From: Poronia punctata
Taxonomy: Eukaryota; Ascomycota; Sordariomycetes; Xylariales; Xylariaceae
Assembly (NCBI GenBank): GCA_022579005.1
Contig: MU401517.1
Location: 119,408-183,407 of the forward strand
Reading direction: 5' to 3'
DNA: 64,000 bases
A program made the translations under genes and the position numbers. A model generated the notes under the pieces. That model searched no databases and had not been told where the DNA came from. It saw nothing but the letters and a program-made list of their open reading frames with translations. Position 1 is the first letter of the stretch; each line of letters starts with the position of its first letter. Positions 1-64,000 of the stretch are shown here, piece after piece.

Positions 1-2495
1 ACAACGAGATTTGAGCAACAACTAATGGATGTTCATCCTTCGCCTTTGATGTCGGTAGCTTGGAATACTTGACACGGTATGCAGTATCTACACGTATATA
101 TGAGGCCATTACACGTATATCCTTTGGCAGAATACCTTGTTATCTAAAAGCGACGTTTTGGAAGTAGACAAGGGGAGAAGGTAGCCAGCCAGGCACGACT
201 GGTATTGACTCCGATTGAGGGGTTATCCTGTCGGACAGTTGGCCCAAGTCAGAGATGAAACCAAGCCCTCGGAGGCAGAAACAGAAACACGGATACTATG
301 ATACTACACAGTAGTTTTTGTACCTGGTACCCTTGGCGCCTGGGATGCTACCACCTCTAGTCTAGCCGCTGCCCTAGATGCAGTCAGAGGTGAGAATACA
401 TAAGCCCTACCGGCTTGCAAGGTCCAAACCAGGCCAGTAATGCTGGTAACGTCGTGGTGAGTCACAAAACCCCGATTCAATTCCCACTGAATCGCAGGAT
501 CGTGAAGACACATGCGAACCCGGGAATTGGTTCGTCTGATTGATCAAATTTCTTTTCCACTTCTACTTTGGACATTTCTCCTGTCTTATTTTATTCCCCT
601 GTTCTACTCATAGCTCGGGTCGGGGATGGAGGATCGGGCGGGAATAAATGGATGGATCTTACTGCGTGATACTTCTGCCAACCGACTTGGGCTTGGAAAA
701 GAATAACCTACCTGGACCATTCTGAAATATCTTCTTACAGCTGGTCAAACTACCTATGTGTAGATACTTGATGAATAAAGGGACATCCTGAATTGAAAGA
801 GGCAGAGTCGTCCTCGATGCAGTACTAAAAGGCATCATGCGCTCTGCCACGCCCTTGCAATAACAAGCATGCTCATGCTCATGCGCATGCGCATCGGCGC
901 ACTGAGCCACCCAAGCTAACCTACACGGGCCAGCATAGGCTTTCTCCGTGGGGTCCAATCCCCGCTGGGGTAAGCAAATGCGAGCTCCACGAATACCTTA
1001 GGGTAAGCCCTATGAAGTACTCATATTTTCAGTTAATGTTGTACGCAACAACGAGCAGAGAAAATCATAGTGTACGAAAAGCCTCTTTCCGAGATGCTTC
1101 CTTCTCGGATCCCATACCAAGTGCTGCAAGAGATCGATCGTGAGGTTTACAGGGACGCGTTACGCGAGTAATGGATGGATCTTGATAGTGCCAGGGTAGA
1201 CGTGCTTGTACAGATGTGGCTACCTGTACATGTACTCGTAAAATGCTATGCATGTTTTCCGACCGAACGGAAACCGGGGTTTGTTGTCCACACCCTACTG
1301 TACTAACGTACGAGTAGAAGCATTACTTTGCCTTGGGAAATGTCCGTCTATTGAGCTTCCATTCTTTCTAGCATCGACTGAAAACAGGCACATCGTTGAG
1401 AAAAATTTACCTTTGCGCCTTAAGTTCATAACTGCTGTATTTTTGTGCGCTTTGAGACGAATTGGAGCCACCGAAATGGCACATCTCAGCTCTGATGGAC
1501 TCCGGGCTCAGATGAAAAGAGATTTTATGAATGTGTACTGTGGAAAGTACATACTCGTGGTAGATTCCTAAACCAGCTGGCCGAGAAAACCCTCCAATAA
1601 TACGTGTACTCAGTAGGAGAGATGGGGCCGAGCACCTGCAGTTGCAACTCGCAAGGCAACCTTGAACTCCACAGGACTCAAACCACCGATATGCTCACCA
1701 ATCTATAGCAAGGTTAATAGCTTACACTAGTCTAACCTAGCATCCGCTACCTTTTTTATTGACTACAACAAATGGTCTATTACGAGATTAATAATCACAG
1801 AGTCAAATCAACAGAACAGGCTGCAACTTATGCTTGTTCTGCTAACCTACCACGTACCTATGAAAACGAGGGGTTGCTCTAAATACACGTAGAGAGAGAG
1901 CAGCAAAGTGCATAACCTAGTTGGTCAGAGAATACTCGTAAAGCAGCAGGATTTGGAGATGCCTCAACCCAGTTAATTCTGTATACCTACAAGGTACCGG
2001 CAAGAGGATAAATACACCGGAATAAACCTAACCTGGTCGCTTGCCTACCACACTAAGTCCGATTGTAGAAAGGCGTCAGTATTAGGTATGACTCACACCT
2101 CTAAGCCCCAAGAATACCTACATGTACAGACCTTTGTCACTCGCTAACTGATTTCCTTGCCGGATTGCCCTGTTACAGAGAGCAATTCTTACACAATCAT
2201 GCTGTGGAGTAGGTAAGAAGGGACTTTGGTTAGACACACGCAGATACCCACCCCAGGAACCAATATGGGTCTTTTTGTGCCCACGTTTTCTGCGAACCAG
2301 TTGCAAACTCAAAATATCATTGGCTGCATGTCCTGGCTGGACCCCACCTGGTCTCACGCAATGTGCCCTCTTGTCCCACCACAAGGCACCTACCTATTAT
2401 TACTTGTACTCCTGCTGTAAAATGGCTAGGCTGATGCGTCCAAAAATCTGGTTGCCTGAAAAAAAATACTAAAGGCACTGATTCCCGCGTCCACA
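1..2495. other. Intergenic region, no gene recognised
   Basis: About 2.5 kb without a convincing coding region. Open frames here are short, lack recognisable motifs and overlap on both strands. The stretch holds several copies of the word ACGAGTA/TACTCGT (near 1227, 1310, 1552 and 1932) and two TGASTCA sites (458-464 and 2089-2095). The right part is presumably the cpc-1 promoter. Confidence 0.6.
2089..2095. promoter_or_regulatory. TGACTCA, candidate CPC1/GCN4 binding site upstream of cpc-1
   Basis: A perfect TGACTCA palindrome lies about 460 bp upstream of the first cpc-1 uORF. TGASTCA is the recognition sequence of GCN4/CPC1 bZIP dimers, and autoregulation of cpc-1 through such a site is known in Neurospora. 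A second copy, TGAGTCA, sits at 458-464. A 7-bp match is weak evidence alone; position makes it credible. Confidence 0.45.
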
Positions 2496-2555
2496 CACGT
2501 TTTTCCCTTTCTTTTTCCCCTCCTCAACCCCCTCCTTTTCAATAAAAATTTACAC

Positions 2556-2618
2556 ATGAATCTGTCTACACGTCGCTACGATGCGCTAAATAACCCAACC
2601 CCGTTTCCCGCCTACTAA
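2556..2618 (+). promoter_or_regulatory. cpc-1 uORF1, 20 codons
   Basis: ATG at 2556 opens a 20-codon frame ending in TAA at 2616-2618. The start context is weak (C at -3). A second ATG inside it, at 2581, encodes only two codons. In Neurospora cpc-1 the first uORF is also short, and it acts like GCN4 uORF1: ribosomes translate it and resume scanning. The same role is inferred here from order, size and position. Confidence 0.75.
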
Positions 2619-2712
2619 GAGCTCTTGTAGCCAAACCGCCAACATTCAGTCATCAAAGAAAAACAATTTATTCTCCACTCCACCTCATTCAGCTCTTCCT
2701 TTCCAGGTTGAA

Positions 2713-3219
2713 CTGAACTTAGAAGAAGCTATCTCCAGCTCTCACGCAAGTTCCCAACCCTCGCCCACCATACCCACGCAAGACTTTTCAGTCTTCACCA
2801 CGGATTCCACTCAGTCACCATGGCCTCCCTCCAGTTCCCAGAGCCAGCCGGCACCATCCGCGCAACAGCACAACTATCAGCCCCCGCCACAACAGGACTT
2901 TGTCTTGTTCGACTCACCCCGACCCGAGAGGACAACCGTTAGCCGAACCGCCTCATCGTCTGCTTCCGCAGCAAACTTTGGATCACTTAGCAGCAGCAAT
3001 AACGCTACCACCAAGAAGCTTGATTCGAGCACCCAAGCCGCCCGCGTGCAGCAGATACTCCAAGCAACCCACCGGTTTAATTCTCTTGTACAAACCCAGA
3101 CATCGCCGCAACAGTTTTACGCGCCCTTATCCGCCCCCAACGCGGCTAATAGGCAGCCATTTGTTGCCCGTCCACCCGTCCCCTTGTTCTCGGAAAGTAG
3201 TCAACAACCCCGGCCCACC
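2713..3219 (+). other. Conserved-type non-AUG N-terminal extension of the CPC1 frame
   Basis: The cpc-1 frame stays open from 2590 (after TAA at 2587-2589) to the main AUG at 3220, with no AUG in frame. Its translation is protein-like: Ser/Gln/Pro-rich with hydrophobic-acidic patches such as TQDFSVF (about 2776) and QQDFVLFDS. The best near-cognate start by eye is CTG at 2713, with G at -3, just ahead of LNLEEAISSSH. Initiation there would add 169 residues. Conserved in-frame extensions reached from non-AUG codons upstream of uORF2 are described for Pezizomycotina cpc-1 homologues; this locus fits that pattern. The exact start codon is inference. Confidence 0.65.
2820..2942 (+). promoter_or_regulatory. 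cpc-1 uORF2, 41 codons including stop
   Basis: ATG at 2820 in a strong context (CACCATGG) opens a 40-residue frame ending in TAG at 2940-2942. It lies in a different frame from cpc-1 and overlaps the N-terminal extension. It begins 201 nt after uORF1 and ends 277 nt before the main AUG; I found no other AUG in either interval. This is the geometry of GCN4-type delayed reinitiation, with uORF2 as the inhibitory element that ribosomes bypass when eIF2 ternary complex is scarce. Confidence 0.8.
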
Positions 3220-3972
3220 ATGGATCTTCAAGGTAAACATCCGCCTGCTCCCTTCCGCAGACGGACCCAAAGCTTACAAGCGCATAAATCAGACGCGATG
3301 AATGACCTCCAAGGCTTCATGCCTTACGGGCGTGGTACTCCGACTGCTTTCCCCTCTCCAATTGGAGGCGGTGACGTCGACGTCAGCCCTGCTCCCAGTT
3401 CTGTGCACATGGGTACGGTCTCGCCAGTTGAGCTTCTCCTACAAGATCAGTACTCGGCGCCAAATTCCTCTGCTTTCACAAACTTGACAACGCCGTCGAA
3501 CTATGGCGAGTCACCCGGGTTTGAAAACTACGAAGTCTCCCCGAACTTTGGCGACTTTGAGGCTGGTTCTTCGGACAACTGGTTCCCTCTGTTCCCGGAG
3601 AGTAGCGAGGCTGATCAGCTCACTACTCAGCCAAAATCGCCGCTTCTGGCAAATGAGGAGCTGGATGTTTCCGACACTCAATCTTCCCCTCGTCCCAAAC
3701 CAAGCAATTCGCCACGGTCTCAAAGCCACGGCCGGCACTCTTCCGTGTCGGGTGTGAACGCTCGACGACGTGACAAGCCTCTTCCTCCCATCATTGTCGA
3801 AGACCCTAACGACACGGTGGCCATGAAGCGGGCACGGAATACTCTTGCTGCTCGTAAGTCTCGAGAGCGCAAAGCTCAGAAACTCGAGGAACTGGAGGAG
3901 CAGATTGCGAAGCTAGTAGCGGAGCGCGATCATTGGAAACGGGTTGCTTTGAGCCGACCTGGCGGTGCATAG
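3220..3972 (+). CDS. cpc-1: Cross-pathway control protein 1 (GCN4-type bZIP activator)
   Basis: Nuclear transcription activator of amino acid biosynthesis genes under amino acid starvation. The 250-residue product starts at an ATG in good context (ACCATGG). Its C-terminus carries a GCN4-class bZIP: basic region MKRARNTLAARKSRERKAQK followed by a short leucine zipper ending in VALSRPGGA. Upstream is an acidic, aromatic cluster (DNWFPLFPE) like the GCN4 activation segments. Length is close to the Neurospora protein as I recall it (about 270). There is no intron. Control appears mainly translational, through the two uORFs in the leader, with a possible longer isoform from the in-frame extension. 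The downstream neighbour, reading toward it, is a GCN20 homologue from the same pathway. Confidence 0.93.
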   Translation: MDLQGKHPPAPFRRRTQSLQAHKSDAMNDLQGFMPYGRGTPTAFPSPIGGGDVDVSPAPSSVHMGTVSPVELLLQDQYSAPNSSAFTNLTTPSNYGESPGFENYEVSPNFGDFEAGSSDNWFPLFPESSEADQLTTQPKSPLLANEELDVSDTQSSPRPKPSNSPRSQSHGRHSSVSGVNARRRDKPLPPIIVEDPNDTVAMKRARNTLAARKSRERKAQKLEELEEQIAKLVAERDHWKRVALSRPGGA

Positions 3973-5235
3973 GGGTAACCGTCTCGGGATTTTCCTATCG
4001 GAATGTATGTTGTATGGAACTGGAGGGACGGGCTATGCCAGCTTTGTCACCTCATTTCTTTTTCTTGAAGGGCAACAGTACCAAAGCGATGGTTGTTATT
4101 GATGCTTCGGACTTGAAAGCTGTCGCTGTTGACTCTATCTTGGCTCTCTTTCTGTCGTGTCGTTTTCTCTTTGGGGTCTTCAGTGGATTATCAGAGTGGC
4201 GGTTTCATACTTCGTAAAGTATAAGGAAGGGGGAAAAGCAAAAGTCGTGTGTCGTATTTCCTTATCCGTATGTGTATTTTTGGATGGCACCCTAGCGTAG
4301 CCACCTCAGGATTCTCTTTAAATCAACTTGGTCAATCTCGTGAACCTACTATCCTCTGCTTCTCATCCATTGTGAATGCCACGTCGTGATTATTGGCCCT
4401 CGATACGGTTGTCCCGTCTTTCGTAGTTGAAGTTTCAAGGTCGTATCTTGGAGTAGAAGCACTTGTATATCTAATCAACATCTCGGGTTAGGTATTAGGC
4501 CGTCCCGGGTGCCCGGGTGCCGCAATCACGTTGTGTTATAATGTTCACCGATGCCTAAAGGGAAGGAGGTGGAAGGTTCGTCGATAATATTAGCAAGTAC
4601 TTCGTGCCAGTCATGATGTTCTCGGGGTCGGATGGGTGTGCGCGTTGGGCTGATTGATATACGTGAGGGAGGGAGGGAGTATATGAAGGTTAGGTAAGTC
4701 TAAAAAGATAAAAATCAGTGATGCGCGGCATGCTGACCTTACCTACTATATATTTAATTAGTCATCTTGGAGGTTTCGTCGTTGCGTGCATATATCGATA
4801 TGTTGTATTGGTCTTGGTGTTGATAGGTATTGTCCGTTTGGTGTTGGTGGGTACTTAGGTACCTAGGTTGAGTAATTGATTATATCATCTTACGCTTGAA
4901 AAACGAAGAGAGAGAAACGACAGAGGACTGAACCTTGAATGAGTGAACGAACGGTTTATATGTTTATGTTCAGATCTGTAGATACCTTAGGTTCGAAAGA
5001 TATTAGTTCGGACACGTCATTCGGACGAGTCATGATCGATTGAGTCACTCACGACCCTCGTCTCCACCAGTTAGCTAGGTTAGATAGGTTAGTTGCGAAG
5101 CGACAACTCACTTTGCATATACATATATATATGGGAATTTTTAACCTAGCAAATCAAATCAAAACAGCTGTTGTTATAAATACTTTTTTTATTATAATTG
5201 TATCGGATTTCGGGTGTAACTAGTAAAGCCTAGTA
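3973..5235. other. Convergent intergenic region between cpc-1 and GCN20
   Basis: Holds the 3' ends of both convergent genes. No coding region is evident. It contains a TGAGTCA at 5041-5047, several TAGGTA/TACCTA words (4850-4870, 5080-5095) and a short AT-rich stretch just beyond the GCN20 stop. Confidence 0.6.
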
Positions 5236-7643
5236 CTAATGAGCCTTGACAACACCAGCCTGATCAGCCTGAGCAGCGATTCTCTTCTTATACTGCTGGA
5301 CATCACCGGGGAACTTCCAGACCGTTCCGTTCTCGCATACCCAGAGACTCTTGCATACCGTCTGCAACATGGTGACGTCGTGAGAGACCATGAGGACGCC
5401 GCCCTGGAACTCGTTGAGTGCTTCTGACAGCGCGTCCATGGCCTCGATATCGAGATGATTGGACGGTTCGTCGAGGACAAGGATGTGCGGTTGCGTGAGC
5501 GCCAGACAGGCGAATGCGACACGAGACTTTTGACCTCCGGACAAGAACTCCATCTTCTGGAGACCCGTCGTGCCGGTGATGCCGAAGGAGCCTAGATATC
5601 GGCGGTACTCCTCGTCGTTGCGGCCCGGGTAGTTCTTGGACATGAAGCCGACGGCACTCGTATTCAGGTCCAGAGCGTCCACGTGATGTTGGGCGAAGAA
5701 GCCGATGCGGAGTCGCGAGTTTTGTGATATCGTACCTTGGGTAGGCGACAACTTGCCGATGAGCAGCTTTAAGATGGTGGTTTTACCGGCACCGTTGGGT
5801 CCCACGATACCGATACGTGAATCTAGCTGCACGTCCAGATCCACATTTTTCAGCAGGATCTGATCCGGGCTATATCCAAAGGTGACGCCGGACATCTGCA
5901 CGATAGGAGGTGAGAGCTTCTCCACTTCCGGGAACTTGAACTTGACGCTGTACTCTGCCTCGGGGGGCTGGAGGATGGGCATACGCTCCAACTTCTTGAT
6001 ACGGGACTGGGCTTCGGCGGCTTTGCCGGCATTATAACGGAACTTGTCGATAAAGGCCTGGAGATGGGCACGCTGGGCCTGGTTGTTTTCGTACTCCTTC
6101 TTCGCAATCTTCTTCCGTTCTTCCTTGGTGGCATAGAAAGACTCGAAGTTGGCACCCCTGTAGTAGTCGAGGCGCTCGGAATGCTGGTGAATGATGTCGG
6201 TCGCTACCTCGTTTAGGAAGGCTCTGTCGTGACTGACTACCAAGATGGTGCTCGGATATGTCTGAAGGTAATTCGATAAGAAGGTAATGGAAGGGACGTC
6301 CAACATGTTGGACGGTTCGTCCAGAAGAAGTAGGTCGGGCTCGCAGAAAAGAGCTCTGGCAAGGGCCAAACGCATACGCCAACCACCCGAGAAGGTCTTG
6401 GTGGCGTACTGTTGTCGTTCGGGGGAGAAACCCAGACCGGCGAGAATAGAAGCCGCTCGAGGTTCGGCCTTGTCTGACTCCATCTCTGCAAGCTTGGATT
6501 GAATATCACCCAGCTTCTGATCAAGCGCATCTCGATCACGATCTAGCTTGGCCGCATCAGCCGAAGTATCAGCCATGGACGGCCTCTGTGCTTCGATTTC
6601 GGCTAGACGGTCGGTGATTTGCTGGGATAGTTGTCAGTATCAATGTATCATAATATAATAAATGCAGGTTGCTCCATACCTTTTGATCTCGGATCAACAC
6701 TTTTCGCCAGACGTCGGCATCCAAGACAGCCTGTAAGGCGCTCGTGTCGTCTCCAGTAATCTATAGTAACCACGGTTAGTTAAAACTGAACTGCGAATCA
6801 TATGGAGCGTGCACGGTTTACAATGCAGGGGCCGTTTTGTTTACTTACTTCTTGTTCGACATGCAGAATAGAGATATGAGTAGGAATGGCCAACTCTCGT
6901 CTCGACAGAGCCCTGAGTAGGGTAGATTTACCCACACCATTGTTACCAACCAAACCGTAACGATGACCATAGGCAAGGGTCAAGTCAGTGCCGGTCAGAA
7001 TCCTAGTGCCGCCAATGCTGACATCGACGTTCTCGAGCTTGATGTCCTTGGTCTTGGCAGTGGCGCCGCCGATACCCAGCTGGAGCGGGTTGACAGCCAT
7101 GTAGAAATCTTCGTAAGACTGTGACTCATCCTGGTTGATGAGTCGTGAAGCCTCGTACTCGACAGTCTTGAACTGTTTCTTGCTCTGCTTGGCCGCGATC
7201 TTCCGCTCGGCCTTTTCTAGCTTCTTGCGGTCGACCTTGGACTCGACCTTGCGCGTGTTGGCAGACTCGAGATCGACACCGCCCGTGGCGACGGCCAAGG
7301 TAGAAGACATGTTCCGCTGTGAGCCGACCTGGTACGCATGATCCAGACGCTTGACGGCCGATAGCCCGCGGCGTTCCGCGTTAGTCCCGTTGGCCGCTTC
7401 GTATTTATCGACCCATTTCGAGACCAGGGCACGGATCTTCTCCTCTTGTGCCGGAGTATCGACGTTGCCAGAGGCGGAAAGAAGGAGCTCGGTTATGGCC
7501 GCAGCAGCTTCAGATAATGGAGATTGGTCTGAACCCTCGTCATCCTCGTTCCATGCTGTCGACGCATGTCTGAGGTACCCGATAGAGTATTCAGAAACGA
7601 CAGGGTCGATATCTGGCAAGACCGCTCTGATGTCGGCTTCCAT
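5236..7643 (-). CDS. gcn20: ABCF ATPase, GCN20 family
   Basis: Cytosolic, ribosome-associated ABC protein without membrane segments; with GCN1 it promotes GCN2 activation by uncharged tRNA. Three exons: 7643-6849, 6760-6680, 6621-5236. Introns are 88 and 58 bp with GTAAGT and GTATGG donors, giving 753 residues (yeast Gcn20 is 752). An N-terminal GCN1-interaction-type region of about 200 residues precedes two ABC domains. ABC1 has Walker A GNNGVGKST (end of exon 1), signature FSGGWRMRLALARAL and Walker B LLLLDEPSNMLD. ABC2 has GPNGAGKTT, FLSGGQKSR and LVLDEPSNHLD. The start is the first ATG of the open frame. ABC1 has DEPSNMLD where DEPTNHLD is usual. It converges on cpc-1, the effector of the same pathway. 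Confidence 0.94.
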
Positions 7644-8324
7644 TTCCACTGTGTACTTGTTTCAACTTGCAACGCTATTCGCTTTTATTGATGACAATAT
7701 TAGGTCTAATCGGCAAGTAAGACCCCAGAATTCAAGAGCCTGAGTTCCTTGTCTTGTAGTCTTGAAGAATAACGAACAGCGAGTATCTCACAACATAAAG
7801 AGTGATATGTTCATCACCTCTTGGAGAAACCCCCCCACCAACAATAGTGGGTCGTTGAAAGTTGGTACCTGGGACGGACAGGCGGGTAAACTTCGGCGCG
7901 GGCGGCTCTGATTGGCTGATAAATCCTCAGGAGTCAGTCGGGCTTGCAGCTTGCCGTCTCCTCCTGTCTGTCCTGTTCGCTACTGAGGAATCCTATGTCC
8001 CAAAACTGAGGTGACCGTGGGTTCCTTACTTACCTAACCCAAGAACAACTTCAACTTCTTCAACTTCATTTCTCTCACACTTATTCTATCGGATATACCC
8101 CTGATGGACGGCATTCCTTCATCGACGTAAAACACGTTTGGGAACATGATGAGGCGAGGTTAGCGTTTGTCTAACTCGTAGGTTATTAATTACTCACCAA
8201 GCACGAAAAGCATTTGAGATTTCCTATCTTATTACCTACCTACGAGTAGTGTGATGCCGTAACTATCCAACATCTCTAACCAAAGACATGAAAGTAATGT
8301 ATGTATTCAAGTAAGAAGTATTGA
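7644..8324. other. GCN20 promoter region
   Basis: A 680-bp gap between the GCN20 start and the 3' end of the next minus-strand gene. No coding region is visible. It contains a run of eight C at about 7831 and pyrimidine-rich stretches. No TGASTCA site is seen here. Confidence 0.5.
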
Positions 8325-10217
8325 TCAATAGTCAAAGCTTTCAAAGGCGACCTCCTCTCCTTCCGTCCATTGTAAGAGACTTTTCATCATCTCCGGCCCC
8401 GTACAACAGAAATACTTTCTCCTTCTCTCGTCCCCTGTCTCGAACAGCACATCATTCCTAGTCATCCTGCCTTCTACGACGGCAGCCCCAAGATTTCTCA
8501 CCTCAGCCAAGAGATCACCATCATCCTCCTCTTTATGATCTGGCACGACGCCCGTTACAAAGAGCTTCGTAACGGATCCGAGGCCGCCAATCTCGTTAAA
8601 GGCGTAAACGGCAAGGGGTAAATCCTCGGCACGTAAACTCCACAATACCCTCAAATTCCTCCCGTCCGTCTTCCTCATTAGCAAGCCAGGTGCCTGGGCC
8701 AAAAGAGGCGTGATGCCTACTCCGGCAGCAACAAAGACGTTTTGTTTGATTTCCCTCTCGACAATGCGGAAGTCATCAACACCACCGAAGCCGAGGACCG
8801 GGATCTCGAGCGGAACACGCATATTCCATTTAGCGAGAAGCGAAGTCGCTGGCCCGTGTTTCCTAACGATGATGTCGAACTCTTCTGCTGCTGCGCCCGT
8901 CGCACTCTTGCTATTACTATTACTACTACTAACAGTAAACGTGCGCACGAAATCATCATTCAGACTCTGCGGATCGTCGTCCCGCATATGCGCGTACCCG
9001 TTATCCAACTCGGGCGAGAAATCCAAAGTGACATGTTGACCGGGCATCCAAGAAGAATGAGAAGCCATCTCGCCTCCAATCCTGAATGTATAGCGTGAAA
9101 TAGTAGGTGTGAGGACCTGTCTATTCAGTAGTGTCGCAGTAGCAGTAGAATTGGTGTTGACAACAACCCCTTTTTCCACCTCGCCCGCAAGCCGTCTCAC
9201 AGGCGGGTTATACGGCGAATAATCAATAACAGACCCACGAAACGGTAATCCGTCTCGCACGAACCTAGCCTCGGAGACGTCGATTTGCACGGCAAGTTTC
9301 GCATGTGGCATAACCTCCGCCGCTTGTTCTCCCGCCAGAATAGTCGTGCGGCCAGTCAGATAGAGCACATCGCCCGTTTCGAAGTCCGGGATGACGAGAC
9401 CGGCTACCGGGTTCTCGGCGAGATTCCCTAGGGTCTGATATAGACGGTTTCCCGAATATTCCGGGTATATCAACGATAATACCCCTCCTCCTCCTCCTCC
9501 TACTCCCTCCTCATTCCTTAACACGCGCACGAACCCCGGAGCCCCACCGCGATGATTCACATCCATGCTCCCATCATCACCGTATTTACTAGCGATGAAG
9601 AACAAGTCCGCCTTTCCGATAAGATCGAGAGCTCGGCGGGGCAATGGAAGAGCAGAAGAGACGAGTTCCGGACTCGGCACATGAGGTACGATATGCTTCT
9701 TATTCAAGTACTTGGGACAATTCCCCAGCGCCTCTTCCACCACAAACGCCATCTGCAAATTCGCTACCCCGGTAGTAGTAGTAGTAGTAGTAGTGGCGGT
9801 TCCTTCGGCTTCCGTCATCGTCGCGCCAGCAAGAAACCGACCCGCGAGCTTGAGCCTGTCGCGGGTTCCCAGATCAATCGAAAGTGCAGCCATGATTTTG
9901 CCTTGGGGAGATCCGCGTGCGGCCTGCTGCAGCTGCACCACGGGATCGAACCTCGCATCGACAAGCGCATTCGCCACCAACACGTCTTCTTCTTCGTCTT
10001 CTGCTGCCAAGGGACGACAGAAACCCGCTTCGCCGCCCCATACCGTGACCCAGGGACGGCCTTGGTCGTCGAGAGTGCCGAATGCCACGAGAGGCGAGAC
10101 GTATACCCTATAGGCATGTGCTTGCTTTAGGCCCTGGACGGTCGGGTTACCACGGCTGGTGGGAACCCCGAGCATTCGCTGCACGGCTTGTTCGCCGGTA
10201 TGCCATTGCGTGATCAT
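8325..10217 (-). CDS. Split-barrel flavin protein fused to ferredoxin-reductase domain
   Basis: Probable soluble flavin oxidoreductase, 630 residues, single exon, starting at the first ATG (MITQWHTGEQ). The N-terminal half (about 1-330) is a pyridoxamine-phosphate-oxidase-like FMN split barrel, with the family stretch RLYQTLGNLAENP and FETGDVLYLTGR. The C-terminal half (about 360-630) is an FNR-type FAD/NAD(P) unit: VRTFTVSS for FAD, FVAAGVGITPLLAQ for nucleotide binding, and terminal FCCTGPEMMKSLL ending in FESFDY. Some fused relatives continue into a 2Fe-2S ferredoxin domain; this one stops before it. Two coding microsatellites add low-complexity runs: GTA repeats (9772-9795) give poly-Thr and CTC repeats (9484-9501) give poly-Gly. 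Substrate unknown. Confidence 0.85.
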   Translation of the reverse strand: MITQWHTGEQAVQRMLGVPTSRGNPTVQGLKQAHAYRVYVSPLVAFGTLDDQGRPWVTVWGGEAGFCRPLAAEDEEEDVLVANALVDARFDPVVQLQQAARGSPQGKIMAALSIDLGTRDRLKLAGRFLAGATMTEAEGTATTTTTTTTGVANLQMAFVVEEALGNCPKYLNKKHIVPHVPSPELVSSALPLPRRALDLIGKADLFFIASKYGDDGSMDVNHRGGAPGFVRVLRNEEGVGGGGGGVLSLIYPEYSGNRLYQTLGNLAENPVAGLVIPDFETGDVLYLTGRTTILAGEQAAEVMPHAKLAVQIDVSEARFVRDGLPFRGSVIDYSPYNPPVRRLAGEVEKGVVVNTNSTATATLLNRQVLTPTISRYTFRIGGEMASHSSWMPGQHVTLDFSPELDNGYAHMRDDDPQSLNDDFVRTFTVSSSNSNSKSATGAAAEEFDIIVRKHGPATSLLAKWNMRVPLEIPVLGFGGVDDFRIVEREIKQNVFVAAGVGITPLLAQAPGLLMRKTDGRNLRVLWSLRAEDLPLAVYAFNEIGGLGSVTKLFVTGVVPDHKEEDDGDLLAEVRNLGAAVVEGRMTRNDVLFETGDERRRKYFCCTGPEMMKSLLQWTEGEEVAFESFDY

Positions 10218-11373
10218 GGGTATTAAAGTATCACCCAAAAAATCAAGACAAAAAACAGTAAGATTTCCGATGGTAAGTTGTACCGTAGTTTAACGGACTT
10301 ATGATATATTAAGATATATACAAGATATCGCGACGTAAGTAACAATCTACCTACCCAGCTAGCTCACTCAGGCATTCTTATACCTCCCTAAAGTAAGTAG
10401 GTACTTACCTCCCTATTCAAGAAACCTGTCAAAGCCAGGGCGTACAATCCCCCTACCTATCCGAACTATTAGCGTCTTGAACCTTAGCAATACACTCATG
10501 TATGGATGGCATCACATTTATCCCATCCCACCCAAATTTCCGAATGTCCGATAACGATGACTAAAAAAAAACCGTGCATGAACATGAGTCTTATTACATC
10601 TCCGGGTTATATCGGCATACCTAGTCTGTTCTAGACCAGGCAAACAATTTTCTTTTTCCGCATACATACAAAACCTCAGCTGACGGTCTTACATAGCCCG
10701 ACGTTGGTCTCCAAACACCGCTCGTCCTTGCTTTTACATTTTTGACGTCTTTTGAACTTATTCATTCAGTATTACCAAGTAACTAGGCACACCTAGGTTT
10801 GCTGTAGTTTACCTAACTCTAGTATCTGTGTCCAGTATCTGCAGACTGCCGCCAGGTTTTACTAAAGGCGCCTTGCAGGCTGACGCACCGCCTGTTCACT
10901 CGACATGCATATTAATAATCATGTACGTGTATCTATAAGCAAGTCTTTGGCTAGGTACATACCCTCAAATGCCTCCATACCTGCGATATAGATACGCAGA
11001 TGTAGGTCACATACATACATCTTTTAATTACTAGCAATTGAACCATAGGAGGAAAACTACACATGTGCTTCGTATAGATCTTATTATTCGTCAGTCGGAT
11101 CATGAAATAAGTCTCGCAGCAACCGACAGTTGTGCTCGCTAAAGATAGTTTTCATGGTGTACATCAGTGTCGAATCCCAGGTGACACATGCTTAAAAACC
11201 CCCCCGCCAGACGGTTATTTTTCACACCAGAAAATACCGGTTTCAAGAACCCCCGCAGCCAAATAATTCGTTCCCGTCCATGGCCACATAAACCCTAAGC
11301 CTCAAAAGCAAGACCTTTGCTACAAAACAACGATGGTATATAGCCGTAGCACCGTATTTCTAACGTCTTTGAA
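10218..11373. other. Intergenic region, nothing recognised
   Basis: About 1.15 kb between two minus-strand genes. AT-leaning, with several TACCTA/TAGGTA words (10350-10410, 10780-10800) and no coding region longer than chance. It probably holds the 3' UTR of the Kch1 gene and the promoter of the oxidoreductase. Confidence 0.5.
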
Positions 11374-13202
11374 TTAATTATAATATCTCGAAACATCGTA
11401 ATCGTATCCGTTACCATAGCCTCGCTGGGTGGCATCCATTCCTGCGTTTCCTGGAGTGTATACATCCCTCTCGTGATAAGGTTGAGGTACCGTCATGTTA
11501 CGTTGCGGCGCGAAGCGTTGTGGGCGTGTCGCGGTTGGGATGGCCGTCGCGCTGCGTGGCGGGTATATTGGCCGAGGTGGCCCGCGCCTTTGGTACTCAG
11601 ATGGTGCCGGACTCAAACGGCTCTCGTTGAAGATTGGCGGTCGATTTTGTGGTCCTTGTCGGTTCATTGAATATGTCGACGACCCAAACCCCTGTGCACC
11701 AGAGACCGGGGCCCGTACGCGCTCGGGCATGGACGGTAGCGTATCGGGAGAAGGCAGCGCATTTATTGACGGCCGCTGATCGAAGCCCCTACTGGATGGA
11801 GGGGTCCCGATCCGGGCCCCTTCGTACTCGTGGAAGTCGATATTTGGTAGTGTCGGCTGGGGAGAAGGGGGTCGCCCGAAGCCCATTTCCGCTGCACCAT
11901 CTACCAACGGAGCACGCGACGAATAGCTGTCAGTCGACGCCATCGTAGCTCTGGTATTCTGCCGAGAGGGCATGGGTCGTTTCTGATCCAGAGAGCTCAG
12001 CTCGATAGTCCCTGGTGTCCCCGGACGGGAGGTGTAAGCGGGAAGTGTGGACACGGTGTCGTTGCGGTGCAACATTGGCATCTCGGGCAGCTTGTCGCCT
12101 TTCTCAAGATCCATCATGTTCGGCAAGGTTGCCTGCCGCTCCAGACGTGGTTGGCCGCCTGGTCCCCTGGATGCCTTGTCCTCGGCCCTAATACGCTTCA
12201 GATCTTCTTTGGCCAGAGCCTTATTGATCTTTTTCTTAACGATGCTCTTCAGCCGCTTATTGACTTTTCGTTCACAGTAACCATGCAGGCCACCGTCTTG
12301 AAGGGGGATATAATGCCAGAGGAAGAACACGTAGAACAGCGCGCCGATCAAAAGAAAGAGGAAGGAAAATATCCAGATGATCAAGGTAAACAGCATGCCC
12401 GAAAAGACCACCGCCTGTTTGCTGTTAGTCGCCGCTAGGGCTTGAAAATTGGCAAAAAATCCCTCGATCGTGCTACCAATGGACGAGGCGTCCTTCGGCG
12501 TGAGGTCCGATCTATACAAGCCATAGAGCGATAAGGAGTTGATGACTTGACGAGGGGCAGAACAAAGAAGGACCCGTATCCAAGCTACAAGAGAATTAGA
12601 ACCCCATATGCAACATGACGGTGTCCGGTACAGACGAGTACTTACACTGTAAACTAAAGTACGAAAAGAGAGCGATGTACTCAGCTCCTTTCTTCGATTT
12701 GGTCAATTCTGCGAAGACAAGAAAGCGTCTCCAACCTTGACCCTTCCCAACTTTTACGCTTTCCAGGCGTACAGCGAGATTATCAAGATAGCATTCGGCA
12801 ACGCTTCCGCGTCTCATGACGCGCCAGGCACGAACATGTTCGAACATAAGGTTGACAAAAGTGGCAATGATTGTGCCAGCAAAGATCCATTTTGTCTGGT
12901 CGAAGCTGAGAAGCTGGGTAGGTTCAATGGAGGAGGACCACTGGTCGAAAGCCAAAAGGTTGATGGCGGTAAAGATATCGACTCCATATACAACCAACGA
13001 AAGTATGATTGAAAAGTATAAATAGCCGTAGGCCAAGTAGGCGAAGACCGATCTGGGTTTGAAATCTCGTAGGCTCTGCAATCACGTCGTTAACAATTAC
13101 CGTCTGTTGTGTGAAGCGATCCAGTCAGTTGCTTACAATGGCATCCCACTTCTGTTCAGGTGTAATGTCGGCGGCCTTCCGTGAGGTTCCTAGGAACATC
13201 AT
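11374..13202 (-). CDS. kch1: Kch1-type low-affinity potassium transporter
   Basis: Plasma-membrane protein of the fungal Kch1/Prm6 family, linked in yeast to K+ influx during pheromone or stress responses. Three exons: 13202-13137, 13075-12646, 12584-11374, with two 61-bp introns, giving 568 residues. Two adjacent in-frame ATGs open exon 1. Hydrophobic segments: about residues 30-60 (VFAYLAYGYLYFSIILSLVV), 75-95 (WIFAGTIIATFVNLMF), a shorter one across the second splice, and a strong pair in exon 3 (FSGMLFTLIIWIFSFLFLL and ALFYVFFLWHYIP). The family context LWHYIPLQDGGLHGYCERKV follows. The last 270 residues are a Pro/Ser/Arg-rich cytoplasmic tail. Family assignment is from the membrane core; the tail is poorly conserved. 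Confidence 0.82.
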
Positions 13203-15412
13203 CTTGGCGGATCGTTAAACGGATTCTCCGAAAGTTGGATTTCCGGTGCATCAAAGTAATGTAACCAAATCGCGATTCGACGAATAGTCGAAGGGGGTAT
13301 CAAGGATCGCTTCGTCAAGAAAGAGAAAATAACAAGCGCTATCGTCGTAATGAATGAATGAGGACAAGAAACAAATCATCAATCGAGGCAGATGTTAACA
13401 GGCAGTCGTTGAAGCGGGCCCGCCGTCGCGCACAGTCGTCCCTCGCCCGCGAAGTATACGACTGTGCTACGAGAGGAGGAAAAGGCAGATCCCCAAATGC
13501 AGAGATCAACGGGCAAACCTGATGGAAAGGACCGCAATGGATTGTAAAATAGACGTTGCGCAAGTCGTAGGTCGAAGAGGACTGTGGATATAGAAGCCCA
13601 AGCCGGGAATTGGTGACCTAGTGACCTAGTGCTCGGTATCCGGAAAGCTAACAAGGTGGGTTCCGGATGTGTCAGAGAAGCACTATTGAGTCGAGTTTGT
13701 TATCGCCGCGCAAGAGTGTACGGTCGTATGTTTCAAGTCCCGCTTAATGTTTCTAGCCTCAGACAAACTATGATATAAAAAGAACGTAAGAAATCGAGGG
13801 CAGCTTTAGTGGCTTCGCTGCGCAGAAGGTAATTGCTGTAACTGCTGAGGACGAGAGTATTGGTCTCAAGGATACCTGACGGCGCCTCAGGGAAAGTCGC
13901 AGGCTAGTAGTCTAGTAGCGAGTGCGTTTGGTGCCCCAAAAGTTCGGGGCCGACGTGGAGTCGATCAAAAAGAAGGGACGACCGCTTAATCAACTCAAGA
14001 CATATATTGGTTTGACAAAGCAGTCAATTGCGATGCAGCCCAGAGCCCAGCTGGTGGTGTTGCGACAATTTGGTAAGGGAGAGACAGTAGGAGACGTGGG
14101 ATGAGGAGAAGTAGGTAGGCAAGTTGCACCATTGCAGGCATGGCCCAACACATCGCAGCCCAGGGGCGCCGGGTTGCTGTTTCGACGTGGAGGAAGCGAC
14201 AAGGGGTTCCTGCAGGGTGGCATTGTACCAGAGTTTGACCCATCCAGCACCTCATTCTAGAGATCTACATGCAGCCTGATTGGCTCGCATTGAAAGAGGA
14301 TTTAGAATCATTCAAATAGCCAAGTTGACAGGCCTCCGGATTGGCTACCCACGATGTCCAGCAGTAATCTCCGTGATTCTTGTGTCCAAACGATGCAAGG
14401 TACCCGCCGTGGTTTATCTTGTTGGGCGCTAATTGCCTCGTCACGATCGCTTCTTGCCGCCCTCTAGAGTCTACCGGCCCGTTTTACAATAGTAAACTCA
14501 TGTTCTAAAGATATACACGTACGTTCAACACAGACGAGCCGTTGAAAATAAGAATATGTCCTTGACCGCGCGTCTATTTTTTTCATGATCCATCTAGCGG
14601 TCGCGCCAAAACCAATGGCCCCCAATACAACAAGACACACGTTTGTGATTGGCAGGCTCTAATTACTGTACAGCTTTGCCGTCATTTCCGTCCATAAGCC
14701 ATGCACAAAGCATGAGGTAAACATATGCTACACAAGTATAACTTGTCCTCATAATAGCAAACAGCGAATAGGCAAACGGATAAACATGGAATGCCTTGGT
14801 GGTCGAGCAGACGAAAAAGCGCCGGGCTCATATTTTCAGCCGGCGCTTCTTGTGGTAATAGATAATGTTCCAACCGCACCCATGTGTCGCTTCGTTAAAG
14901 TCTAGATATCTTCCTTATCATCTATCGGCTGAGCGGGATGTAAATACAATCCACGCAATGGGAAAGGACGGTTGTCTCAACTGGACGACGTGTTGTCACC
15001 TTTTACGAATATGCTGGGTATGATGGCGATGTACCTACCAGTCATTGCAAACCTATCGGGCACCTGTATCGGACAGGTGTAGGCTAGTATTTCTTATCTT
15101 GATGCTTGCAAACGTCCCTTTGTGTGTGGTCAATAAAGGAGCTTGCTCTGGCTGCTTCTGGCAACGGTTTGTTTGGAATGTGACTCAGTCCTCGGGGGGT
15201 TTCTATGATTTCTATGTACAAAGGCATTTAGAGACACGATCTAAAACGGATTATAGGGAAGGTTTGTTAGATAACCTAGGTACTTTTCCTGCCTCAAAAT
15301 CCTCTGAACAAGCTTTGTCCAGCGGATCTGCTGTCTCTTTCCCCCCTCAGTGTGTTCTCAGACTTGTTGTCTCCATCCATGTGCCCCTCGTATAGCAATC
15401 AAGGCCCCAAAT
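13203..15412. other. Intergenic region between divergent genes
   Basis: 2.2 kb separating the Kch1 promoter (left) from the pseudokinase promoter (right). No convincing gene. It contains a GC-rich hairpin at 14817-14848 and a TGACTCA at 15181-15187, about 230 bp upstream of the pseudokinase start. Confidence 0.5.
14817..14848. repeat. GC-rich inverted repeat (hairpin)
   Basis: Left arm 14817-14828 (AAGCGCCGGGCT) and right arm 14838-14848 (AGCCGGCGCTT) pair over 11 bp with one bulged G and a nine-base loop. It stands out from AT-richer flanks. No function can be assigned; it is outside any recognised gene. Confidence 0.6.
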
Positions 15413-16749
15413 ATGGAGGCTTTCACAGATGTTTACACCGAGTACAATGGTACCAGCCTAGCATACGAGTTCATTACCGAATTACAGCCTGGCATCTGGA
15501 AGGTATCCCGGAAACATGATCGGATGGAGTATCTCGCCCAAGATGTCACGCACATGTTGTTCGCCGACGCCGACAGTCGGGAAATGACGCCCGAGGGAGA
15601 ACTGATGAGTCCGGATGGCCATAACATCTTGCAACAGGTCAAAATAGTCTTGAACCACCCGAATTTGGTGTCTTTGGTCGATTGCTTCGCCATGCAGCTC
15701 TCTTCGTCTGGCAAAGGTTATCGCGAACGGTGGTACACTGTATGGGACTATTGCGATGCCGGCAATCTGGGGAACCTTCTTGTGCCCTCAACACCGCGTC
15801 CTCAGGATCGTCCAATGGACGACGATGTGGAAATGGACATTGACACAGACCGCGCAAAGGACCGGAAGAAGAAAGGCCACTTACCCGAGTCCCTCTGCTG
15901 GCACGTCCTTACGTCGGTACTAAGGGCCCTTGCATGGCTACACGACGGCGTTCGAGAGGTAGTCGAGAATGAAGACGGCATATGGGAGAGACGGTACGAG
16001 AATCTAGATTGGCAACCCATGTTGCACCGTGACATTACACCGCAAAACATATTTATGAGCCACCCCCGGCGCAGAGAGTGGTATGGCCCGGTGAAGCTGG
16101 GCAACTACGGAAGCCTGGTCGTCTCGGGACACTGCCAGACTCGCGGGGATACCCACGTCCCGACCTCTACCAAGGCCTTAGCTCCGCCGCCGGGTCGACA
16201 TTTCGTAAGCCTTGAGGATTTAATTGCTTGGGACAGCACCCACGGCTCTGTCTACCCACATCAAGTAAGTCGGTCATTACGCATTACGGGAAGGCATGTC
16301 CAAGCTAACATGGTAACAAGGCTGGGCAGCCATACACTATGGTCAGCGAGTATCGAGCTCTTGGCGAGATCTTACAAGCCATGATGGTTGAGCCCACTTC
16401 GATCGACCACGTAGAGAGCATGCGGTCGCGAAGTGTTGTTGGCAACCTGCGAGACGCGACATATACGGCACGCCTCAAGAACTTGGTTGTAAAGCTGATG
16501 GAATTCGATCCGTGGGCCGAGCTGCAAAATGCAAAACGGACAGCACCTGCCTACGCTACAAGCAACTTGTACTGCGAAGCTTTACAAGGTGTCAAGTGGT
16601 TCCTAAACAGTGGGAAGGGCGAGGCGGATGCGTTTGTGACAGAGGACATAGCCGAGCGGGAAAACTATCTCGAGAATACCATTCTTAAAGGTCAACAATT
16701 GCTTGATTCGTATGTAAATGTTAGGGATATATTGGAACAGCTCACATAG
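15413..16749 (+). CDS. Protein-kinase-fold protein, probable pseudokinase
   Basis: Two exons, 15413-16264 and 16321-16749, with a 56-bp intron (GTAAGT donor), encode 426 residues. The kinase fold is visible: HPNLVSLVDCF, the hinge-like VWDYCDAGNLGNLL, and an intact catalytic-loop motif HRDITPQNIF (H205, D207, N212). Two other essentials are degenerate. The VAIK lysine position reads YLAQD (Q43), and the DFG position reads LGNYG (G230-N231-Y232-G233), so the Mg-binding Asp is absent. An acidic insert (DDDVEMDID, about residue 142) interrupts the N-lobe/C-lobe region. Helix C-lobe text resumes after the intron (MVSEYRALGEIL). Partner and role unknown. The start is chosen at MEAFTDV; an in-frame ATG at 15350 would add 21 unlikely residues. 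Confidence 0.72.
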
Positions 16750-17475
16750 TGTCGGGGGCCTGGGGCGGTTGCTACCTAATGTACTTACCTAACCTGGTAA
16801 CCTAGGTACCTACTTAGCGGTTACTCGATATTTTTGCGTGGGAAGAGGGAACTCGAGTTCATTTACTAAATTTACAATTATACTCTGTGGCACGTAGTTG
16901 CATGTTCAAGTGTTATTATGGATTCTCAACTTGACTCTCACTTGAAGATAAGTCCATGACTCTATTCTTGCGTGACTGACATACCCTTTACTATTTATTA
17001 CGAGTACAGTGGGAGCTCTGTACGTGCGTAGACAGTACCATAGCTGCCGCGGCTGCCTGGTAGATTATCTGGTGTGGCTGCCCACGTGGCGTACAGTGCA
17101 TCACTGCGTCATCACTACTAACTTCTACACAGTACGACCATCTTCCCTAACCAATCCGACGATCATTACAAACAGTTACACAACAAACACTAACGTACAT
17201 CAGCACCACGAAATCCAGATACAATACTTATAATTTTGTGCTTAAAACTTTCCGGTATACTGTCCCATCCCGCATCAAAGCTTCTTTTTAAACAGACGAT
17301 AAAACATAACTACGCACGTCGATTTGAGATCTAGGCACACTAGTTACAGGACACTCAGTTTCGTGCCAAAACCGTTGATACCCCCTCAGTCAACACCAAC
17401 CATTTCCAAGCCCGACGCGCAAACTGGAACGTACATCGTACATCATCTTCGGTCGGCCCTGAGACACAGAAAGAC
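16750..17475. other. Short intergenic region, nothing recognised
   Basis: 725 bp between two plus-strand genes. It has TACCTA-type words right after the upstream stop (16780-16815) and no coding signal. It must include the promoter of the LAMTOR2-like gene. Confidence 0.5.
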
Positions 17476-18168
17476 ATGTCTTTAGCGGCACCTACACCAC
17501 CTTTACTTCTCACCAAACGCCTGGCTGGGTTTCTACAAGCCAACCCATCCCCTCATATCCATACGAGCCTCCTCGCTACCTTATCCGGCAAAGTGCTCGC
17601 CCACGCTTCCCCGCACTCTTTAACCACATTGCGCACGCAAGCCACCGTCGCTGCTTCTCTCTGGGCCTTGTATTCCAGCCCACCCGCGACGGCGACGACG
17701 ACGACAGCGACAACGACTACCGCGAACTTACAACACGCATTACCGGCCGAGTCCCCCGCACATTGGCCCGGCGACGCGACATCGAGATCAATAACGTTTC
17801 AGCTTACCGGTGCCGTCTTAGTCATCAGGCTGTTGAAATGCGGCCTCTTGTTTATATGTATTGGCCCGGTGGCTGAGCTGCCCGATTCCGCTTCTGTGAG
17901 GCACCTACACCAACAGACCCGGCCAGTGCAAGCATCGCACACCCATCTCGAACCACAACCCAGCCCGCTCCTAGGCTCTCCCTCTGAGGTGGAAAGCGTG
18001 GTTAGCGCAGGCGCTGCCACCACGACGAGCGTTGCCACTGCTACTAGCATTGGTGCTTCGGCTGTGGTAGTAATGAGGCGCCATGCAGAAGAGCTGGCTC
18101 GATGGTTAAATGACAAGCTTGGTTCTCTGGGCGTACCGGATGAAATGGGAACGTCCGAATCACGGTGA
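17476..18168 (+). CDS. Roadblock/LC7 domain protein, LAMTOR2-like
   Basis: Single-exon ORF of 230 residues. The pattern fits a Roadblock fold: an opening helix (LTKRLAGFLQAN), a strand pair around TSLLATLSGKVLAHAS, a helix (TQATVAASLWALYSS), a second sheet (ITFQLTGAVLVIRLLKCGL then LFICIGP), and a closing helix (MRRHAEELARWLNDKLGSLG). This is the order in LAMTOR2/p14, a scaffold of the Ragulator/EGO complex that anchors Rag GTPases and TORC1 at the lysosome or vacuole. Two low-complexity inserts (Thr-rich near residue 75, and about residues 140-190) lengthen it well beyond the roughly 125-residue animal protein. Such inserts are common in fungal genes. Identification is by pattern, not by search. 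Confidence 0.6.
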   Translation: MSLAAPTPPLLLTKRLAGFLQANPSPHIHTSLLATLSGKVLAHASPHSLTTLRTQATVAASLWALYSSPPATATTTTATTTTANLQHALPAESPAHWPGDATSRSITFQLTGAVLVIRLLKCGLLFICIGPVAELPDSASVRHLHQQTRPVQASHTHLEPQPSPLLGSPSEVESVVSAGAATTTSVATATSIGASAVVVMRRHAEELARWLNDKLGSLGVPDEMGTSESR

Positions 18169-20928
18169 ACATGGATACCACTGGGCATGAGACGCACCAC
18201 GTTCCCCACGGCCAACAGGGACTACGAGACAAGACACACGGAGCGATAATTAAGCAACCACGAACTTCCCACTACCACTCTCTTAAAATCGAGGTTGTCT
18301 AACCAGTCCAACGGCTCATCCTCACTACCCATATTACAACTGTCGGTAACGTATGCGGGATCTTCAGCTCCCCGTCTGGCATACGATGCACGTCTCGGTC
18401 GGGACTGTGTCGCTTCCTAGAGCGGTCGTCTAATCCACCGGCGGTCCCTGCCTCTGCGGTTATTGTGTCGATAATGGGAGTACGTGCCCGAATGTGCGTG
18501 AAGCAGTGGCGACCGACTCGGATAGTAATCATCATAGGCCATCAAAGAGGCGCGGGGTCAGCGACCAGTGCACTGTACGCTACCGCCTGTGATTGTCTTA
18601 TGAGGCCGAAGATGCATGAGGGCATGATTTCACTTACACTACTGAAGTGATTTCCTCGAAAATGCGGTTATGGATGTCCGCCTAGCCAGCTCTGCGACCT
18701 CAGCATGGCGTAACCAGTCGGAAGGTAGTAGGAGGAAAATAAAGTTCCTACGCCAAAGGCCGAAGAAGTACAGGTTTAGGATAAGAACAACAGGCGTTGG
18801 CTTGACTTGGATTGAGGGGATTAAACCTGTATCGCCACAATGTCGAGGTCTATCTATCGATAAACAAAAAGATGACGCAGGCGTATACGAGAATATGGGG
18901 GCCAGCCAGCTTCAGCATTGGCATTCGCGGTCCGGCCATACCGCTGTACTATCCTGCAGTCCTCAATTATGGTCGGTTAGGGAACTGGTTGGCTCCGGAT
19001 CTGCAAAATAATGACCGAATAGAACGATGCAGATCATTTCTGGGCTTTTTGCTACATTCCGTCGCAGACATGGACGTATCAGATCCAGCACGGCACTACA
19101 TATGCCAATGCTACTCCAGATAACCTGCCGCGTTGGAGAAAGCGACAAACTGCACAGCTTATGGCAATGCTCAATAGTCGTGATCTTGATAGGCGAATCA
19201 AGCTTTGATCAATGACCGTCCGAGCACGATGGGGATACCCGCCCATCGTGCGTCCGTTGCGATAGTAGTTTCTAACCCACAAAGCTTGTTGTTTTTGGCT
19301 CCCGCGGTTTAAGATAGAGCCAAGGGTTTACTAACAAATTCTTGCATTTTCCACCATGGCTTTCATGCCGCCTACTGTGAAGACTAGGAGCACCTAGTTG
19401 ATCACCTCCATGTATCTATGTACGAGTATTTAGGTAGGCATTTTTGTCTTGGAGGGGGGGGGGGAGAGGGCTGTTGGGAGTGTTCAAGCCCCGAGTCCCC
19501 AGCCCCCAGCCCCAAGGTGCGCCAAGTAGGTACTTACCTACCTTGATTACGTACATGCATAAGGCCTTCCCCAAATGTTAATAAGGTCGGTAGTGTGGGG
19601 AAGCCACGGCCCCGGAAAGGCTCTCGTTTGCGCTGCAGGGTTGTTGTGAAACAGGTCTTGGTTGCGATTTATCCGGATTATCATTTCTATAATGAGCGTC
19701 ATCACCACCCGCCTTCCCATTGTGTCTTCCGCACAAGATGATGTGCAAATTTTATCACCACATTGGTAAAATTGCGACCGTGGACTTCCCACTCCCAATT
19801 AACACCCAGTCGCCCAGTAAAATTGGGAGATGAAGGGAAGAGTAGCAGCACCAGGAGAACAACTCCCGCATCGACCTGCACCGGCTCGACCGCCGTCGAT
19901 TACGGTACCTTACATCCCACTGCCCCAATGACCAAACGCCCAACGGATGGTCAGAAGTTGTCCGTCAAACCAAACAGAGAATATCTCCATTCATCTTTGC
20001 TTCCGCATTCTTGGCCAACGTCTGAAGCTTTCGGCCCTTAATCACTGTAGAAGAGGGTTCCTACATGAAATACCACCATTATCCCGCCTCTTATTATAAG
20101 GTGCATGCGTCATGGCCGTCATTCCCGCGAAGCTCTTTTGTATTGGAAGGCGAGGGTTTAATTTATAATTTATTGTCGAGTCGCTAATAAGGGTCTTGGC
20201 GCGTTGATCGGTTGGACGCATGTTTCCTTTACTCATACCTAGTTAGCATGTAGGAACACTTGGCTGTCTAGCTCTGTATCTATCTAGCCTAGGTGAAGGA
20301 CGGATCGTGAGGCTGAAGCAGGCCCAGACGACGTTGAGATGGATGGCATGATATTTTCAGCTATGGCGACAAAGCTGAAGGACGGTATTTCTTTTTCCTC
20401 TTGGTGTGTCTTGCATCCTGAGGAACACCATGCGCAAATCAGGGTGTCACTACACGCGACGGGCAATATTTGGGGAGACCATCATCTCGCCTACAGTGTA
20501 TCTGATATGGACGGTACATACACACACGCATAGGTACTCATAACATTGCCCCTTCCAAAGGCAGAACAAAGGCCTGTAATGCCTGTTCCTCATTCTCCAG
20601 CGCGCGGCTGGCGCATTGTCGATCCACTCTCAAGTGGGAACACACTAACTGGCGACGCGACATTGATACTGGTTGACTGCCCCTACCCTGCACGCTCTCC
20701 CCAGTTATCAAGAGACGACAGAGTAAAGATCGTCAACATGTGGGGGATGGAGTCCTCGGCTCTCAGGCCCAACAAGCCGTGAGCGTCTTCCGAAGCAATA
20801 TACTCTCTACTTTGCCTCTATCAAGCGGACCGCGGTGTTCTACGGCCGGGCTTCCATTCTGGGCTTGTTTCGTCGCTACGGACCCTGAACTGCCTGACCC
20901 TGACCATGACCCTGAATGAGCGGCGAAA
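18169..20928. other. Intergenic region, no gene recognised
   Basis: 2.75 kb with only short overlapping frames. It contains a run of ten G (about 19453-19464), a 9-bp perfect inverted repeat (19792-19800 with 19821-19829) and TAGGTA words (19430, 19525-19540). An open frame at 18812-19123 has a pleasing composition but no recognisable domain, and I do not call it. Confidence 0.5.
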
Positions 20929-20978
20929 GGCTAACGCATGACATCCGCCCGGACTCGGCAGAAAATGTAATATATAAA
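20929..20978 (+). promoter_or_regulatory. GH7 promoter elements: GGCTAA and TATA box
   Basis: GGCTAA at 20929-20934 matches the XlnR/XYR1-type core that controls cellulase and xylanase genes. TATATAAA at 20971-20978 lies about 115 bp upstream of the start codon. The spacing suits a strongly induced, TATA-driven gene. Only one GGCTAA copy was noticed close to the TATA box. Confidence 0.5.
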
Positions 20979-21091
20979 GACCAAAGCTGGTCGTCGTTCT
21001 CTGCTCTCAGTTCTCAGTCCGACACGCCTCATCACCTTCCTTCACACAACCCTTTGAAGAGAACAAAATTTCCCTTCTTTCAGTCAACAAA

Positions 21092-22776
21092 ATGATGAAC
21101 TCAAAGACTGCCGCCCTCGTGGTGGCCTTTACGGCCGCTACCAGCGTCTCCGCCCAGGGTGCCGGCACCCTGACCGCTGAGACTCATCCCAAGATGACCT
21201 GGCAGAAGTGCACGGCTCCCGGCAGCTGCGAGACCGTCAACGGTGAGGTCACCATCGACGCCAACTGGCGCTGGCTCCACGACAGCGAGGGCACCAACTG
21301 CTACACCGGCAACGAGTGGGACGCCACCCTCTGCCCCGATGCCGACACCTGCACCTCCAGCTGCGCCATCGACGGTGCCGAGTACGAGGCTACCTACGGT
21401 GCCAGCACCTCGGGCGATGCCCTGACCCTGCAGTTCGTCACCGAGGGCGAGTACTGTAAGTGGACAAGCTCTCTTTGATCTGAACTGGGATTCTGACAAA
21501 ACCTCTCACAGCCACCAACATCGGATCTCGTCTGTACCTCATGAATGGTGAGGACAAGTACCAGATGTTCTCTCTGTTGGGCAACGAGTTCACCTTCGAC
21601 GTCGACGTCTCCAACCTCGGCTGCGGCCTTAACGGTGCCCTGTACTTCGTCTCCATGGACGAGGATGGTGGTCAATCCAAGTACGACGGTAACGAGGCCG
21701 GTGCCAAGTACGGTACCGGATACTGCGATGCTCAGTGCCCCCGTGATCTCAAGTTTATTGACGGCAAGGTAAGTGATTCCGTCCCCGTCCCCCGTCTCCG
21801 TCTCCGGCTCCGACTCGGACCGGACCGGGGCGGACCCCGCATTGAGTCTATCGCAGCGTCTAATTCTAATCTTCCAATCTAGGCCAACTCCGATGGATGG
21901 GAGCCCTCTTCCAACGATGAAAACGCTGGTGCCGGTCCTCTCGGCTCTTGCTGCTCTGAGATGGATATCTGGGGTAAGTGACTAAAAAGAGTGCCCCCCG
22001 GCCGCTGATGGGGATCCGAGCGCTGACCCAATACAACCTGCAGAGGCCAACGGCATGTCAACTGCCTACACTCCCCACCCTTGCACTGAAGTCGGCCAGA
22101 AGTCGTGCGAGGGAGACGAGTGCGGTGGTACCTACTCTGATGACCGCTACTCCGGCTGGTGCGACCCCGACGGATGCGACTTCAACTCTTACCGCCAGGG
22201 TGTCACCGACTTCTACGGACCCGGCGCGACCGTCAACACGGACTCGGTGTTCACCGTCGTCACTCAGTTCATCACCGGCGACGACGGCGCTCTCGCCTCC
22301 ATTAAGCGTTACTACGTACAGGATGGCAAGGTCATCCCCAACTCGGAAAGCACCATTGACGGTGTCTCCGGCAACGAGATTAACGAGGAGTACTGCGCTG
22401 CCCAGAAGACCGCTTTCGGTGATACCGATGACTTCGCCAACAAGGGTGGCCTCGCCCAGATGGGCAAGGCTCTGGAAGGCGACATGGTTCTAGTCATGTC
22501 TCTCTGGGACGACGTAAGTGATAATAACATGTCGGACAAGGCAGTATGGCTCGATTCGCTAACACATTCTGTCTCTAGCACGCGGCCAACATGCTGTGGC
22601 TCGACAGCTCTTTCCCCGTCGATGCCGATGCGTCCCAGCCCGGCATTGCCCGTGGCGCTTGCGAGACCTCTTCCGGTGTCCCCGCCGACGTCGAGTCGGA
22701 GCAGGCCTCCAACACCGTCATCTTCAGCAACATCCGCTTCGGCCCCATCAACTCTACCTTCGAGGCCACCTCGTAA
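21092..22776 (+). CDS. cbh1: Secreted GH7 cellobiohydrolase, catalytic domain only
   Basis: Extracellular cellulase releasing cellobiose from cellulose chain ends. Five exons: 21092-21455, 21512-21768, 21883-21973, 22044-22513, 22579-22776. Introns are 56, 114, 70 and 65 bp, giving 459 residues. The signal peptide ends near SVSA-QG (after residue 21), giving the N-terminal Gln typical of CBHI. The catalytic motif EMDIWEAN gives nucleophile E233, D235 and acid/base E238; it is split by intron 3. Other GH7 landmarks: [16 protein letters not shown] and [14 protein letters not shown], with abundant cysteines. The protein ends right after the catalytic domain ([12 protein letters not shown]), with no linker or CBM1. 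Codons are strongly C-ending, as in highly expressed genes. Endoglucanase is less likely given the exo-type loop content. Confidence 0.93.
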
Positions 22777-24860
22777 ACGGTCTCTGGGATTTCCCAGCCG
22801 TGCGTCGCTTCTCCTTTTAACATTTGTCCTGTCGAGACGGATGATATCCATCTTACAGGACAGACAAGCAAAGCGGCAGCGCAAATCGTGGCCGACGATG
22901 CCCTTGAGCTAGATGGTCGAACGAGATGAGTTTGCCAGAGAGGAATAGACGGACGGGAAGGCAGACAAGAGCACCCGGCTGAAAGTTTTGTACGAGGAGC
23001 TTCTTGTTCTTCTTTGCACATATTTGTTCGCAATTCTATTGCGTAGTACACATAGCTTCTCCTCATGTAGGATCAAGAAAAAAAAACATCTTAGACTATA
23101 CTCTGATAGGGTATCCCATTCCGTCTGTTTTATGAATTTGTGCTGAATCAAGTGCGTCCGGGTTAAAGCAGGATGTAACAGTGTTTTGCCTTGGCGGTAA
23201 AATTCGGAAAGAAAAGTTTATATCCGACGACGGGATTTGTTTCGTTGCAAGACGATGTGTGTTAGAATCATCGAACCGCTGATGACTCGGACCCGGACGA
23301 CTAACTTGGAGTGACACAGTCTTGGCATGATTGTAAACATTTCAATTTATTTTCCCAAGTATTTTGTACACTACATCACAATACACTCCTCTTCCTCTCT
23401 ACTTGCTAGAGACTTGGAATAGGGGGCGTTATCATTCAATCTCACATAGCTATCTACCTACCTACCTACGCCCCATCCCTCTCTCCTCCCGGTTAACCCC
23501 CTGCGTCTCATCCAAACAATCATAAAGGACAGATATTCATTCTTCACTTCCCTCCGGAAATATCAAAACGTCTTCTTTTTTTCCCTCTAAATTACCTACC
23601 TTGAAAACAATGTGCTACATGACATACATATCTTTCTTTTTTCTTTTCTTTCTTTTTCGTTTCAGAAAGCCAATGAAAAGTCTTCGATTTAAGCGATGGG
23701 CTTTTACTTTGCGCATCGGTGGACAAGGGGGGGGAACAGGGGAGAGGGAAGAAAGAAGAAAGAAAGGAAGGGGGAGGCTGGTTTTGCTTGCTTGCTTGCT
23801 TGCTTAGGAGGGGACACACTCTACAACCGAAGTTTTAGGTTCAAGTTAGTGCGAGGAAGGAAGGGGATATTCACTAGGCTAAAAGGAAAAAAAAAAAAGG
23901 AGTGCATATAATACTACTTTAGGTACTTACTTACTTACTTACTTATTGTACGCTGCCCGGTCTGTTGGTTACAAGTTTTGAGGTACACTTACTTACCTAA
24001 TCGACGGACTGTTTCAAAAAAACGCGTTCATGTGTGCTTGGATCTAAAAGAAGTCTTGAAAAAACTTTCCAGATCGTCGATTATATAGAGGGATCGTGAT
24101 AGACTGTTACATATACAAACGAGAGAGATCAGATTGCTTGTGAGCCCGGAACTGGGGGAGGTTGGTTGGTTGTCTCGTGACAAAAGATTACTTGGCGGAG
24201 AGGTCTTTTTCTTTTCCCGGGCTTCCTTTCCTTTCGTCATTGTCTTTTGCGTTCTCTAGGTAGCTCTAACATACACAAAATGTAATCTGGGTACGGTACA
24301 CAGTAGGTAGGTAGGTAGTCAAACTTTTCTGCGTGTAGGGACAGGAACAGGGACAGGGACAGGGACATCCTACATTATTTTTTCACCGGTGCCACGTGGT
24401 TAAAGTATATACATAAAATCTACGCTTTACTTGCACATTTTTGGGGGGGTAATTCTTTCCCCTTTTATATACGCATCTATCTATGTTGCGAGCCTTTTTC
24501 CTTTTTTTTTTTTTTTCACCCCGTCATTAATGTCCGACGATAACAGATCTAACACAATCCTACATGAGAGAGATGATAGGGCCTAGGTAAGTAGGTAGTA
24601 GGCAGGTAGAGACCGATATTTTTCCAGAAATGTCCTTTTCCTAGTTTTCAATATCAAGGAAAGAACTCTACCCCATACTTTATAGATTGCATACCGTAAG
24701 TAAGTAGGTAGGTAGAGAGACGACTTATTATAAAAAAGAGACATGTGTATACAACTTTTAAGTTTTACTTACCTATCTGTCCCCCTTTTTTACTACCACT
24801 TATAATCTTATCCTTTACTATCGTCTTGCAAACTAAATCTACTCTGGCTTTCTAACAGCC

Positions 24861-24886
24861 AAAAAAAAAAAAAAAAAAAAAAAAAA
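24861..24886. repeat. 26-bp poly-A tract
   Basis: Uninterrupted run of 26 A, followed by a G-rich segment (GGGAGGGGGAGGGGG, about 24899-24914). No retrotransposon coding sequence, target duplication or Pol III element is visible beside it, so it is recorded only as a homopolymer. Confidence 0.9.
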
Positions 24887-25683
24887 TTAGGGAAGGAGGG
24901 GGAGGGGGAGGGGGTGGTTTCTTCAACGTCCAAGTGACGGGAACTTGCATTTTCGGGCAGTTGCATATTTGGAATCCCTACCTACATGTACCCTACTTTA
25001 ATCTAAAAGATCCTAAATTCTAAAAGCACCTTTCTTTCTTTTTTTTGTGCTCATAGGTACGAAATAAACCACCCATGCTCTTCTCTTCTATTAAGAACCT
25101 ATACCGGTAACAACATAGCTTAAAACCTATACAGACAAACTACGTAGATTATAATTTACATGTTATATATGTATACTATACCCACCTACACACGTGTACG
25201 TATCTCCTAACTAGGTAAATTATCTTCTGTCTTTTCCTTTCCCTCTTATTACCAGGATCTGTCCAACCCCTCCCCCCCCCAAAGAAAAAAAGAGGAAACC
25301 CCTTACAACAAGGATAGTTACCTAGATATAGTTTCAAGACCAAGAGAAAGTTTAAAAAGACCAGGTTATCCCTACAAACCTATACCTACCTACCTTCCCT
25401 GCTTAAACCGAAAAGTACTGCTAAGTCGGTACATTCGAGTAAGAGCCTTAACCTAGGTCTGATCTCCACAATCCTGTCTCAACCCCTGAATCTTGAGAGA
25501 AACGCCACGGCTTAACAAAACCAAACCAAAACGGACAATGAAAACACAGTACATATATATATAGCAAATCATACTTCTTTTCAAAAAAAAAATCCAATCA
25601 AACAGACTAACCTAGTATATAATGGGAACCCAAGAGCAGACATATACTAGGACTATTAGAACATAACGATTTATTAGAAAGGC

Positions 25684-25830
25684 TTAGCCTAGACATATGT
25701 ATTCTCTGCGCAGGATGACGAACTTGTCCAGTTCGCCGTGGCTGACGGGGAATGTGTAGGAGAACCCGAGGTGTCCATCAAGACGACGATCCAGAATCGG
25801 AACCTGGGCACGCCAGATCCTAACAGTCCT
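25684..25830 (-). pseudogene. Orphan GC-rich coding-like island
   Basis: A minus-strand frame of 48 codons, closed by TAA at 25686-25684 and preceded by TGA, sits alone in AT-rich, repeat-laden DNA. Its last 25 codons are almost all C/G-ending, as in true genes of this window, and encode GHLGFSYTFPVSHGELDKF then VILRREYICLG. No start codon or clear partner exon is visible nearby. It could be the last exon of an undetected gene or a gene relic. The plus strand is also open here but has weaker third-position bias. Function unknown. Confidence 0.35.
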
Positions 25831-26813
25831 TCATAATCACAGATGGGGGGCTGGGCTAATGGCCTTTTTTGTTCTGGGCTTGGTCTTGCTTTCTGGGAGC
25901 TATGCCTTTTCGTACTAAACTTTGTGGCTCGAGGCCGGCTCTTGCTACTACGTACACAGTAGAGACTTCTCTTACAACTAGTGTAAACATCTATCAGGGA
26001 TCACAGGAACTAGCTACTGTGCTCTACGGTTCTACTTAACCTACAAAAAGGCCAGTTACTATACGTCAACCAAGTAGCAAATCCCTTCATGTAATCTATA
26101 CCCACGTAGGTAGTCTACCTACGGAGAATGTAAAGCACTCGAGCTGATGATTCGTACGTGTACATATTCTCATCCGTTTAACGAGATATCATCCTCGCGC
26201 CAGAAAAACCCTTGTATTTTAACCACACACAGAAAATTGTAACTATTTTGAAACCCAAGCCAGAATATCGCTAAAACGACAGAGCCTCTCCCCTTTGAGC
26301 AGGCAAGATAAAACACAGGTTGGAGCAATGTAACCACCAGAATGTGATGCTCCCAAAACTCGCCGAAACCCCCACTCCTGTGAATTTTATGCTCGAACAA
26401 CCCTTACTCCACCAATGCTCGTGTGAATGAAAACAACACTATGCCGCTTAGAAGCGGAAGCGGCTGAAGAAAAGCCCAAAAATAAAAAAAATAGAGTGTG
26501 GTCAGTTATTCTGGCCGATATATCAGAAAGGTAGCCGCCTCGTTGTTGCGTCGCGTGACCGCCGCCGTCTTCGATACGTTGGCTACCCGGTCGGGTAGGT
26601 CGGCTAGTCCACATACCAAGCTACTCTTAACTTGATATCAGACAAGAATCGTCTCCCCATCACCTCGTATCGTCTGACCCCGTTTCTATCGCAGATGGTA
26701 GCAGCAAAATCGGCCCTCCACCGCAGACAAGACAGCCTTCCCCCCTTTTCCAATCGTTATTCCTGACAACTTATTCCCAGTCCCCCATACATTCGTAATA
26801 ACCTTAGTAAGGT

Positions 26814-26968
26814 TTCTCAGCCATGAAGCCGACGTTGGCCCTGGCACCAGCTGCAGGGGATCATGGTAGGACAGTTGAGAAATGTCTTTCAGCCATGAAG
26901 CCGACGTAATATCTCGGACGTTGGTTCTGGCCCCAGCTGCAGGGGATCATGGTAAGACAGTTGAGAAA
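26814..26968. repeat. Imperfect tandem duplication at the 3' end of the vvd-like gene
   Basis: Two direct copies: about 26814-26882 and 26886-26968. Both contain CAGCCATGAAGCCGACGT and CAGCTGCAGGGGATCATGGT. The second copy carries about 13 extra bases (near 26907-26920). On the coding strand the upstream copy ends the LOV domain and the downstream copy is read partly out of frame. Confidence 0.85.
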
Positions 26969-27934
26969 GGTTTCTCCGCTCTTTTTGAAATTCGGTAGTT
27001 CTACGTATAGTTCGGTACTTGTCTCGATTGCGCGCTTGACCTGTTTCAGAAGGCTGCTGTCCACGATGGGCCGTGACGGCCTTTGAAGCTGTCGTTTCGT
27101 CATCGATGTTAACGTTTTGCCCGTTCTCAGTCTGTTGCAACCATGGCCACTGCTGCGTCGTACCTGGTTCAAACCTGCTGCCGAAACTGGCGGCGGCGTC
27201 TGCAGGAATCGGCAGTTTCGTCCAACCATCTCACTCTTTGGGTACCCTGTCAACTGGCTGCACGCTTCGTTTGCATACACCACTGGGTAGTCCGGTTTGG
27301 TCATGTCGCACACTAAAAGCGGGCAGCTCTCGTCTACGGGCCCCAGGGACTGCAGCATCGGCGACGGCCTCTCGTGGAGAGATTTCTGTGGTACAGTTTG
27401 TTAGTTTTATGATTCATCATCCAAGACGAAGGCTCTTAGATTTAGTTAGAGGCAGGTAATTCATTTGAATTGGTTGGTTCGTTAATTAGCGGGTGGATTC
27501 GAAACGAAAAATAACAGGTTGATAGTTGCGTTTTTCGGGCTTTAGTGTCGAGTTTATCGACTAAACTAGTGATGCAGGGGAAGAGCGGGAAAACCAGAGC
27601 ATAACTGCCGGGCCAAGGTAGACTAACTATAATTGATAGCAGGTCGAAACCGCTTGCCGAGTAGATGTCTGGGTGGATGAGGGAGTCGTGGACATCGCTG
27701 TCTTGCACCGGCAAAGATCCTGGTACCTGGAAATTGTACTAGGGGGCAAGTTAGCGATGTTAGCAACCTTGACTGCCGCGCAACCCTTTCCCCCTCCCCT
27801 TTCCTCCTCTAGCCGGATTCGAAATCCGAGGTGCTGGCTGTGAAGATAGCCGCACCTGCAGTTCCAACAGAATAGATATTTCGATAAACCACGGTCCAAC
27901 TTACTTCCAAAGCATTTTGTTCCCAGGGGTTCAT
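26861..27934 (-). CDS. vvd: VIVID-type LOV blue-light photoreceptor
   Basis: Small flavin LOV-domain protein; in Neurospora, VVD damps White Collar light responses. Exons: 27934-27905 (MNPWEQNALE, matching the VVD start MNPWE), 27738-27628, 27385-26861. Introns are 166 and 242 bp. The core has GPVDESCPLLVCD, the photoactive-cysteine motif GRNCRFLQ, and NFKKSGETFLNCLTMIP. Uninterrupted, exon 3 gives 221 residues. A 75-nt in-frame segment (27163-27089, GTACGA to GACAG) just after the flavin motif is probably an intron; removing it gives 196 residues, near VVD's 186. The stop at 26861 follows a tandem duplication that replaces the expected tail with RHFSTVLP. The N-terminal cap is present, unlike in bare LOV domains of WC-1. 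Confidence 0.85.
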
Positions 27935-28128
27935 GATTTCCGGTGTACGATAGTACGTGGGCACAGGCATTGATACAACAGGAGTTGCTAACCCTTTGGT
28001 ATGTAGGTAGGTAACGGGCGAGAAAAGATGTTGCGTATCTCTTAGACTATATAGGTGTCGTGAGATCGGAAAAGGGTCCTTTGTTACGGAGGATAGAGCA
28101 GAGCAGGACAGAGTTGAGCAAGGCCCAC

Positions 28129-28134
28129 GATCGA
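28129..28134. promoter_or_regulatory. GATCGA in the vvd promoter
   Basis: GATCGA inside CGATCGAT, about 195 bp upstream of the vvd-like start codon. White Collar complex sites contain GATC/GATCGA-type cores. A single hexamer is weak evidence. Confidence 0.3.
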
Positions 28135-28446
28135 TTCCGTGGCACAGCTTCGAGCGGTAGATATAGAGATGGAGAAATAACTACCGAGAGCCTCGATTTC
28201 AAGTTGGAAGACGGATGTAATACAAGGTTTTGACTCTCCCATTTGACCTTCGGACACGGCAGGGTGTTTTTATTCCGAACCCTTGAATAAGGAAACCCGG
28301 GCGGCTGTAACAAGACGATGTCTGGATGAAGATTATAACGGCGTTGGGCTGGGTGGCTTGGGCCCGTGCCAGTATGCAATCGGATGCCATGTTTCTGTTC
28401 TTTTTCATCAAAAGGTTAGAAACATGACCGCAGAGCGGCATAATGA

Positions 28447-28465
28447 GATCGTGATCGATGATCGA
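28447..28465. promoter_or_regulatory. Clustered GATC/GATCGA, candidate light-responsive element
   Basis: Three GATC cores in 19 bp: GATC at 28447, GATCGA at 28453 and GATCGA at 28460, about 515 bp upstream of the vvd-like ATG. Light-responsive elements bound by the White Collar complex typically hold two nearby GATC/GATCGA repeats. The position upstream of a vvd homologue, itself a White Collar target in Neurospora, supports the call. Confidence 0.45.
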
Positions 28466-31400
28466 AAAGAGACAATTCCCACCTGCCTGCGCCCGTACCC
28501 AGCACCAGTAGCAAGCGGCCCTTTCGAGGAAGGCACGTGAATTCGATGCAGGGCAGGTTTCGGGTCCAGCCTACCTAGCCTACCTACATTAACTAGAGCG
28601 AATTAAGTACTAGGTACTAATGTATATCCTCTGCGTGACTGCTACTCCAGCTACTCGTCTCTTCTTTTAAGTAGGTAGGTACCTTATGTCTTTCTTGTAT
28701 TTCCTTGTGTCTCCTTGTGTCTACGAGTACGAGTACAGTACAGGCTGATGCAAAGGTAAAAAGTATGTACAATTTTTATGTGTTCCCGCTAGACTAGTCT
28801 ACGTTAGGTAGTCCTAATCTTGATACTCACATAATGTACATGAATGAAATAAATACTTTACTTGTATAATCCCATCTAATTTACCGTGTACGATGGTACT
28901 GCATGACAGGCACAGCCAAAATCAGGGTCTCTTTGGACCTATTTTGAAGATCCACGGCCGGGCAACCGGGGGTGATCGCCAGGATCCATCACGACTACAG
29001 TGATCGAAAATTCAGGCCCACTCATGGAAATGATAAGCGCCTGGTCCCGGCAGGTAGACTATACATGCCTAGGATGCCCTAACCTACGTTATTCTTACAT
29101 ACTCACATATGTACGTACATTATCTACATCGTGGGTACATGTAACATAGCGCAAACCCCACGGATAAAACCGACAGACTGTAAAGAATATGCACTTGTGA
29201 TGCCCTGGAGCCATGCGGGAGATCAATCAGGCCATGAGACGAGCATCTTTGGGACATGTCATCATGGTCCATGTCATTTTGCCTCAAATGGCCAGCCCAA
29301 CGGATCTCTATTTGAGTTCTCGCTGTTGAGGCGAAAAGGGGCACGCCAGAGCATACGTACATATGGTGACACGCATAGGACGGGGCATAGACACCCAGGC
29401 AAACCTAAAATATTGTCAAACCAAGCACTCTCAGCTGGCCACGAGCCTTATGGACATGTGCCAGAAATAGATCATTCCGGAACCGGATCTGGTTGATCAC
29501 CTTGTCGCCGCTAGTTTGATGATGGTAAAATAGTCTTGGCCGAATAACGACAGGACAAGTAGGCTGCCGGCTTGGTCAAACCCCTCCTTAGCCTAGAAAA
29601 TAATGTTACCATGGCCTTGATCTGACCTCCATTGAGTTAAACCAACCAGACGCTTTACCAATTCACCTTGATTTTTTGGGTTACTTTTCTTTCCGCCCCG
29701 AGCTAGTCGGTGTATGGTGTCATCCGTCATAGGTACGCCTAATTACGCGCACAACATGCATATAAAGCAGAATCGACAGTAAGTAATGGCAATACTTAGC
29801 GCGGTAGGGCGGAGGGTAAGCACAAAGTCGTTTGTTCAGTGAGGTACGGAGGTTAGATAGCTAGCGGACGCGCTTCGTTCCGAGCTGGTCGTACAACATC
29901 GGCAATTTTCTTTCTCTTCACCTCTCGATTTGCTGGCGGCCGGATACTGAGTTCTCAGCGATTGACTTTGACTTGCGCATACGACAGGCATCGGGATATT
30001 ATTTCTTTCTGACATTCGACTGCAAAACTCGGACAACGGTGAACAGATCAGGTGAGACATTAGGGATCCGAGAGGGCGAAATTGAGGCTCCAGAAGCGGG
30101 AATGCAGAATATGGATAGGGGCAAGAGAAACAGCCAATTACATGGCCGAATGAAAAGGATGAGATGTAGCGGGAAGGGGAATAACGATAACAAGTACAAT
30201 AATGTATCGATACAAATTATAAAATATATTACTATTAATAAATAAAACATTTCCCCCCAAGCCGCGCGTCGAGCAAGTCCTTGTCCATTACAAGAAAGAA
30301 GGAAGAGGAAGAAGAATATCGACTTTCAATATATTCGTGGTGTTGTCTCTGTGGTGTCCCATTTATGTGCGTTTATGTGGTGGTCGTCGTGAGTGGAGCT
30401 GGGGAAAGGTTTAGTCTACACTAGGTAAGTATACACATGCTGCAGTGCAGGATTTTGGGCAAGTACACGGTAAACTTGTGCTCTTTTGGTTTAGTGCCGA
30501 TCTGAAAGTGACAACCACCTGCGTTCGGATCGTGGAATTCATAGACCCATCGTTTGTATCTAGGATAGGATCGGGATTTCGTCGTGGAGAAAGTGAACAA
30601 GCAGCTTATGTAAGTGCCTACGACATGTACTACGATACGGTACGGGACAGCATGCATGCCCTTGCCAAATTCGTCTTGCCATTCCCTATTTACCAATTAT
30701 TAGCCCGAATCATCGAATTTTCAGTCTTTTCCGATCTGCTATGAAAGGCAATCTGCAAATCATCAAATCCACTTCTTTTGTCTCTTTCAGTAGGAGTCCA
30801 GGACGCTAGGTAGGCACCCTTTCCTGTTTGTTTCACGTCCCTACCTTACAAATCTTTCGGGTCGTATGAACCTTCCTATGTCGGGACTCGGCAGTCAGAT
30901 TAAGATACCACATACACGTACATACTCGTAGATTGCTACTTCCTTTTCATGTCTTGCGTTTCGGGGCATTTGAGGTTTGTACATGACAATGCCAGTCTGC
31001 AAACATTTCGTGGCACATGTGCAACCGTCCCACCAGAAATGAACAAAACAGCAGCAGCAACGGCAAGGTGGCTGTTTTTATGATTACCATCATCTTACAT
31101 ACCTTCACACCCGCAGCATACTACACACCTCCTCAGACACACGTAGTACGTGTACATGACGATACTGATTGGATTTATAATTGCAGCTACCAGCTACCAG
31201 CTGGAAACCCCCTCAGTTCATCTGAGGAATCACGGGTTATTATCAACTTGGAGTAGGCAAACGAGCAGCTGACAATGTTCCTATGGATTCCATACGCTTT
31301 TCGCTATCCGTTTGAAACCGGCAAAGAAAAGGAATGAAAAAGGTACCTGCCCAGCCTTCATCGTATCTTTCCCAGCCTTTCCCCCCCTGGCCTCGGCGCA

Positions 31401-33801
31401 GAAGTGTCTAGATACGGTGGTATTTGGCAAACCATGCCAATAACACCCAAGGAAGTGGACTGCAGCTCAACGTGGCATTGATAAAGATTGGACGGGATAG
31501 AGGCGTACTTTATTGATGGATTCGAACAGTAAATACCCATACCCATCTGCATCTATCCTTATGTTCTTACTAACAGGCTAGCCTACCTAAGGTATATCAA
31601 AGCTGCAGCAAGCGAGCAATGTGCAACATCCTGATCGATCTGGTAGATCTGTCCATGGCATTCTAGACTCCTTGTGCAATCCTAACGAGGCACTTTGGTT
31701 GTCAGCTCGCACGTGGCCGGGCAATTGGTTCCATGAATGACGACATGAACAAGCCTCGCGTCCCACGAGAGAGCATCAAGCCACCAAGCACATAAAAAGG
31801 AAAGGAGAAACACCGTCTTGTCTCAGATCAGAATCCCAGCAGAAACAGCAGCAGCAGCAGCTAACCTAGGCTGTGATCAGGTAGGAGCCGTGCCTCAAAC
31901 CGCAATCTTGGACAAGCCGACGAACAGATAACCGTGGGCCGCCGTATGCAGGTGAGTAGAGGTAACCTGGGTGTCTGTATGTAGGCGCTATAAAGTGTGT
32001 GCATGACGTACGCCGGTACGATGCAGATACGCGGGCATGTTGTTGAATTAAGTATGTAGTCGGCCTCCGCCTACGTAAGTGTAAAGGTGCTGCGCGTGCT
32101 CAAACGCCTCGGGCAGCCACAACTTAAATACCTGGGTACAGTACAGGGCATACGCACCTACGGTGCATACCTAAACATGCATCCATATACGTCCCTACGT
32201 ATCCAGGCTAGGCACTATCATGGGACTCTGTGTCGATCAATCCGCCTGATCTTGGTCTGCTCAAATTTCCAACTTTGCCACATCCACGCAAGACAATACA
32301 GATTAAAACACTCGCGTATACCGCAGATCTAGGGACCAAAGGTTTAAGCCTATAATGTTATGCATATCGATCAGTATGTACGTATGTGGCACAAAACAAA
32401 CAAACCCGGGTTAGTCTAGTATAGCCTAATCTCTTATACAAAAAGAAAAAAAAAGTAAAGTTAAAAAGACATTGATGGCTTTTCCTATCCTATATTTCTT
32501 CTTTTCTTTCTACTATCACTGCCTTGCCTTTCCCCCTGCGCCTGTCAAAGTTTTGTACGACCGTTATAAATTATCAGGGGTTGTTTCCTAGCCAAGTCTT
32601 TTTCACTACATATGTTGGTACACCCATTGCAAGTCGCCATGCATAAGGTAGTGACGCTGTTTGAAAAGGGAAAAGAAAAAAAAAAGATCTTTCCCTACCA
32701 TTGCATAGCGGAAACAGTTTGGCCAACTCTATCGAAATTCCGACAATTTCATACAGGTATATATATAAACAAGCAGGAGGCGAAAAGCACTGTACCTAAT
32801 AATACTTATTACTTACTTAACTGCGCAGTACCAGGAACGCCGATTTCCTGTCGAGGGTAGGTAGGTTAGGTTAGGTAGACTAGCAAAAAGAGACGAAAGT
32901 TCCCCCCCCAAAAAAAGAATTTAGCACAGTTATAGAATATTTTTAAAGCAAGCCCGGCTCCATTCCGGGGCGCCCAGGAAAATCGAGAGAGAATTCCCCT
33001 TAAACATACATACGTACCAGGTAGATATGATGGAAAAGAAATAGGTAAACACTGTTTTAAACCCGATCCGTGCTTGCCGGCTTCTTTTACGAGTACCTAC
33101 TTCTATCAACCAATTTACAGTCATGTAACCCAAGGAATAAATAAAAACCAAAACCAAAACCAAAACCAAAAATAAAAACTGAATAGTGAATACTACCTAC
33201 CAACAAACAAACAAACACGAACCCTCGAATAAGATATATAGATAAAGTTTGGTTAAATTGTTAAACCAGACATACTCATCCAATAAGATTCGACAAATTT
33301 ACAGGTATGTATGATAAGAGGAGAACATGAGTAATATGAAATGAATCCCTTGCAAGTTTTTCTGGCTCGATTCAGGTTAACCAGGTAAGATCTATCTTGA
33401 ACCGTATCTTTACATAATGCGGCGCAACTGTCCACTGCCCTGACCGGACTCAAGGGTGGTTCACAAATGGGATAGATAGATAGCCGGGGTTGGTCCGGGA
33501 ATCAGACAAGTTCGGGCCGAGTGACGTGGGTGTTTCCTTCTTGTTGTTTTATCTTTCCATGGATTTATTCTTAATAGCTTTAGAAACCCAAATCAAGTTC
33601 GCTACCGGAACTCAATTGACGCTTATGAGATACGTGCTCGCACGCATCTCTACTAGTATGCTAACCTAACGCTGACTTGGCTAAGTTTTAGTCGCCAAGG
33701 TAGACACATGTTGGTAGTTATACACAAGTTACACAAAGTTCCAGATCCTATCTGCAAAGCCTCCGGGTCCCTTCCATATCAAGGCTTTCGGCGTGCAGAG
33801 T

Positions 33802-33930
33802 CTGGTATCCTTTAAACCTTTACTCCCCTTCCATACTCCATACTCCATAATCCCCTCGTTCCGTAACTGGTATCTTTTAAAACTCTGCTCCCATCCGTAC
33901 TCCATAACCCCCCCCCCCCCCCCCCCAAAA
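33802..33930. repeat. Imperfect 65-bp tandem repeat ending in a poly-C run
   Basis: CTGGTATCYTTTAAA opens two copies at 33802 and 33867. Each continues with a pyrimidine-rich segment containing TACTCCATA. The second copy runs into 19 consecutive C (33908-33926). Confidence 0.8.
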
Positions 33931-34116
33931 CGCTCTCCTCGCCTAACATCCCTCTTCGTGGACACCCACTACCGATACCAACACGAGGGTCGAGCTTAAA
34001 ACAGAACGCGTGATCGCCACCGCTACGGTGATGGCCATGACAAGATAACAAACCCATCTGATGATGAATACCGGTCCCTCTAGACACACTCCGAGCAGAC
34101 TGCAGGCATCGGGCAG

Positions 34117-36554
34117 TCAATGCATCTCCATGGCACGGCGGTTTCTCCCCTGGAGTTGACGGAACTTCTTGTCAAGCAGCTCGTGCTGTTTCTTGGCTTG
34201 CGCCCAGACCGTCTCGGCATCCTCAACCGACATGAGTGGCGTGCTGCCGATCGCCGGCGACGGTGCGTTCTCGGCATGGTCGTAACTCCCGTACACCGCG
34301 TCCGACGGGTTCCCGGCCGGCGACGCATTGTAGTCATCCGAAGCGCGGCCCGAGTATAGCTTCCGCTGATCTTCGGACCCGTCGGTCGGTGGGTAGATCC
34401 ATGGCGCCAGTTGCTGCAAGTTGACGTTCTTAGTGAAATTGGAACTCGCCCCCAACGCCTTATAACTGCCAAGATGCAGGGACGGCAAGACGTGCTGGTT
34501 GATGCAACTTATGGCTTCTTCCCGATGCATCTTGCTGACCGGATCGGTCGGGTAGTTGTTGGGGCCAAGCGGGAAGAAGGACGGCATCCCGTTCGGCACC
34601 GCTCGGTTCTTGACCAGGCTGAAGCCGCTCGCAGGTGCATAGCGGGGAGCCGAGAAGGCCGTCGGTCGGTCACTGTCGGCTCGGAGCCGGTCTTGGAGCT
34701 CCAAGAAGAGGTCAGCTTCTTCTGGCGTGAGGTTCAGTAAACAGTCTCCATTCGGCGTCAGAAGTACACTATGCCCGTTGACGACTTTGCGGACAGGCTG
34801 GAAGGCGCTGAGTTTCTCTTCGTCTTCTTTGGTCACAATCGATTTGAGCGTCGGCGGCAGAGAGACCACTTCACCCGCGTTGGCATCCCCATTGGCATCG
34901 AGACGATGTGTTGGTGGCTTGAAGAAGCTGAGTTCCTCCAGCTCCGGCAAGGTACCGTCGCGTCTCAACGCCGAGAAGACGTCCCGCAAAAGAGGAATCT
35001 CACCCACATCTTGCTCTACCGGCTGCTCCTGCGTCGTTTCGGGCGCGCGGTTGACATAATCCGGCGTCAGTACCGTCGTCTTAGTCGACTCGTTCAACTT
35101 AATAGACGTATCGACAGCGGCAGGGCTCTTCGGTGAGTCGGGCATAACCTTGCCCTTTTGCTCCTTTACTTTTGATGTCTCTGCCCCAGGCTGGCTGACC
35201 TTTAAATCCTTCCGGGAATCGCCATCGGCTGGCAGTTTGCCGTTTTCCTTCTTCAAAGTAGGTTTGTCCTCGGCAGGTTCAGAAGCGCCCGGTGTTGCTG
35301 GTCTGCTAGATGCTCTGCTCGCAGTCGTCGGCTTCTTTTCCTTCTTCTGCTTCTTCTTTCTGCCCACAATGGGCGCAATCTCGACTTCTGGTTCAAATGT
35401 TTTGACCTCGGCTACTTGGGCAGCCGCTCCCTTGGAGGCTTCTTTTCGTTGCTTGCGCTGCTGACTCTTGGTAGTGGAGCGGGCTGGCAGAGAACCAATC
35501 TTCGACGGTGGTGGTGAGCTAGTCCGAGATGCCGACACCGAGGCACTAACTATCGACGCAGTATCGGATACGATCTCACTTCCAGGCGTCATCGGTCGGT
35601 GGGCTGAGCTTGCTGCTGCAGCCGAACGGATAGACGTCACAGCGGGAGGCGCAATATTCGTTGTTGGGGCTTCAGTCTTGGGAGTTTGGACTAATCGAAG
35701 TGTCTTCGGGGCTGCTTTAGTCAACGGAGATGATACAGATGCTGTTGTCGGTGTCGGTAACGCCGAAGCCGCTCTGCTAGCCTGCTGGCCGGAAGCGCTA
35801 TCCTGGGCATCGACCTTGGCGCCTGTGGCTTGCTGTTGAGCCGGGGAAGGACCGGTGGCAGCGGCAATGTCTAAAATACCAGGCACGGGCCGCTTAGCTG
35901 ACCTTCCCGACTTGGTTTCAGTCACGGCCTTGTGCGAAGCATCGCCGCCAGTTTTCTTGCCAGAGGCCGTCTTGACAGCCTGCGCCGACTTTGAAGACGT
36001 AGGAGCGGCTACTTTGGAGGGCGTGGCCGTCCTCACCGAGTCGAGTGCGGGAAAATCTTCTTCCTGGAGCAGTTTCCCACTTGCTTGAGAAGACTGGGTG
36101 GCAATGTCTTGGGCTAGCCCTGATGCATTAGCTAATTCTTTAATGCTCCGTTTGGCATCGTTTTTGCTATCCTTTTTAGTGTCATGTGTTGTATCACTTT
36201 TAGTAGCATCCCTTTCCCCCGCAGAAGATCCTTGCTTGGCTTTGGCTGGGGTGGGCTTCACAGAAGCCTTGGGCGCTATTGGTGTGGCCGGCTGGAAGGC
36301 GGTAGTAACACCGGGCCGTCCTAGGTCCCCCCGGGACTGCGGTCTATCGAAGGACAGGGGGGTGTGGGTCCGCTCGGGTGAGAAAACTGGGGGATGTGCA
36401 TGGGCCAACCCGAGATCGAGACCCGGGGGTAGATGAGGTGGTGCGATATTGCCGGCACCCCCCAAGAAACCTAGAGACTCGGGCGGATCCGAATCATCCG
36501 AGACTAGCGCATCAACCGCGGACGAAGCTTCATCGAGAGGGATAAGGTCGTCGT
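34117..36554 (-). CDS. Probable C-terminal half of NOT4 (or separate low-complexity protein)
   Basis: Large minus-strand ORF with an acceptor (ACTCTAG) before 36554 and no ATG at its head, so an upstream exon is required. It opens with an acidic segment (DDLIPLDEASSAVDALVSDD) and PPHLPPGLDLGLAH, then a long Ala/Ser/Lys-rich disordered part. A more conserved end includes NGDCLLNLTPEEADLFLELQ and a final coiled coil (AETVWAQAKKQHELLDKKFR). Filamentous-ascomycete NOT4 proteins are, as I recall, often around 1,500 residues, with a similar C-terminus. A donor in the upstream NOT4 exon (GTGGGT at 37196) has matching phase 1, which would give a 642-bp intron, unusually long here. A missing small exon or an independent gene remains possible. 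Confidence 0.6.
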
Positions 36555-37143
36555 CTAGAGTAAAAATGCGTTAGCTTTCCATGGTTTTTAAAACGCTTAA
36601 ATCATGAAGGCTACATGTCTAAAGAGAAAATAAGCACAGATCACGTCGTAAGCTCCATCGTCGTCTTCCACATTATACAGGAAATTTTTGGTAGGTGAAA
36701 TGTGGGACTGCTATATTAGCTAGCCAGCTTCTCAGGCTCATTTCAGGGTGAGCTCTGGGCTAGCACTTCGTGTTAACGTACATGAGAAGTTTGTGGAAGA
36801 CGACGATGGCTTGCCTGGCGTGACCCATGAAACCGATTGCAAGTAACAAAGAGAAAAATGTCAAGTCTTGAGAGAATAGTAGCAGCCGCGGTCGATCAGC
36901 CCCCGTCGTTTCCAAAGAGCAAGTGGACGCCATGCAACCCTGATCCATCCGGGATCGCCATCCTTCTTGTGTGTGTGTGATGCTCGCTTTAAACAGATGT
37001 GGTGGAATGTTCCGATTATCTTCCATGTCCGAAAAAACCTAGACGCCTTGACGCACCTTTGCCGGAAAAGTCCAAAAACACGCGCGAAAAAGAATCAATG
37101 CGCCGACCGCCCATTACGTGCCACAAGCTCTATCACAAAACGA
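36555..37143. other. Gap between the two NOT4-type ORFs
   Basis: 590 bp: either an intron (perhaps with a small exon) or a short intergenic spacer. A minus-strand stretch near 36708-36650 reads SPTKNFLYNVEDDDGAYDV after an AATATAG acceptor-like site. It looks exonic, but its phase does not fit the 36554 acceptor by any donor I found. Confidence 0.4.
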
Positions 37144-39661
37144 CTACCATCGGTACCCGCCGCCTCCATACATGGTGTTGGGGTTGCTGTACCCACCTTG
37201 GGTTTGACCAGTGAAGAGACCCTGCCCGGCTCCCATACTGCTGCCCTGCTGCTGGTGATGCATCCGTGCCTGCAGTATACTCGGGTCCGCAAGATCTACT
37301 AAGCCACTCCCCCCAGAGGAGGAAGTGTTAGCGTGCCTCTGCTTCTTCCCCTTCTTCTTCTGCTTGGACCCGTAGTCCGGGAAAGCTCCAGGCTGGGAAG
37401 CATAGAGCGTTGCCAGGAGGTTGGGAGCCGGAGCAGGAGCGGAGGTGGACGGAAATTGGTTATGGAAGGACGAGGGAAACATGTACTCACGCTTAGCCTC
37501 GTGGGCCTGACTACCCACATTACCCCGAATCAAGGACTGTAGGATATCACTTGGATTGTTGGCCTTGGAGGCCGCACCGAAATTCGACGCACCAAACCCA
37601 TGTCCTTGTCCTTGTCCAAACATCCCTGCCCCAACAGGGGGCGTGCCGGTTGACTTGAGACCAGGCGGAGGTCCAGACACCGTCGTCGTGTATAACTGAC
37701 CGCCTGGTTGGCGGTATCCCGACGGCATCATCGACGACTGTTGAGCCATGTACCTGGGATCCGCTGTGGATTTCACATTGACAGAGCTAGCACTTGACTC
37801 GTTGGCGAAGTTGAAACGCGAATGCTGGCGACCGTGTCCCTGCCCTTGGAATAAAGTGGTCGGTTGGGATGTCTGTTGCGGCGAGATGCCCGGTGGCATC
37901 TGGTCTGCAAAGTTGCCTGGTGGTCGCACATACAACTGTTGCTGTTGCTGGGGAGTCAAGGTCCGATTTCCGATGGAGCCGACCGTGCTCGAAGCCTGCC
38001 CAAAGCCCGTCAAAGAGGGGCCAAAGAGGTCTGCAGACGATCCTCTTTGGATCGGTGCGGCTCGTCTCTGGTCATGACCAAGTACGCTCCGTGCTTGGTC
38101 TCGGTCTTCCGGTTCGCCTCCCAACGCTAAACTGCCACTCTCCAACTCTCCATCTGACTGGGTCAGGTTATCCGCCTGTTCGACTTCGGCTCCGTCACCA
38201 ATCCGGCTCTCGTCTTCGTCGCGCATTGCTCGTTTCCTCCAAGCTCCGTGAGGATCGAAGAATGGAGGGAACTCATCGCCGGGATCTGGACAGGGTTCAA
38301 ATACGCTTCGATTGAGACCGGCCAAAGTTCTGAAGAAGTAAGCAAAGTCATTAGGATCGGATCCCACGGGCGACTCGGATCTGTCGGTGGCAGAACCACT
38401 TGAAGGAGTGACAGAGCGTTGCTTCCCCGCTTTTCGACCCGAAGTTGAAGGTTCTTGAACACTGGGCGAATTAGTGGGTTCATGGCCAGATTCAAGTGTT
38501 GCAGGCAGTGACATTGAGATGGCAGGGCTCGATGCAGCACCGCTGGTGGCATGGCTACCTCGTCGACTGCGCTGCTGAGGATTCCGGGCCCAGTTCGCCG
38601 TGGCAGGCAAAGCAGGACCATCCCCAGTCTCAGAGCCCTCCTTACTAGATGAGCGGGCCATGGGCTGCGAGGTGGCCGATGGGGGTCCTCCAGGGACCTG
38701 CGGGCGCGCTACAGCGCGGGACGAGGCAGCAAGGGGCCGCTGTGTATGGACACTGTTTAACGACGACAGATCTTGACGGGAGTAGCTATCCTCTTCATCG
38801 CCGAGCTCATGCAAGAACATGCACTGTCTGTTGCCACACTGCTCATGCCGAAGCCAAGCTGAACAGTACTTGGTCGTCCCAAGTTGGGCCTTGAGAATGC
38901 GATCGCCGTTTTGAGAACCGTTGACTGCCGCTATACACTTGGCCGCATCTTCCTTTTTCTCAAAGGTGACATAGATCCCCAAGGACTGCTGTTGACCATC
39001 AGAAGACTTCCTGTTGCTAATTGAGATCTTCTGGATATTGCCGTATTGTCCAAAGAACTCTGGCCTTCGAAGAGTCTTGAGAAGCTCATCCTCACGAACT
39101 GTTGGCGTCAGGCCCGTCACATAAACGAGATTCTTCTGCACAACACGAACACCCTGGAGGTTTTTGCGATTCTCTTTCTCAGCTTCCCGCTTTTGAGCTT
39201 CCTTTTGCCGTTGCTCTGTTGCCCGCTTCTTCTGGTTCTTTTGAATATTGGCTCGAAACTCCGCTTCCCTGTGTGGTAGATTAGCAACTAGGTGTATTTT
39301 GCAGTGACTCGTAAGGGCATACTCTTCGCGTGTTACCACCTTCCATTTCACATCCTTGTCATCGTAAGGACGACGACACGCGGGGCATAAACCGTTCAGG
39401 TTGTTCTTCAGATTGTTGAAACAGAATTGGCAAATCTAGATCAACGAGGTGAGTATAACTGGATAGACTATACGTGAGGTTATTGTGGCCCATACCTGGT
39501 ACCCGCATGGACATGGTCGAAAGTTTCGGTCGGAAAGGTCGAACTCTTCGATGCAGAGGGGACTAAAACAATCATTAGCATGTAGCCAAATACTGAAGCA
39601 GACTGGATGCAACACACCAGGTATCCTCTTCATCATCAATAAAAGTATCCTGTGGCGCCAT
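37144..39661 (-). CDS. not4: NOT4, RING E3 ubiquitin ligase of the CCR4-NOT complex
   Basis: Ubiquitin ligase and RNA-binding subunit of CCR4-NOT, acting in mRNA decay and co-translational quality control. Exons: 39661-39618, 39562-39496, 39435-39323, 39268-37144, with introns of 55, 60 and 54 bp, giving 782 residues to the stop at 37144. The C4C4 RING starts at C15 (CPLCIEEFDLSDRNFRPC, then CGYQICQFC and LCPACRRPY), followed by a basic linker (EFRANIQKNQKKRATEQR). An RRM (NLVYVTGLTPTV, SLGIYVTFEKKEDAAKCI) and a CCCH-type finger (TKYCSAWLRHEQCGNRQC) complete the N-terminal module. The rest is Gln/Gly/Ser-rich. The frame ends MYGGGGYRW. It may instead splice from 37197 into the next ORF; the two ends could be isoforms. 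Confidence 0.9.
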
Positions 39662-40946
39662 TATGCTTTCGAGATGCCAAGCCTATGACGACCAGGTGGG
39701 ATTTATTAAAAATGTGGTCACGATTGTGCAGGATGCCAACGCGTCGGCAACGGGCGGGTCTCCTTTACGTCGTAAGATGTTTACAGGTAGGTAAGAAGGC
39801 TGGAGCGACGATTCGCGCGTTCTTCAAAGAACTGGATCCGATGTCAAATTATTGTCGTGGGTGACACATCAAGAGAAAGGGCTTGATGGATTGGGAAATG
39901 AACGCAGGATCTTGGGTATAGAACGCCGAGGACGACCGTAGAATGATGCACAGGACCGGTGCAATATTTCCTTTTCTGAATTGCCAACGAAAAAAAAACA
40001 CAATAGTTGACGTGGTAGAAGAATATTAGGTAGAAAACTGAGAATCGGACACCAGCTTGCAGAGGTTAAATAGATGGGGAGGGCGAAAAGATGTAGAGGA
40101 GAGGTTTAACTGCAATAACGCTGCAATGTCTGTCTTCTGGAAGAGTGGGACCGAGAGAAGAGAAGGAACTAACCTAACCTGTATTGTGCATTGGGCTGGT
40201 GAATTTGCACGCGTACAACAATACAAATCTAGTTCGGGTTAGAACGCCATACTAGGATTTTTAAGAATAAACTGGTTGGCTAGCTGAATAGATCACATGA
40301 TCTGGTCAAGCACACCTATTGAATTCCCATTTAGCAATTCAGCAGACTTTAATAGTACTTGTAGGTAGAATAGGACGTATTGTATGTAGCGTTATTACAA
40401 TGGTCTCTCTTCTACTTGTATTCAGCTTATTGACATGTGCAATGTTTATTCAGTCTTGTCCCTTTAGTGCAGGCCAGTACTGTATAGTGATACGGCTTAT
40501 TCAATCTATAATCCCTTGGTTTGTAGGTAGACAACCTAGAATTTGCCAGCTTATAGAAACATCATATAGCTTAAAGACCACAAGTCACATAGATCAGCAT
40601 TGTGGTACTGGATAACAAAGATGTCTACCTACTCATAGATACTCGTAGGTGTAAGTACCTTATGTATGTGGTTTTCAATTGTTATGTAAGAAAGCTGACT
40701 AACTTGTTTGGGTACTTGTTATTGCTCAAAGTACCCCAGGTACTCCTTCACTCTGGTAAAGTGAGCTGGTACCTACGACTTGGCGGAAGGTGCATTGAAT
40801 TCAACGTCCATCGATGATTGGTAGGCAAGCTACGACCTACTACCTCTCACTCGAGTCTGTGTTATCATACAGTCAATTCACTCACAATTGCACACAATCA
40901 ATTGGCCAACCCACCCCAACACCTCAACCCTCGAACCTCACCAGCC
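39662..40946. other. Divergent promoter region between NOT4 and the complex I gene
   Basis: 1.28 kb shared upstream region of two divergent housekeeping genes. No coding region recognised. TAGGTA words occur at 39786, 40363 and 40526, and ACGAGTA/TACTCGT at 40640. Confidence 0.5.
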
Positions 40947-41930
40947 ATGGCGACTAAGCTCTGCCGCAGCAGCAGAGCTTTCGCTACAGCTCTGCGGCCG
41001 GCGCAAAGTGCCCTCCAACCCCGAAATGAGCAGGCCGTGCGCTGCATTGCCTCGACGGCTCGCCAGAATGTCGCCATGCCCCGAGACATCAAGAACATGA
41101 GGCTCGCCCCTCGGGACACGCCCAAGGAGCTCAATGTCCCCGTTGTGAATCCTGCCGACAAGTATGCCACCAAGGCCGACGACCTGCACCGATATGGATC
41201 GTGGCTCATGGGTTGCATGCCCAAATATATTCAGCAATTTTCCGTCTGGAAGGACGAATTGGTTATTTACATCCCCCCTGCGGGCGTCATACCCGTTTTC
41301 TCTTTCCTCAAATGTACGCACCCCGAACTATATATCAGACGAATACAATCCCTCTGTCTGCCATCCGTCATGTTTTCTCTACGATGGGGGGAAACAACCT
41401 TTTACTGATCTGGAAGTATCACAGACAACACATCCGCCGAATTCACACAGGTCAGCACCGTCACGGCCGTCGACTTCCCGACCAAAGACCAGCGATTCGA
41501 GATCGTGTACAACCTCCTGAGCGTGCGTCACAATGCGCGAATCCGCGTCAAGACGTACGCGGACGAGGCGACTCCTGTACCCAGCATCACGCCCCTCTTT
41601 GACGGCGCCAACTGGTACGAACGCGAGGTGTACGATCTCTTTGGCGTCTTCTTTGTCGGCCACCCGGATCTCCGCCGTATCATGACCGATTACGGCTTTG
41701 AGGGCCATCCCTTACGCAAGGATTTCCCCCTGACCGGCTACACCGAGATCCGTTACGACGAGGAGAAGAAGCGCATCGTCACCGAATCCCTCGAGCTCAC
41801 CCAGGCCTTCCGCAACTTCGAGGGCGGCTCTAGTGCCTGGGAGCAGGTCGGTCCCGGCGCGGACCGCAAGCCAGAGAGCTTCAAGCTGCCTACGCCAAAA
41901 CCTGAGGAGAAGCCCGAGGAGAAGAAGTAG
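40947..41930 (+). CDS. nuo-31: Complex I 30.4 kDa subunit (NDUFS3/NuoC type)
   Basis: Mitochondrial inner-membrane NADH:ubiquinone oxidoreductase, peripheral-arm subunit. Two exons, 40947-41313 and 41425-41930, with a 111-bp intron, encode 290 residues. The N-terminus is a typical import presequence ([17 protein letters not shown]: basic, hydroxylated, no acids). The body holds the family block [16 protein letters not shown] then [20 protein letters not shown], then [20 protein letters not shown] and [14 protein letters not shown]. The tail is charged (PEEKPEEKK). An in-frame ATG at 40818 exists, but the 40947 ATG (CAGCCATGG) gives the presequence. The splice restores [16 protein letters not shown]. 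Confidence 0.95.
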
Positions 41931-42805
41931 TGAAGAAAAAACACGGATTCGCCACAAGAGGCGTGTATATAACCTGTGATACAACCCAAAGAGGAAGAAA
42001 ACAACGAATACATGTCCAGAGTCTGAGTGTATTGTTTACACGATTTTCATTTAGTCTGAAATTTCTTAACAAGTTTGGAACAATACCATTTCATGCAGCA
42101 CAAGTGCCTTGTCTGTTGTTCCGGGCGCCTTAGTAACTGAAGACCTGTGATATCAAATTGTGTGACAATATATGGACCGTATCTAGTAGTTCGATAACCC
42201 GCAGGTCTGGTCTCAGTACCTACCCTACCTACCCTACCTACCTATTGATTGTTGATTTCTGGGGCCTCATCACTCGATATCAAAATTAATAATCTTAGAA
42301 GCATGTGCAAAAAATATCCCGGCATCAGTGGGCACTTGCTATCAAATCTACCATGGGCGAGAAGAATGAGTTGTTCTGTTCTCATATCCTACTTTTACCT
42401 TGATCTGATAATGTAAAAGTCGGACGAATTTCATTAGGGGGCGAGGTGAGAGGTCAGAATCAATTTCTTTTTTACCACCAAGGGAGGGAAAGAATACACC
42501 ATAGGAAACTGGGGGAAATATTGTTGCGTGTATATATTGTCCTCAAGCGTCAGGTCACAACAGAGCTGTAAATTATAAGTGTATGCTGACCCAGTCTCCT
42601 TCCTATTCATTATATCCTTAGCTACCTAGAGGTCGAACACAAAGAAACGCCGTCATCAAGTACCTGATTTAGTATCTTAGTTGAAGTGTGGATTGCACGC
42701 ATTCTAAGTATCCCATCCCATCTGTAAAAAACCCATCTGTAAAAACAAGAAACGCCCTTAACCTAGCCCTGACCCCATCCCTGTCGTAAAATGTTGAATC
42801 AAAAA
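41931..42805. other. Convergent intergenic region
   Basis: 875 bp between converging 3' ends. No gene visible. It contains a TACC-rich run (42219-42245) and AT-rich 3' UTR-like sequence. Confidence 0.5.
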
Positions 42806-45571
42806 TCAATTTGAATCCTCGTCCGCCGAATCCCACACAATAGGTGGTGGTTCGGGGATCTCGTCATTTACCAAGCTATCCGGTAGAAGCTGACTCCTGG
42901 TCAGAAACTGGGAAGACCGAAGGGAGGAATGGTTTCGGCGTAGTGTTGTCGGACTAGAGTCGCTCGGTATCGGAATCGCTTGGGAACGAGTAACGCGACC
43001 TGATTTCTCAGGTGATATAGCCGGGCTGGACGACGACGCCTGACTCACCGTGGTCGCCTGGGAAAGCCGCACGAATGTGTTTCGATTTTGGCTTGGGAGT
43101 CTTGGCGAGTCCTGCTCTTGGTCTCGGTTGGATGATACGGTTGAGCGGATTGTGGGGAGAGCTGGTCTGACAAAGGGATTCTTCCCTGGGGTGTCCCTGG
43201 AAGCTGCGGGATCCACGCGTGGGGACTGGCTTGCCGGGACAACTTCATCCGTGGTGTCCACACGATGTTGGGTTGAGTAGTCAGCATCGCTCAGTAACTG
43301 TTCCTTGAGCTCTTGAGATTCTGATACCTCGGCCTCGGGACTGCTCCCCGGCCAGGCGGCCCCCCCAAACAAGGCACACCTCAGGTTGGCAGTAAGCTCG
43401 CCCACAACCGCTGGGGGTATGTACGTGTACTTCTGTGGCGCACCATTCACCCAGCCTTTTGTCTTCATCTCTTCCAACGAGACCGGATTGTTCAGTTCAT
43501 AGACCTCCAGTATCTCGTATGCATATTTAGCAGCCTTTTTGCCTTTGTTGAACTCGGCATTGCCCAGGCCTTTCTCGTCCTCAATCTGCCCTGGCGTCTT
43601 GGCATCGCCGAAAATACACATATACTTCAACTGTGACTCCGGTCTGGTAATGTAGATCCATATACGGGAGACTTCCGATGGGATTTTCCAGGCTCGGAAT
43701 TCGTGGTCTTTGCTACGGTCGAGGATTTTGGCTATATGCTCGGGGTGTAGTGAAACCATAATATCAGAATGAGGAGTCTGGGGCCCCATGGCGCGGATCG
43801 CATCTAGAGGTATACGCTGGCTTTCGGGACCCTGTGTATACAAGTAGTCTTGCGTTGGTAAGGATGTGGCTTCTGTGGTATTCTTGTCTTCAGCCTCGTC
43901 TGTTCGAGGTCGTTCCGGCGTCGGGGACCGCTCGTTTATCCGAAGCTGGACTGATGGAGGCTTAACTATAGCCTGTCTTGTCTGAGAAGCTCCTTGCACT
44001 TCTACTTCTGCCGTGTCATTCTGTTTTGACTCATGGCTGTCTTCTACAGACTGGTCCCCATCAGGCGTTCTTGAGGGCGCTTTTCCAGCTACACTGCCAC
44101 TTGGAGTCCCTGTTGACATAGTTGGTTCAGCTCCTAGTGTAGGTGAGGGCTGGCCGCCCGGGTCGGGGTCGATTTCTTGGCTCAAGTTAGGGGATTCTCC
44201 CGATGACACGAGCTTGCCATTTCGAAGCCGGGAATGGGCTGGTGAAAGAGTGACTGTCTCTGCCTCTGCCTCTTGCTCTTGCTCTTGTTCTTGCTCTTGT
44301 TCTTGCTCTTGTTCTTGCTCTCGTTCTAGCTCTTCCTCTTGTTCAGGTTCTTGCTCAGGCTCTTGCTCTTGCTCAGGTTCAGGTTGTTCGGATAGTGCGG
44401 GCATATGTACAAACCGACTAGGTGTTGGCGTTCCAGGTCCATTGTCATCCTCGGTTTCATATTCTGTCTCATCGAGGTCCTCGAGTTCCTCATCAGAATC
44501 AGGAACTTCTTGTAGTGGGCGTCGTCCGGTTGTCGGAGGTCTAGGCTTGGGGGACTTCGGTTTTGTTCTGCCAGGTGTGATATTCTCTTTATCTTCGGGC
44601 AAGGCAAATCGAAGCCTCTTTGACGGTGTAGCTTTGACAGTAGATTTCGGGGTTGGGGTCGGAGAACCATGAGTCGTACTATAAGAGTCTGGTATCACCG
44701 CACTCCTCGGTCGCTTCAGAGGTTCTTTCAGGATGGGCGAGGGGGCTGCGATGTTTGTGGATCTGGTACCTAACGGCGAGTGGGGCACGGGGCTATAGCG
44801 GAGCAACATGGGAGTTGCTGGTGATTGAGAAGATGGGATCTCTGTTTTCTTCTGCCGGCCAACCGGTGTAGTGGACTTGATCAAGCTGGGGACGGCAGAT
44901 CCGGTGCCGCCGGTGACCTCATTGGCAGCGGACTGCATCGGCTGTCTGCTAGGGGTCTGTACAAACAATTCGGGGGCCTCGTCATCTGTCATCTGCCCAA
45001 CGTCTTCATCGGCGTCCGAGTCCACGATCTCGAAAATCTCTCCACGGTTGGCGGGTACAGCCTGGACGTTGGGTTGTGCAGGCAACATCTGTGTTAGTGT
45101 CTGGGTGTGGAAGCTACTCGTCGGATCAGGACTAGGCGAATCCCCAAATGTTTTCCGTCTTTTAGAGCGCCGGGCTCTCTCCTCATCCATCAGTTCATCA
45201 CCAGCAGTTCTTCGCCTGTTGCCGTCGGCTTTCGGCTGAGTTTTTCGGATCGGTTGAGCTTTCCGAACCGGTTTGGGCGGCTCGACCTCCTCCACTTCCC
45301 CTTCCACTTCATATGGGTCTCCCACTTTGTTCTCCTCGTCCTTCCCGTCGTCGGTATGAGAATTAGCAAATTCTTGCATAGCAGAGGACGTGAAGTCCAT
45401 CTGAGTCAAAGTCTCCTGTCTCAACTTGCTAGCTGGTTTTGCCTTGCCGTAAGTCCTAGCCGACCGGCGGCGATGTGGAAATTCCCTCTGTCTCTGTTTT
45501 GGAGCGGCGACAGTGGATTTGTATACGCCATCTTCAACAGCCTTACCGCGAGACCGCGTCTGAGAAGGCAT
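42806..45571 (-). CDS. ASCH/PUA-like domain protein with long disordered regions
   Basis: 921 residues from the first ATG (MPSQTRSRGKAVEDG); probably nuclear, given basic clusters such as RARRSKRRKTF. Only about residues 600-730 look folded: MVSLHPEHIAKILDRSKDHE, FRAWKIPSEVSRIWIYITRP, YMCIFGDAKTPGQIEDEKGL and VYELNNPVSLEEM. The EFR-x-WxIP and IWIYITRPES pattern resembles ASCH (PUA-superfamily) domains, which bind RNA or modified bases; I infer that class and claim no activity. Two Thr-Gln-Met motifs (ETLTQMDF, QTLTQML) recur in the N-terminal part. A Glu/Gln alternating run (residues about 392-437) is encoded by CTTGCT-type repeats. The rest is Ser/Pro/Asp-rich and includes repeated SQ and TP sites. 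Confidence 0.7.
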   Translation of the reverse strand: MPSQTRSRGKAVEDGVYKSTVAAPKQRQREFPHRRRSARTYGKAKPASKLRQETLTQMDFTSSAMQEFANSHTDDGKDEENKVGDPYEVEGEVEEVEPPKPVRKAQPIRKTQPKADGNRRRTAGDELMDEERARRSKRRKTFGDSPSPDPTSSFHTQTLTQMLPAQPNVQAVPANRGEIFEIVDSDADEDVGQMTDDEAPELFVQTPSRQPMQSAANEVTGGTGSAVPSLIKSTTPVGRQKKTEIPSSQSPATPMLLRYSPVPHSPLGTRSTNIAAPSPILKEPLKRPRSAVIPDSYSTTHGSPTPTPKSTVKATPSKRLRFALPEDKENITPGRTKPKSPKPRPPTTGRRPLQEVPDSDEELEDLDETEYETEDDNGPGTPTPSRFVHMPALSEQPEPEQEQEPEQEPEQEEELEREQEQEQEQEQEQEQEQEAEAETVTLSPAHSRLRNGKLVSSGESPNLSQEIDPDPGGQPSPTLGAEPTMSTGTPSGSVAGKAPSRTPDGDQSVEDSHESKQNDTAEVEVQGASQTRQAIVKPPSVQLRINERSPTPERPRTDEAEDKNTTEATSLPTQDYLYTQGPESQRIPLDAIRAMGPQTPHSDIMVSLHPEHIAKILDRSKDHEFRAWKIPSEVSRIWIYITRPESQLKYMCIFGDAKTPGQIEDEKGLGNAEFNKGKKAAKYAYEILEVYELNNPVSLEEMKTKGWVNGAPQKYTYIPPAVVGELTANLRCALFGGAAWPGSSPEAEVSESQELKEQLLSDADYSTQHRVDTTDEVVPASQSPRVDPAASRDTPGKNPFVRPALPTIRSTVSSNRDQEQDSPRLPSQNRNTFVRLSQATTVSQASSSSPAISPEKSGRVTRSQAIPIPSDSSPTTLRRNHSSLRSSQFLTRSQLLPDSLVNDEIPEPPPIVWDSADEDSN

Positions 45572-47162
45572 GGCCCCGTTGATTTTATGATCAGTTCCGG
45601 GGCAACCGCAAAACGGCCGATGAGGATAGGAAATTGCTCCAGGGCCCAAGCTTCGTTTGCATGCGATGGACAGGTGCGATATGGTAACTTGAGATAGGGA
45701 AGGGTCAATATCCAGAGTTGATGCAGGCAGCAAGCACAAAAGCCAACACCTTCAAGAATAATATTTCAATACTGTGGTAAGTACGCTAGTTAATTGATGG
45801 CAAAGGTGAGTGCGATGACGTTAGAAGGAATGTAAGCCGAACAGGTGGAACGCGCGCCACGGTAGAATATCGCGTCAAATGCATACCAATTAAAGACTGC
45901 CAGGTAAGCTTTGATAGATGAATATACCAATCAGGCGCTATGTCTCGTTGTCCTTGGGGTCCCCGCAATTTTATCCTCATCTTAAGTTTTACAGTGCAAT
46001 TTGTCCTGTTTCGGTACAGTACAGCGCCCGTAACTACCTAGACGTACAGAATAGCCCTCCATATACAAAGGCGACAGCACAGAATGCTATGCATACTCAT
46101 CAAGATCAACCCGGAGGGCTTGGGTACTGGAATGTATTTACTTACCTAGCCGGGTGCAGTTGAGTTGAATACGCCCGCGCCGCCTGAAGCCAAGGTACCG
46201 TAAAATTGACGACATGTACCTGCGCTGACTAACCTAGGAACGGTACTCGTACGAGTACAAACGAGTACCTGCAAACCTGATCAGCCCATTAGTAACACAA
46301 AAATGATCGTCTTTTCAAACTCAGGACGTAAAACTGGGTAAGACAAGACGACGGGAGTGTTTTTAAATATCTTACTCTGTAACATGAACACTTTGATTTG
46401 CACAATATCGCGAGGGCCTGTTCTGTGCCAATTATTCGATACCTACCTAGTTTAGTCTACGAGTACGAGTACATAGGACTGGGCTATCTATCTACCGGAT
46501 GGGATGCCTTTTTTGCCGAGGCAAATTGCCTGCTTAACAAGGGATAGGGTGTGGACACACAGCTCATAATGGCCAAGGTGAATGAATGATATCTCACCTC
46601 ACCTCGCCGCTATGTCATGCTTTCGAAGCGCCTTGATATAATTTGATCTCTCGGTCTACCTTAGCGGCCATCAATTGAAACCCCGATCGAAGGAGCTCAG
46701 TGTATCGGTGTAATCTAGACTCATTCTTTGCTGTATCGGACTGTTGCGTAGGTTAGGTATACAAGAATAGGAGACGCGGCACACAAATCCTTACACAACA
46801 AACTCGTGAAACGGTTTTCCTGTCGCCGGCCATCGACGAGTTATTATATACCGTTCACTCATATCGTCTGTCTTCTCCACCTTGTGTGAGAGACACAGTT
46901 GACGAGGGGCCCGAGGTCGAGGTAGACGAGGGCAGCTCCAACTGAGGCTTGCACGGACAAGAACGACAATACCGCTTCTGATATATATATATACATGCCT
47001 ATATACCAAACCCAAGCAAGCACAATCCAGCGAATTTTCTCGGCCTATTTTTCCCTTATTTATAAGCTGGAAATAAATACCACTTGACATACATAATCGA
47101 GCTACTTTCAAACCCAACATCAAATCCGAGACATCCAGCAGCAAGCAACAACCACCACCACC
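45572..47162. other. Divergent intergenic region
   Basis: 1.6 kb between the ASCH gene promoter and the hydrolase promoter. It holds the densest cluster of the ACGAGTA/TACTCGT word (three within 46246-46268 and two at 46459-46470). No gene recognised. Confidence 0.5.
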
Positions 47163-48494
47163 ATGTCTTCATTCCCCTTTCACATAAAAGAGCACAAGGT
47201 GCCAGGCCAGCACATCAGAGAATGGGCACGCGGGACAGCCAACAGCCAAGAGGACGTGCTACACCTCCACGTGAAGCAATACATACCCAAGGACAACCCT
47301 AACCCGCAACCAGGCGACGTGACCATTCTAGGGACGCACGCCAACGGCTTTCCCAAGGAGCTGTACGAAGCGCTATGGGCCGACCTGCACGCCGAGGCGC
47401 ATGGGAAGAAGCAGTTCCGCATCCGGAGCATCTGGATCGCCGACGCGTCGAACCAGGGGTACAGCGGCCAGCTGAACGAGGACAAGCTAGGCGACGACCC
47501 GTGCTGGCACGACATGTCGCGCGACCTGCTGCACTTGACCAACGTCTTCCGCGCCGAGATGCCCCGGCCCATCGTCGGGCTCGGCCACTCCTTCGGCGCC
47601 AACATCCTCACCCACCTCTCGCTCTTGCACCCGCGTCTGATGACGACCCTCATCCTGCTGGACCCCACCATTGTCGTCTTCGACCCCGCTCGCGCCGCCG
47701 GACCAGGCACCTCGCCCGCCCGCTCCTCCGCCTTCCGCCGTGACATCTGGCCGGACCGCGAAGCCGCGGCCGAGGCATTCGACCGCTCGCCCTTCTACCG
47801 GGCCTGGGACCCCCGCGTGCTCGAGGCCTGGAACAAGCACGCTATCCGGGGCCTACCCACACCTCTATTCCCAGAGGAGTCAGAGTCTACCGGGGTAACG
47901 CTGCGCACGACGAAACACCAAGAAGTCTTCACATTCTTCCGACCTCTCTACCCGTACATCACACAGACCAAATCGCTCATATCCGGCTCAAACCCCGTAT
48001 ACAAAGTATCCAAGTCCGGCGCACCCGACTACGACCCATCTCTCGACTCGGCACTAGCCCCCGGCCAGAAGCCCTTCGCCTTCTACCGATCCGAGGGTGG
48101 CGTGGTGCTACACGCACTGCCAGCCGTGCGGCCGAGCGTGCTCTTCGTGCACGGCGGCACGAGCGACCTCTCGCCGCCGGAGATGCGCTCTCAGCGCGTC
48201 AACACGTGTGGCGTTGGGCCGGGAGGCAGCGGCGGAGTCGAGGCCGGCCGGGTAGCCGACATCGTCATGGAGGGGATGGGTCATCTTTTTCCCATGGAGG
48301 CTCCCGGCGCCACGGCCGCTCATGCCGCGCGTTGGATAGGTACCGAGATGGTCCGTTGGCGCAAGGAGCAGGCCGAGTACGAGGCTTGGACTCGCCTGCC
48401 CATGCGGCAGAAGACTACGCTGAGTCAAGAGTTCATTGAGAAGCTCGGACGGCCTAAGAAGAAGGACAAGAAGGCCGCCGAGCCCAAGTTATAA
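47163..48494 (+). CDS. Alpha/beta hydrolase with possible peroxisomal PKL tail
   Basis: 443 residues, single exon, with a strong start context (CACCATGTC). Alpha/beta-hydrolase fold: an oxyanion-type loop TILGTHANGFPKELYE near residue 58, nucleophile elbow GLGHSFGAN (S143), and late histidine VMEGMGHLFPMEAP (H374); the acid residue is not assigned. The cap region holds FRPLYPYITQTK. The protein ends KKKDKKAAEPKL. The last three residues, PKL, are a weak variant of the SKL peroxisomal signal, preceded by a basic stretch that often strengthens such signals. Relatives include yeast Lpx1-type peroxisomal lipases and AKT2-like hydrolases found in some secondary-metabolite clusters; no such cluster surrounds it here. 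Codons are strongly GC-ending. Substrate unknown. Confidence 0.78.
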   Translation: MSSFPFHIKEHKVPGQHIREWARGTANSQEDVLHLHVKQYIPKDNPNPQPGDVTILGTHANGFPKELYEALWADLHAEAHGKKQFRIRSIWIADASNQGYSGQLNEDKLGDDPCWHDMSRDLLHLTNVFRAEMPRPIVGLGHSFGANILTHLSLLHPRLMTTLILLDPTIVVFDPARAAGPGTSPARSSAFRRDIWPDREAAAEAFDRSPFYRAWDPRVLEAWNKHAIRGLPTPLFPEESESTGVTLRTTKHQEVFTFFRPLYPYITQTKSLISGSNPVYKVSKSGAPDYDPSLDSALAPGQKPFAFYRSEGGVVLHALPAVRPSVLFVHGGTSDLSPPEMRSQRVNTCGVGPGGSGGVEAGRVADIVMEGMGHLFPMEAPGATAAHAARWIGTEMVRWRKEQAEYEAWTRLPMRQKTTLSQEFIEKLGRPKKKDKKAAEPKL

Positions 48495-49538
48495 GGGCCG
48501 GACAAACAAAGATAGAAGGGAAGCATCGGCGAATCCCATTTTATTGTCCGTCATTTTGGTATTGGGTATTTGTCTCTGTGCTATGCTATATATCACGTAC
48601 GGATATTCCTGCAGGAAACTTATTTCACACTACTATCTATGAATAGATAGTAATAGAAGAACGATAAGCAGAAGGGTGGCCAGGACACGTGTAGGCTATT
48701 TGAACCGGGCAGAAGCTCCCCGTGTAACGTAGTGGATGCAAAATATGTACCGTATATACTTGCTCCGGTGGCAGCGTTAACCAGGCCACTGTCATGCTAA
48801 TGCCGAGGCCTTGCTATACGTGTTCATACTTTCCTACTGCAGCCTGCAGGGAATTGAAGCCAATGAGTCACAATACTTGTAACACACCCTTCCACGGGCC
48901 GTAGCAGAAATTTCAGAAGACGGACAGAATATGAACTCTTTTTTATGATTTACAGAATCAACGCGACATTATTTCCATACTGGGCGCATTTAAAACAGTC
49001 TATGTACCTAATGAAAGCTGAGAGCTGAAAGCTGATAAGGGGATCAGTTTGTAAACGACAGGGAATATCAACTCCGGGCATCCTTTATGAATAGCCTCCC
49101 TCTCCTATTTGTGGTGCCTTGATCCGTCCTGCGCCGGCAATCAAACCTCGCATGTGGCAGAGATCCACCTCACAGTACCATTCCCTCTCATATATCTCAT
49201 ATTTCGTTAGCCTCGTGTCAAAGCTCGTGATCGGGAAGGTGTCCAAGGGCTAATATCATCCCTTGATGGAGGAAGACTACCCTCTCGATGCCTCGTTCAA
49301 TTCTGATTGGTGGGGCGGGGGGACGTGATGAATTGTAAGGCCCAACGACGTATACGGCTTTGGGGCAATCGTGTTGGTTGGGCAATATATTCCTCTCCAG
49401 TTGAAGAAAGTGACACTGTCTGTTTCGTTGGATCTTACTTCCCTGTCGCCATTCAACCTAATGCTATTTTTTTGTGCTTCTTTTGCGGGATGCGCTCTCC
49501 GGTCAACCCGCCGTTCCAAAAGCTTGTGGTAAGTAAGT
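48495..49538. other. Convergent intergenic region, nothing recognised
   Basis: 1.04 kb between the hydrolase stop and the UFD4 stop. It contains a TGAGTCA at 48864-48870 and AT-rich 3' UTR-like sequence. No coding signal. Confidence 0.5.
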
Positions 49539-52500
49539 TTATGACAAGTGGAAAGCCCCTTGTCCTTCTTTGATGGCCGTGAAGAGCTGTCGCTTTAATG
49601 TTTCAATGCTACTGTAGTCCGGAAGTTTAAGGTAGTTGACACAAGTCATGACGCTGGGTAAATAGTCGTCCGATGTGTAGGGGGGCTCGCTGGGCTTGCA
49701 TACGACAGTAAACATCGGTGTTAGGCTCTTGAAACCTACGAAATAATTAGTGCACCAAGACCACGCTGAGGGAATTATACTAGACATACCTCCAATAGGA
49801 AGTTTCGGGCTCCCAGTCGTAAACTGCAAGAAGTCACGCCGTTGGGATGGCGTCAGCTCGCTCATGGTTTGGAGGAGGTTTCTAACGCTCTTGCTATCCA
49901 TATTGAAACCATGGTCGGCTTTGATAGAATCCGTCAGGGCTAGAGAGAAATGTTAGCCATACTAGTAACGACGACAACTCCACGTCATTCCATCAGATTG
50001 AACCTACTTTCAAGAGACCAGTCCTCGTCTGAGCGGCCAAAGAGAGTCACCAGTTCGTCGGGCGTAAAAGCGCTCAAGGCCGAATAAGGGAACACTTGCG
50101 AAAATCCAGTCCGGAAAGCATCTACTTGCCGCTTCACTCCGCGGCTGAGAGTCATGTCAATCACCTCGTCCAGGTAGGATTCAACGTTATCGATCGTGAC
50201 TGGCACGTGAGAGCCCCCTGGAATAAGCTCGATCTCGGGATAACCCGGCAAGGTGAAATCCAGAGCGAGATCATCCAGCTTGATATCGTCAATCAGTATG
50301 TTTTCTGTATCTGCAACCTTTTGTGCTGGTGTCCTTTTAGGGTCCTCGACGATTGCCTTCTTGGCCAACACAAACTTTTTGATATGCTTCAACGAGTTGG
50401 CTAGCCCCGGGTCGACAATTTTCACCGCCCCTAGCGAGGGCTTGACCCCTGTTCCTTCCCCTATGCGGAAGAACGTCGGGTTGAGGTGAATGTCGATGAT
50501 GCGGGAATCGATCATGGATCGCGCAACAAACTTGCCCAGCATTTTGAAAAGTTGCAGAATGATCTCACTAGACTTATCGTCTCGGCTGAGGGGCCTGGGG
50601 AAGAGACCGTTCGGGGCTGATACGAACTCGTCGGAATCATGCGAATCCTCCTCGCGCCAGAGTCTCAGTTTCTTCTTAGAGAATTCTTTCGAAACAGTCG
50701 AGTAGAACTCCAGAGTAGGACCCAGACCAGTACCGACTTCCTCGAAGTATTCGACTTCCAGAATGCTTTGCGAGCTCCCGTACAGTTCCATCACTTTAAG
50801 GGCCGACTCCAGTATCTTCGAGCGCGAGATACGGACCTTTTGTCGTTGAAGGCGGCCGAGGAAGGGACGCTCGTCCCGGCGATCTCGCCGAGATGTATCC
50901 TCCTGTGCGTTCTGCCATCTGCTCATCGACCGAGCATAACCAAATGAGGTGGACTGGAGGAATAGATGACGCGTCTCGAAGGGGAAGAGAAACGGATATA
51001 ACCTAGCAAGGTCTTCGCTCCAGCCAGGCAGACAATTGCTGGCAACGATAAGAGGTTCCTCTAGTTGCCGGTTGAGCTTGGCCGTTAGCTTCGTATTGAC
51101 AAACTGGGACAGCGGCTCCACATTCAAGCGTAAATTGTTCTTATTATCCACCACGATGTCGTCTATGTTGGCATTCAAGTCATGGAGGATATTCAGAAGG
51201 CGGAGTATGGACGCTGTCGTAGGGTGGCGAGCTAGCGATGCCGGCACGCCATTCACATCAGTCGCTCCATCCAGAGACGGCGACGAGAATCCGACAGGTT
51301 CAGCCGGGGGAGGGCCAGGTACGCGGCGGAACTTGATGGAATGAACTGTAGAGAAGACACTACGGCCCAAGTGATCTGCAGGCGACGGCATATTGTGTAC
51401 GGCGCGATATATGGTCATCTCGTTCGGGATGACTCGGTCTCCAAGACTGAACTCGATGTGCCAATCCTGGGGTACCGATTGTATAGCTGCGGCGTACGAC
51501 AAGGGCCTGTGTGCTGTTGCTGGTTTTGGCGTAGGTGTGCTCTGCTGTGCGGGCGCAGCCTGTGAAGGGGGGGCACCGCGACCTGGGAGGTTAGCTGGTC
51601 CCTTTGCCTGGCCAGGAGTAGGCACCCGGGTCCCATCTTCATTTGTAGCTGTGATCTTTCCACCGGCAGCTACCTCCATATTGACCGCGGTTGGATCAGC
51701 GCTCGGGGCTTCTTGCATTTCTTCATCTAGTTCGCCGACCATAGCATCAATTGCACTATCAAGCGCACTTGTAGCACCCAAGTCGTCGTCTTCCTCTGGA
51801 TCCTCCTCGTCCGTAACATTTTTCTCGTCGGCACACTCTAACGCATTTTGAAGAGCATCTTCCTCTTCGGGTGGCGGTGGCGGCGGAGGGGGGGCTAGTG
51901 TTTCCCCAGGTGGATACGGGTGACGACGAGACGATCTACGAAGAGTCGTTTTCTCACGGCCTGATGAGGGCGGCTGGGCTGGCGTGGCAGGGGCTTCAGG
52001 CGGGTTTAGTTGCCTCGACTTGGATTTCCTCGTCGCCACACGCGAGCCAGAAGCCTGAGGGGGCGCAGGAGGGGTAGGATTCGATCCAAAACCTGCGCCT
52101 AGCCTACTAGCGAAACGATCCGCCGACGTGAAACCAGCCGAGCTAGCCATCGCGGCCAGAGCTCGAGACAAACCATCACGGGGCCGAGCGGCACGAGACC
52201 TGGTCATGTTGATTCGGGGTCGCAGATAATCATCCAAAGCTTTAAAAGTAGCAATAGCATGGATAGAGACCATGACATTACGAAACGCCTCTGGTATGTC
52301 GGCATCCGCATCGGCAATCAGTTTGATCTTTATCTGCTTAGCCAGCATGGAAGCTGCGCTGCTACTGCGGTGGTCGAGTGCGTTGTGATGCACGGTAAGT
52401 ACCTCGAAATGTTCTGAGCGGCTCAGTAAATCCTGGAGCTTATGTATCAAAACACTGAACGGCGTTGCCGGAGAGTCGGCAGTGGCCGTCTTTGGCTTGG

Positions 52501-55500
52501 AGCTGACAGAGTGGCCCATGAAAACCTCTAAGAATGCAGCCCTTGCGGAATTGGCCAAGGCCTCGTCAGGGTTACTGAAAACTTCCTCGATGACGCGCAC
52601 AAGGCCGGAGGCGAGGAGCTCTGCGCTTGTGACGCTCTCTAGTACATCCGCGTCGAAGTACGACGCTAATTTTTCCCACAACGCCGTGCCATTCGCGGGG
52701 CTCAGGTCCTTGGCCGTCCGACGAAGATAGAAGGCCTCGATATCCGAGGCTAGTCGTTGCAGGTCACCCAAGATGGCGGCAGCTTTCTTCTTCATCGCCT
52801 TGCTATTTTTTTCGCTCTCATGGGTTTCCATGAACTTTTTAGCTGCCGCAGCAATGCGTGATTTCATGGACGGGATATCGGCTATAAAGAGACGCGGAGG
52901 TTCATCCAAAGACATGGTCGACCCGCCAGAACTACTAGGGGATGCGGTTATATCGTCATGATGGTGATTCTCCTGGTCTTCTTCGTCCTCTTCATCGTCA
53001 TGGTCCTCATGCTCGTCATGGTCCTCATGATCGTCGTGGTCCTCATGATCGTCGTGGTCCACGTGGTCTTCGTGGTCCACGTGGTCTTCGTCCTCCTCCT
53101 CATCTTCATCGTCGTGGTCGTCCCTGTGCTCATGATCCTCGTCTGAGTCGTTGTGAATCACCACCCTATCAGCTTCTGGCACTACCGAAGCCGTAGGTCG
53201 GCCCTGTGATAAACTTTCTACTGCTTTAACTTCCGGTTCCTTATATTCGGCGGCCAGGTTCCCTATCTCGGCAATCACACCCTCTCGATAGACCTGATAA
53301 CGGTAAATGTGGTCGAGGCGCGTCAACAGCAGCTCCGTGATCTGTACGGCATACATGACCAGTGTTGGGTGGTCCTGCTGAGACAAGATTGCTGCAAGAA
53401 ACGAAGCATACGGGACGGATTTCAGTGCATCAACGAGAATACCTTTCTCGAGGTTTGAAAGCATCTTCAGTTGGGCATCGAGTACCTTCTGGCGCACGGT
53501 CAGGTTGACTGTACTAGAAAAGGCATCTGTTAGAGTGGGAAATAAAATCAGTGCAAATCTTCGCAGCTGGTCCTTGCATTCGCCTAGAAGCTCTAGTCTC
53601 TTTTCAGCAGATGTTTTCTTGCGTGTCCCGAGGGACGACGATGAAGGCGTGATTGGTTCACTAAGCTCTGGGTCACCCGTTCCTCGACCAGATGAGACTC
53701 CAGGCCACCTAGGGCCGGGGAGCAACTCGCAGACGACATTAAGAGTCTCGATAATTTGCTCACGAGGCCGGTGGATTAATGCTTGCATGATGACCACACT
53801 GTCAAGCTTCGATGCCACATCCTCGGTCTCGCTAGGAGGCGAAACACCAGTCAATATCTGATATAACGTCTCAACGACATTTAGCTTGACCAGCTCGGCG
53901 GAAAGACGAGGGCTAGCTTTAGCTGTGTAAGCCAGCGACTGGAGAAAAAGTGTATGGATACTGGAGCTAATGAGATTTGTAGTGCCCGGAACAAGTAGCC
54001 GCAAGATTGCTCGGAGCAGTTCAACGCTAACCAGCTGCTCCAACTTAGACGACTGATATCGAAAGCTGTCAATAATACGGGTCACGCATAACGAAGCTTG
54101 TTCAACCACCCTTTGGTCGCTGCTCCCCAGAACATTGAGGAGGATTGGCATAACATCCCTAATAACGGTGAAAGAATCCACGGGGATGTTTCGACAGCAG
54201 TTGGCTGCAGTGGTGACAGCGGTCCGTTGCGTGCTTGTCGCGAAGAAGTCCAGGAAAGATAGGCAGGCCGTTAAACCGCCCTCCCTGACAATGCTAGTAG
54301 GGTACTCGACGGATATTTTCTCTAGCGTGCTCAATGCCTGCTCGGCCAGGTCTATGAATTGTATCTCGAGTAGTTTCTGGCACAGCACAGGCACGGCTCC
54401 CCCATAAACCACATTGGCAGCGCTAGCGGGGAGCGCTTCCATTAGGTTTGCCAGGCAACGACATGCAAGAAGCATGATTTCGGGGCTTTCTTCCCCTGTA
54501 AGCTCATTAGGCTGCATAAGTACCACCAGCTCCTTGACAAAGGCATCAGGAGAAAAATGCCCCGAGAGATTATCTTCGTTGGAGACGAGGAGTATCTCTG
54601 AGAGTTCCTGCAATGCGACCAACTGGGCAGTCGAGTCGGCCTTGTTTCGGAGATTGTTGAGTATGTCTCGAAGCCTCGACGAAATGCCGGACATCATGCC
54701 CGTCAAGGCTCTGAGCGTACTAGTTAAGCCAGAACCGGGATGGCCTCCAAACGCGCCAAAAGGATCATCATCGTCGTAATGGGGATGGCCATCGTCATCA
54801 TCGTCATCATCGTCCTCGTCTTCGTCCTCGTCATGATCATGATGGTCCTCACTATCATCATCTGAATCGTGCGTAGGCGGCGGAGGAGGTTGAAGGCCTT
54901 CCTTTTCTTTTCCGTGCTCTCCAGTCCCAGTCATTACTGTATCTTGTTCAGCCGACGCTGCATTTACAGCTGTTCCTCGCTTTGACCTTCTCGTCGGCAA
55001 AGATGTGCTCGCTGTAAACGAAGGTAAGTCTCGTGTCATAAACAACGGGTAAAGGGTACTGGGGAACAGGTAATTACCATGAGCAGGCTGCACGGCCTTT
55101 TTGTGCCGGCTCGACCTCCTACTAGACGAAGTCGATGCCGATGCAGATACAGTATTATCCTGCATAGCTGAAGGATCCTGGGCCTCGGAACTATAACGAA
55201 AAAAATATTAGAACATTCCCGCGGCATATTGGAGATTTGTCAGCCCCTCGTAGGGATTGAAACCTACCGAGATGGACTAGCCATGGCTGCTGTGGTTTTG
55301 GGCGGCGACTTGCGAGTTGAAGCAGTGACGGCTCGGCTCCCGAGTGGTGACTGCTGGGATGGTTCTTGCTCCTGGATTTTTTGCCGTTTGGACTTTCTAC
55401 TAGCGGATCGATCGTTTGTCGAAGGTTCCGGCGATGCGTCCACTTCGGTAACCGGCTTTCTCTTACGTGAAGAGCTTCTCCGCGTTGGTTGGGTGACGTC

Positions 55501-55620
55501 AGAACTAGGAGCTGCAGACTGATGTCCAGCTGGCTGGCCTTCGGGTTGCTCTGCTAAAGACGTAGATTGGCTCGCCGCTGCGGCTTGGCGGGCAGATGAA
55601 CGAGTTACCCTGGAAGACAT
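49539..55620 (-). CDS. ufd4: UFD4/TRIP12-type HECT ubiquitin ligase
   Basis: E3 ligase of the ubiquitin-fusion-degradation pathway, cytosolic and nuclear. Exons: 55620-55268, 55190-55078, 55011-50008, 49939-49790, 49735-49539; introns of 77, 66, 68 and 54 bp; 1,938 residues. The 66-bp and 54-bp introns are multiples of three and stop-free, so unspliced reading gives plausible but longer proteins. The N-terminus is Ser/Arg-rich, followed by two acidic His/Asp tracts and an ARM-type repeat region (LVALQELSEILLVSNEDN onward). The HECT domain starts around ILEVEYFEEVGTGLGPTLEF and ends with the catalytic-cysteine block LPSVMTCVNYLKLPDYSS. Terminal HLS replaces the common aromatic-ending tail. The second tract (52966-53150) alternates Asp and His. 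Confidence 0.93.
52966..53150 (-). repeat. Asp/His-rich coding repeat in UFD4
   Basis: Degenerate tandem repeat of GTCATGGTCCTC-type units on the plus strand, encoding DHEDHDD-type repeats in the middle of UFD4. A shorter acidic His/Asp tract lies near the N-terminus (54777-54870). Both sit between structured parts. Alternating His/Asp could bind divalent metals, but this may just be replication-slippage expansion. Confidence 0.85.
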
Positions 55621-58600
55621 GAGTATCTGGTGCAATCATATTAGGTGCAGGTTGGGTAGAGGTAATGCGGAATGAAAACCATGACAACAAGTGTAGACCA
55701 TGCGTGACAGGAGTGAAGCGACAAAAGAGTGGTTGCTCCGGGTGGTGATGTCGCCCTAGAGAGGATCTTGGAGGCCCGAGTTTTGGGTCGGAGCTTCTTG
55801 TGCAAACCAGACCTAGCGCCCAAATTGTGTGCGCGACTAGCTGCAATTCGCAACGAAACAGGAGAAGGGCACAAGATTCGGGATACTGTGGTTTGAGATG
55901 CAAGATGCAACTAGGGAGACAGCAAGCGGGCAGGTAGGGATGTGAGATATGAGCAAGTAGTTAACTTAGGTAGGTGCATGTGGGTTAGGGAAAGGTGGGT
56001 AGGTTAATTAAGTACTCAGGGCAAAGTACCAGGTAGGTAAGTTGGGTACATAAAGTGGAGGGACAAACAACACAACAACCAAGGGAGAAACAGGCACTGG
56101 AGCTACAAAGCCACAACATATGGGTGCCTGATATGAATTATAATGGGCGTTCCGGTAACTGAGTAGAAGCAGGTGCACATCCAGGTTCTTTAAACCTTGG
56201 CGTTTTGCCTATATTTGTCTCTTTCACGGGTTGTGGTTGCTTTGCGCCCCAACCTTCGGAAAGACGACTGGCAACCACGCAGCCTACAGCTCGTACGCTC
56301 GCAGCATCCACATGGGGTGGGATATATATGTATAGGTGGTTGGTTGTATTCGAGGATCGTGCAGGCAGTATATTTGATTGGCACAAAGCCGGGGGTAGAA
56401 CGGTTTGCTTAACCATGTAGAATGGATATCCCTCTCAGGCTTGCCCATAAATAACCAGGGAGTACTTGTGATGTGGTAGTAGAGGAAGGTATGGGTAGTT
56501 TTTCGCATCATCTCTACACCGGGATTCAATTTGAAGGAAAAGGGGAGGGGTTATATTATGTACGGCTAAGGATTGACTGGAACATTCAAGATGACGACAT
56601 GGAAAGGCTGGACAACTCTGAGAAAAGGAGAGACGTAGGAAGCAACCCGTACCTGATAGATGGCGATACTGGTAAGATAGCCGGCGAATATGGCGCAGGA
56701 GATTGTTGGGAAGTTGACGATCTCTGGTCCGCCGACAGCGGAGATAGTCGGGGGAGACGGAAGATAGGGTCGGGTCCGTGGGTAGGGTTTCGGTCGGGAT
56801 AGCGATCGGGATCCTCGTCGTGGGAATGCTGGTATTCGCGGTCAGAATCTTCTTGGTCGCGGTCGCGATGGTGATCGTGGTCTTGATCGTAGTGCTGTGC
56901 CGATCGAGAGCGCGGGTTCGCAGGTAGTTTGCGGTCTGCCATGGATTACGCCATGGGGCAGGCAAAGGAGAGGGCGGCGGTCGGAGGGTTCGAAGAAAAC
57001 GGCGCGAAATAATACAAGTTCCAATAAGCTATTTGGGATACGGTGTTTCTTGTCAAGACGGAATCATGGGAAGATCATTAAATTTTGTCGTTTTTTAGAC
57101 CAAGTTGTCAGTTCGACGTCAGCCCCTGGAGCTTCCCCTCTTATCGTAGCGGCGAATCATGGACTAGCTATAACTAGTGCCAGTGAGCTCGCTGCTCGCT
57201 CTTCTCGTCCATTAATCGAGAAAGGCAGCGTCGTGGTCTACACGGGTTCTGTTTATAGGCTTGACTATGTTCTCGTCCCTATTGTTGGTTGAGAACAACG
57301 TATTTGCAAATAGGGAAGGAATGGCAAGGATGAGGGTGAAGGCGGGGCGGGGGAGTAACGACAAGAACAATTGTCGTCGCAAATGAGAAGCTTCCCTGGA
57401 GATGAGCCTTCTGGAGGAGGTTTTGACCTCATCACAACTAGGTAGATTGGAAGTACCTAAGATTAACCTATTGCCCGCTGCCCAGTAGCCCCTGCCCAGT
57501 AGGCAGTACCCGCTGTCCGTCGCCCGCTATCCGTCATCCTATCCTGCTTCCCTATTGGTGTTAGAGATAAACTCCCGCGGGTGCCTCTAAGTGCCAACAT
57601 TTGCCCTATGTATCACGTATGTACCATGGACACCCATGTTCAACAAACTTTTGACCGAGAGACGTTGCCAGAGGACCAGTCAACATTCCAATTTAACTCG
57701 CAGAACTGGCCATGTTATCTGAAGCTCTGTCCAGACCAGGTTTGAGCTTCGTGGCCAGGCAATAAATAACACTAAATTACTGTGACCTGTCTGATGTTCC
57801 TGAATCCTACCACCTTTCTAAATCTATCATATAGTCAAATATCATGATGTACGTGTAGCCTGTAGACTAGGCCAGAGGATATAGGTATAATACGCATAGA
57901 GGTGTATAAATTATCATAGCGTTACACACCACTAGCCGAAGTTCATATTCCCATGAAATTACCTATCGTAAACAATATAAATAAGAGGAACTATTGATAC
58001 CTAGAGGTAGTTATATGGCCATGATCACTACATACCTTATGTAGGTAATGTAGGAACCATTGGGTATCAAGCTGGTTATTTTACTTTTTACTTTTTGAGC
58101 ATTTACACTCTCCCTGTTTGCGAGCTTTTATGATGCTTCATAGACTTTGTATGATACCGGTCTATCTACTCCCACTCTCTACTCCCTTATAGGTTTCATA
58201 TCTCTAGGTATCTGAGCAAGCGTGTAGGCGTATCAGCTTTTTAGCACTTTTTGAACCGACAAAGCTTTTGTTGCTGCCCGTAGCACATTTAGCTCAAGAT
58301 GCAACTATATACGTACTCGTCAGTCTGTCTGTCCACCTCTATATTTTAAGGCATATACGTGGCACGAGCAAATAACTGAGTAGAAATCCTAAAACGCTCA
58401 TCTCGAAGAACCATCCGCTCCACTTTCGTTCCACGCGCCGGGGGGTGCGCAACAAGATCAGGCTTGAGAAGGTATTGATTTGTGTACAGAGGTCAACGAC
58501 TCACCGCAGTCAAATACGTGTAAATTCGGTCTTTCTTGGTGAATCCCCTCACCTGAACCCTACATGTAGGTAGATGATTATCCTATTCCGCCTTGCACGT

Positions 58601-59158
58601 CACGACTGCAAGGTAGGTAGGTAAATAAGGAAAGTCAAGTTCTTGGTCTCGCGTCGATGCTTTGGAGAAGTTGGCGGTACAGGAAGGAGGGCAATGAAGA
58701 GTGGATCGTAGCTGTACTGTATGACCTGGTAGTAGGTAAGTAGGTACCTACTCAGGGAAAGCTCGTAGAAGACGAACTCCCGCGCCATCAAATCCACTGC
58801 CAGTAGTATATCTGGTTAGAGAAGCGGCTACAGACGAGAGTAGGGAAGCTGCGTCGCTCCGCGAGAGCCCCATTCTAACTCCGGCAGCAGAATTTTCAAG
58901 ATCGAGTTCTTAATGTGCCAGGCGTATTGGTCAGGCCCCCTTGCCAGGCCAGAGTAGGCCGCCAAGCTCTTGGAGGTGGTCCCAAAGCGCATCAGTAACG
59001 CCTACCGAAACATGTACGGTGACTGCAGAGCTGTTTTGCTTTATTTATCACGTTGAAGACGTAAATATTCCACACGGCAGTTTCAAACCCCGACAAGTTC
59101 GATTCGTGTTTCTATATTTCTATAATACCAGGACCTTACGAGGCCCAACAAAAGGCTA
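55621..59158. other. Gene-poor region between UFD4 and DPP4
   Basis: 3.5 kb. The left end is the UFD4 promoter; the right end is the DPP4 3' flank. TAGGTA words are common (55970-56040, 58570, 58730-58750), and 57,480-57,540 holds CCCGCTGCCCAGTA-like imperfect repeats. The only possible coding object is a frame-conflicted segment at 56566-56942. Confidence 0.5.
56566..56942 (-). pseudogene. Possible gene fragment with conflicting frames
   Basis: Two overlapping minus-strand frames look non-random. One starts with ATG at 56942 (MADRKLPANPRSRS) and is hydrophilic, with Asp/His/Arg repeats. Another, open from 56841 to 56566 without any ATG, encodes PPTISAVGGPEIVNFPT, then a membrane-like SCAIFAGYLTSIAIYQ ending at a GTACGG donor-like site (56652). 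The hydrophobic block resembles the first helix of fungal multi-pass membrane proteins, but no following exon is evident. It may be a decayed gene or chance. Confidence 0.3.
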
Positions 59159-61577
59159 TCATGAAGAAGAAACAGTTGCTTTCTTTGTCCACTGGTGCGA
59201 AATCACTTCGTCACCTCGGATCTTCTCCCGGTACAGCAACTGCGTCAGTTCCTTATACAGGTACGTTGAAGCGCCATTATACCGGATCGAGTGGTCCGAG
59301 TCGGTATAAGTGCGCCACTGCATCTTGCTAGGCGGCACGCCTGCACCCACCAACAGATCTATGAGCGCTGCAGTATTCTGGTAGTGGACGTTGTCGTCAC
59401 CGAGCCCATGCATGACGGCGAACCCGCCCGCGATGTTCTTGAACCCTTCGACATTGCGGACCGCCGTCTTCTCGTACCCCTCGGGGTTCGTCTGCGACGT
59501 CTTCATGTACCGTTCCGTGTACATGCTGTCATAGAAGCGCCAGTCGCTCACGGGTGCAACGATGAGCGCTAGAGAGAAGACGCCCGAGTTGGCTTCCACC
59601 ACCTTGGAGGAGAGGTACCCACCGAACGACCAGCCGAATATGCCAATCTTATCCGCATCGATGTAGCTGTGTTGTGACGCGAGCTCTTTCGCGGCCCAGA
59701 TCTGATCCTCGGCTTCGAACTCGCCCAGATGAGACGCCACGAGCGACCTAAACTCTCGGCCTTGGTATCCCGAGCCTCGGTTATCGACGGTGTAGGTGAT
59801 GTATTCGAGCTCCGGGTCTGAGGAGATGTAGGCATTCCAACCAGGGGCGGCGAAGGTCTTGTCCACTTCCTGGGCGCCCGGCCCACCATAGGGGGTGAAG
59901 AGAACAGGGTATTTCTTGGTAGGGTCGAAGTTGGGCGGGAGGACCTGCTTCACGTTTAGGGCGTAGCCGTCGGGACGCTCTAGGGTGAAGTAAGTAGCAT
60001 TCGGCAAGTTATAGTCCTGCAACTTGGTCCACAGTTCCTCGTTGGAGGTAACGGTGCGTAGCGGCGTTGTCGTGTCGTTGACGTTATACAACTCTTGATA
60101 CGGCACATCGGGTCCGAGGTAGCTGAGGATGTAATATCCTCCAGCCGAAGAAAAGGAGGCGCCCCAAGACGCAGCCACCTTGTCGTCGACGAGGGCTTTC
60201 TTCTCCCCGTTGGAATAGGAAACGGAGTAAACATGTCGCTCGGTGCTGTCGTGCTCGGTTGATGTGTAGTAGATTAATTCGCGGTTCGTGTCCACCTTGA
60301 GAATGCCGACGACTTCCCACTCGCCACTAGTAAGAGCTTTCTTGCTCGATCCATCCGCGGCATACAAGTATATATGTAACCAGCCAGATTCATCCGACAG
60401 GTCGACATAGTACGTCGTATCCGATCCGTTGATGGGGCCAACATATTGTATGGCGAGCGTGTTGTCGAGCCATCCGTCGGTGCCATCCCTCTCTCGCACA
60501 GTCTTGGTTTTGACGCAATCATCGGCCACGGTAACGAGCACGTGCTTGGATAGGTCTTGCACACGGTTGAAAGCGGTGTATATGAGGCTGTCATGGTCAT
60601 CGGTGACCCAGGCGACCTCGCCAATGATCAAATCGTCAGCATCAAAGGCATCATCCAAAGGCACATTCGTCTTCTCGTCGCTTCCGATTGTAACAATGGT
60701 AAGACTGACAGTCGGATTCTTAGTGCCTACTTTCGGGTACCGCAGATCGAGCTCCTTGGGGTAGACAGGCGCGACTTCCATATTATCCATGAAATACTGG
60801 ATAGTAAAAGTCTCGACGCCCGTCTCATTAAAGCTTAGGTACGCGAGCTTCTCCCCGTCGGGCGAAAACCACAAAGCGGAACGGGAACCGAAGATCTCCT
60901 CCTCATAAACCCAATCAGGCACCCCGTTAAATAGATCCGGAGAGCCATCGTCTGTGATTTGCGAAATGGTGCCGTTCTGGCTGACGAAAAGGTTATTCCC
61001 CCTGACGAAGGCGATGGCGTCGCCCGCAGGTGCGAATTCGGCGTATTGGATATCGCCCACCTGGTCTTCCACGAGCGGGGCAAGCTCCCCCGACGAGAGG
61101 TCTAGGACGGTGTAGTCGGCGAAATAGGAATGCCGGTACTGTTTGGTGTAGTTTGTGGCGAACAGTACTTTGGACAGGTCTGAGTGGATCCAGTATTCCT
61201 GTACATCCGAAGGAATCGCTTCGGCGGCGACGAAAGTGGACGATTCCCCTGTTATGAAGTTTTCTAGAATCAAGGCTCCTTCATCGTCTTGATAAATCTT
61301 TTTTTGTTTGGTTATCAATTAGTTTTCCAACTCCCTAATTGCCGAATTCATTAGATACTTAAATTAAGTTACATACATATTGTCCATCTTCACCACCGGA
61401 CAGCCAGCTGACGGATATACTGCTTGCGCCGAACCCGTTGCTCACAAACGTCTCATTCCATGTCAGGATCTTATCGCCGTTTCCAGTGGGCTGGTGAGGC
61501 TGTCTTTCGGGCTTAATGGCTAGGGCCAAAGACTCTAGAAGGAGAACACTCCCGAATAGTGAAGTTGAAAGCCTCAT
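59159..61577 (-). CDS. dpp4: Secreted dipeptidyl peptidase IV (S9B serine protease)
   Basis: Secreted exopeptidase cutting X-Pro or X-Ala dipeptides from N-termini. Two exons, 61577-61377 and 61297-59159, with a 79-bp intron whose acceptor is weak (AAAAAAAG), give 779 residues. The signal peptide [20 protein letters not shown] starts exon 1. A beta-propeller carries the substrate-binding glutamate motif [10 protein letters not shown]. The hydrolase domain has the triad: S624 in GWSFGGY, D701 in [11 protein letters not shown]736 in DSDHSIRY. Many N-x-S/T sites fit secretion. There is no transmembrane anchor beyond the signal, unlike the vacuolar DAP2 type. The CDS ends about 2.8 kb from the right edge, and its promoter lies close to the AT-rich tract. 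Confidence 0.94.
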
Positions 61578-61974
61578 GACGAGAGCTGACCACCCCTAAT
61601 TATGAGGTGAATTGAGTTTTATCAGGGTCGATGGAGCAAGCAAGAGCACGAGAGACGAGAGACGAGACCGATCTATCTATTTATGTACAAAAGAATCAAA
61701 TCCCTAAATCTTGGGGTCAAGATACTAGGTAGACTATCACACAATACCGCGGACATGGTAAACAATCCCTGCCCTTCATATTACACGTACAATCTTTTGG
61801 CGGGGAAAAGAAGAAAGCCATCTAATCTCCTGCCTTGACGGGAAAGGCGAGGTCGGCTTGGCATCATATTGCTTTTCTTGGCGGGAGGAAAACAATATCA
61901 AGATAAGATTTCCCTAAATCGACCGGGGGGAAAACAATCAAGATCTTAGATACCGCATTCTCTTAAAAAACTGC
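61578..61974. other. DPP4 promoter region up to the AT-rich boundary
   Basis: 400 bp of normal base composition between the DPP4 start and the AT-rich tract. It includes CGAGAGACGAGAGACGAGA purine repeats (about 61650-61670), which may lie in the 5' UTR. No gene. Confidence 0.5.
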
Positions 61975-64000
61975 AACCGGCGCTAAAATAATAATAGTTA
62001 GGCTAGTAATTAAAATTGTATTTACTTTTAACTTCCTTTTGCTACTTTATTTTCTAGCAAACAAAAAAAAATTTTAAGATTTTTTTTTATACCTTTGCTT
62101 GCAACGCTATTTGCAACTTGCTTTACTTATTAACTTAAATAATAAAAAAGCCTACTATTATATTTACTGCTATATATTTTTTATTATATAAAAACACTAA
62201 AAAACGCTATAAACTAACGCTATTAAAAATAAATGTTTAGCTATAGCTAAAGGTTATTATTAAGTATAAGTAACTATATTTAAATAGCTTTTTTTACTAC
62301 TAATAAAGCTATTTATATGTAAATATAGTTACTAGCTTGCTGCTTTATAATAAGTGCTTTAAGCTTAGCTATTTTTATACTATTATACTTAATATACTTT
62401 TTAATATAACTTATTACTATAGCTATATAAAAGTTTATAATAGTGCTTATTATATAAGCTATATAAACGCTAAAAAAACCTATATTTATTAATTTAATAA
62501 AAGTTAAAAGCTAGTTTGCTTATATTAGTAATAATAAATAAAGTAGTAAAGTATTTAATAAAAGTATAGCTATAAAAGTAGTTTATTAGGTTTATAATAA
62601 TATAAAGTTACTTAGTTACTTAGCTTATTTTATAAATTATTTTTAAATTTAAAAGTAATAAGTAATTTGCTTTATAATTACTACTTTAATAAACTTTTAT
62701 TATTATTAAATAAATTTAAATTGCTAATAATTTTGCTAAAAACGTTATTATATAATTAATATAACTAGCTTAAAAGTATAAATATAAAAATAACTTTGCT
62801 AAAACTTTATATTTTTATTTATAATATAATTAACTTAAGCTAATTAAATATATTAGTAACAAAATTAATATTTTTAGCAATTAACGTTATATTTATATTA
62901 TTTAAGCGTTATACTAAGTTTATTTTTATTTTATTTATATGCAAGCTGCAATTTTTATATAAGTTTTTTAAATTTTTAACTAATATAGCTTTATAATTAT
63001 TTAATAGTAAACTTAGCTTTTTAGCTATTATAATAAACTTTTTTATGCTATTAAAAGCTTTGCTAGCTTTTAAAATACTATAATTGTTAGTCCGGCTAAA
63101 AGTAGATATAATTATAATACGTTACTATTTATAATACTATATTAACTTAATTAATTAAAAGAAAAGAAAGTTATAAGGACTTTTTTTAGCAAGTTTTATA
63201 TAGCTATAAAAGTTTGCAATTAATTAAGACCTATTAGCAATACAAGAGGGACATGTATACCTTATATATTTAATATATAAAAAACGCATATTTTTTATAT
63301 ACTGGTTATATACTATATACGTATACTGCGCATATATTTCCTTAATAAAGTAAGTTTAACATAATTATAATAAATGTATAAAAAACTAAATATTTATATT
63401 TATAAGATATTTGCGTTTTAATAGTTTTAATATAGTTAATAAGGTTAAAAATATTAAAAAAGATTTTAATACTTGCTATTTTTTTTAACTATATTTTTAT
63501 TTTTTTATGCTTTTATTTTTAATTTATAAGCAATTTATTATTGCTTTAATTTTTATTTATATTTAATTTGTTATACTAAAGGACTTAAGTGCTTAGTTAA
63601 AAGTTTTTTTTATAAACAAATTTGCAAAGTTATTTTTTTATTAATTTAACATACTTTTATAATTTTCCTTTTTTTATAAAATTTTTATAGTAATATTATA
63701 TTAATTATAAAGCGTTTTTTATATATACTTTTAAGCTTTATAAAACATTAGTAAAGTAACTTAAAATTAGTATAAAGTACTAAAAAAATTAAAAGTAATT
63801 TAAATACTTTAAAAATTAAGTATAAAGTAGTATATAAAGTAATAGTACTATTAACTTTGTTAACTATATTATATAGTTTACTAGCAAAAATAAATTAAAT
63901 AATAGGCTTATATTTACTTAAGTTTTAGTATATAATATTGTTAGTAATTTTATATTTATTTTGCTTATAATTTAAAATTAATTTAGTAGTAAAAATAATA
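61975..64000. repeat. AT-rich, RIP-like tract extending past the window
   Basis: Base composition drops within about 100 bp from near-balanced to roughly one-fifth G+C, and stays there to the end. Stop codons fill all frames and TA, AT, AA and TT dominate. This is the look of repeat DNA decayed by repeat-induced point mutation in Pezizomycotina. Remaining C and G sit mostly in GCT, AGC, ACT, AGT and GCAA contexts; TC, GA, CC and GG are scarce by eye. A less decayed patch (63085-63250) holds TCCGG, GAAAAGAAAG and AGAGGGAC. No transposon protein is readable. The other boundary is outside the window. Confidence 0.85.

What the first reader, a model, noticed from the sequence alone, without database searches (positions are those of the whole stretch)
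2556..3972. cpc-1 keeps a two-uORF leader and a 630-nt AUG-less N-terminal extension
Seen directly: uORF1 (20 codons, weak start), uORF2 (40 residues, strong start), no other free AUG from uORF1 to the main AUG, and the main frame open without a stop from 2590. The extension translates into a Ser/Gln/Pro protein with acidic-aromatic patches resembling activation segments, including the 277 nt after uORF2. Established: GCN4/CPC1 reinitiation control, and conserved non-AUG extensions in Pezizomycotina cpc-1. Inference: CTG at 2713 (G at -3) is the likely start, giving an isoform with 169 extra residues whose initiation would bypass uORF2 and may be insensitive to starvation.
Basis: partly seen in the sequence, partly recalled or inferred. 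Interest (0 to 1): 0.85.

Follow-up and report, generated by a model that had tools for sequence, protein, structure and literature searches.

The report
Fungal cpc-1 gene, non-AUG extended isoforms
This is the amino-acid-starvation regulator gene cpc-1 (the GCN4 counterpart) of a Xylaria-like fungus; it very probably makes longer versions of its protein from start codons other than AUG, as already shown in Neurospora, so it is mostly a new example of something known, with one start site that looks older and more widespread than reported.

Summary
The locus is cpc-1/GCN4 of a Xylariaceae-like fungus. The CPC1 frame is open from 2590 to the stop at 3972, and the part before the main AUG (3220) is a conserved protein segment. 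This architecture (two uORFs, AUG-less in-frame extension, near-cognate starts upstream of uORF2) is published for N. crassa and 100 Pezizomycotina (Ivanov et al. 2017, PMC5487733).

(1) uORF1 is almost certainly the 3-codon AUG-CGC-UAA at 2581-2589, not the 20-codon ORF at 2556.
(2) The main ORF carries a probable 60-nt in-frame intron (3233-3292): CPC1 is 230 aa.
(3) CUG 2713 is one candidate start among several. AUA 2770 and ACG 2800 match published NCC7 and NCC8, and an upstream AUU at 2644 has the same signature: Ile with A at -3 in 31 of 31 aligned sequences (window plus 30 uninterrupted ORFs), against at most 5 in 25 shuffles. It would add 192 residues.
(4) Published N. crassa profiling argues against 'insensitive to starvation'.

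Translation in this species is inferred: no RNA data, and no DNA of related fungi was found here, so codon-substitution rates were not computed.

The parts
2581..2589 (+). Probable true uORF1: AUG-CGC-UAA (3 codons with stop), A at -3, in frame with CPC1; its UAA is the in-frame stop that bounds the extension
   Evidence: AUG census; published uORF1 is 3-6 codons in 100 analysed homologs; 17 of 18 relatives' uninterrupted ORFs tested allow exactly one out-of-frame AUG-NNN-stop at the matching place
2556..2618 (+).
2590..3219 (+). CPC1 frame open upstream of the main AUG (210 codons)
2644..3219 (+). Conserved N-terminal extension (192 residues if started at AUU 2644)
2644..2646 (+). AUU, candidate upstream near-cognate start (A at -3, C at +4); probable counterpart of N. 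crassa NCC5
   Evidence: Ile with A-first preceding codon in 31 of 31 aligned sequences, shuffles at most 5; counterpart of NCC5 is inference
2713..2715 (+). CUG, counterpart of published NCC6 (G at -3)
   Evidence: Leu in 137 of 141 aligned models
2770..2772 (+). AUA, counterpart of published NCC7 (A at -3)
   Evidence: Ile in 138 of 150 aligned models
2800..2802 (+). ACG, counterpart of published NCC8 (A at -3, G at +4), best context
   Evidence: Thr in 146 of 146 aligned models
2820..2942 (+). uORF2 (40 codons plus stop), strong context, -1 frame relative to CPC1
   Evidence: 19 of 273 fetched protein models start with MASLQ, the first residues of uORF2
2791..2838 (+). Conserved patch VFTTDSTQSPWPPSSS of the extension
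2884..2913 (+). Conserved acidic-aromatic patch PPQQDFVLFD of the extension
3169..3189 (+). Conserved patch RPPVPLF just before the main AUG
3220..3232 (+). Main AUG and coding part of the first exon of the annotated-type CPC1
   Evidence: Met in 119 of 119 aligned models
3233..3292 (+). Probable 60-nt intron (GTAAAC...CAG), in frame and without stop
   Evidence: 27 of 119 models skip it, 92 keep it; 18% identity between conserved flanks; five metagenomic ORFs end soon after the main AUG
3293..3972 (+). Rest of CPC1, with WxxLF-type motif (3580-3594) and bZIP (Pfam match 3826-3924)

Best explanation
This is the cpc-1 (GCN4) gene of a Xylariaceae-like fungus with two layers of translational control. 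Ribosomes that translate the 3-codon uORF1 (2581-2589) resume scanning; with enough amino acids they reinitiate at uORF2 (2820-2942) and miss the main AUG, in starvation they pass uORF2 and start at 3220 (230-aa CPC1 after removal of a 60-nt intron). In addition some ribosomes start at in-frame near-cognate codons before uORF2 (AUU 2644, CUG 2713, AUA 2770, ACG 2800) and make CPC1 with 192, 169, 150 or 140 extra N-terminal residues, avoiding uORF2. The extra Ser/Gln/Pro segment with conserved acidic-aromatic patches probably adds activation or docking surface. Shown here: sequence, protein conservation, start-site signatures. Inferred from N. crassa: initiation, reinitiation, response to starvation. 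Inferred from sequence alone: function of the extension.
For: Extension conserved as protein at the level of the main ORF's activation part. Columns at NCC6, NCC7 and NCC8 are Leu 137/141, Ile 138/150, Thr 146/146. A fixed Ile with an A-first preceding codon occurs, among residues 12-210 of 26 uninterrupted ORFs, only at 2644 and at NCC7; the conserved Ile at 3055 has such a predecessor in 4 of 26. uORF1, uORF2, their lengths and the -1 frame of uORF2 fit the published family. Published for N. crassa: NCC5-NCC8 initiate in vitro, CPC1-frame footprints upstream of the main AUG, more of them relative to uORF2 in 3-aminotriazole.
Against: No transcript, footprint or peptide data for this species. 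No DNA of relatives, so dN/dS was not computed (searches found none). Codon usage is unexceptional (53 of 300 random stretches score as high). In N. crassa the non-AUG reporter activity was under 1% of the main AUG in vivo. The paper calls NCC5 only sporadically conserved and its coding signature reaches 5' only to NCC6. The window is more diverged after uORF2 than relatives are among themselves (0.52 against 0.75). Many annotated relatives carry an AUG-bearing first exon.
Confidence: 0.84

Rival explanations
1. A spliced upstream exon supplies an ordinary AUG to the extension, so no non-AUG start is needed.
For: By a rough classification of the 86 annotated models among the 120, 42 join an AUG-bearing exon between the Ile site and NCC8, 39 reach further upstream, 3 start at uORF2's AUG, 2 are other. 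The window has a pyrimidine-rich CAG|GT acceptor-like site at 2703-2708. Five pairs of close relatives share first-exon sequence; the first exon of P0018 matches window 2134-2184 weakly (E 0.005) and the MTHTS of P0032 matches 2088.
Against: The predicted first exons mostly do not resemble one another, and the window stretch matching P0018 has no Met there and an internal stop. In 30 metagenome-sourced ORFs the extension and the stretch upstream of the Ile codon are uninterrupted; three of these (P0053, P0061, P0103) lack the intron at 3233-3292 and so are probably transcript-derived (inference). In N. crassa the frame runs to the mapped transcription start without stop and the leader is translated at uORF1 and uORF2.
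Confidence: 0.1
2. Extended CPC1 is made by +1 (or -2) frameshifting from uORF2 into the CPC1 frame (raised by Ivanov et al. in their discussion).
For: uORF2 is in the -1 frame relative to CPC1, as in all homologs of that paper.
Against: It does not explain protein-level conservation upstream of uORF2 or the fixed near-cognate codons with A at -3. No shift-prone site was sought here.
Confidence: 0.02
3. Special to this species: uORF1 lies in the CPC1 frame, so readthrough of its UAA would give an AUG-started CPC1 with 212 residues before the main Met once the UAA is decoded as an amino acid.
For: AUG 2581, CGC and UAA 2587 are in frame with CPC1, with no further stop.
Against: In the 17 relatives with a compatible uORF1 it lies in another frame (11 at one offset, 6 at the other; in-frame cases could not appear in that sample, since their stop would end the ORF). 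Residues between uORF1 and the Ile codon are not conserved. UAA is usually a tight stop (general knowledge).
Confidence: 0.01
4. The upstream frame is open by composition or conserved only as RNA and is not translated.
For: C-rich, stop-poor leader: 27 of 5000 shuffles stay open; codon usage not exceptional.
Against: In-frame protein conservation equals or exceeds that of the main ORF's activation part before 2943. Published dN/dS of the extension 0.35, or 0.285 beyond the start-site region, and CPC1-frame footprints in N. crassa.
Confidence: 0.03

Closest known systems
Neurospora crassa cpc-1 and the 100 Pezizomycotina leaders of Ivanov et al. 2017 (mBio e00844-17, PMC5487733)
   Same: bZIP gene; short uORF1; uORF2 of 35-70 codons in the -1 frame; no in-frame stop between uORF2 AUG and main AUG; near-cognate codons NCC6-NCC8 upstream of uORF2 (all).
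   Different: Here uORF1 is in frame with CPC1 (frame 2 in N. crassa), so the open frame ends at uORF1's UAA (2587-2589) instead of running to the transcription start; NCC7 is AUA rather than AUU; the AUU upstream of NCC6 looks conserved across many relatives, while the paper calls NCC5 sporadic.
Saccharomyces cerevisiae GCN4
   Same: bZIP activator under uORF-reinitiation control (per PMC5487733); WxxLF-type motif in the main ORF (resemblance recalled).
   Different: Two uORFs instead of four (recalled) and an N-terminal extension, which the paper found absent in Saccharomycotina.
Mammalian C/EBP isoforms (comparison made in PMC5487733)
   Same: bZIP factors with isoforms from alternative starts and a short regulatory ORF.
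   Different: Analogy only; no homology of the leader was tested.

Membership tests
Pezizomycotina cpc-1 with non-AUG N-terminal extension | CPC1-type bZIP protein | tested here: met
   Best relatives are named cross-pathway control protein or bZIP; Pfam bZIP_2 22.3 bits, equal to its cut-off as printed; bZIP_1 23.1, below its cut-off of 27.6
Pezizomycotina cpc-1 with non-AUG N-terminal extension | uORF1 of 3-6 codons with stop, in good context | tested here: met
   AUG CGC UAA at 2581, A at -3 but C at +4; the 20-codon ORF at 2556 would not meet it
Pezizomycotina cpc-1 with non-AUG N-terminal extension | uORF2 of 35-70 codons with stop, strong context, -1 frame | tested here: met
   41 codons with stop, GTCACC AUG G, frame_rel_main 2
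Pezizomycotina cpc-1 with non-AUG N-terminal extension | No in-frame stop between uORF2 AUG and main AUG; extension starts upstream of uORF2 | tested here: met
   No stop from 2590 to 3969
Pezizomycotina cpc-1 with non-AUG N-terminal extension | Conserved near-cognate codons NCC6 (CUG), NCC7 (AUU or AUC/AUA), NCC8 (ACG) | tested here: met
   CTG 2713, ATA 2770, ACG 2800 in conserved columns; assignment by alignment of proteins, the N. crassa sequence itself was not available
Pezizomycotina cpc-1 with non-AUG N-terminal extension | Extension under purifying selection in the CPC1 frame | tested here: inconclusive
   Conserved as protein; dN/dS not computed for lack of relatives' DNA
Pezizomycotina cpc-1 with non-AUG N-terminal extension | Translation from near-cognate codons in cells | not testable with these tools
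   No profiling, transcript or peptide data for this species
GCN4-type uORF reinitiation control | Starvation-dependent bypass of the inhibitory uORF | not testable with these tools
   Architecture consistent; function inferred from N. crassa

The most novel reading that the evidence does not exclude
The AUU at 2644 is an ancient start codon of CPC1, kept across Sordariomycetes with A at -3 and lying about 44-70 nt after a 3-codon uORF1, so the longest isoform begins upstream of the three near-cognate codons published as deeply conserved. The 2017 survey saw its N. crassa counterpart (probably NCC5) as only sporadic, perhaps because that stretch aligns poorly.
Probability: 0.55. Interest if true: 0.4.

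Novelty: new member of a known kind. Interest (0 to 1): 0.27.

Why it matters
It adds a Xylariales case to a conserved mode of control in which a master stress regulator makes longer isoforms from non-AUG codons beside GCN4-like reinitiation. It shows how automatic annotation struggles with such genes: relatives' models carry differing AUG exons or start at uORF2. It also points to one codon (AUU 2644, probable counterpart of N. crassa NCC5) whose role can be tested in a laboratory strain.

Tried and rejected
Codon usage: positive in the CPC1 frame but unexceptional (in that call the row 2943-3219 starts out of frame, its CPC1-frame value being the second number). Upstream AUG exon: predicted first exons of relatives searched in window 1-2643 gave only weak matches. 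Promoter motif: TGACTCA at 2089 is one of 10 in the window against 8.0 expected, so the count shows nothing; that it is a Gcn4/CPC1-type binding site is recalled. A neighbouring N. crassa locus tag (recalled) had no hit in the paper library. A search for GCN20 with cpc-1 gave two papers, seen as listing only. Structure prediction was not run because the extension looks disordered (judgement, no call). Rfam was not searched.

Selection to note: the anchor search used a pattern that already holds K/N/T before Ile, and one search took its positions from there; the claim therefore rests on alignments made without that pattern. The 30 uninterrupted sequences are those, picked by eye, of the 41 metagenome-sourced proteins with an NCC8-like pattern (of 126 metagenome-sourced among 273 fetched) that reach the Ile site; the other 11 start downstream of it. 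Of the 85 without that pattern, three have a long upstream part: P0204 and P0250 have N-Ile and K-Ile there, P0233 is divergent and ambiguous. One search used 26 of the 30 (4 came from a later search). That metagenome-sourced proteins are called without introns is inferred from their sources.

Full report
What is there. The window lies in a 45.05 Mb assembly of 573 contigs with one cpc-1 match. The CPC1 frame runs open from 2590 to the stop at 3972. The closest proteins are Xylaria, Nemania and other Xylariaceae models; 21 of the top 22 have 60-65% identity (the other 58%) over 92-100% of the extended frame (995 proteins passed, 120 were listed). I place the organism near Xylariaceae by this one protein only; one of those top models is labelled Lasiodiplodia.

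AUGs and uORFs. From 2556 to 3220 there are four AUGs: 2556 (C at -3, 20 codons plus stop), 2581 (A at -3, AUG CGC UAA), 2820 (40 codons plus stop, GTCACC AUG G) and 3220 (CCCACC AUG G). Ivanov et al. 2017 (PMC5487733; abstract and sections 6, 7 and 8 read; passages) report that all of 100 analysed Pezizomycotina have uORF1 of 3-6 codons and uORF2 of 35-70 codons. The ORF at 2581 fits. A further test: of 18 relatives' uninterrupted ORFs with at least 22 residues upstream of the Ile site, 17 allow exactly one out-of-frame AUG-NNN-stop, starting 15-24 residues before the Ile; the one without (P0046) has only 22 residues there. The background is 77 of 12655 positions. This shows compatibility, not the actual DNA. 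In the window the 2581 AUG is 63 nt (21 codons) before the AUU. The frame of uORF1 relative to CPC1 differs among relatives (one offset in 11, the other in 6; in frame in the window), so the stretch between uORF1 and the Ile codon seems not to be held in frame.

Conservation of the extension. In an alignment of 192 relatives the columns at the published near-cognate codons are Leu 137/141 (NCC6), Ile 138/150 (NCC7) and Thr 146/146 (NCC8), and the patches around W78 and QQDFVLFD are nearly invariant. Identity of the window to models P0001-P0024 is 0.54 (2644-2712), 0.70 (2713-2799), 0.77 (2800-2943), 0.52 (2944-3219), 0.18 (the probable intron), 0.64 (main-ORF activation part) and 0.86 (bZIP part). 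After uORF2 the window is more diverged than those models are among themselves (0.52 against 0.75), which I leave unexplained. Openness and codon usage are weak evidence by themselves (27 of 5000 shuffles; 53 of 300 stretches).

The upstream start. In 30 uninterrupted metagenome-sourced ORFs, pairwise identity is 0.06-0.20 at positions -30 to -3 before the Ile codon, 0.60 at -1 and 1.00 at the Ile; downstream it is mixed (0.07-0.69). The residue before is K 23, T 4, N 3, which share A as first codon base, the -3 position. Because the anchors came from a pattern with K/N/T before Ile, I realigned without it: 31 of 31 rows including the window have Ile with an A-first predecessor, against a best column of 5 in 25 shuffles of that stretch; NCC7 in the same alignment has 29 such rows of 31. 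Among residues 12-210 in 26 of these sequences, a fixed Ile with an A-first predecessor occurs only here and at NCC7; the conserved Ile at 3055 has one in 4 of 26. Of three further upstream-reaching sequences that my NCC8 pattern had missed, two agree and one is ambiguous. Over all models, many with doubtful first exons, the column is Ile in 83 of 106. Sordariaceae-like sequences (P0190 from Copromyces; P0170 and P0187 unnamed) have Ile in the same place (VKI or VNI), so N. crassa NCC5 (AUU, active in vitro) is probably this site. The N. crassa sequence is in a figure and a supplement and was not read; the paper calls NCC5 sporadic and sees the coding signature only as far 5' as NCC6. This is a lead, not a result.

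Intron. After MDLQ the frame passes through 60 nt (3233-3292, GTAAAC...CAG) of low conservation. Of 119 models 27 skip it and 92 keep it; 6 of the 27 are metagenome-sourced and may be transcript-derived (inference). Five metagenomic ORFs (P0193, P0198, P0204, P0214, P0250) end soon after the main AUG. I take it as an intron, giving CPC1 of 230 aa and extended forms of 422 (AUU), 399 (CUG), 380 (AUA) and 370 aa (ACG).

Alternatives. A spliced AUG exon is what many annotated models imply: by a rough classification of 86 annotated models, 42 join one between the Ile site and NCC8, 39 reach further upstream, 3 start at uORF2's AUG, 2 are other. Five pairs of close relatives share such sequence, but most first exons do not resemble one another, and the window's best match to one (P0018, 2134-2184, E 0.005) lacks its Met and holds a stop. 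Frameshifting from uORF2 and readthrough of uORF1 explain less.

Mechanism. As in N. crassa: reinitiation after uORF1, inhibition by uORF2, and near-cognate starts that avoid uORF2. Non-AUG reporter activity was under 1% of the main AUG in vivo, so abundance is uncertain. The function of the extension is not known; its conserved acidic-aromatic patches suggest activation or docking (inference).

Novelty. Three searches of the held library list the 2017 paper and its commentary (PMC5676045, abstract seen) as the direct work; other listed papers were seen as listings only. In those listings I saw no report of the AUU site as conserved across Sordariomycetes, which is a narrow check.

Noticed in passing
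5236-7661, minus strand: Next to cpc-1, tail to tail, lies an ABC-F ATPase in two open frames (5236-6633 and 6798-7661). It is closer to human ABCF1 (383 bits) than to yeast Arb1 (348 bits), so it may be the Gcn20-type factor (by exclusion, inference), which would put two general-control genes side by side.
   Followed up: partly
2085-2184: TGACTCA (2089-2095) upstream of the gene, inside ATGACTCACACC; five relatives' gene models begin MTHT, the same reading. It may be a conserved CPC1-type site taken for a start exon; TGACTCA is not enriched in the window (10 against 8.0). A CTAAC...CAG stretch at about 2143-2180 looks like an intron end.
   Followed up: partly
2944-3219: The extension after uORF2 is more diverged in this species (0.52 identity) than among 24 relatives (0.75), including columns nearly invariant elsewhere.
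   Followed up: no
21986-22912, plus strand; 11374-12702 and 37144-39435, minus strand: Glycosyl hydrolase family 7, a KCH-type fungal potassium channel domain, and an RRM plus RING-type zinc finger protein (Not4-like combination, recalled).
   Followed up: no
8325-10289 and 34117-36570, minus strand; 17344-18168, plus strand: Three open frames (654, 817 and 274 codons) without a Pfam match at E 0.001; 10 of the 14 frames of at least 250 codons were scanned, cpc-1 included.
   Followed up: no
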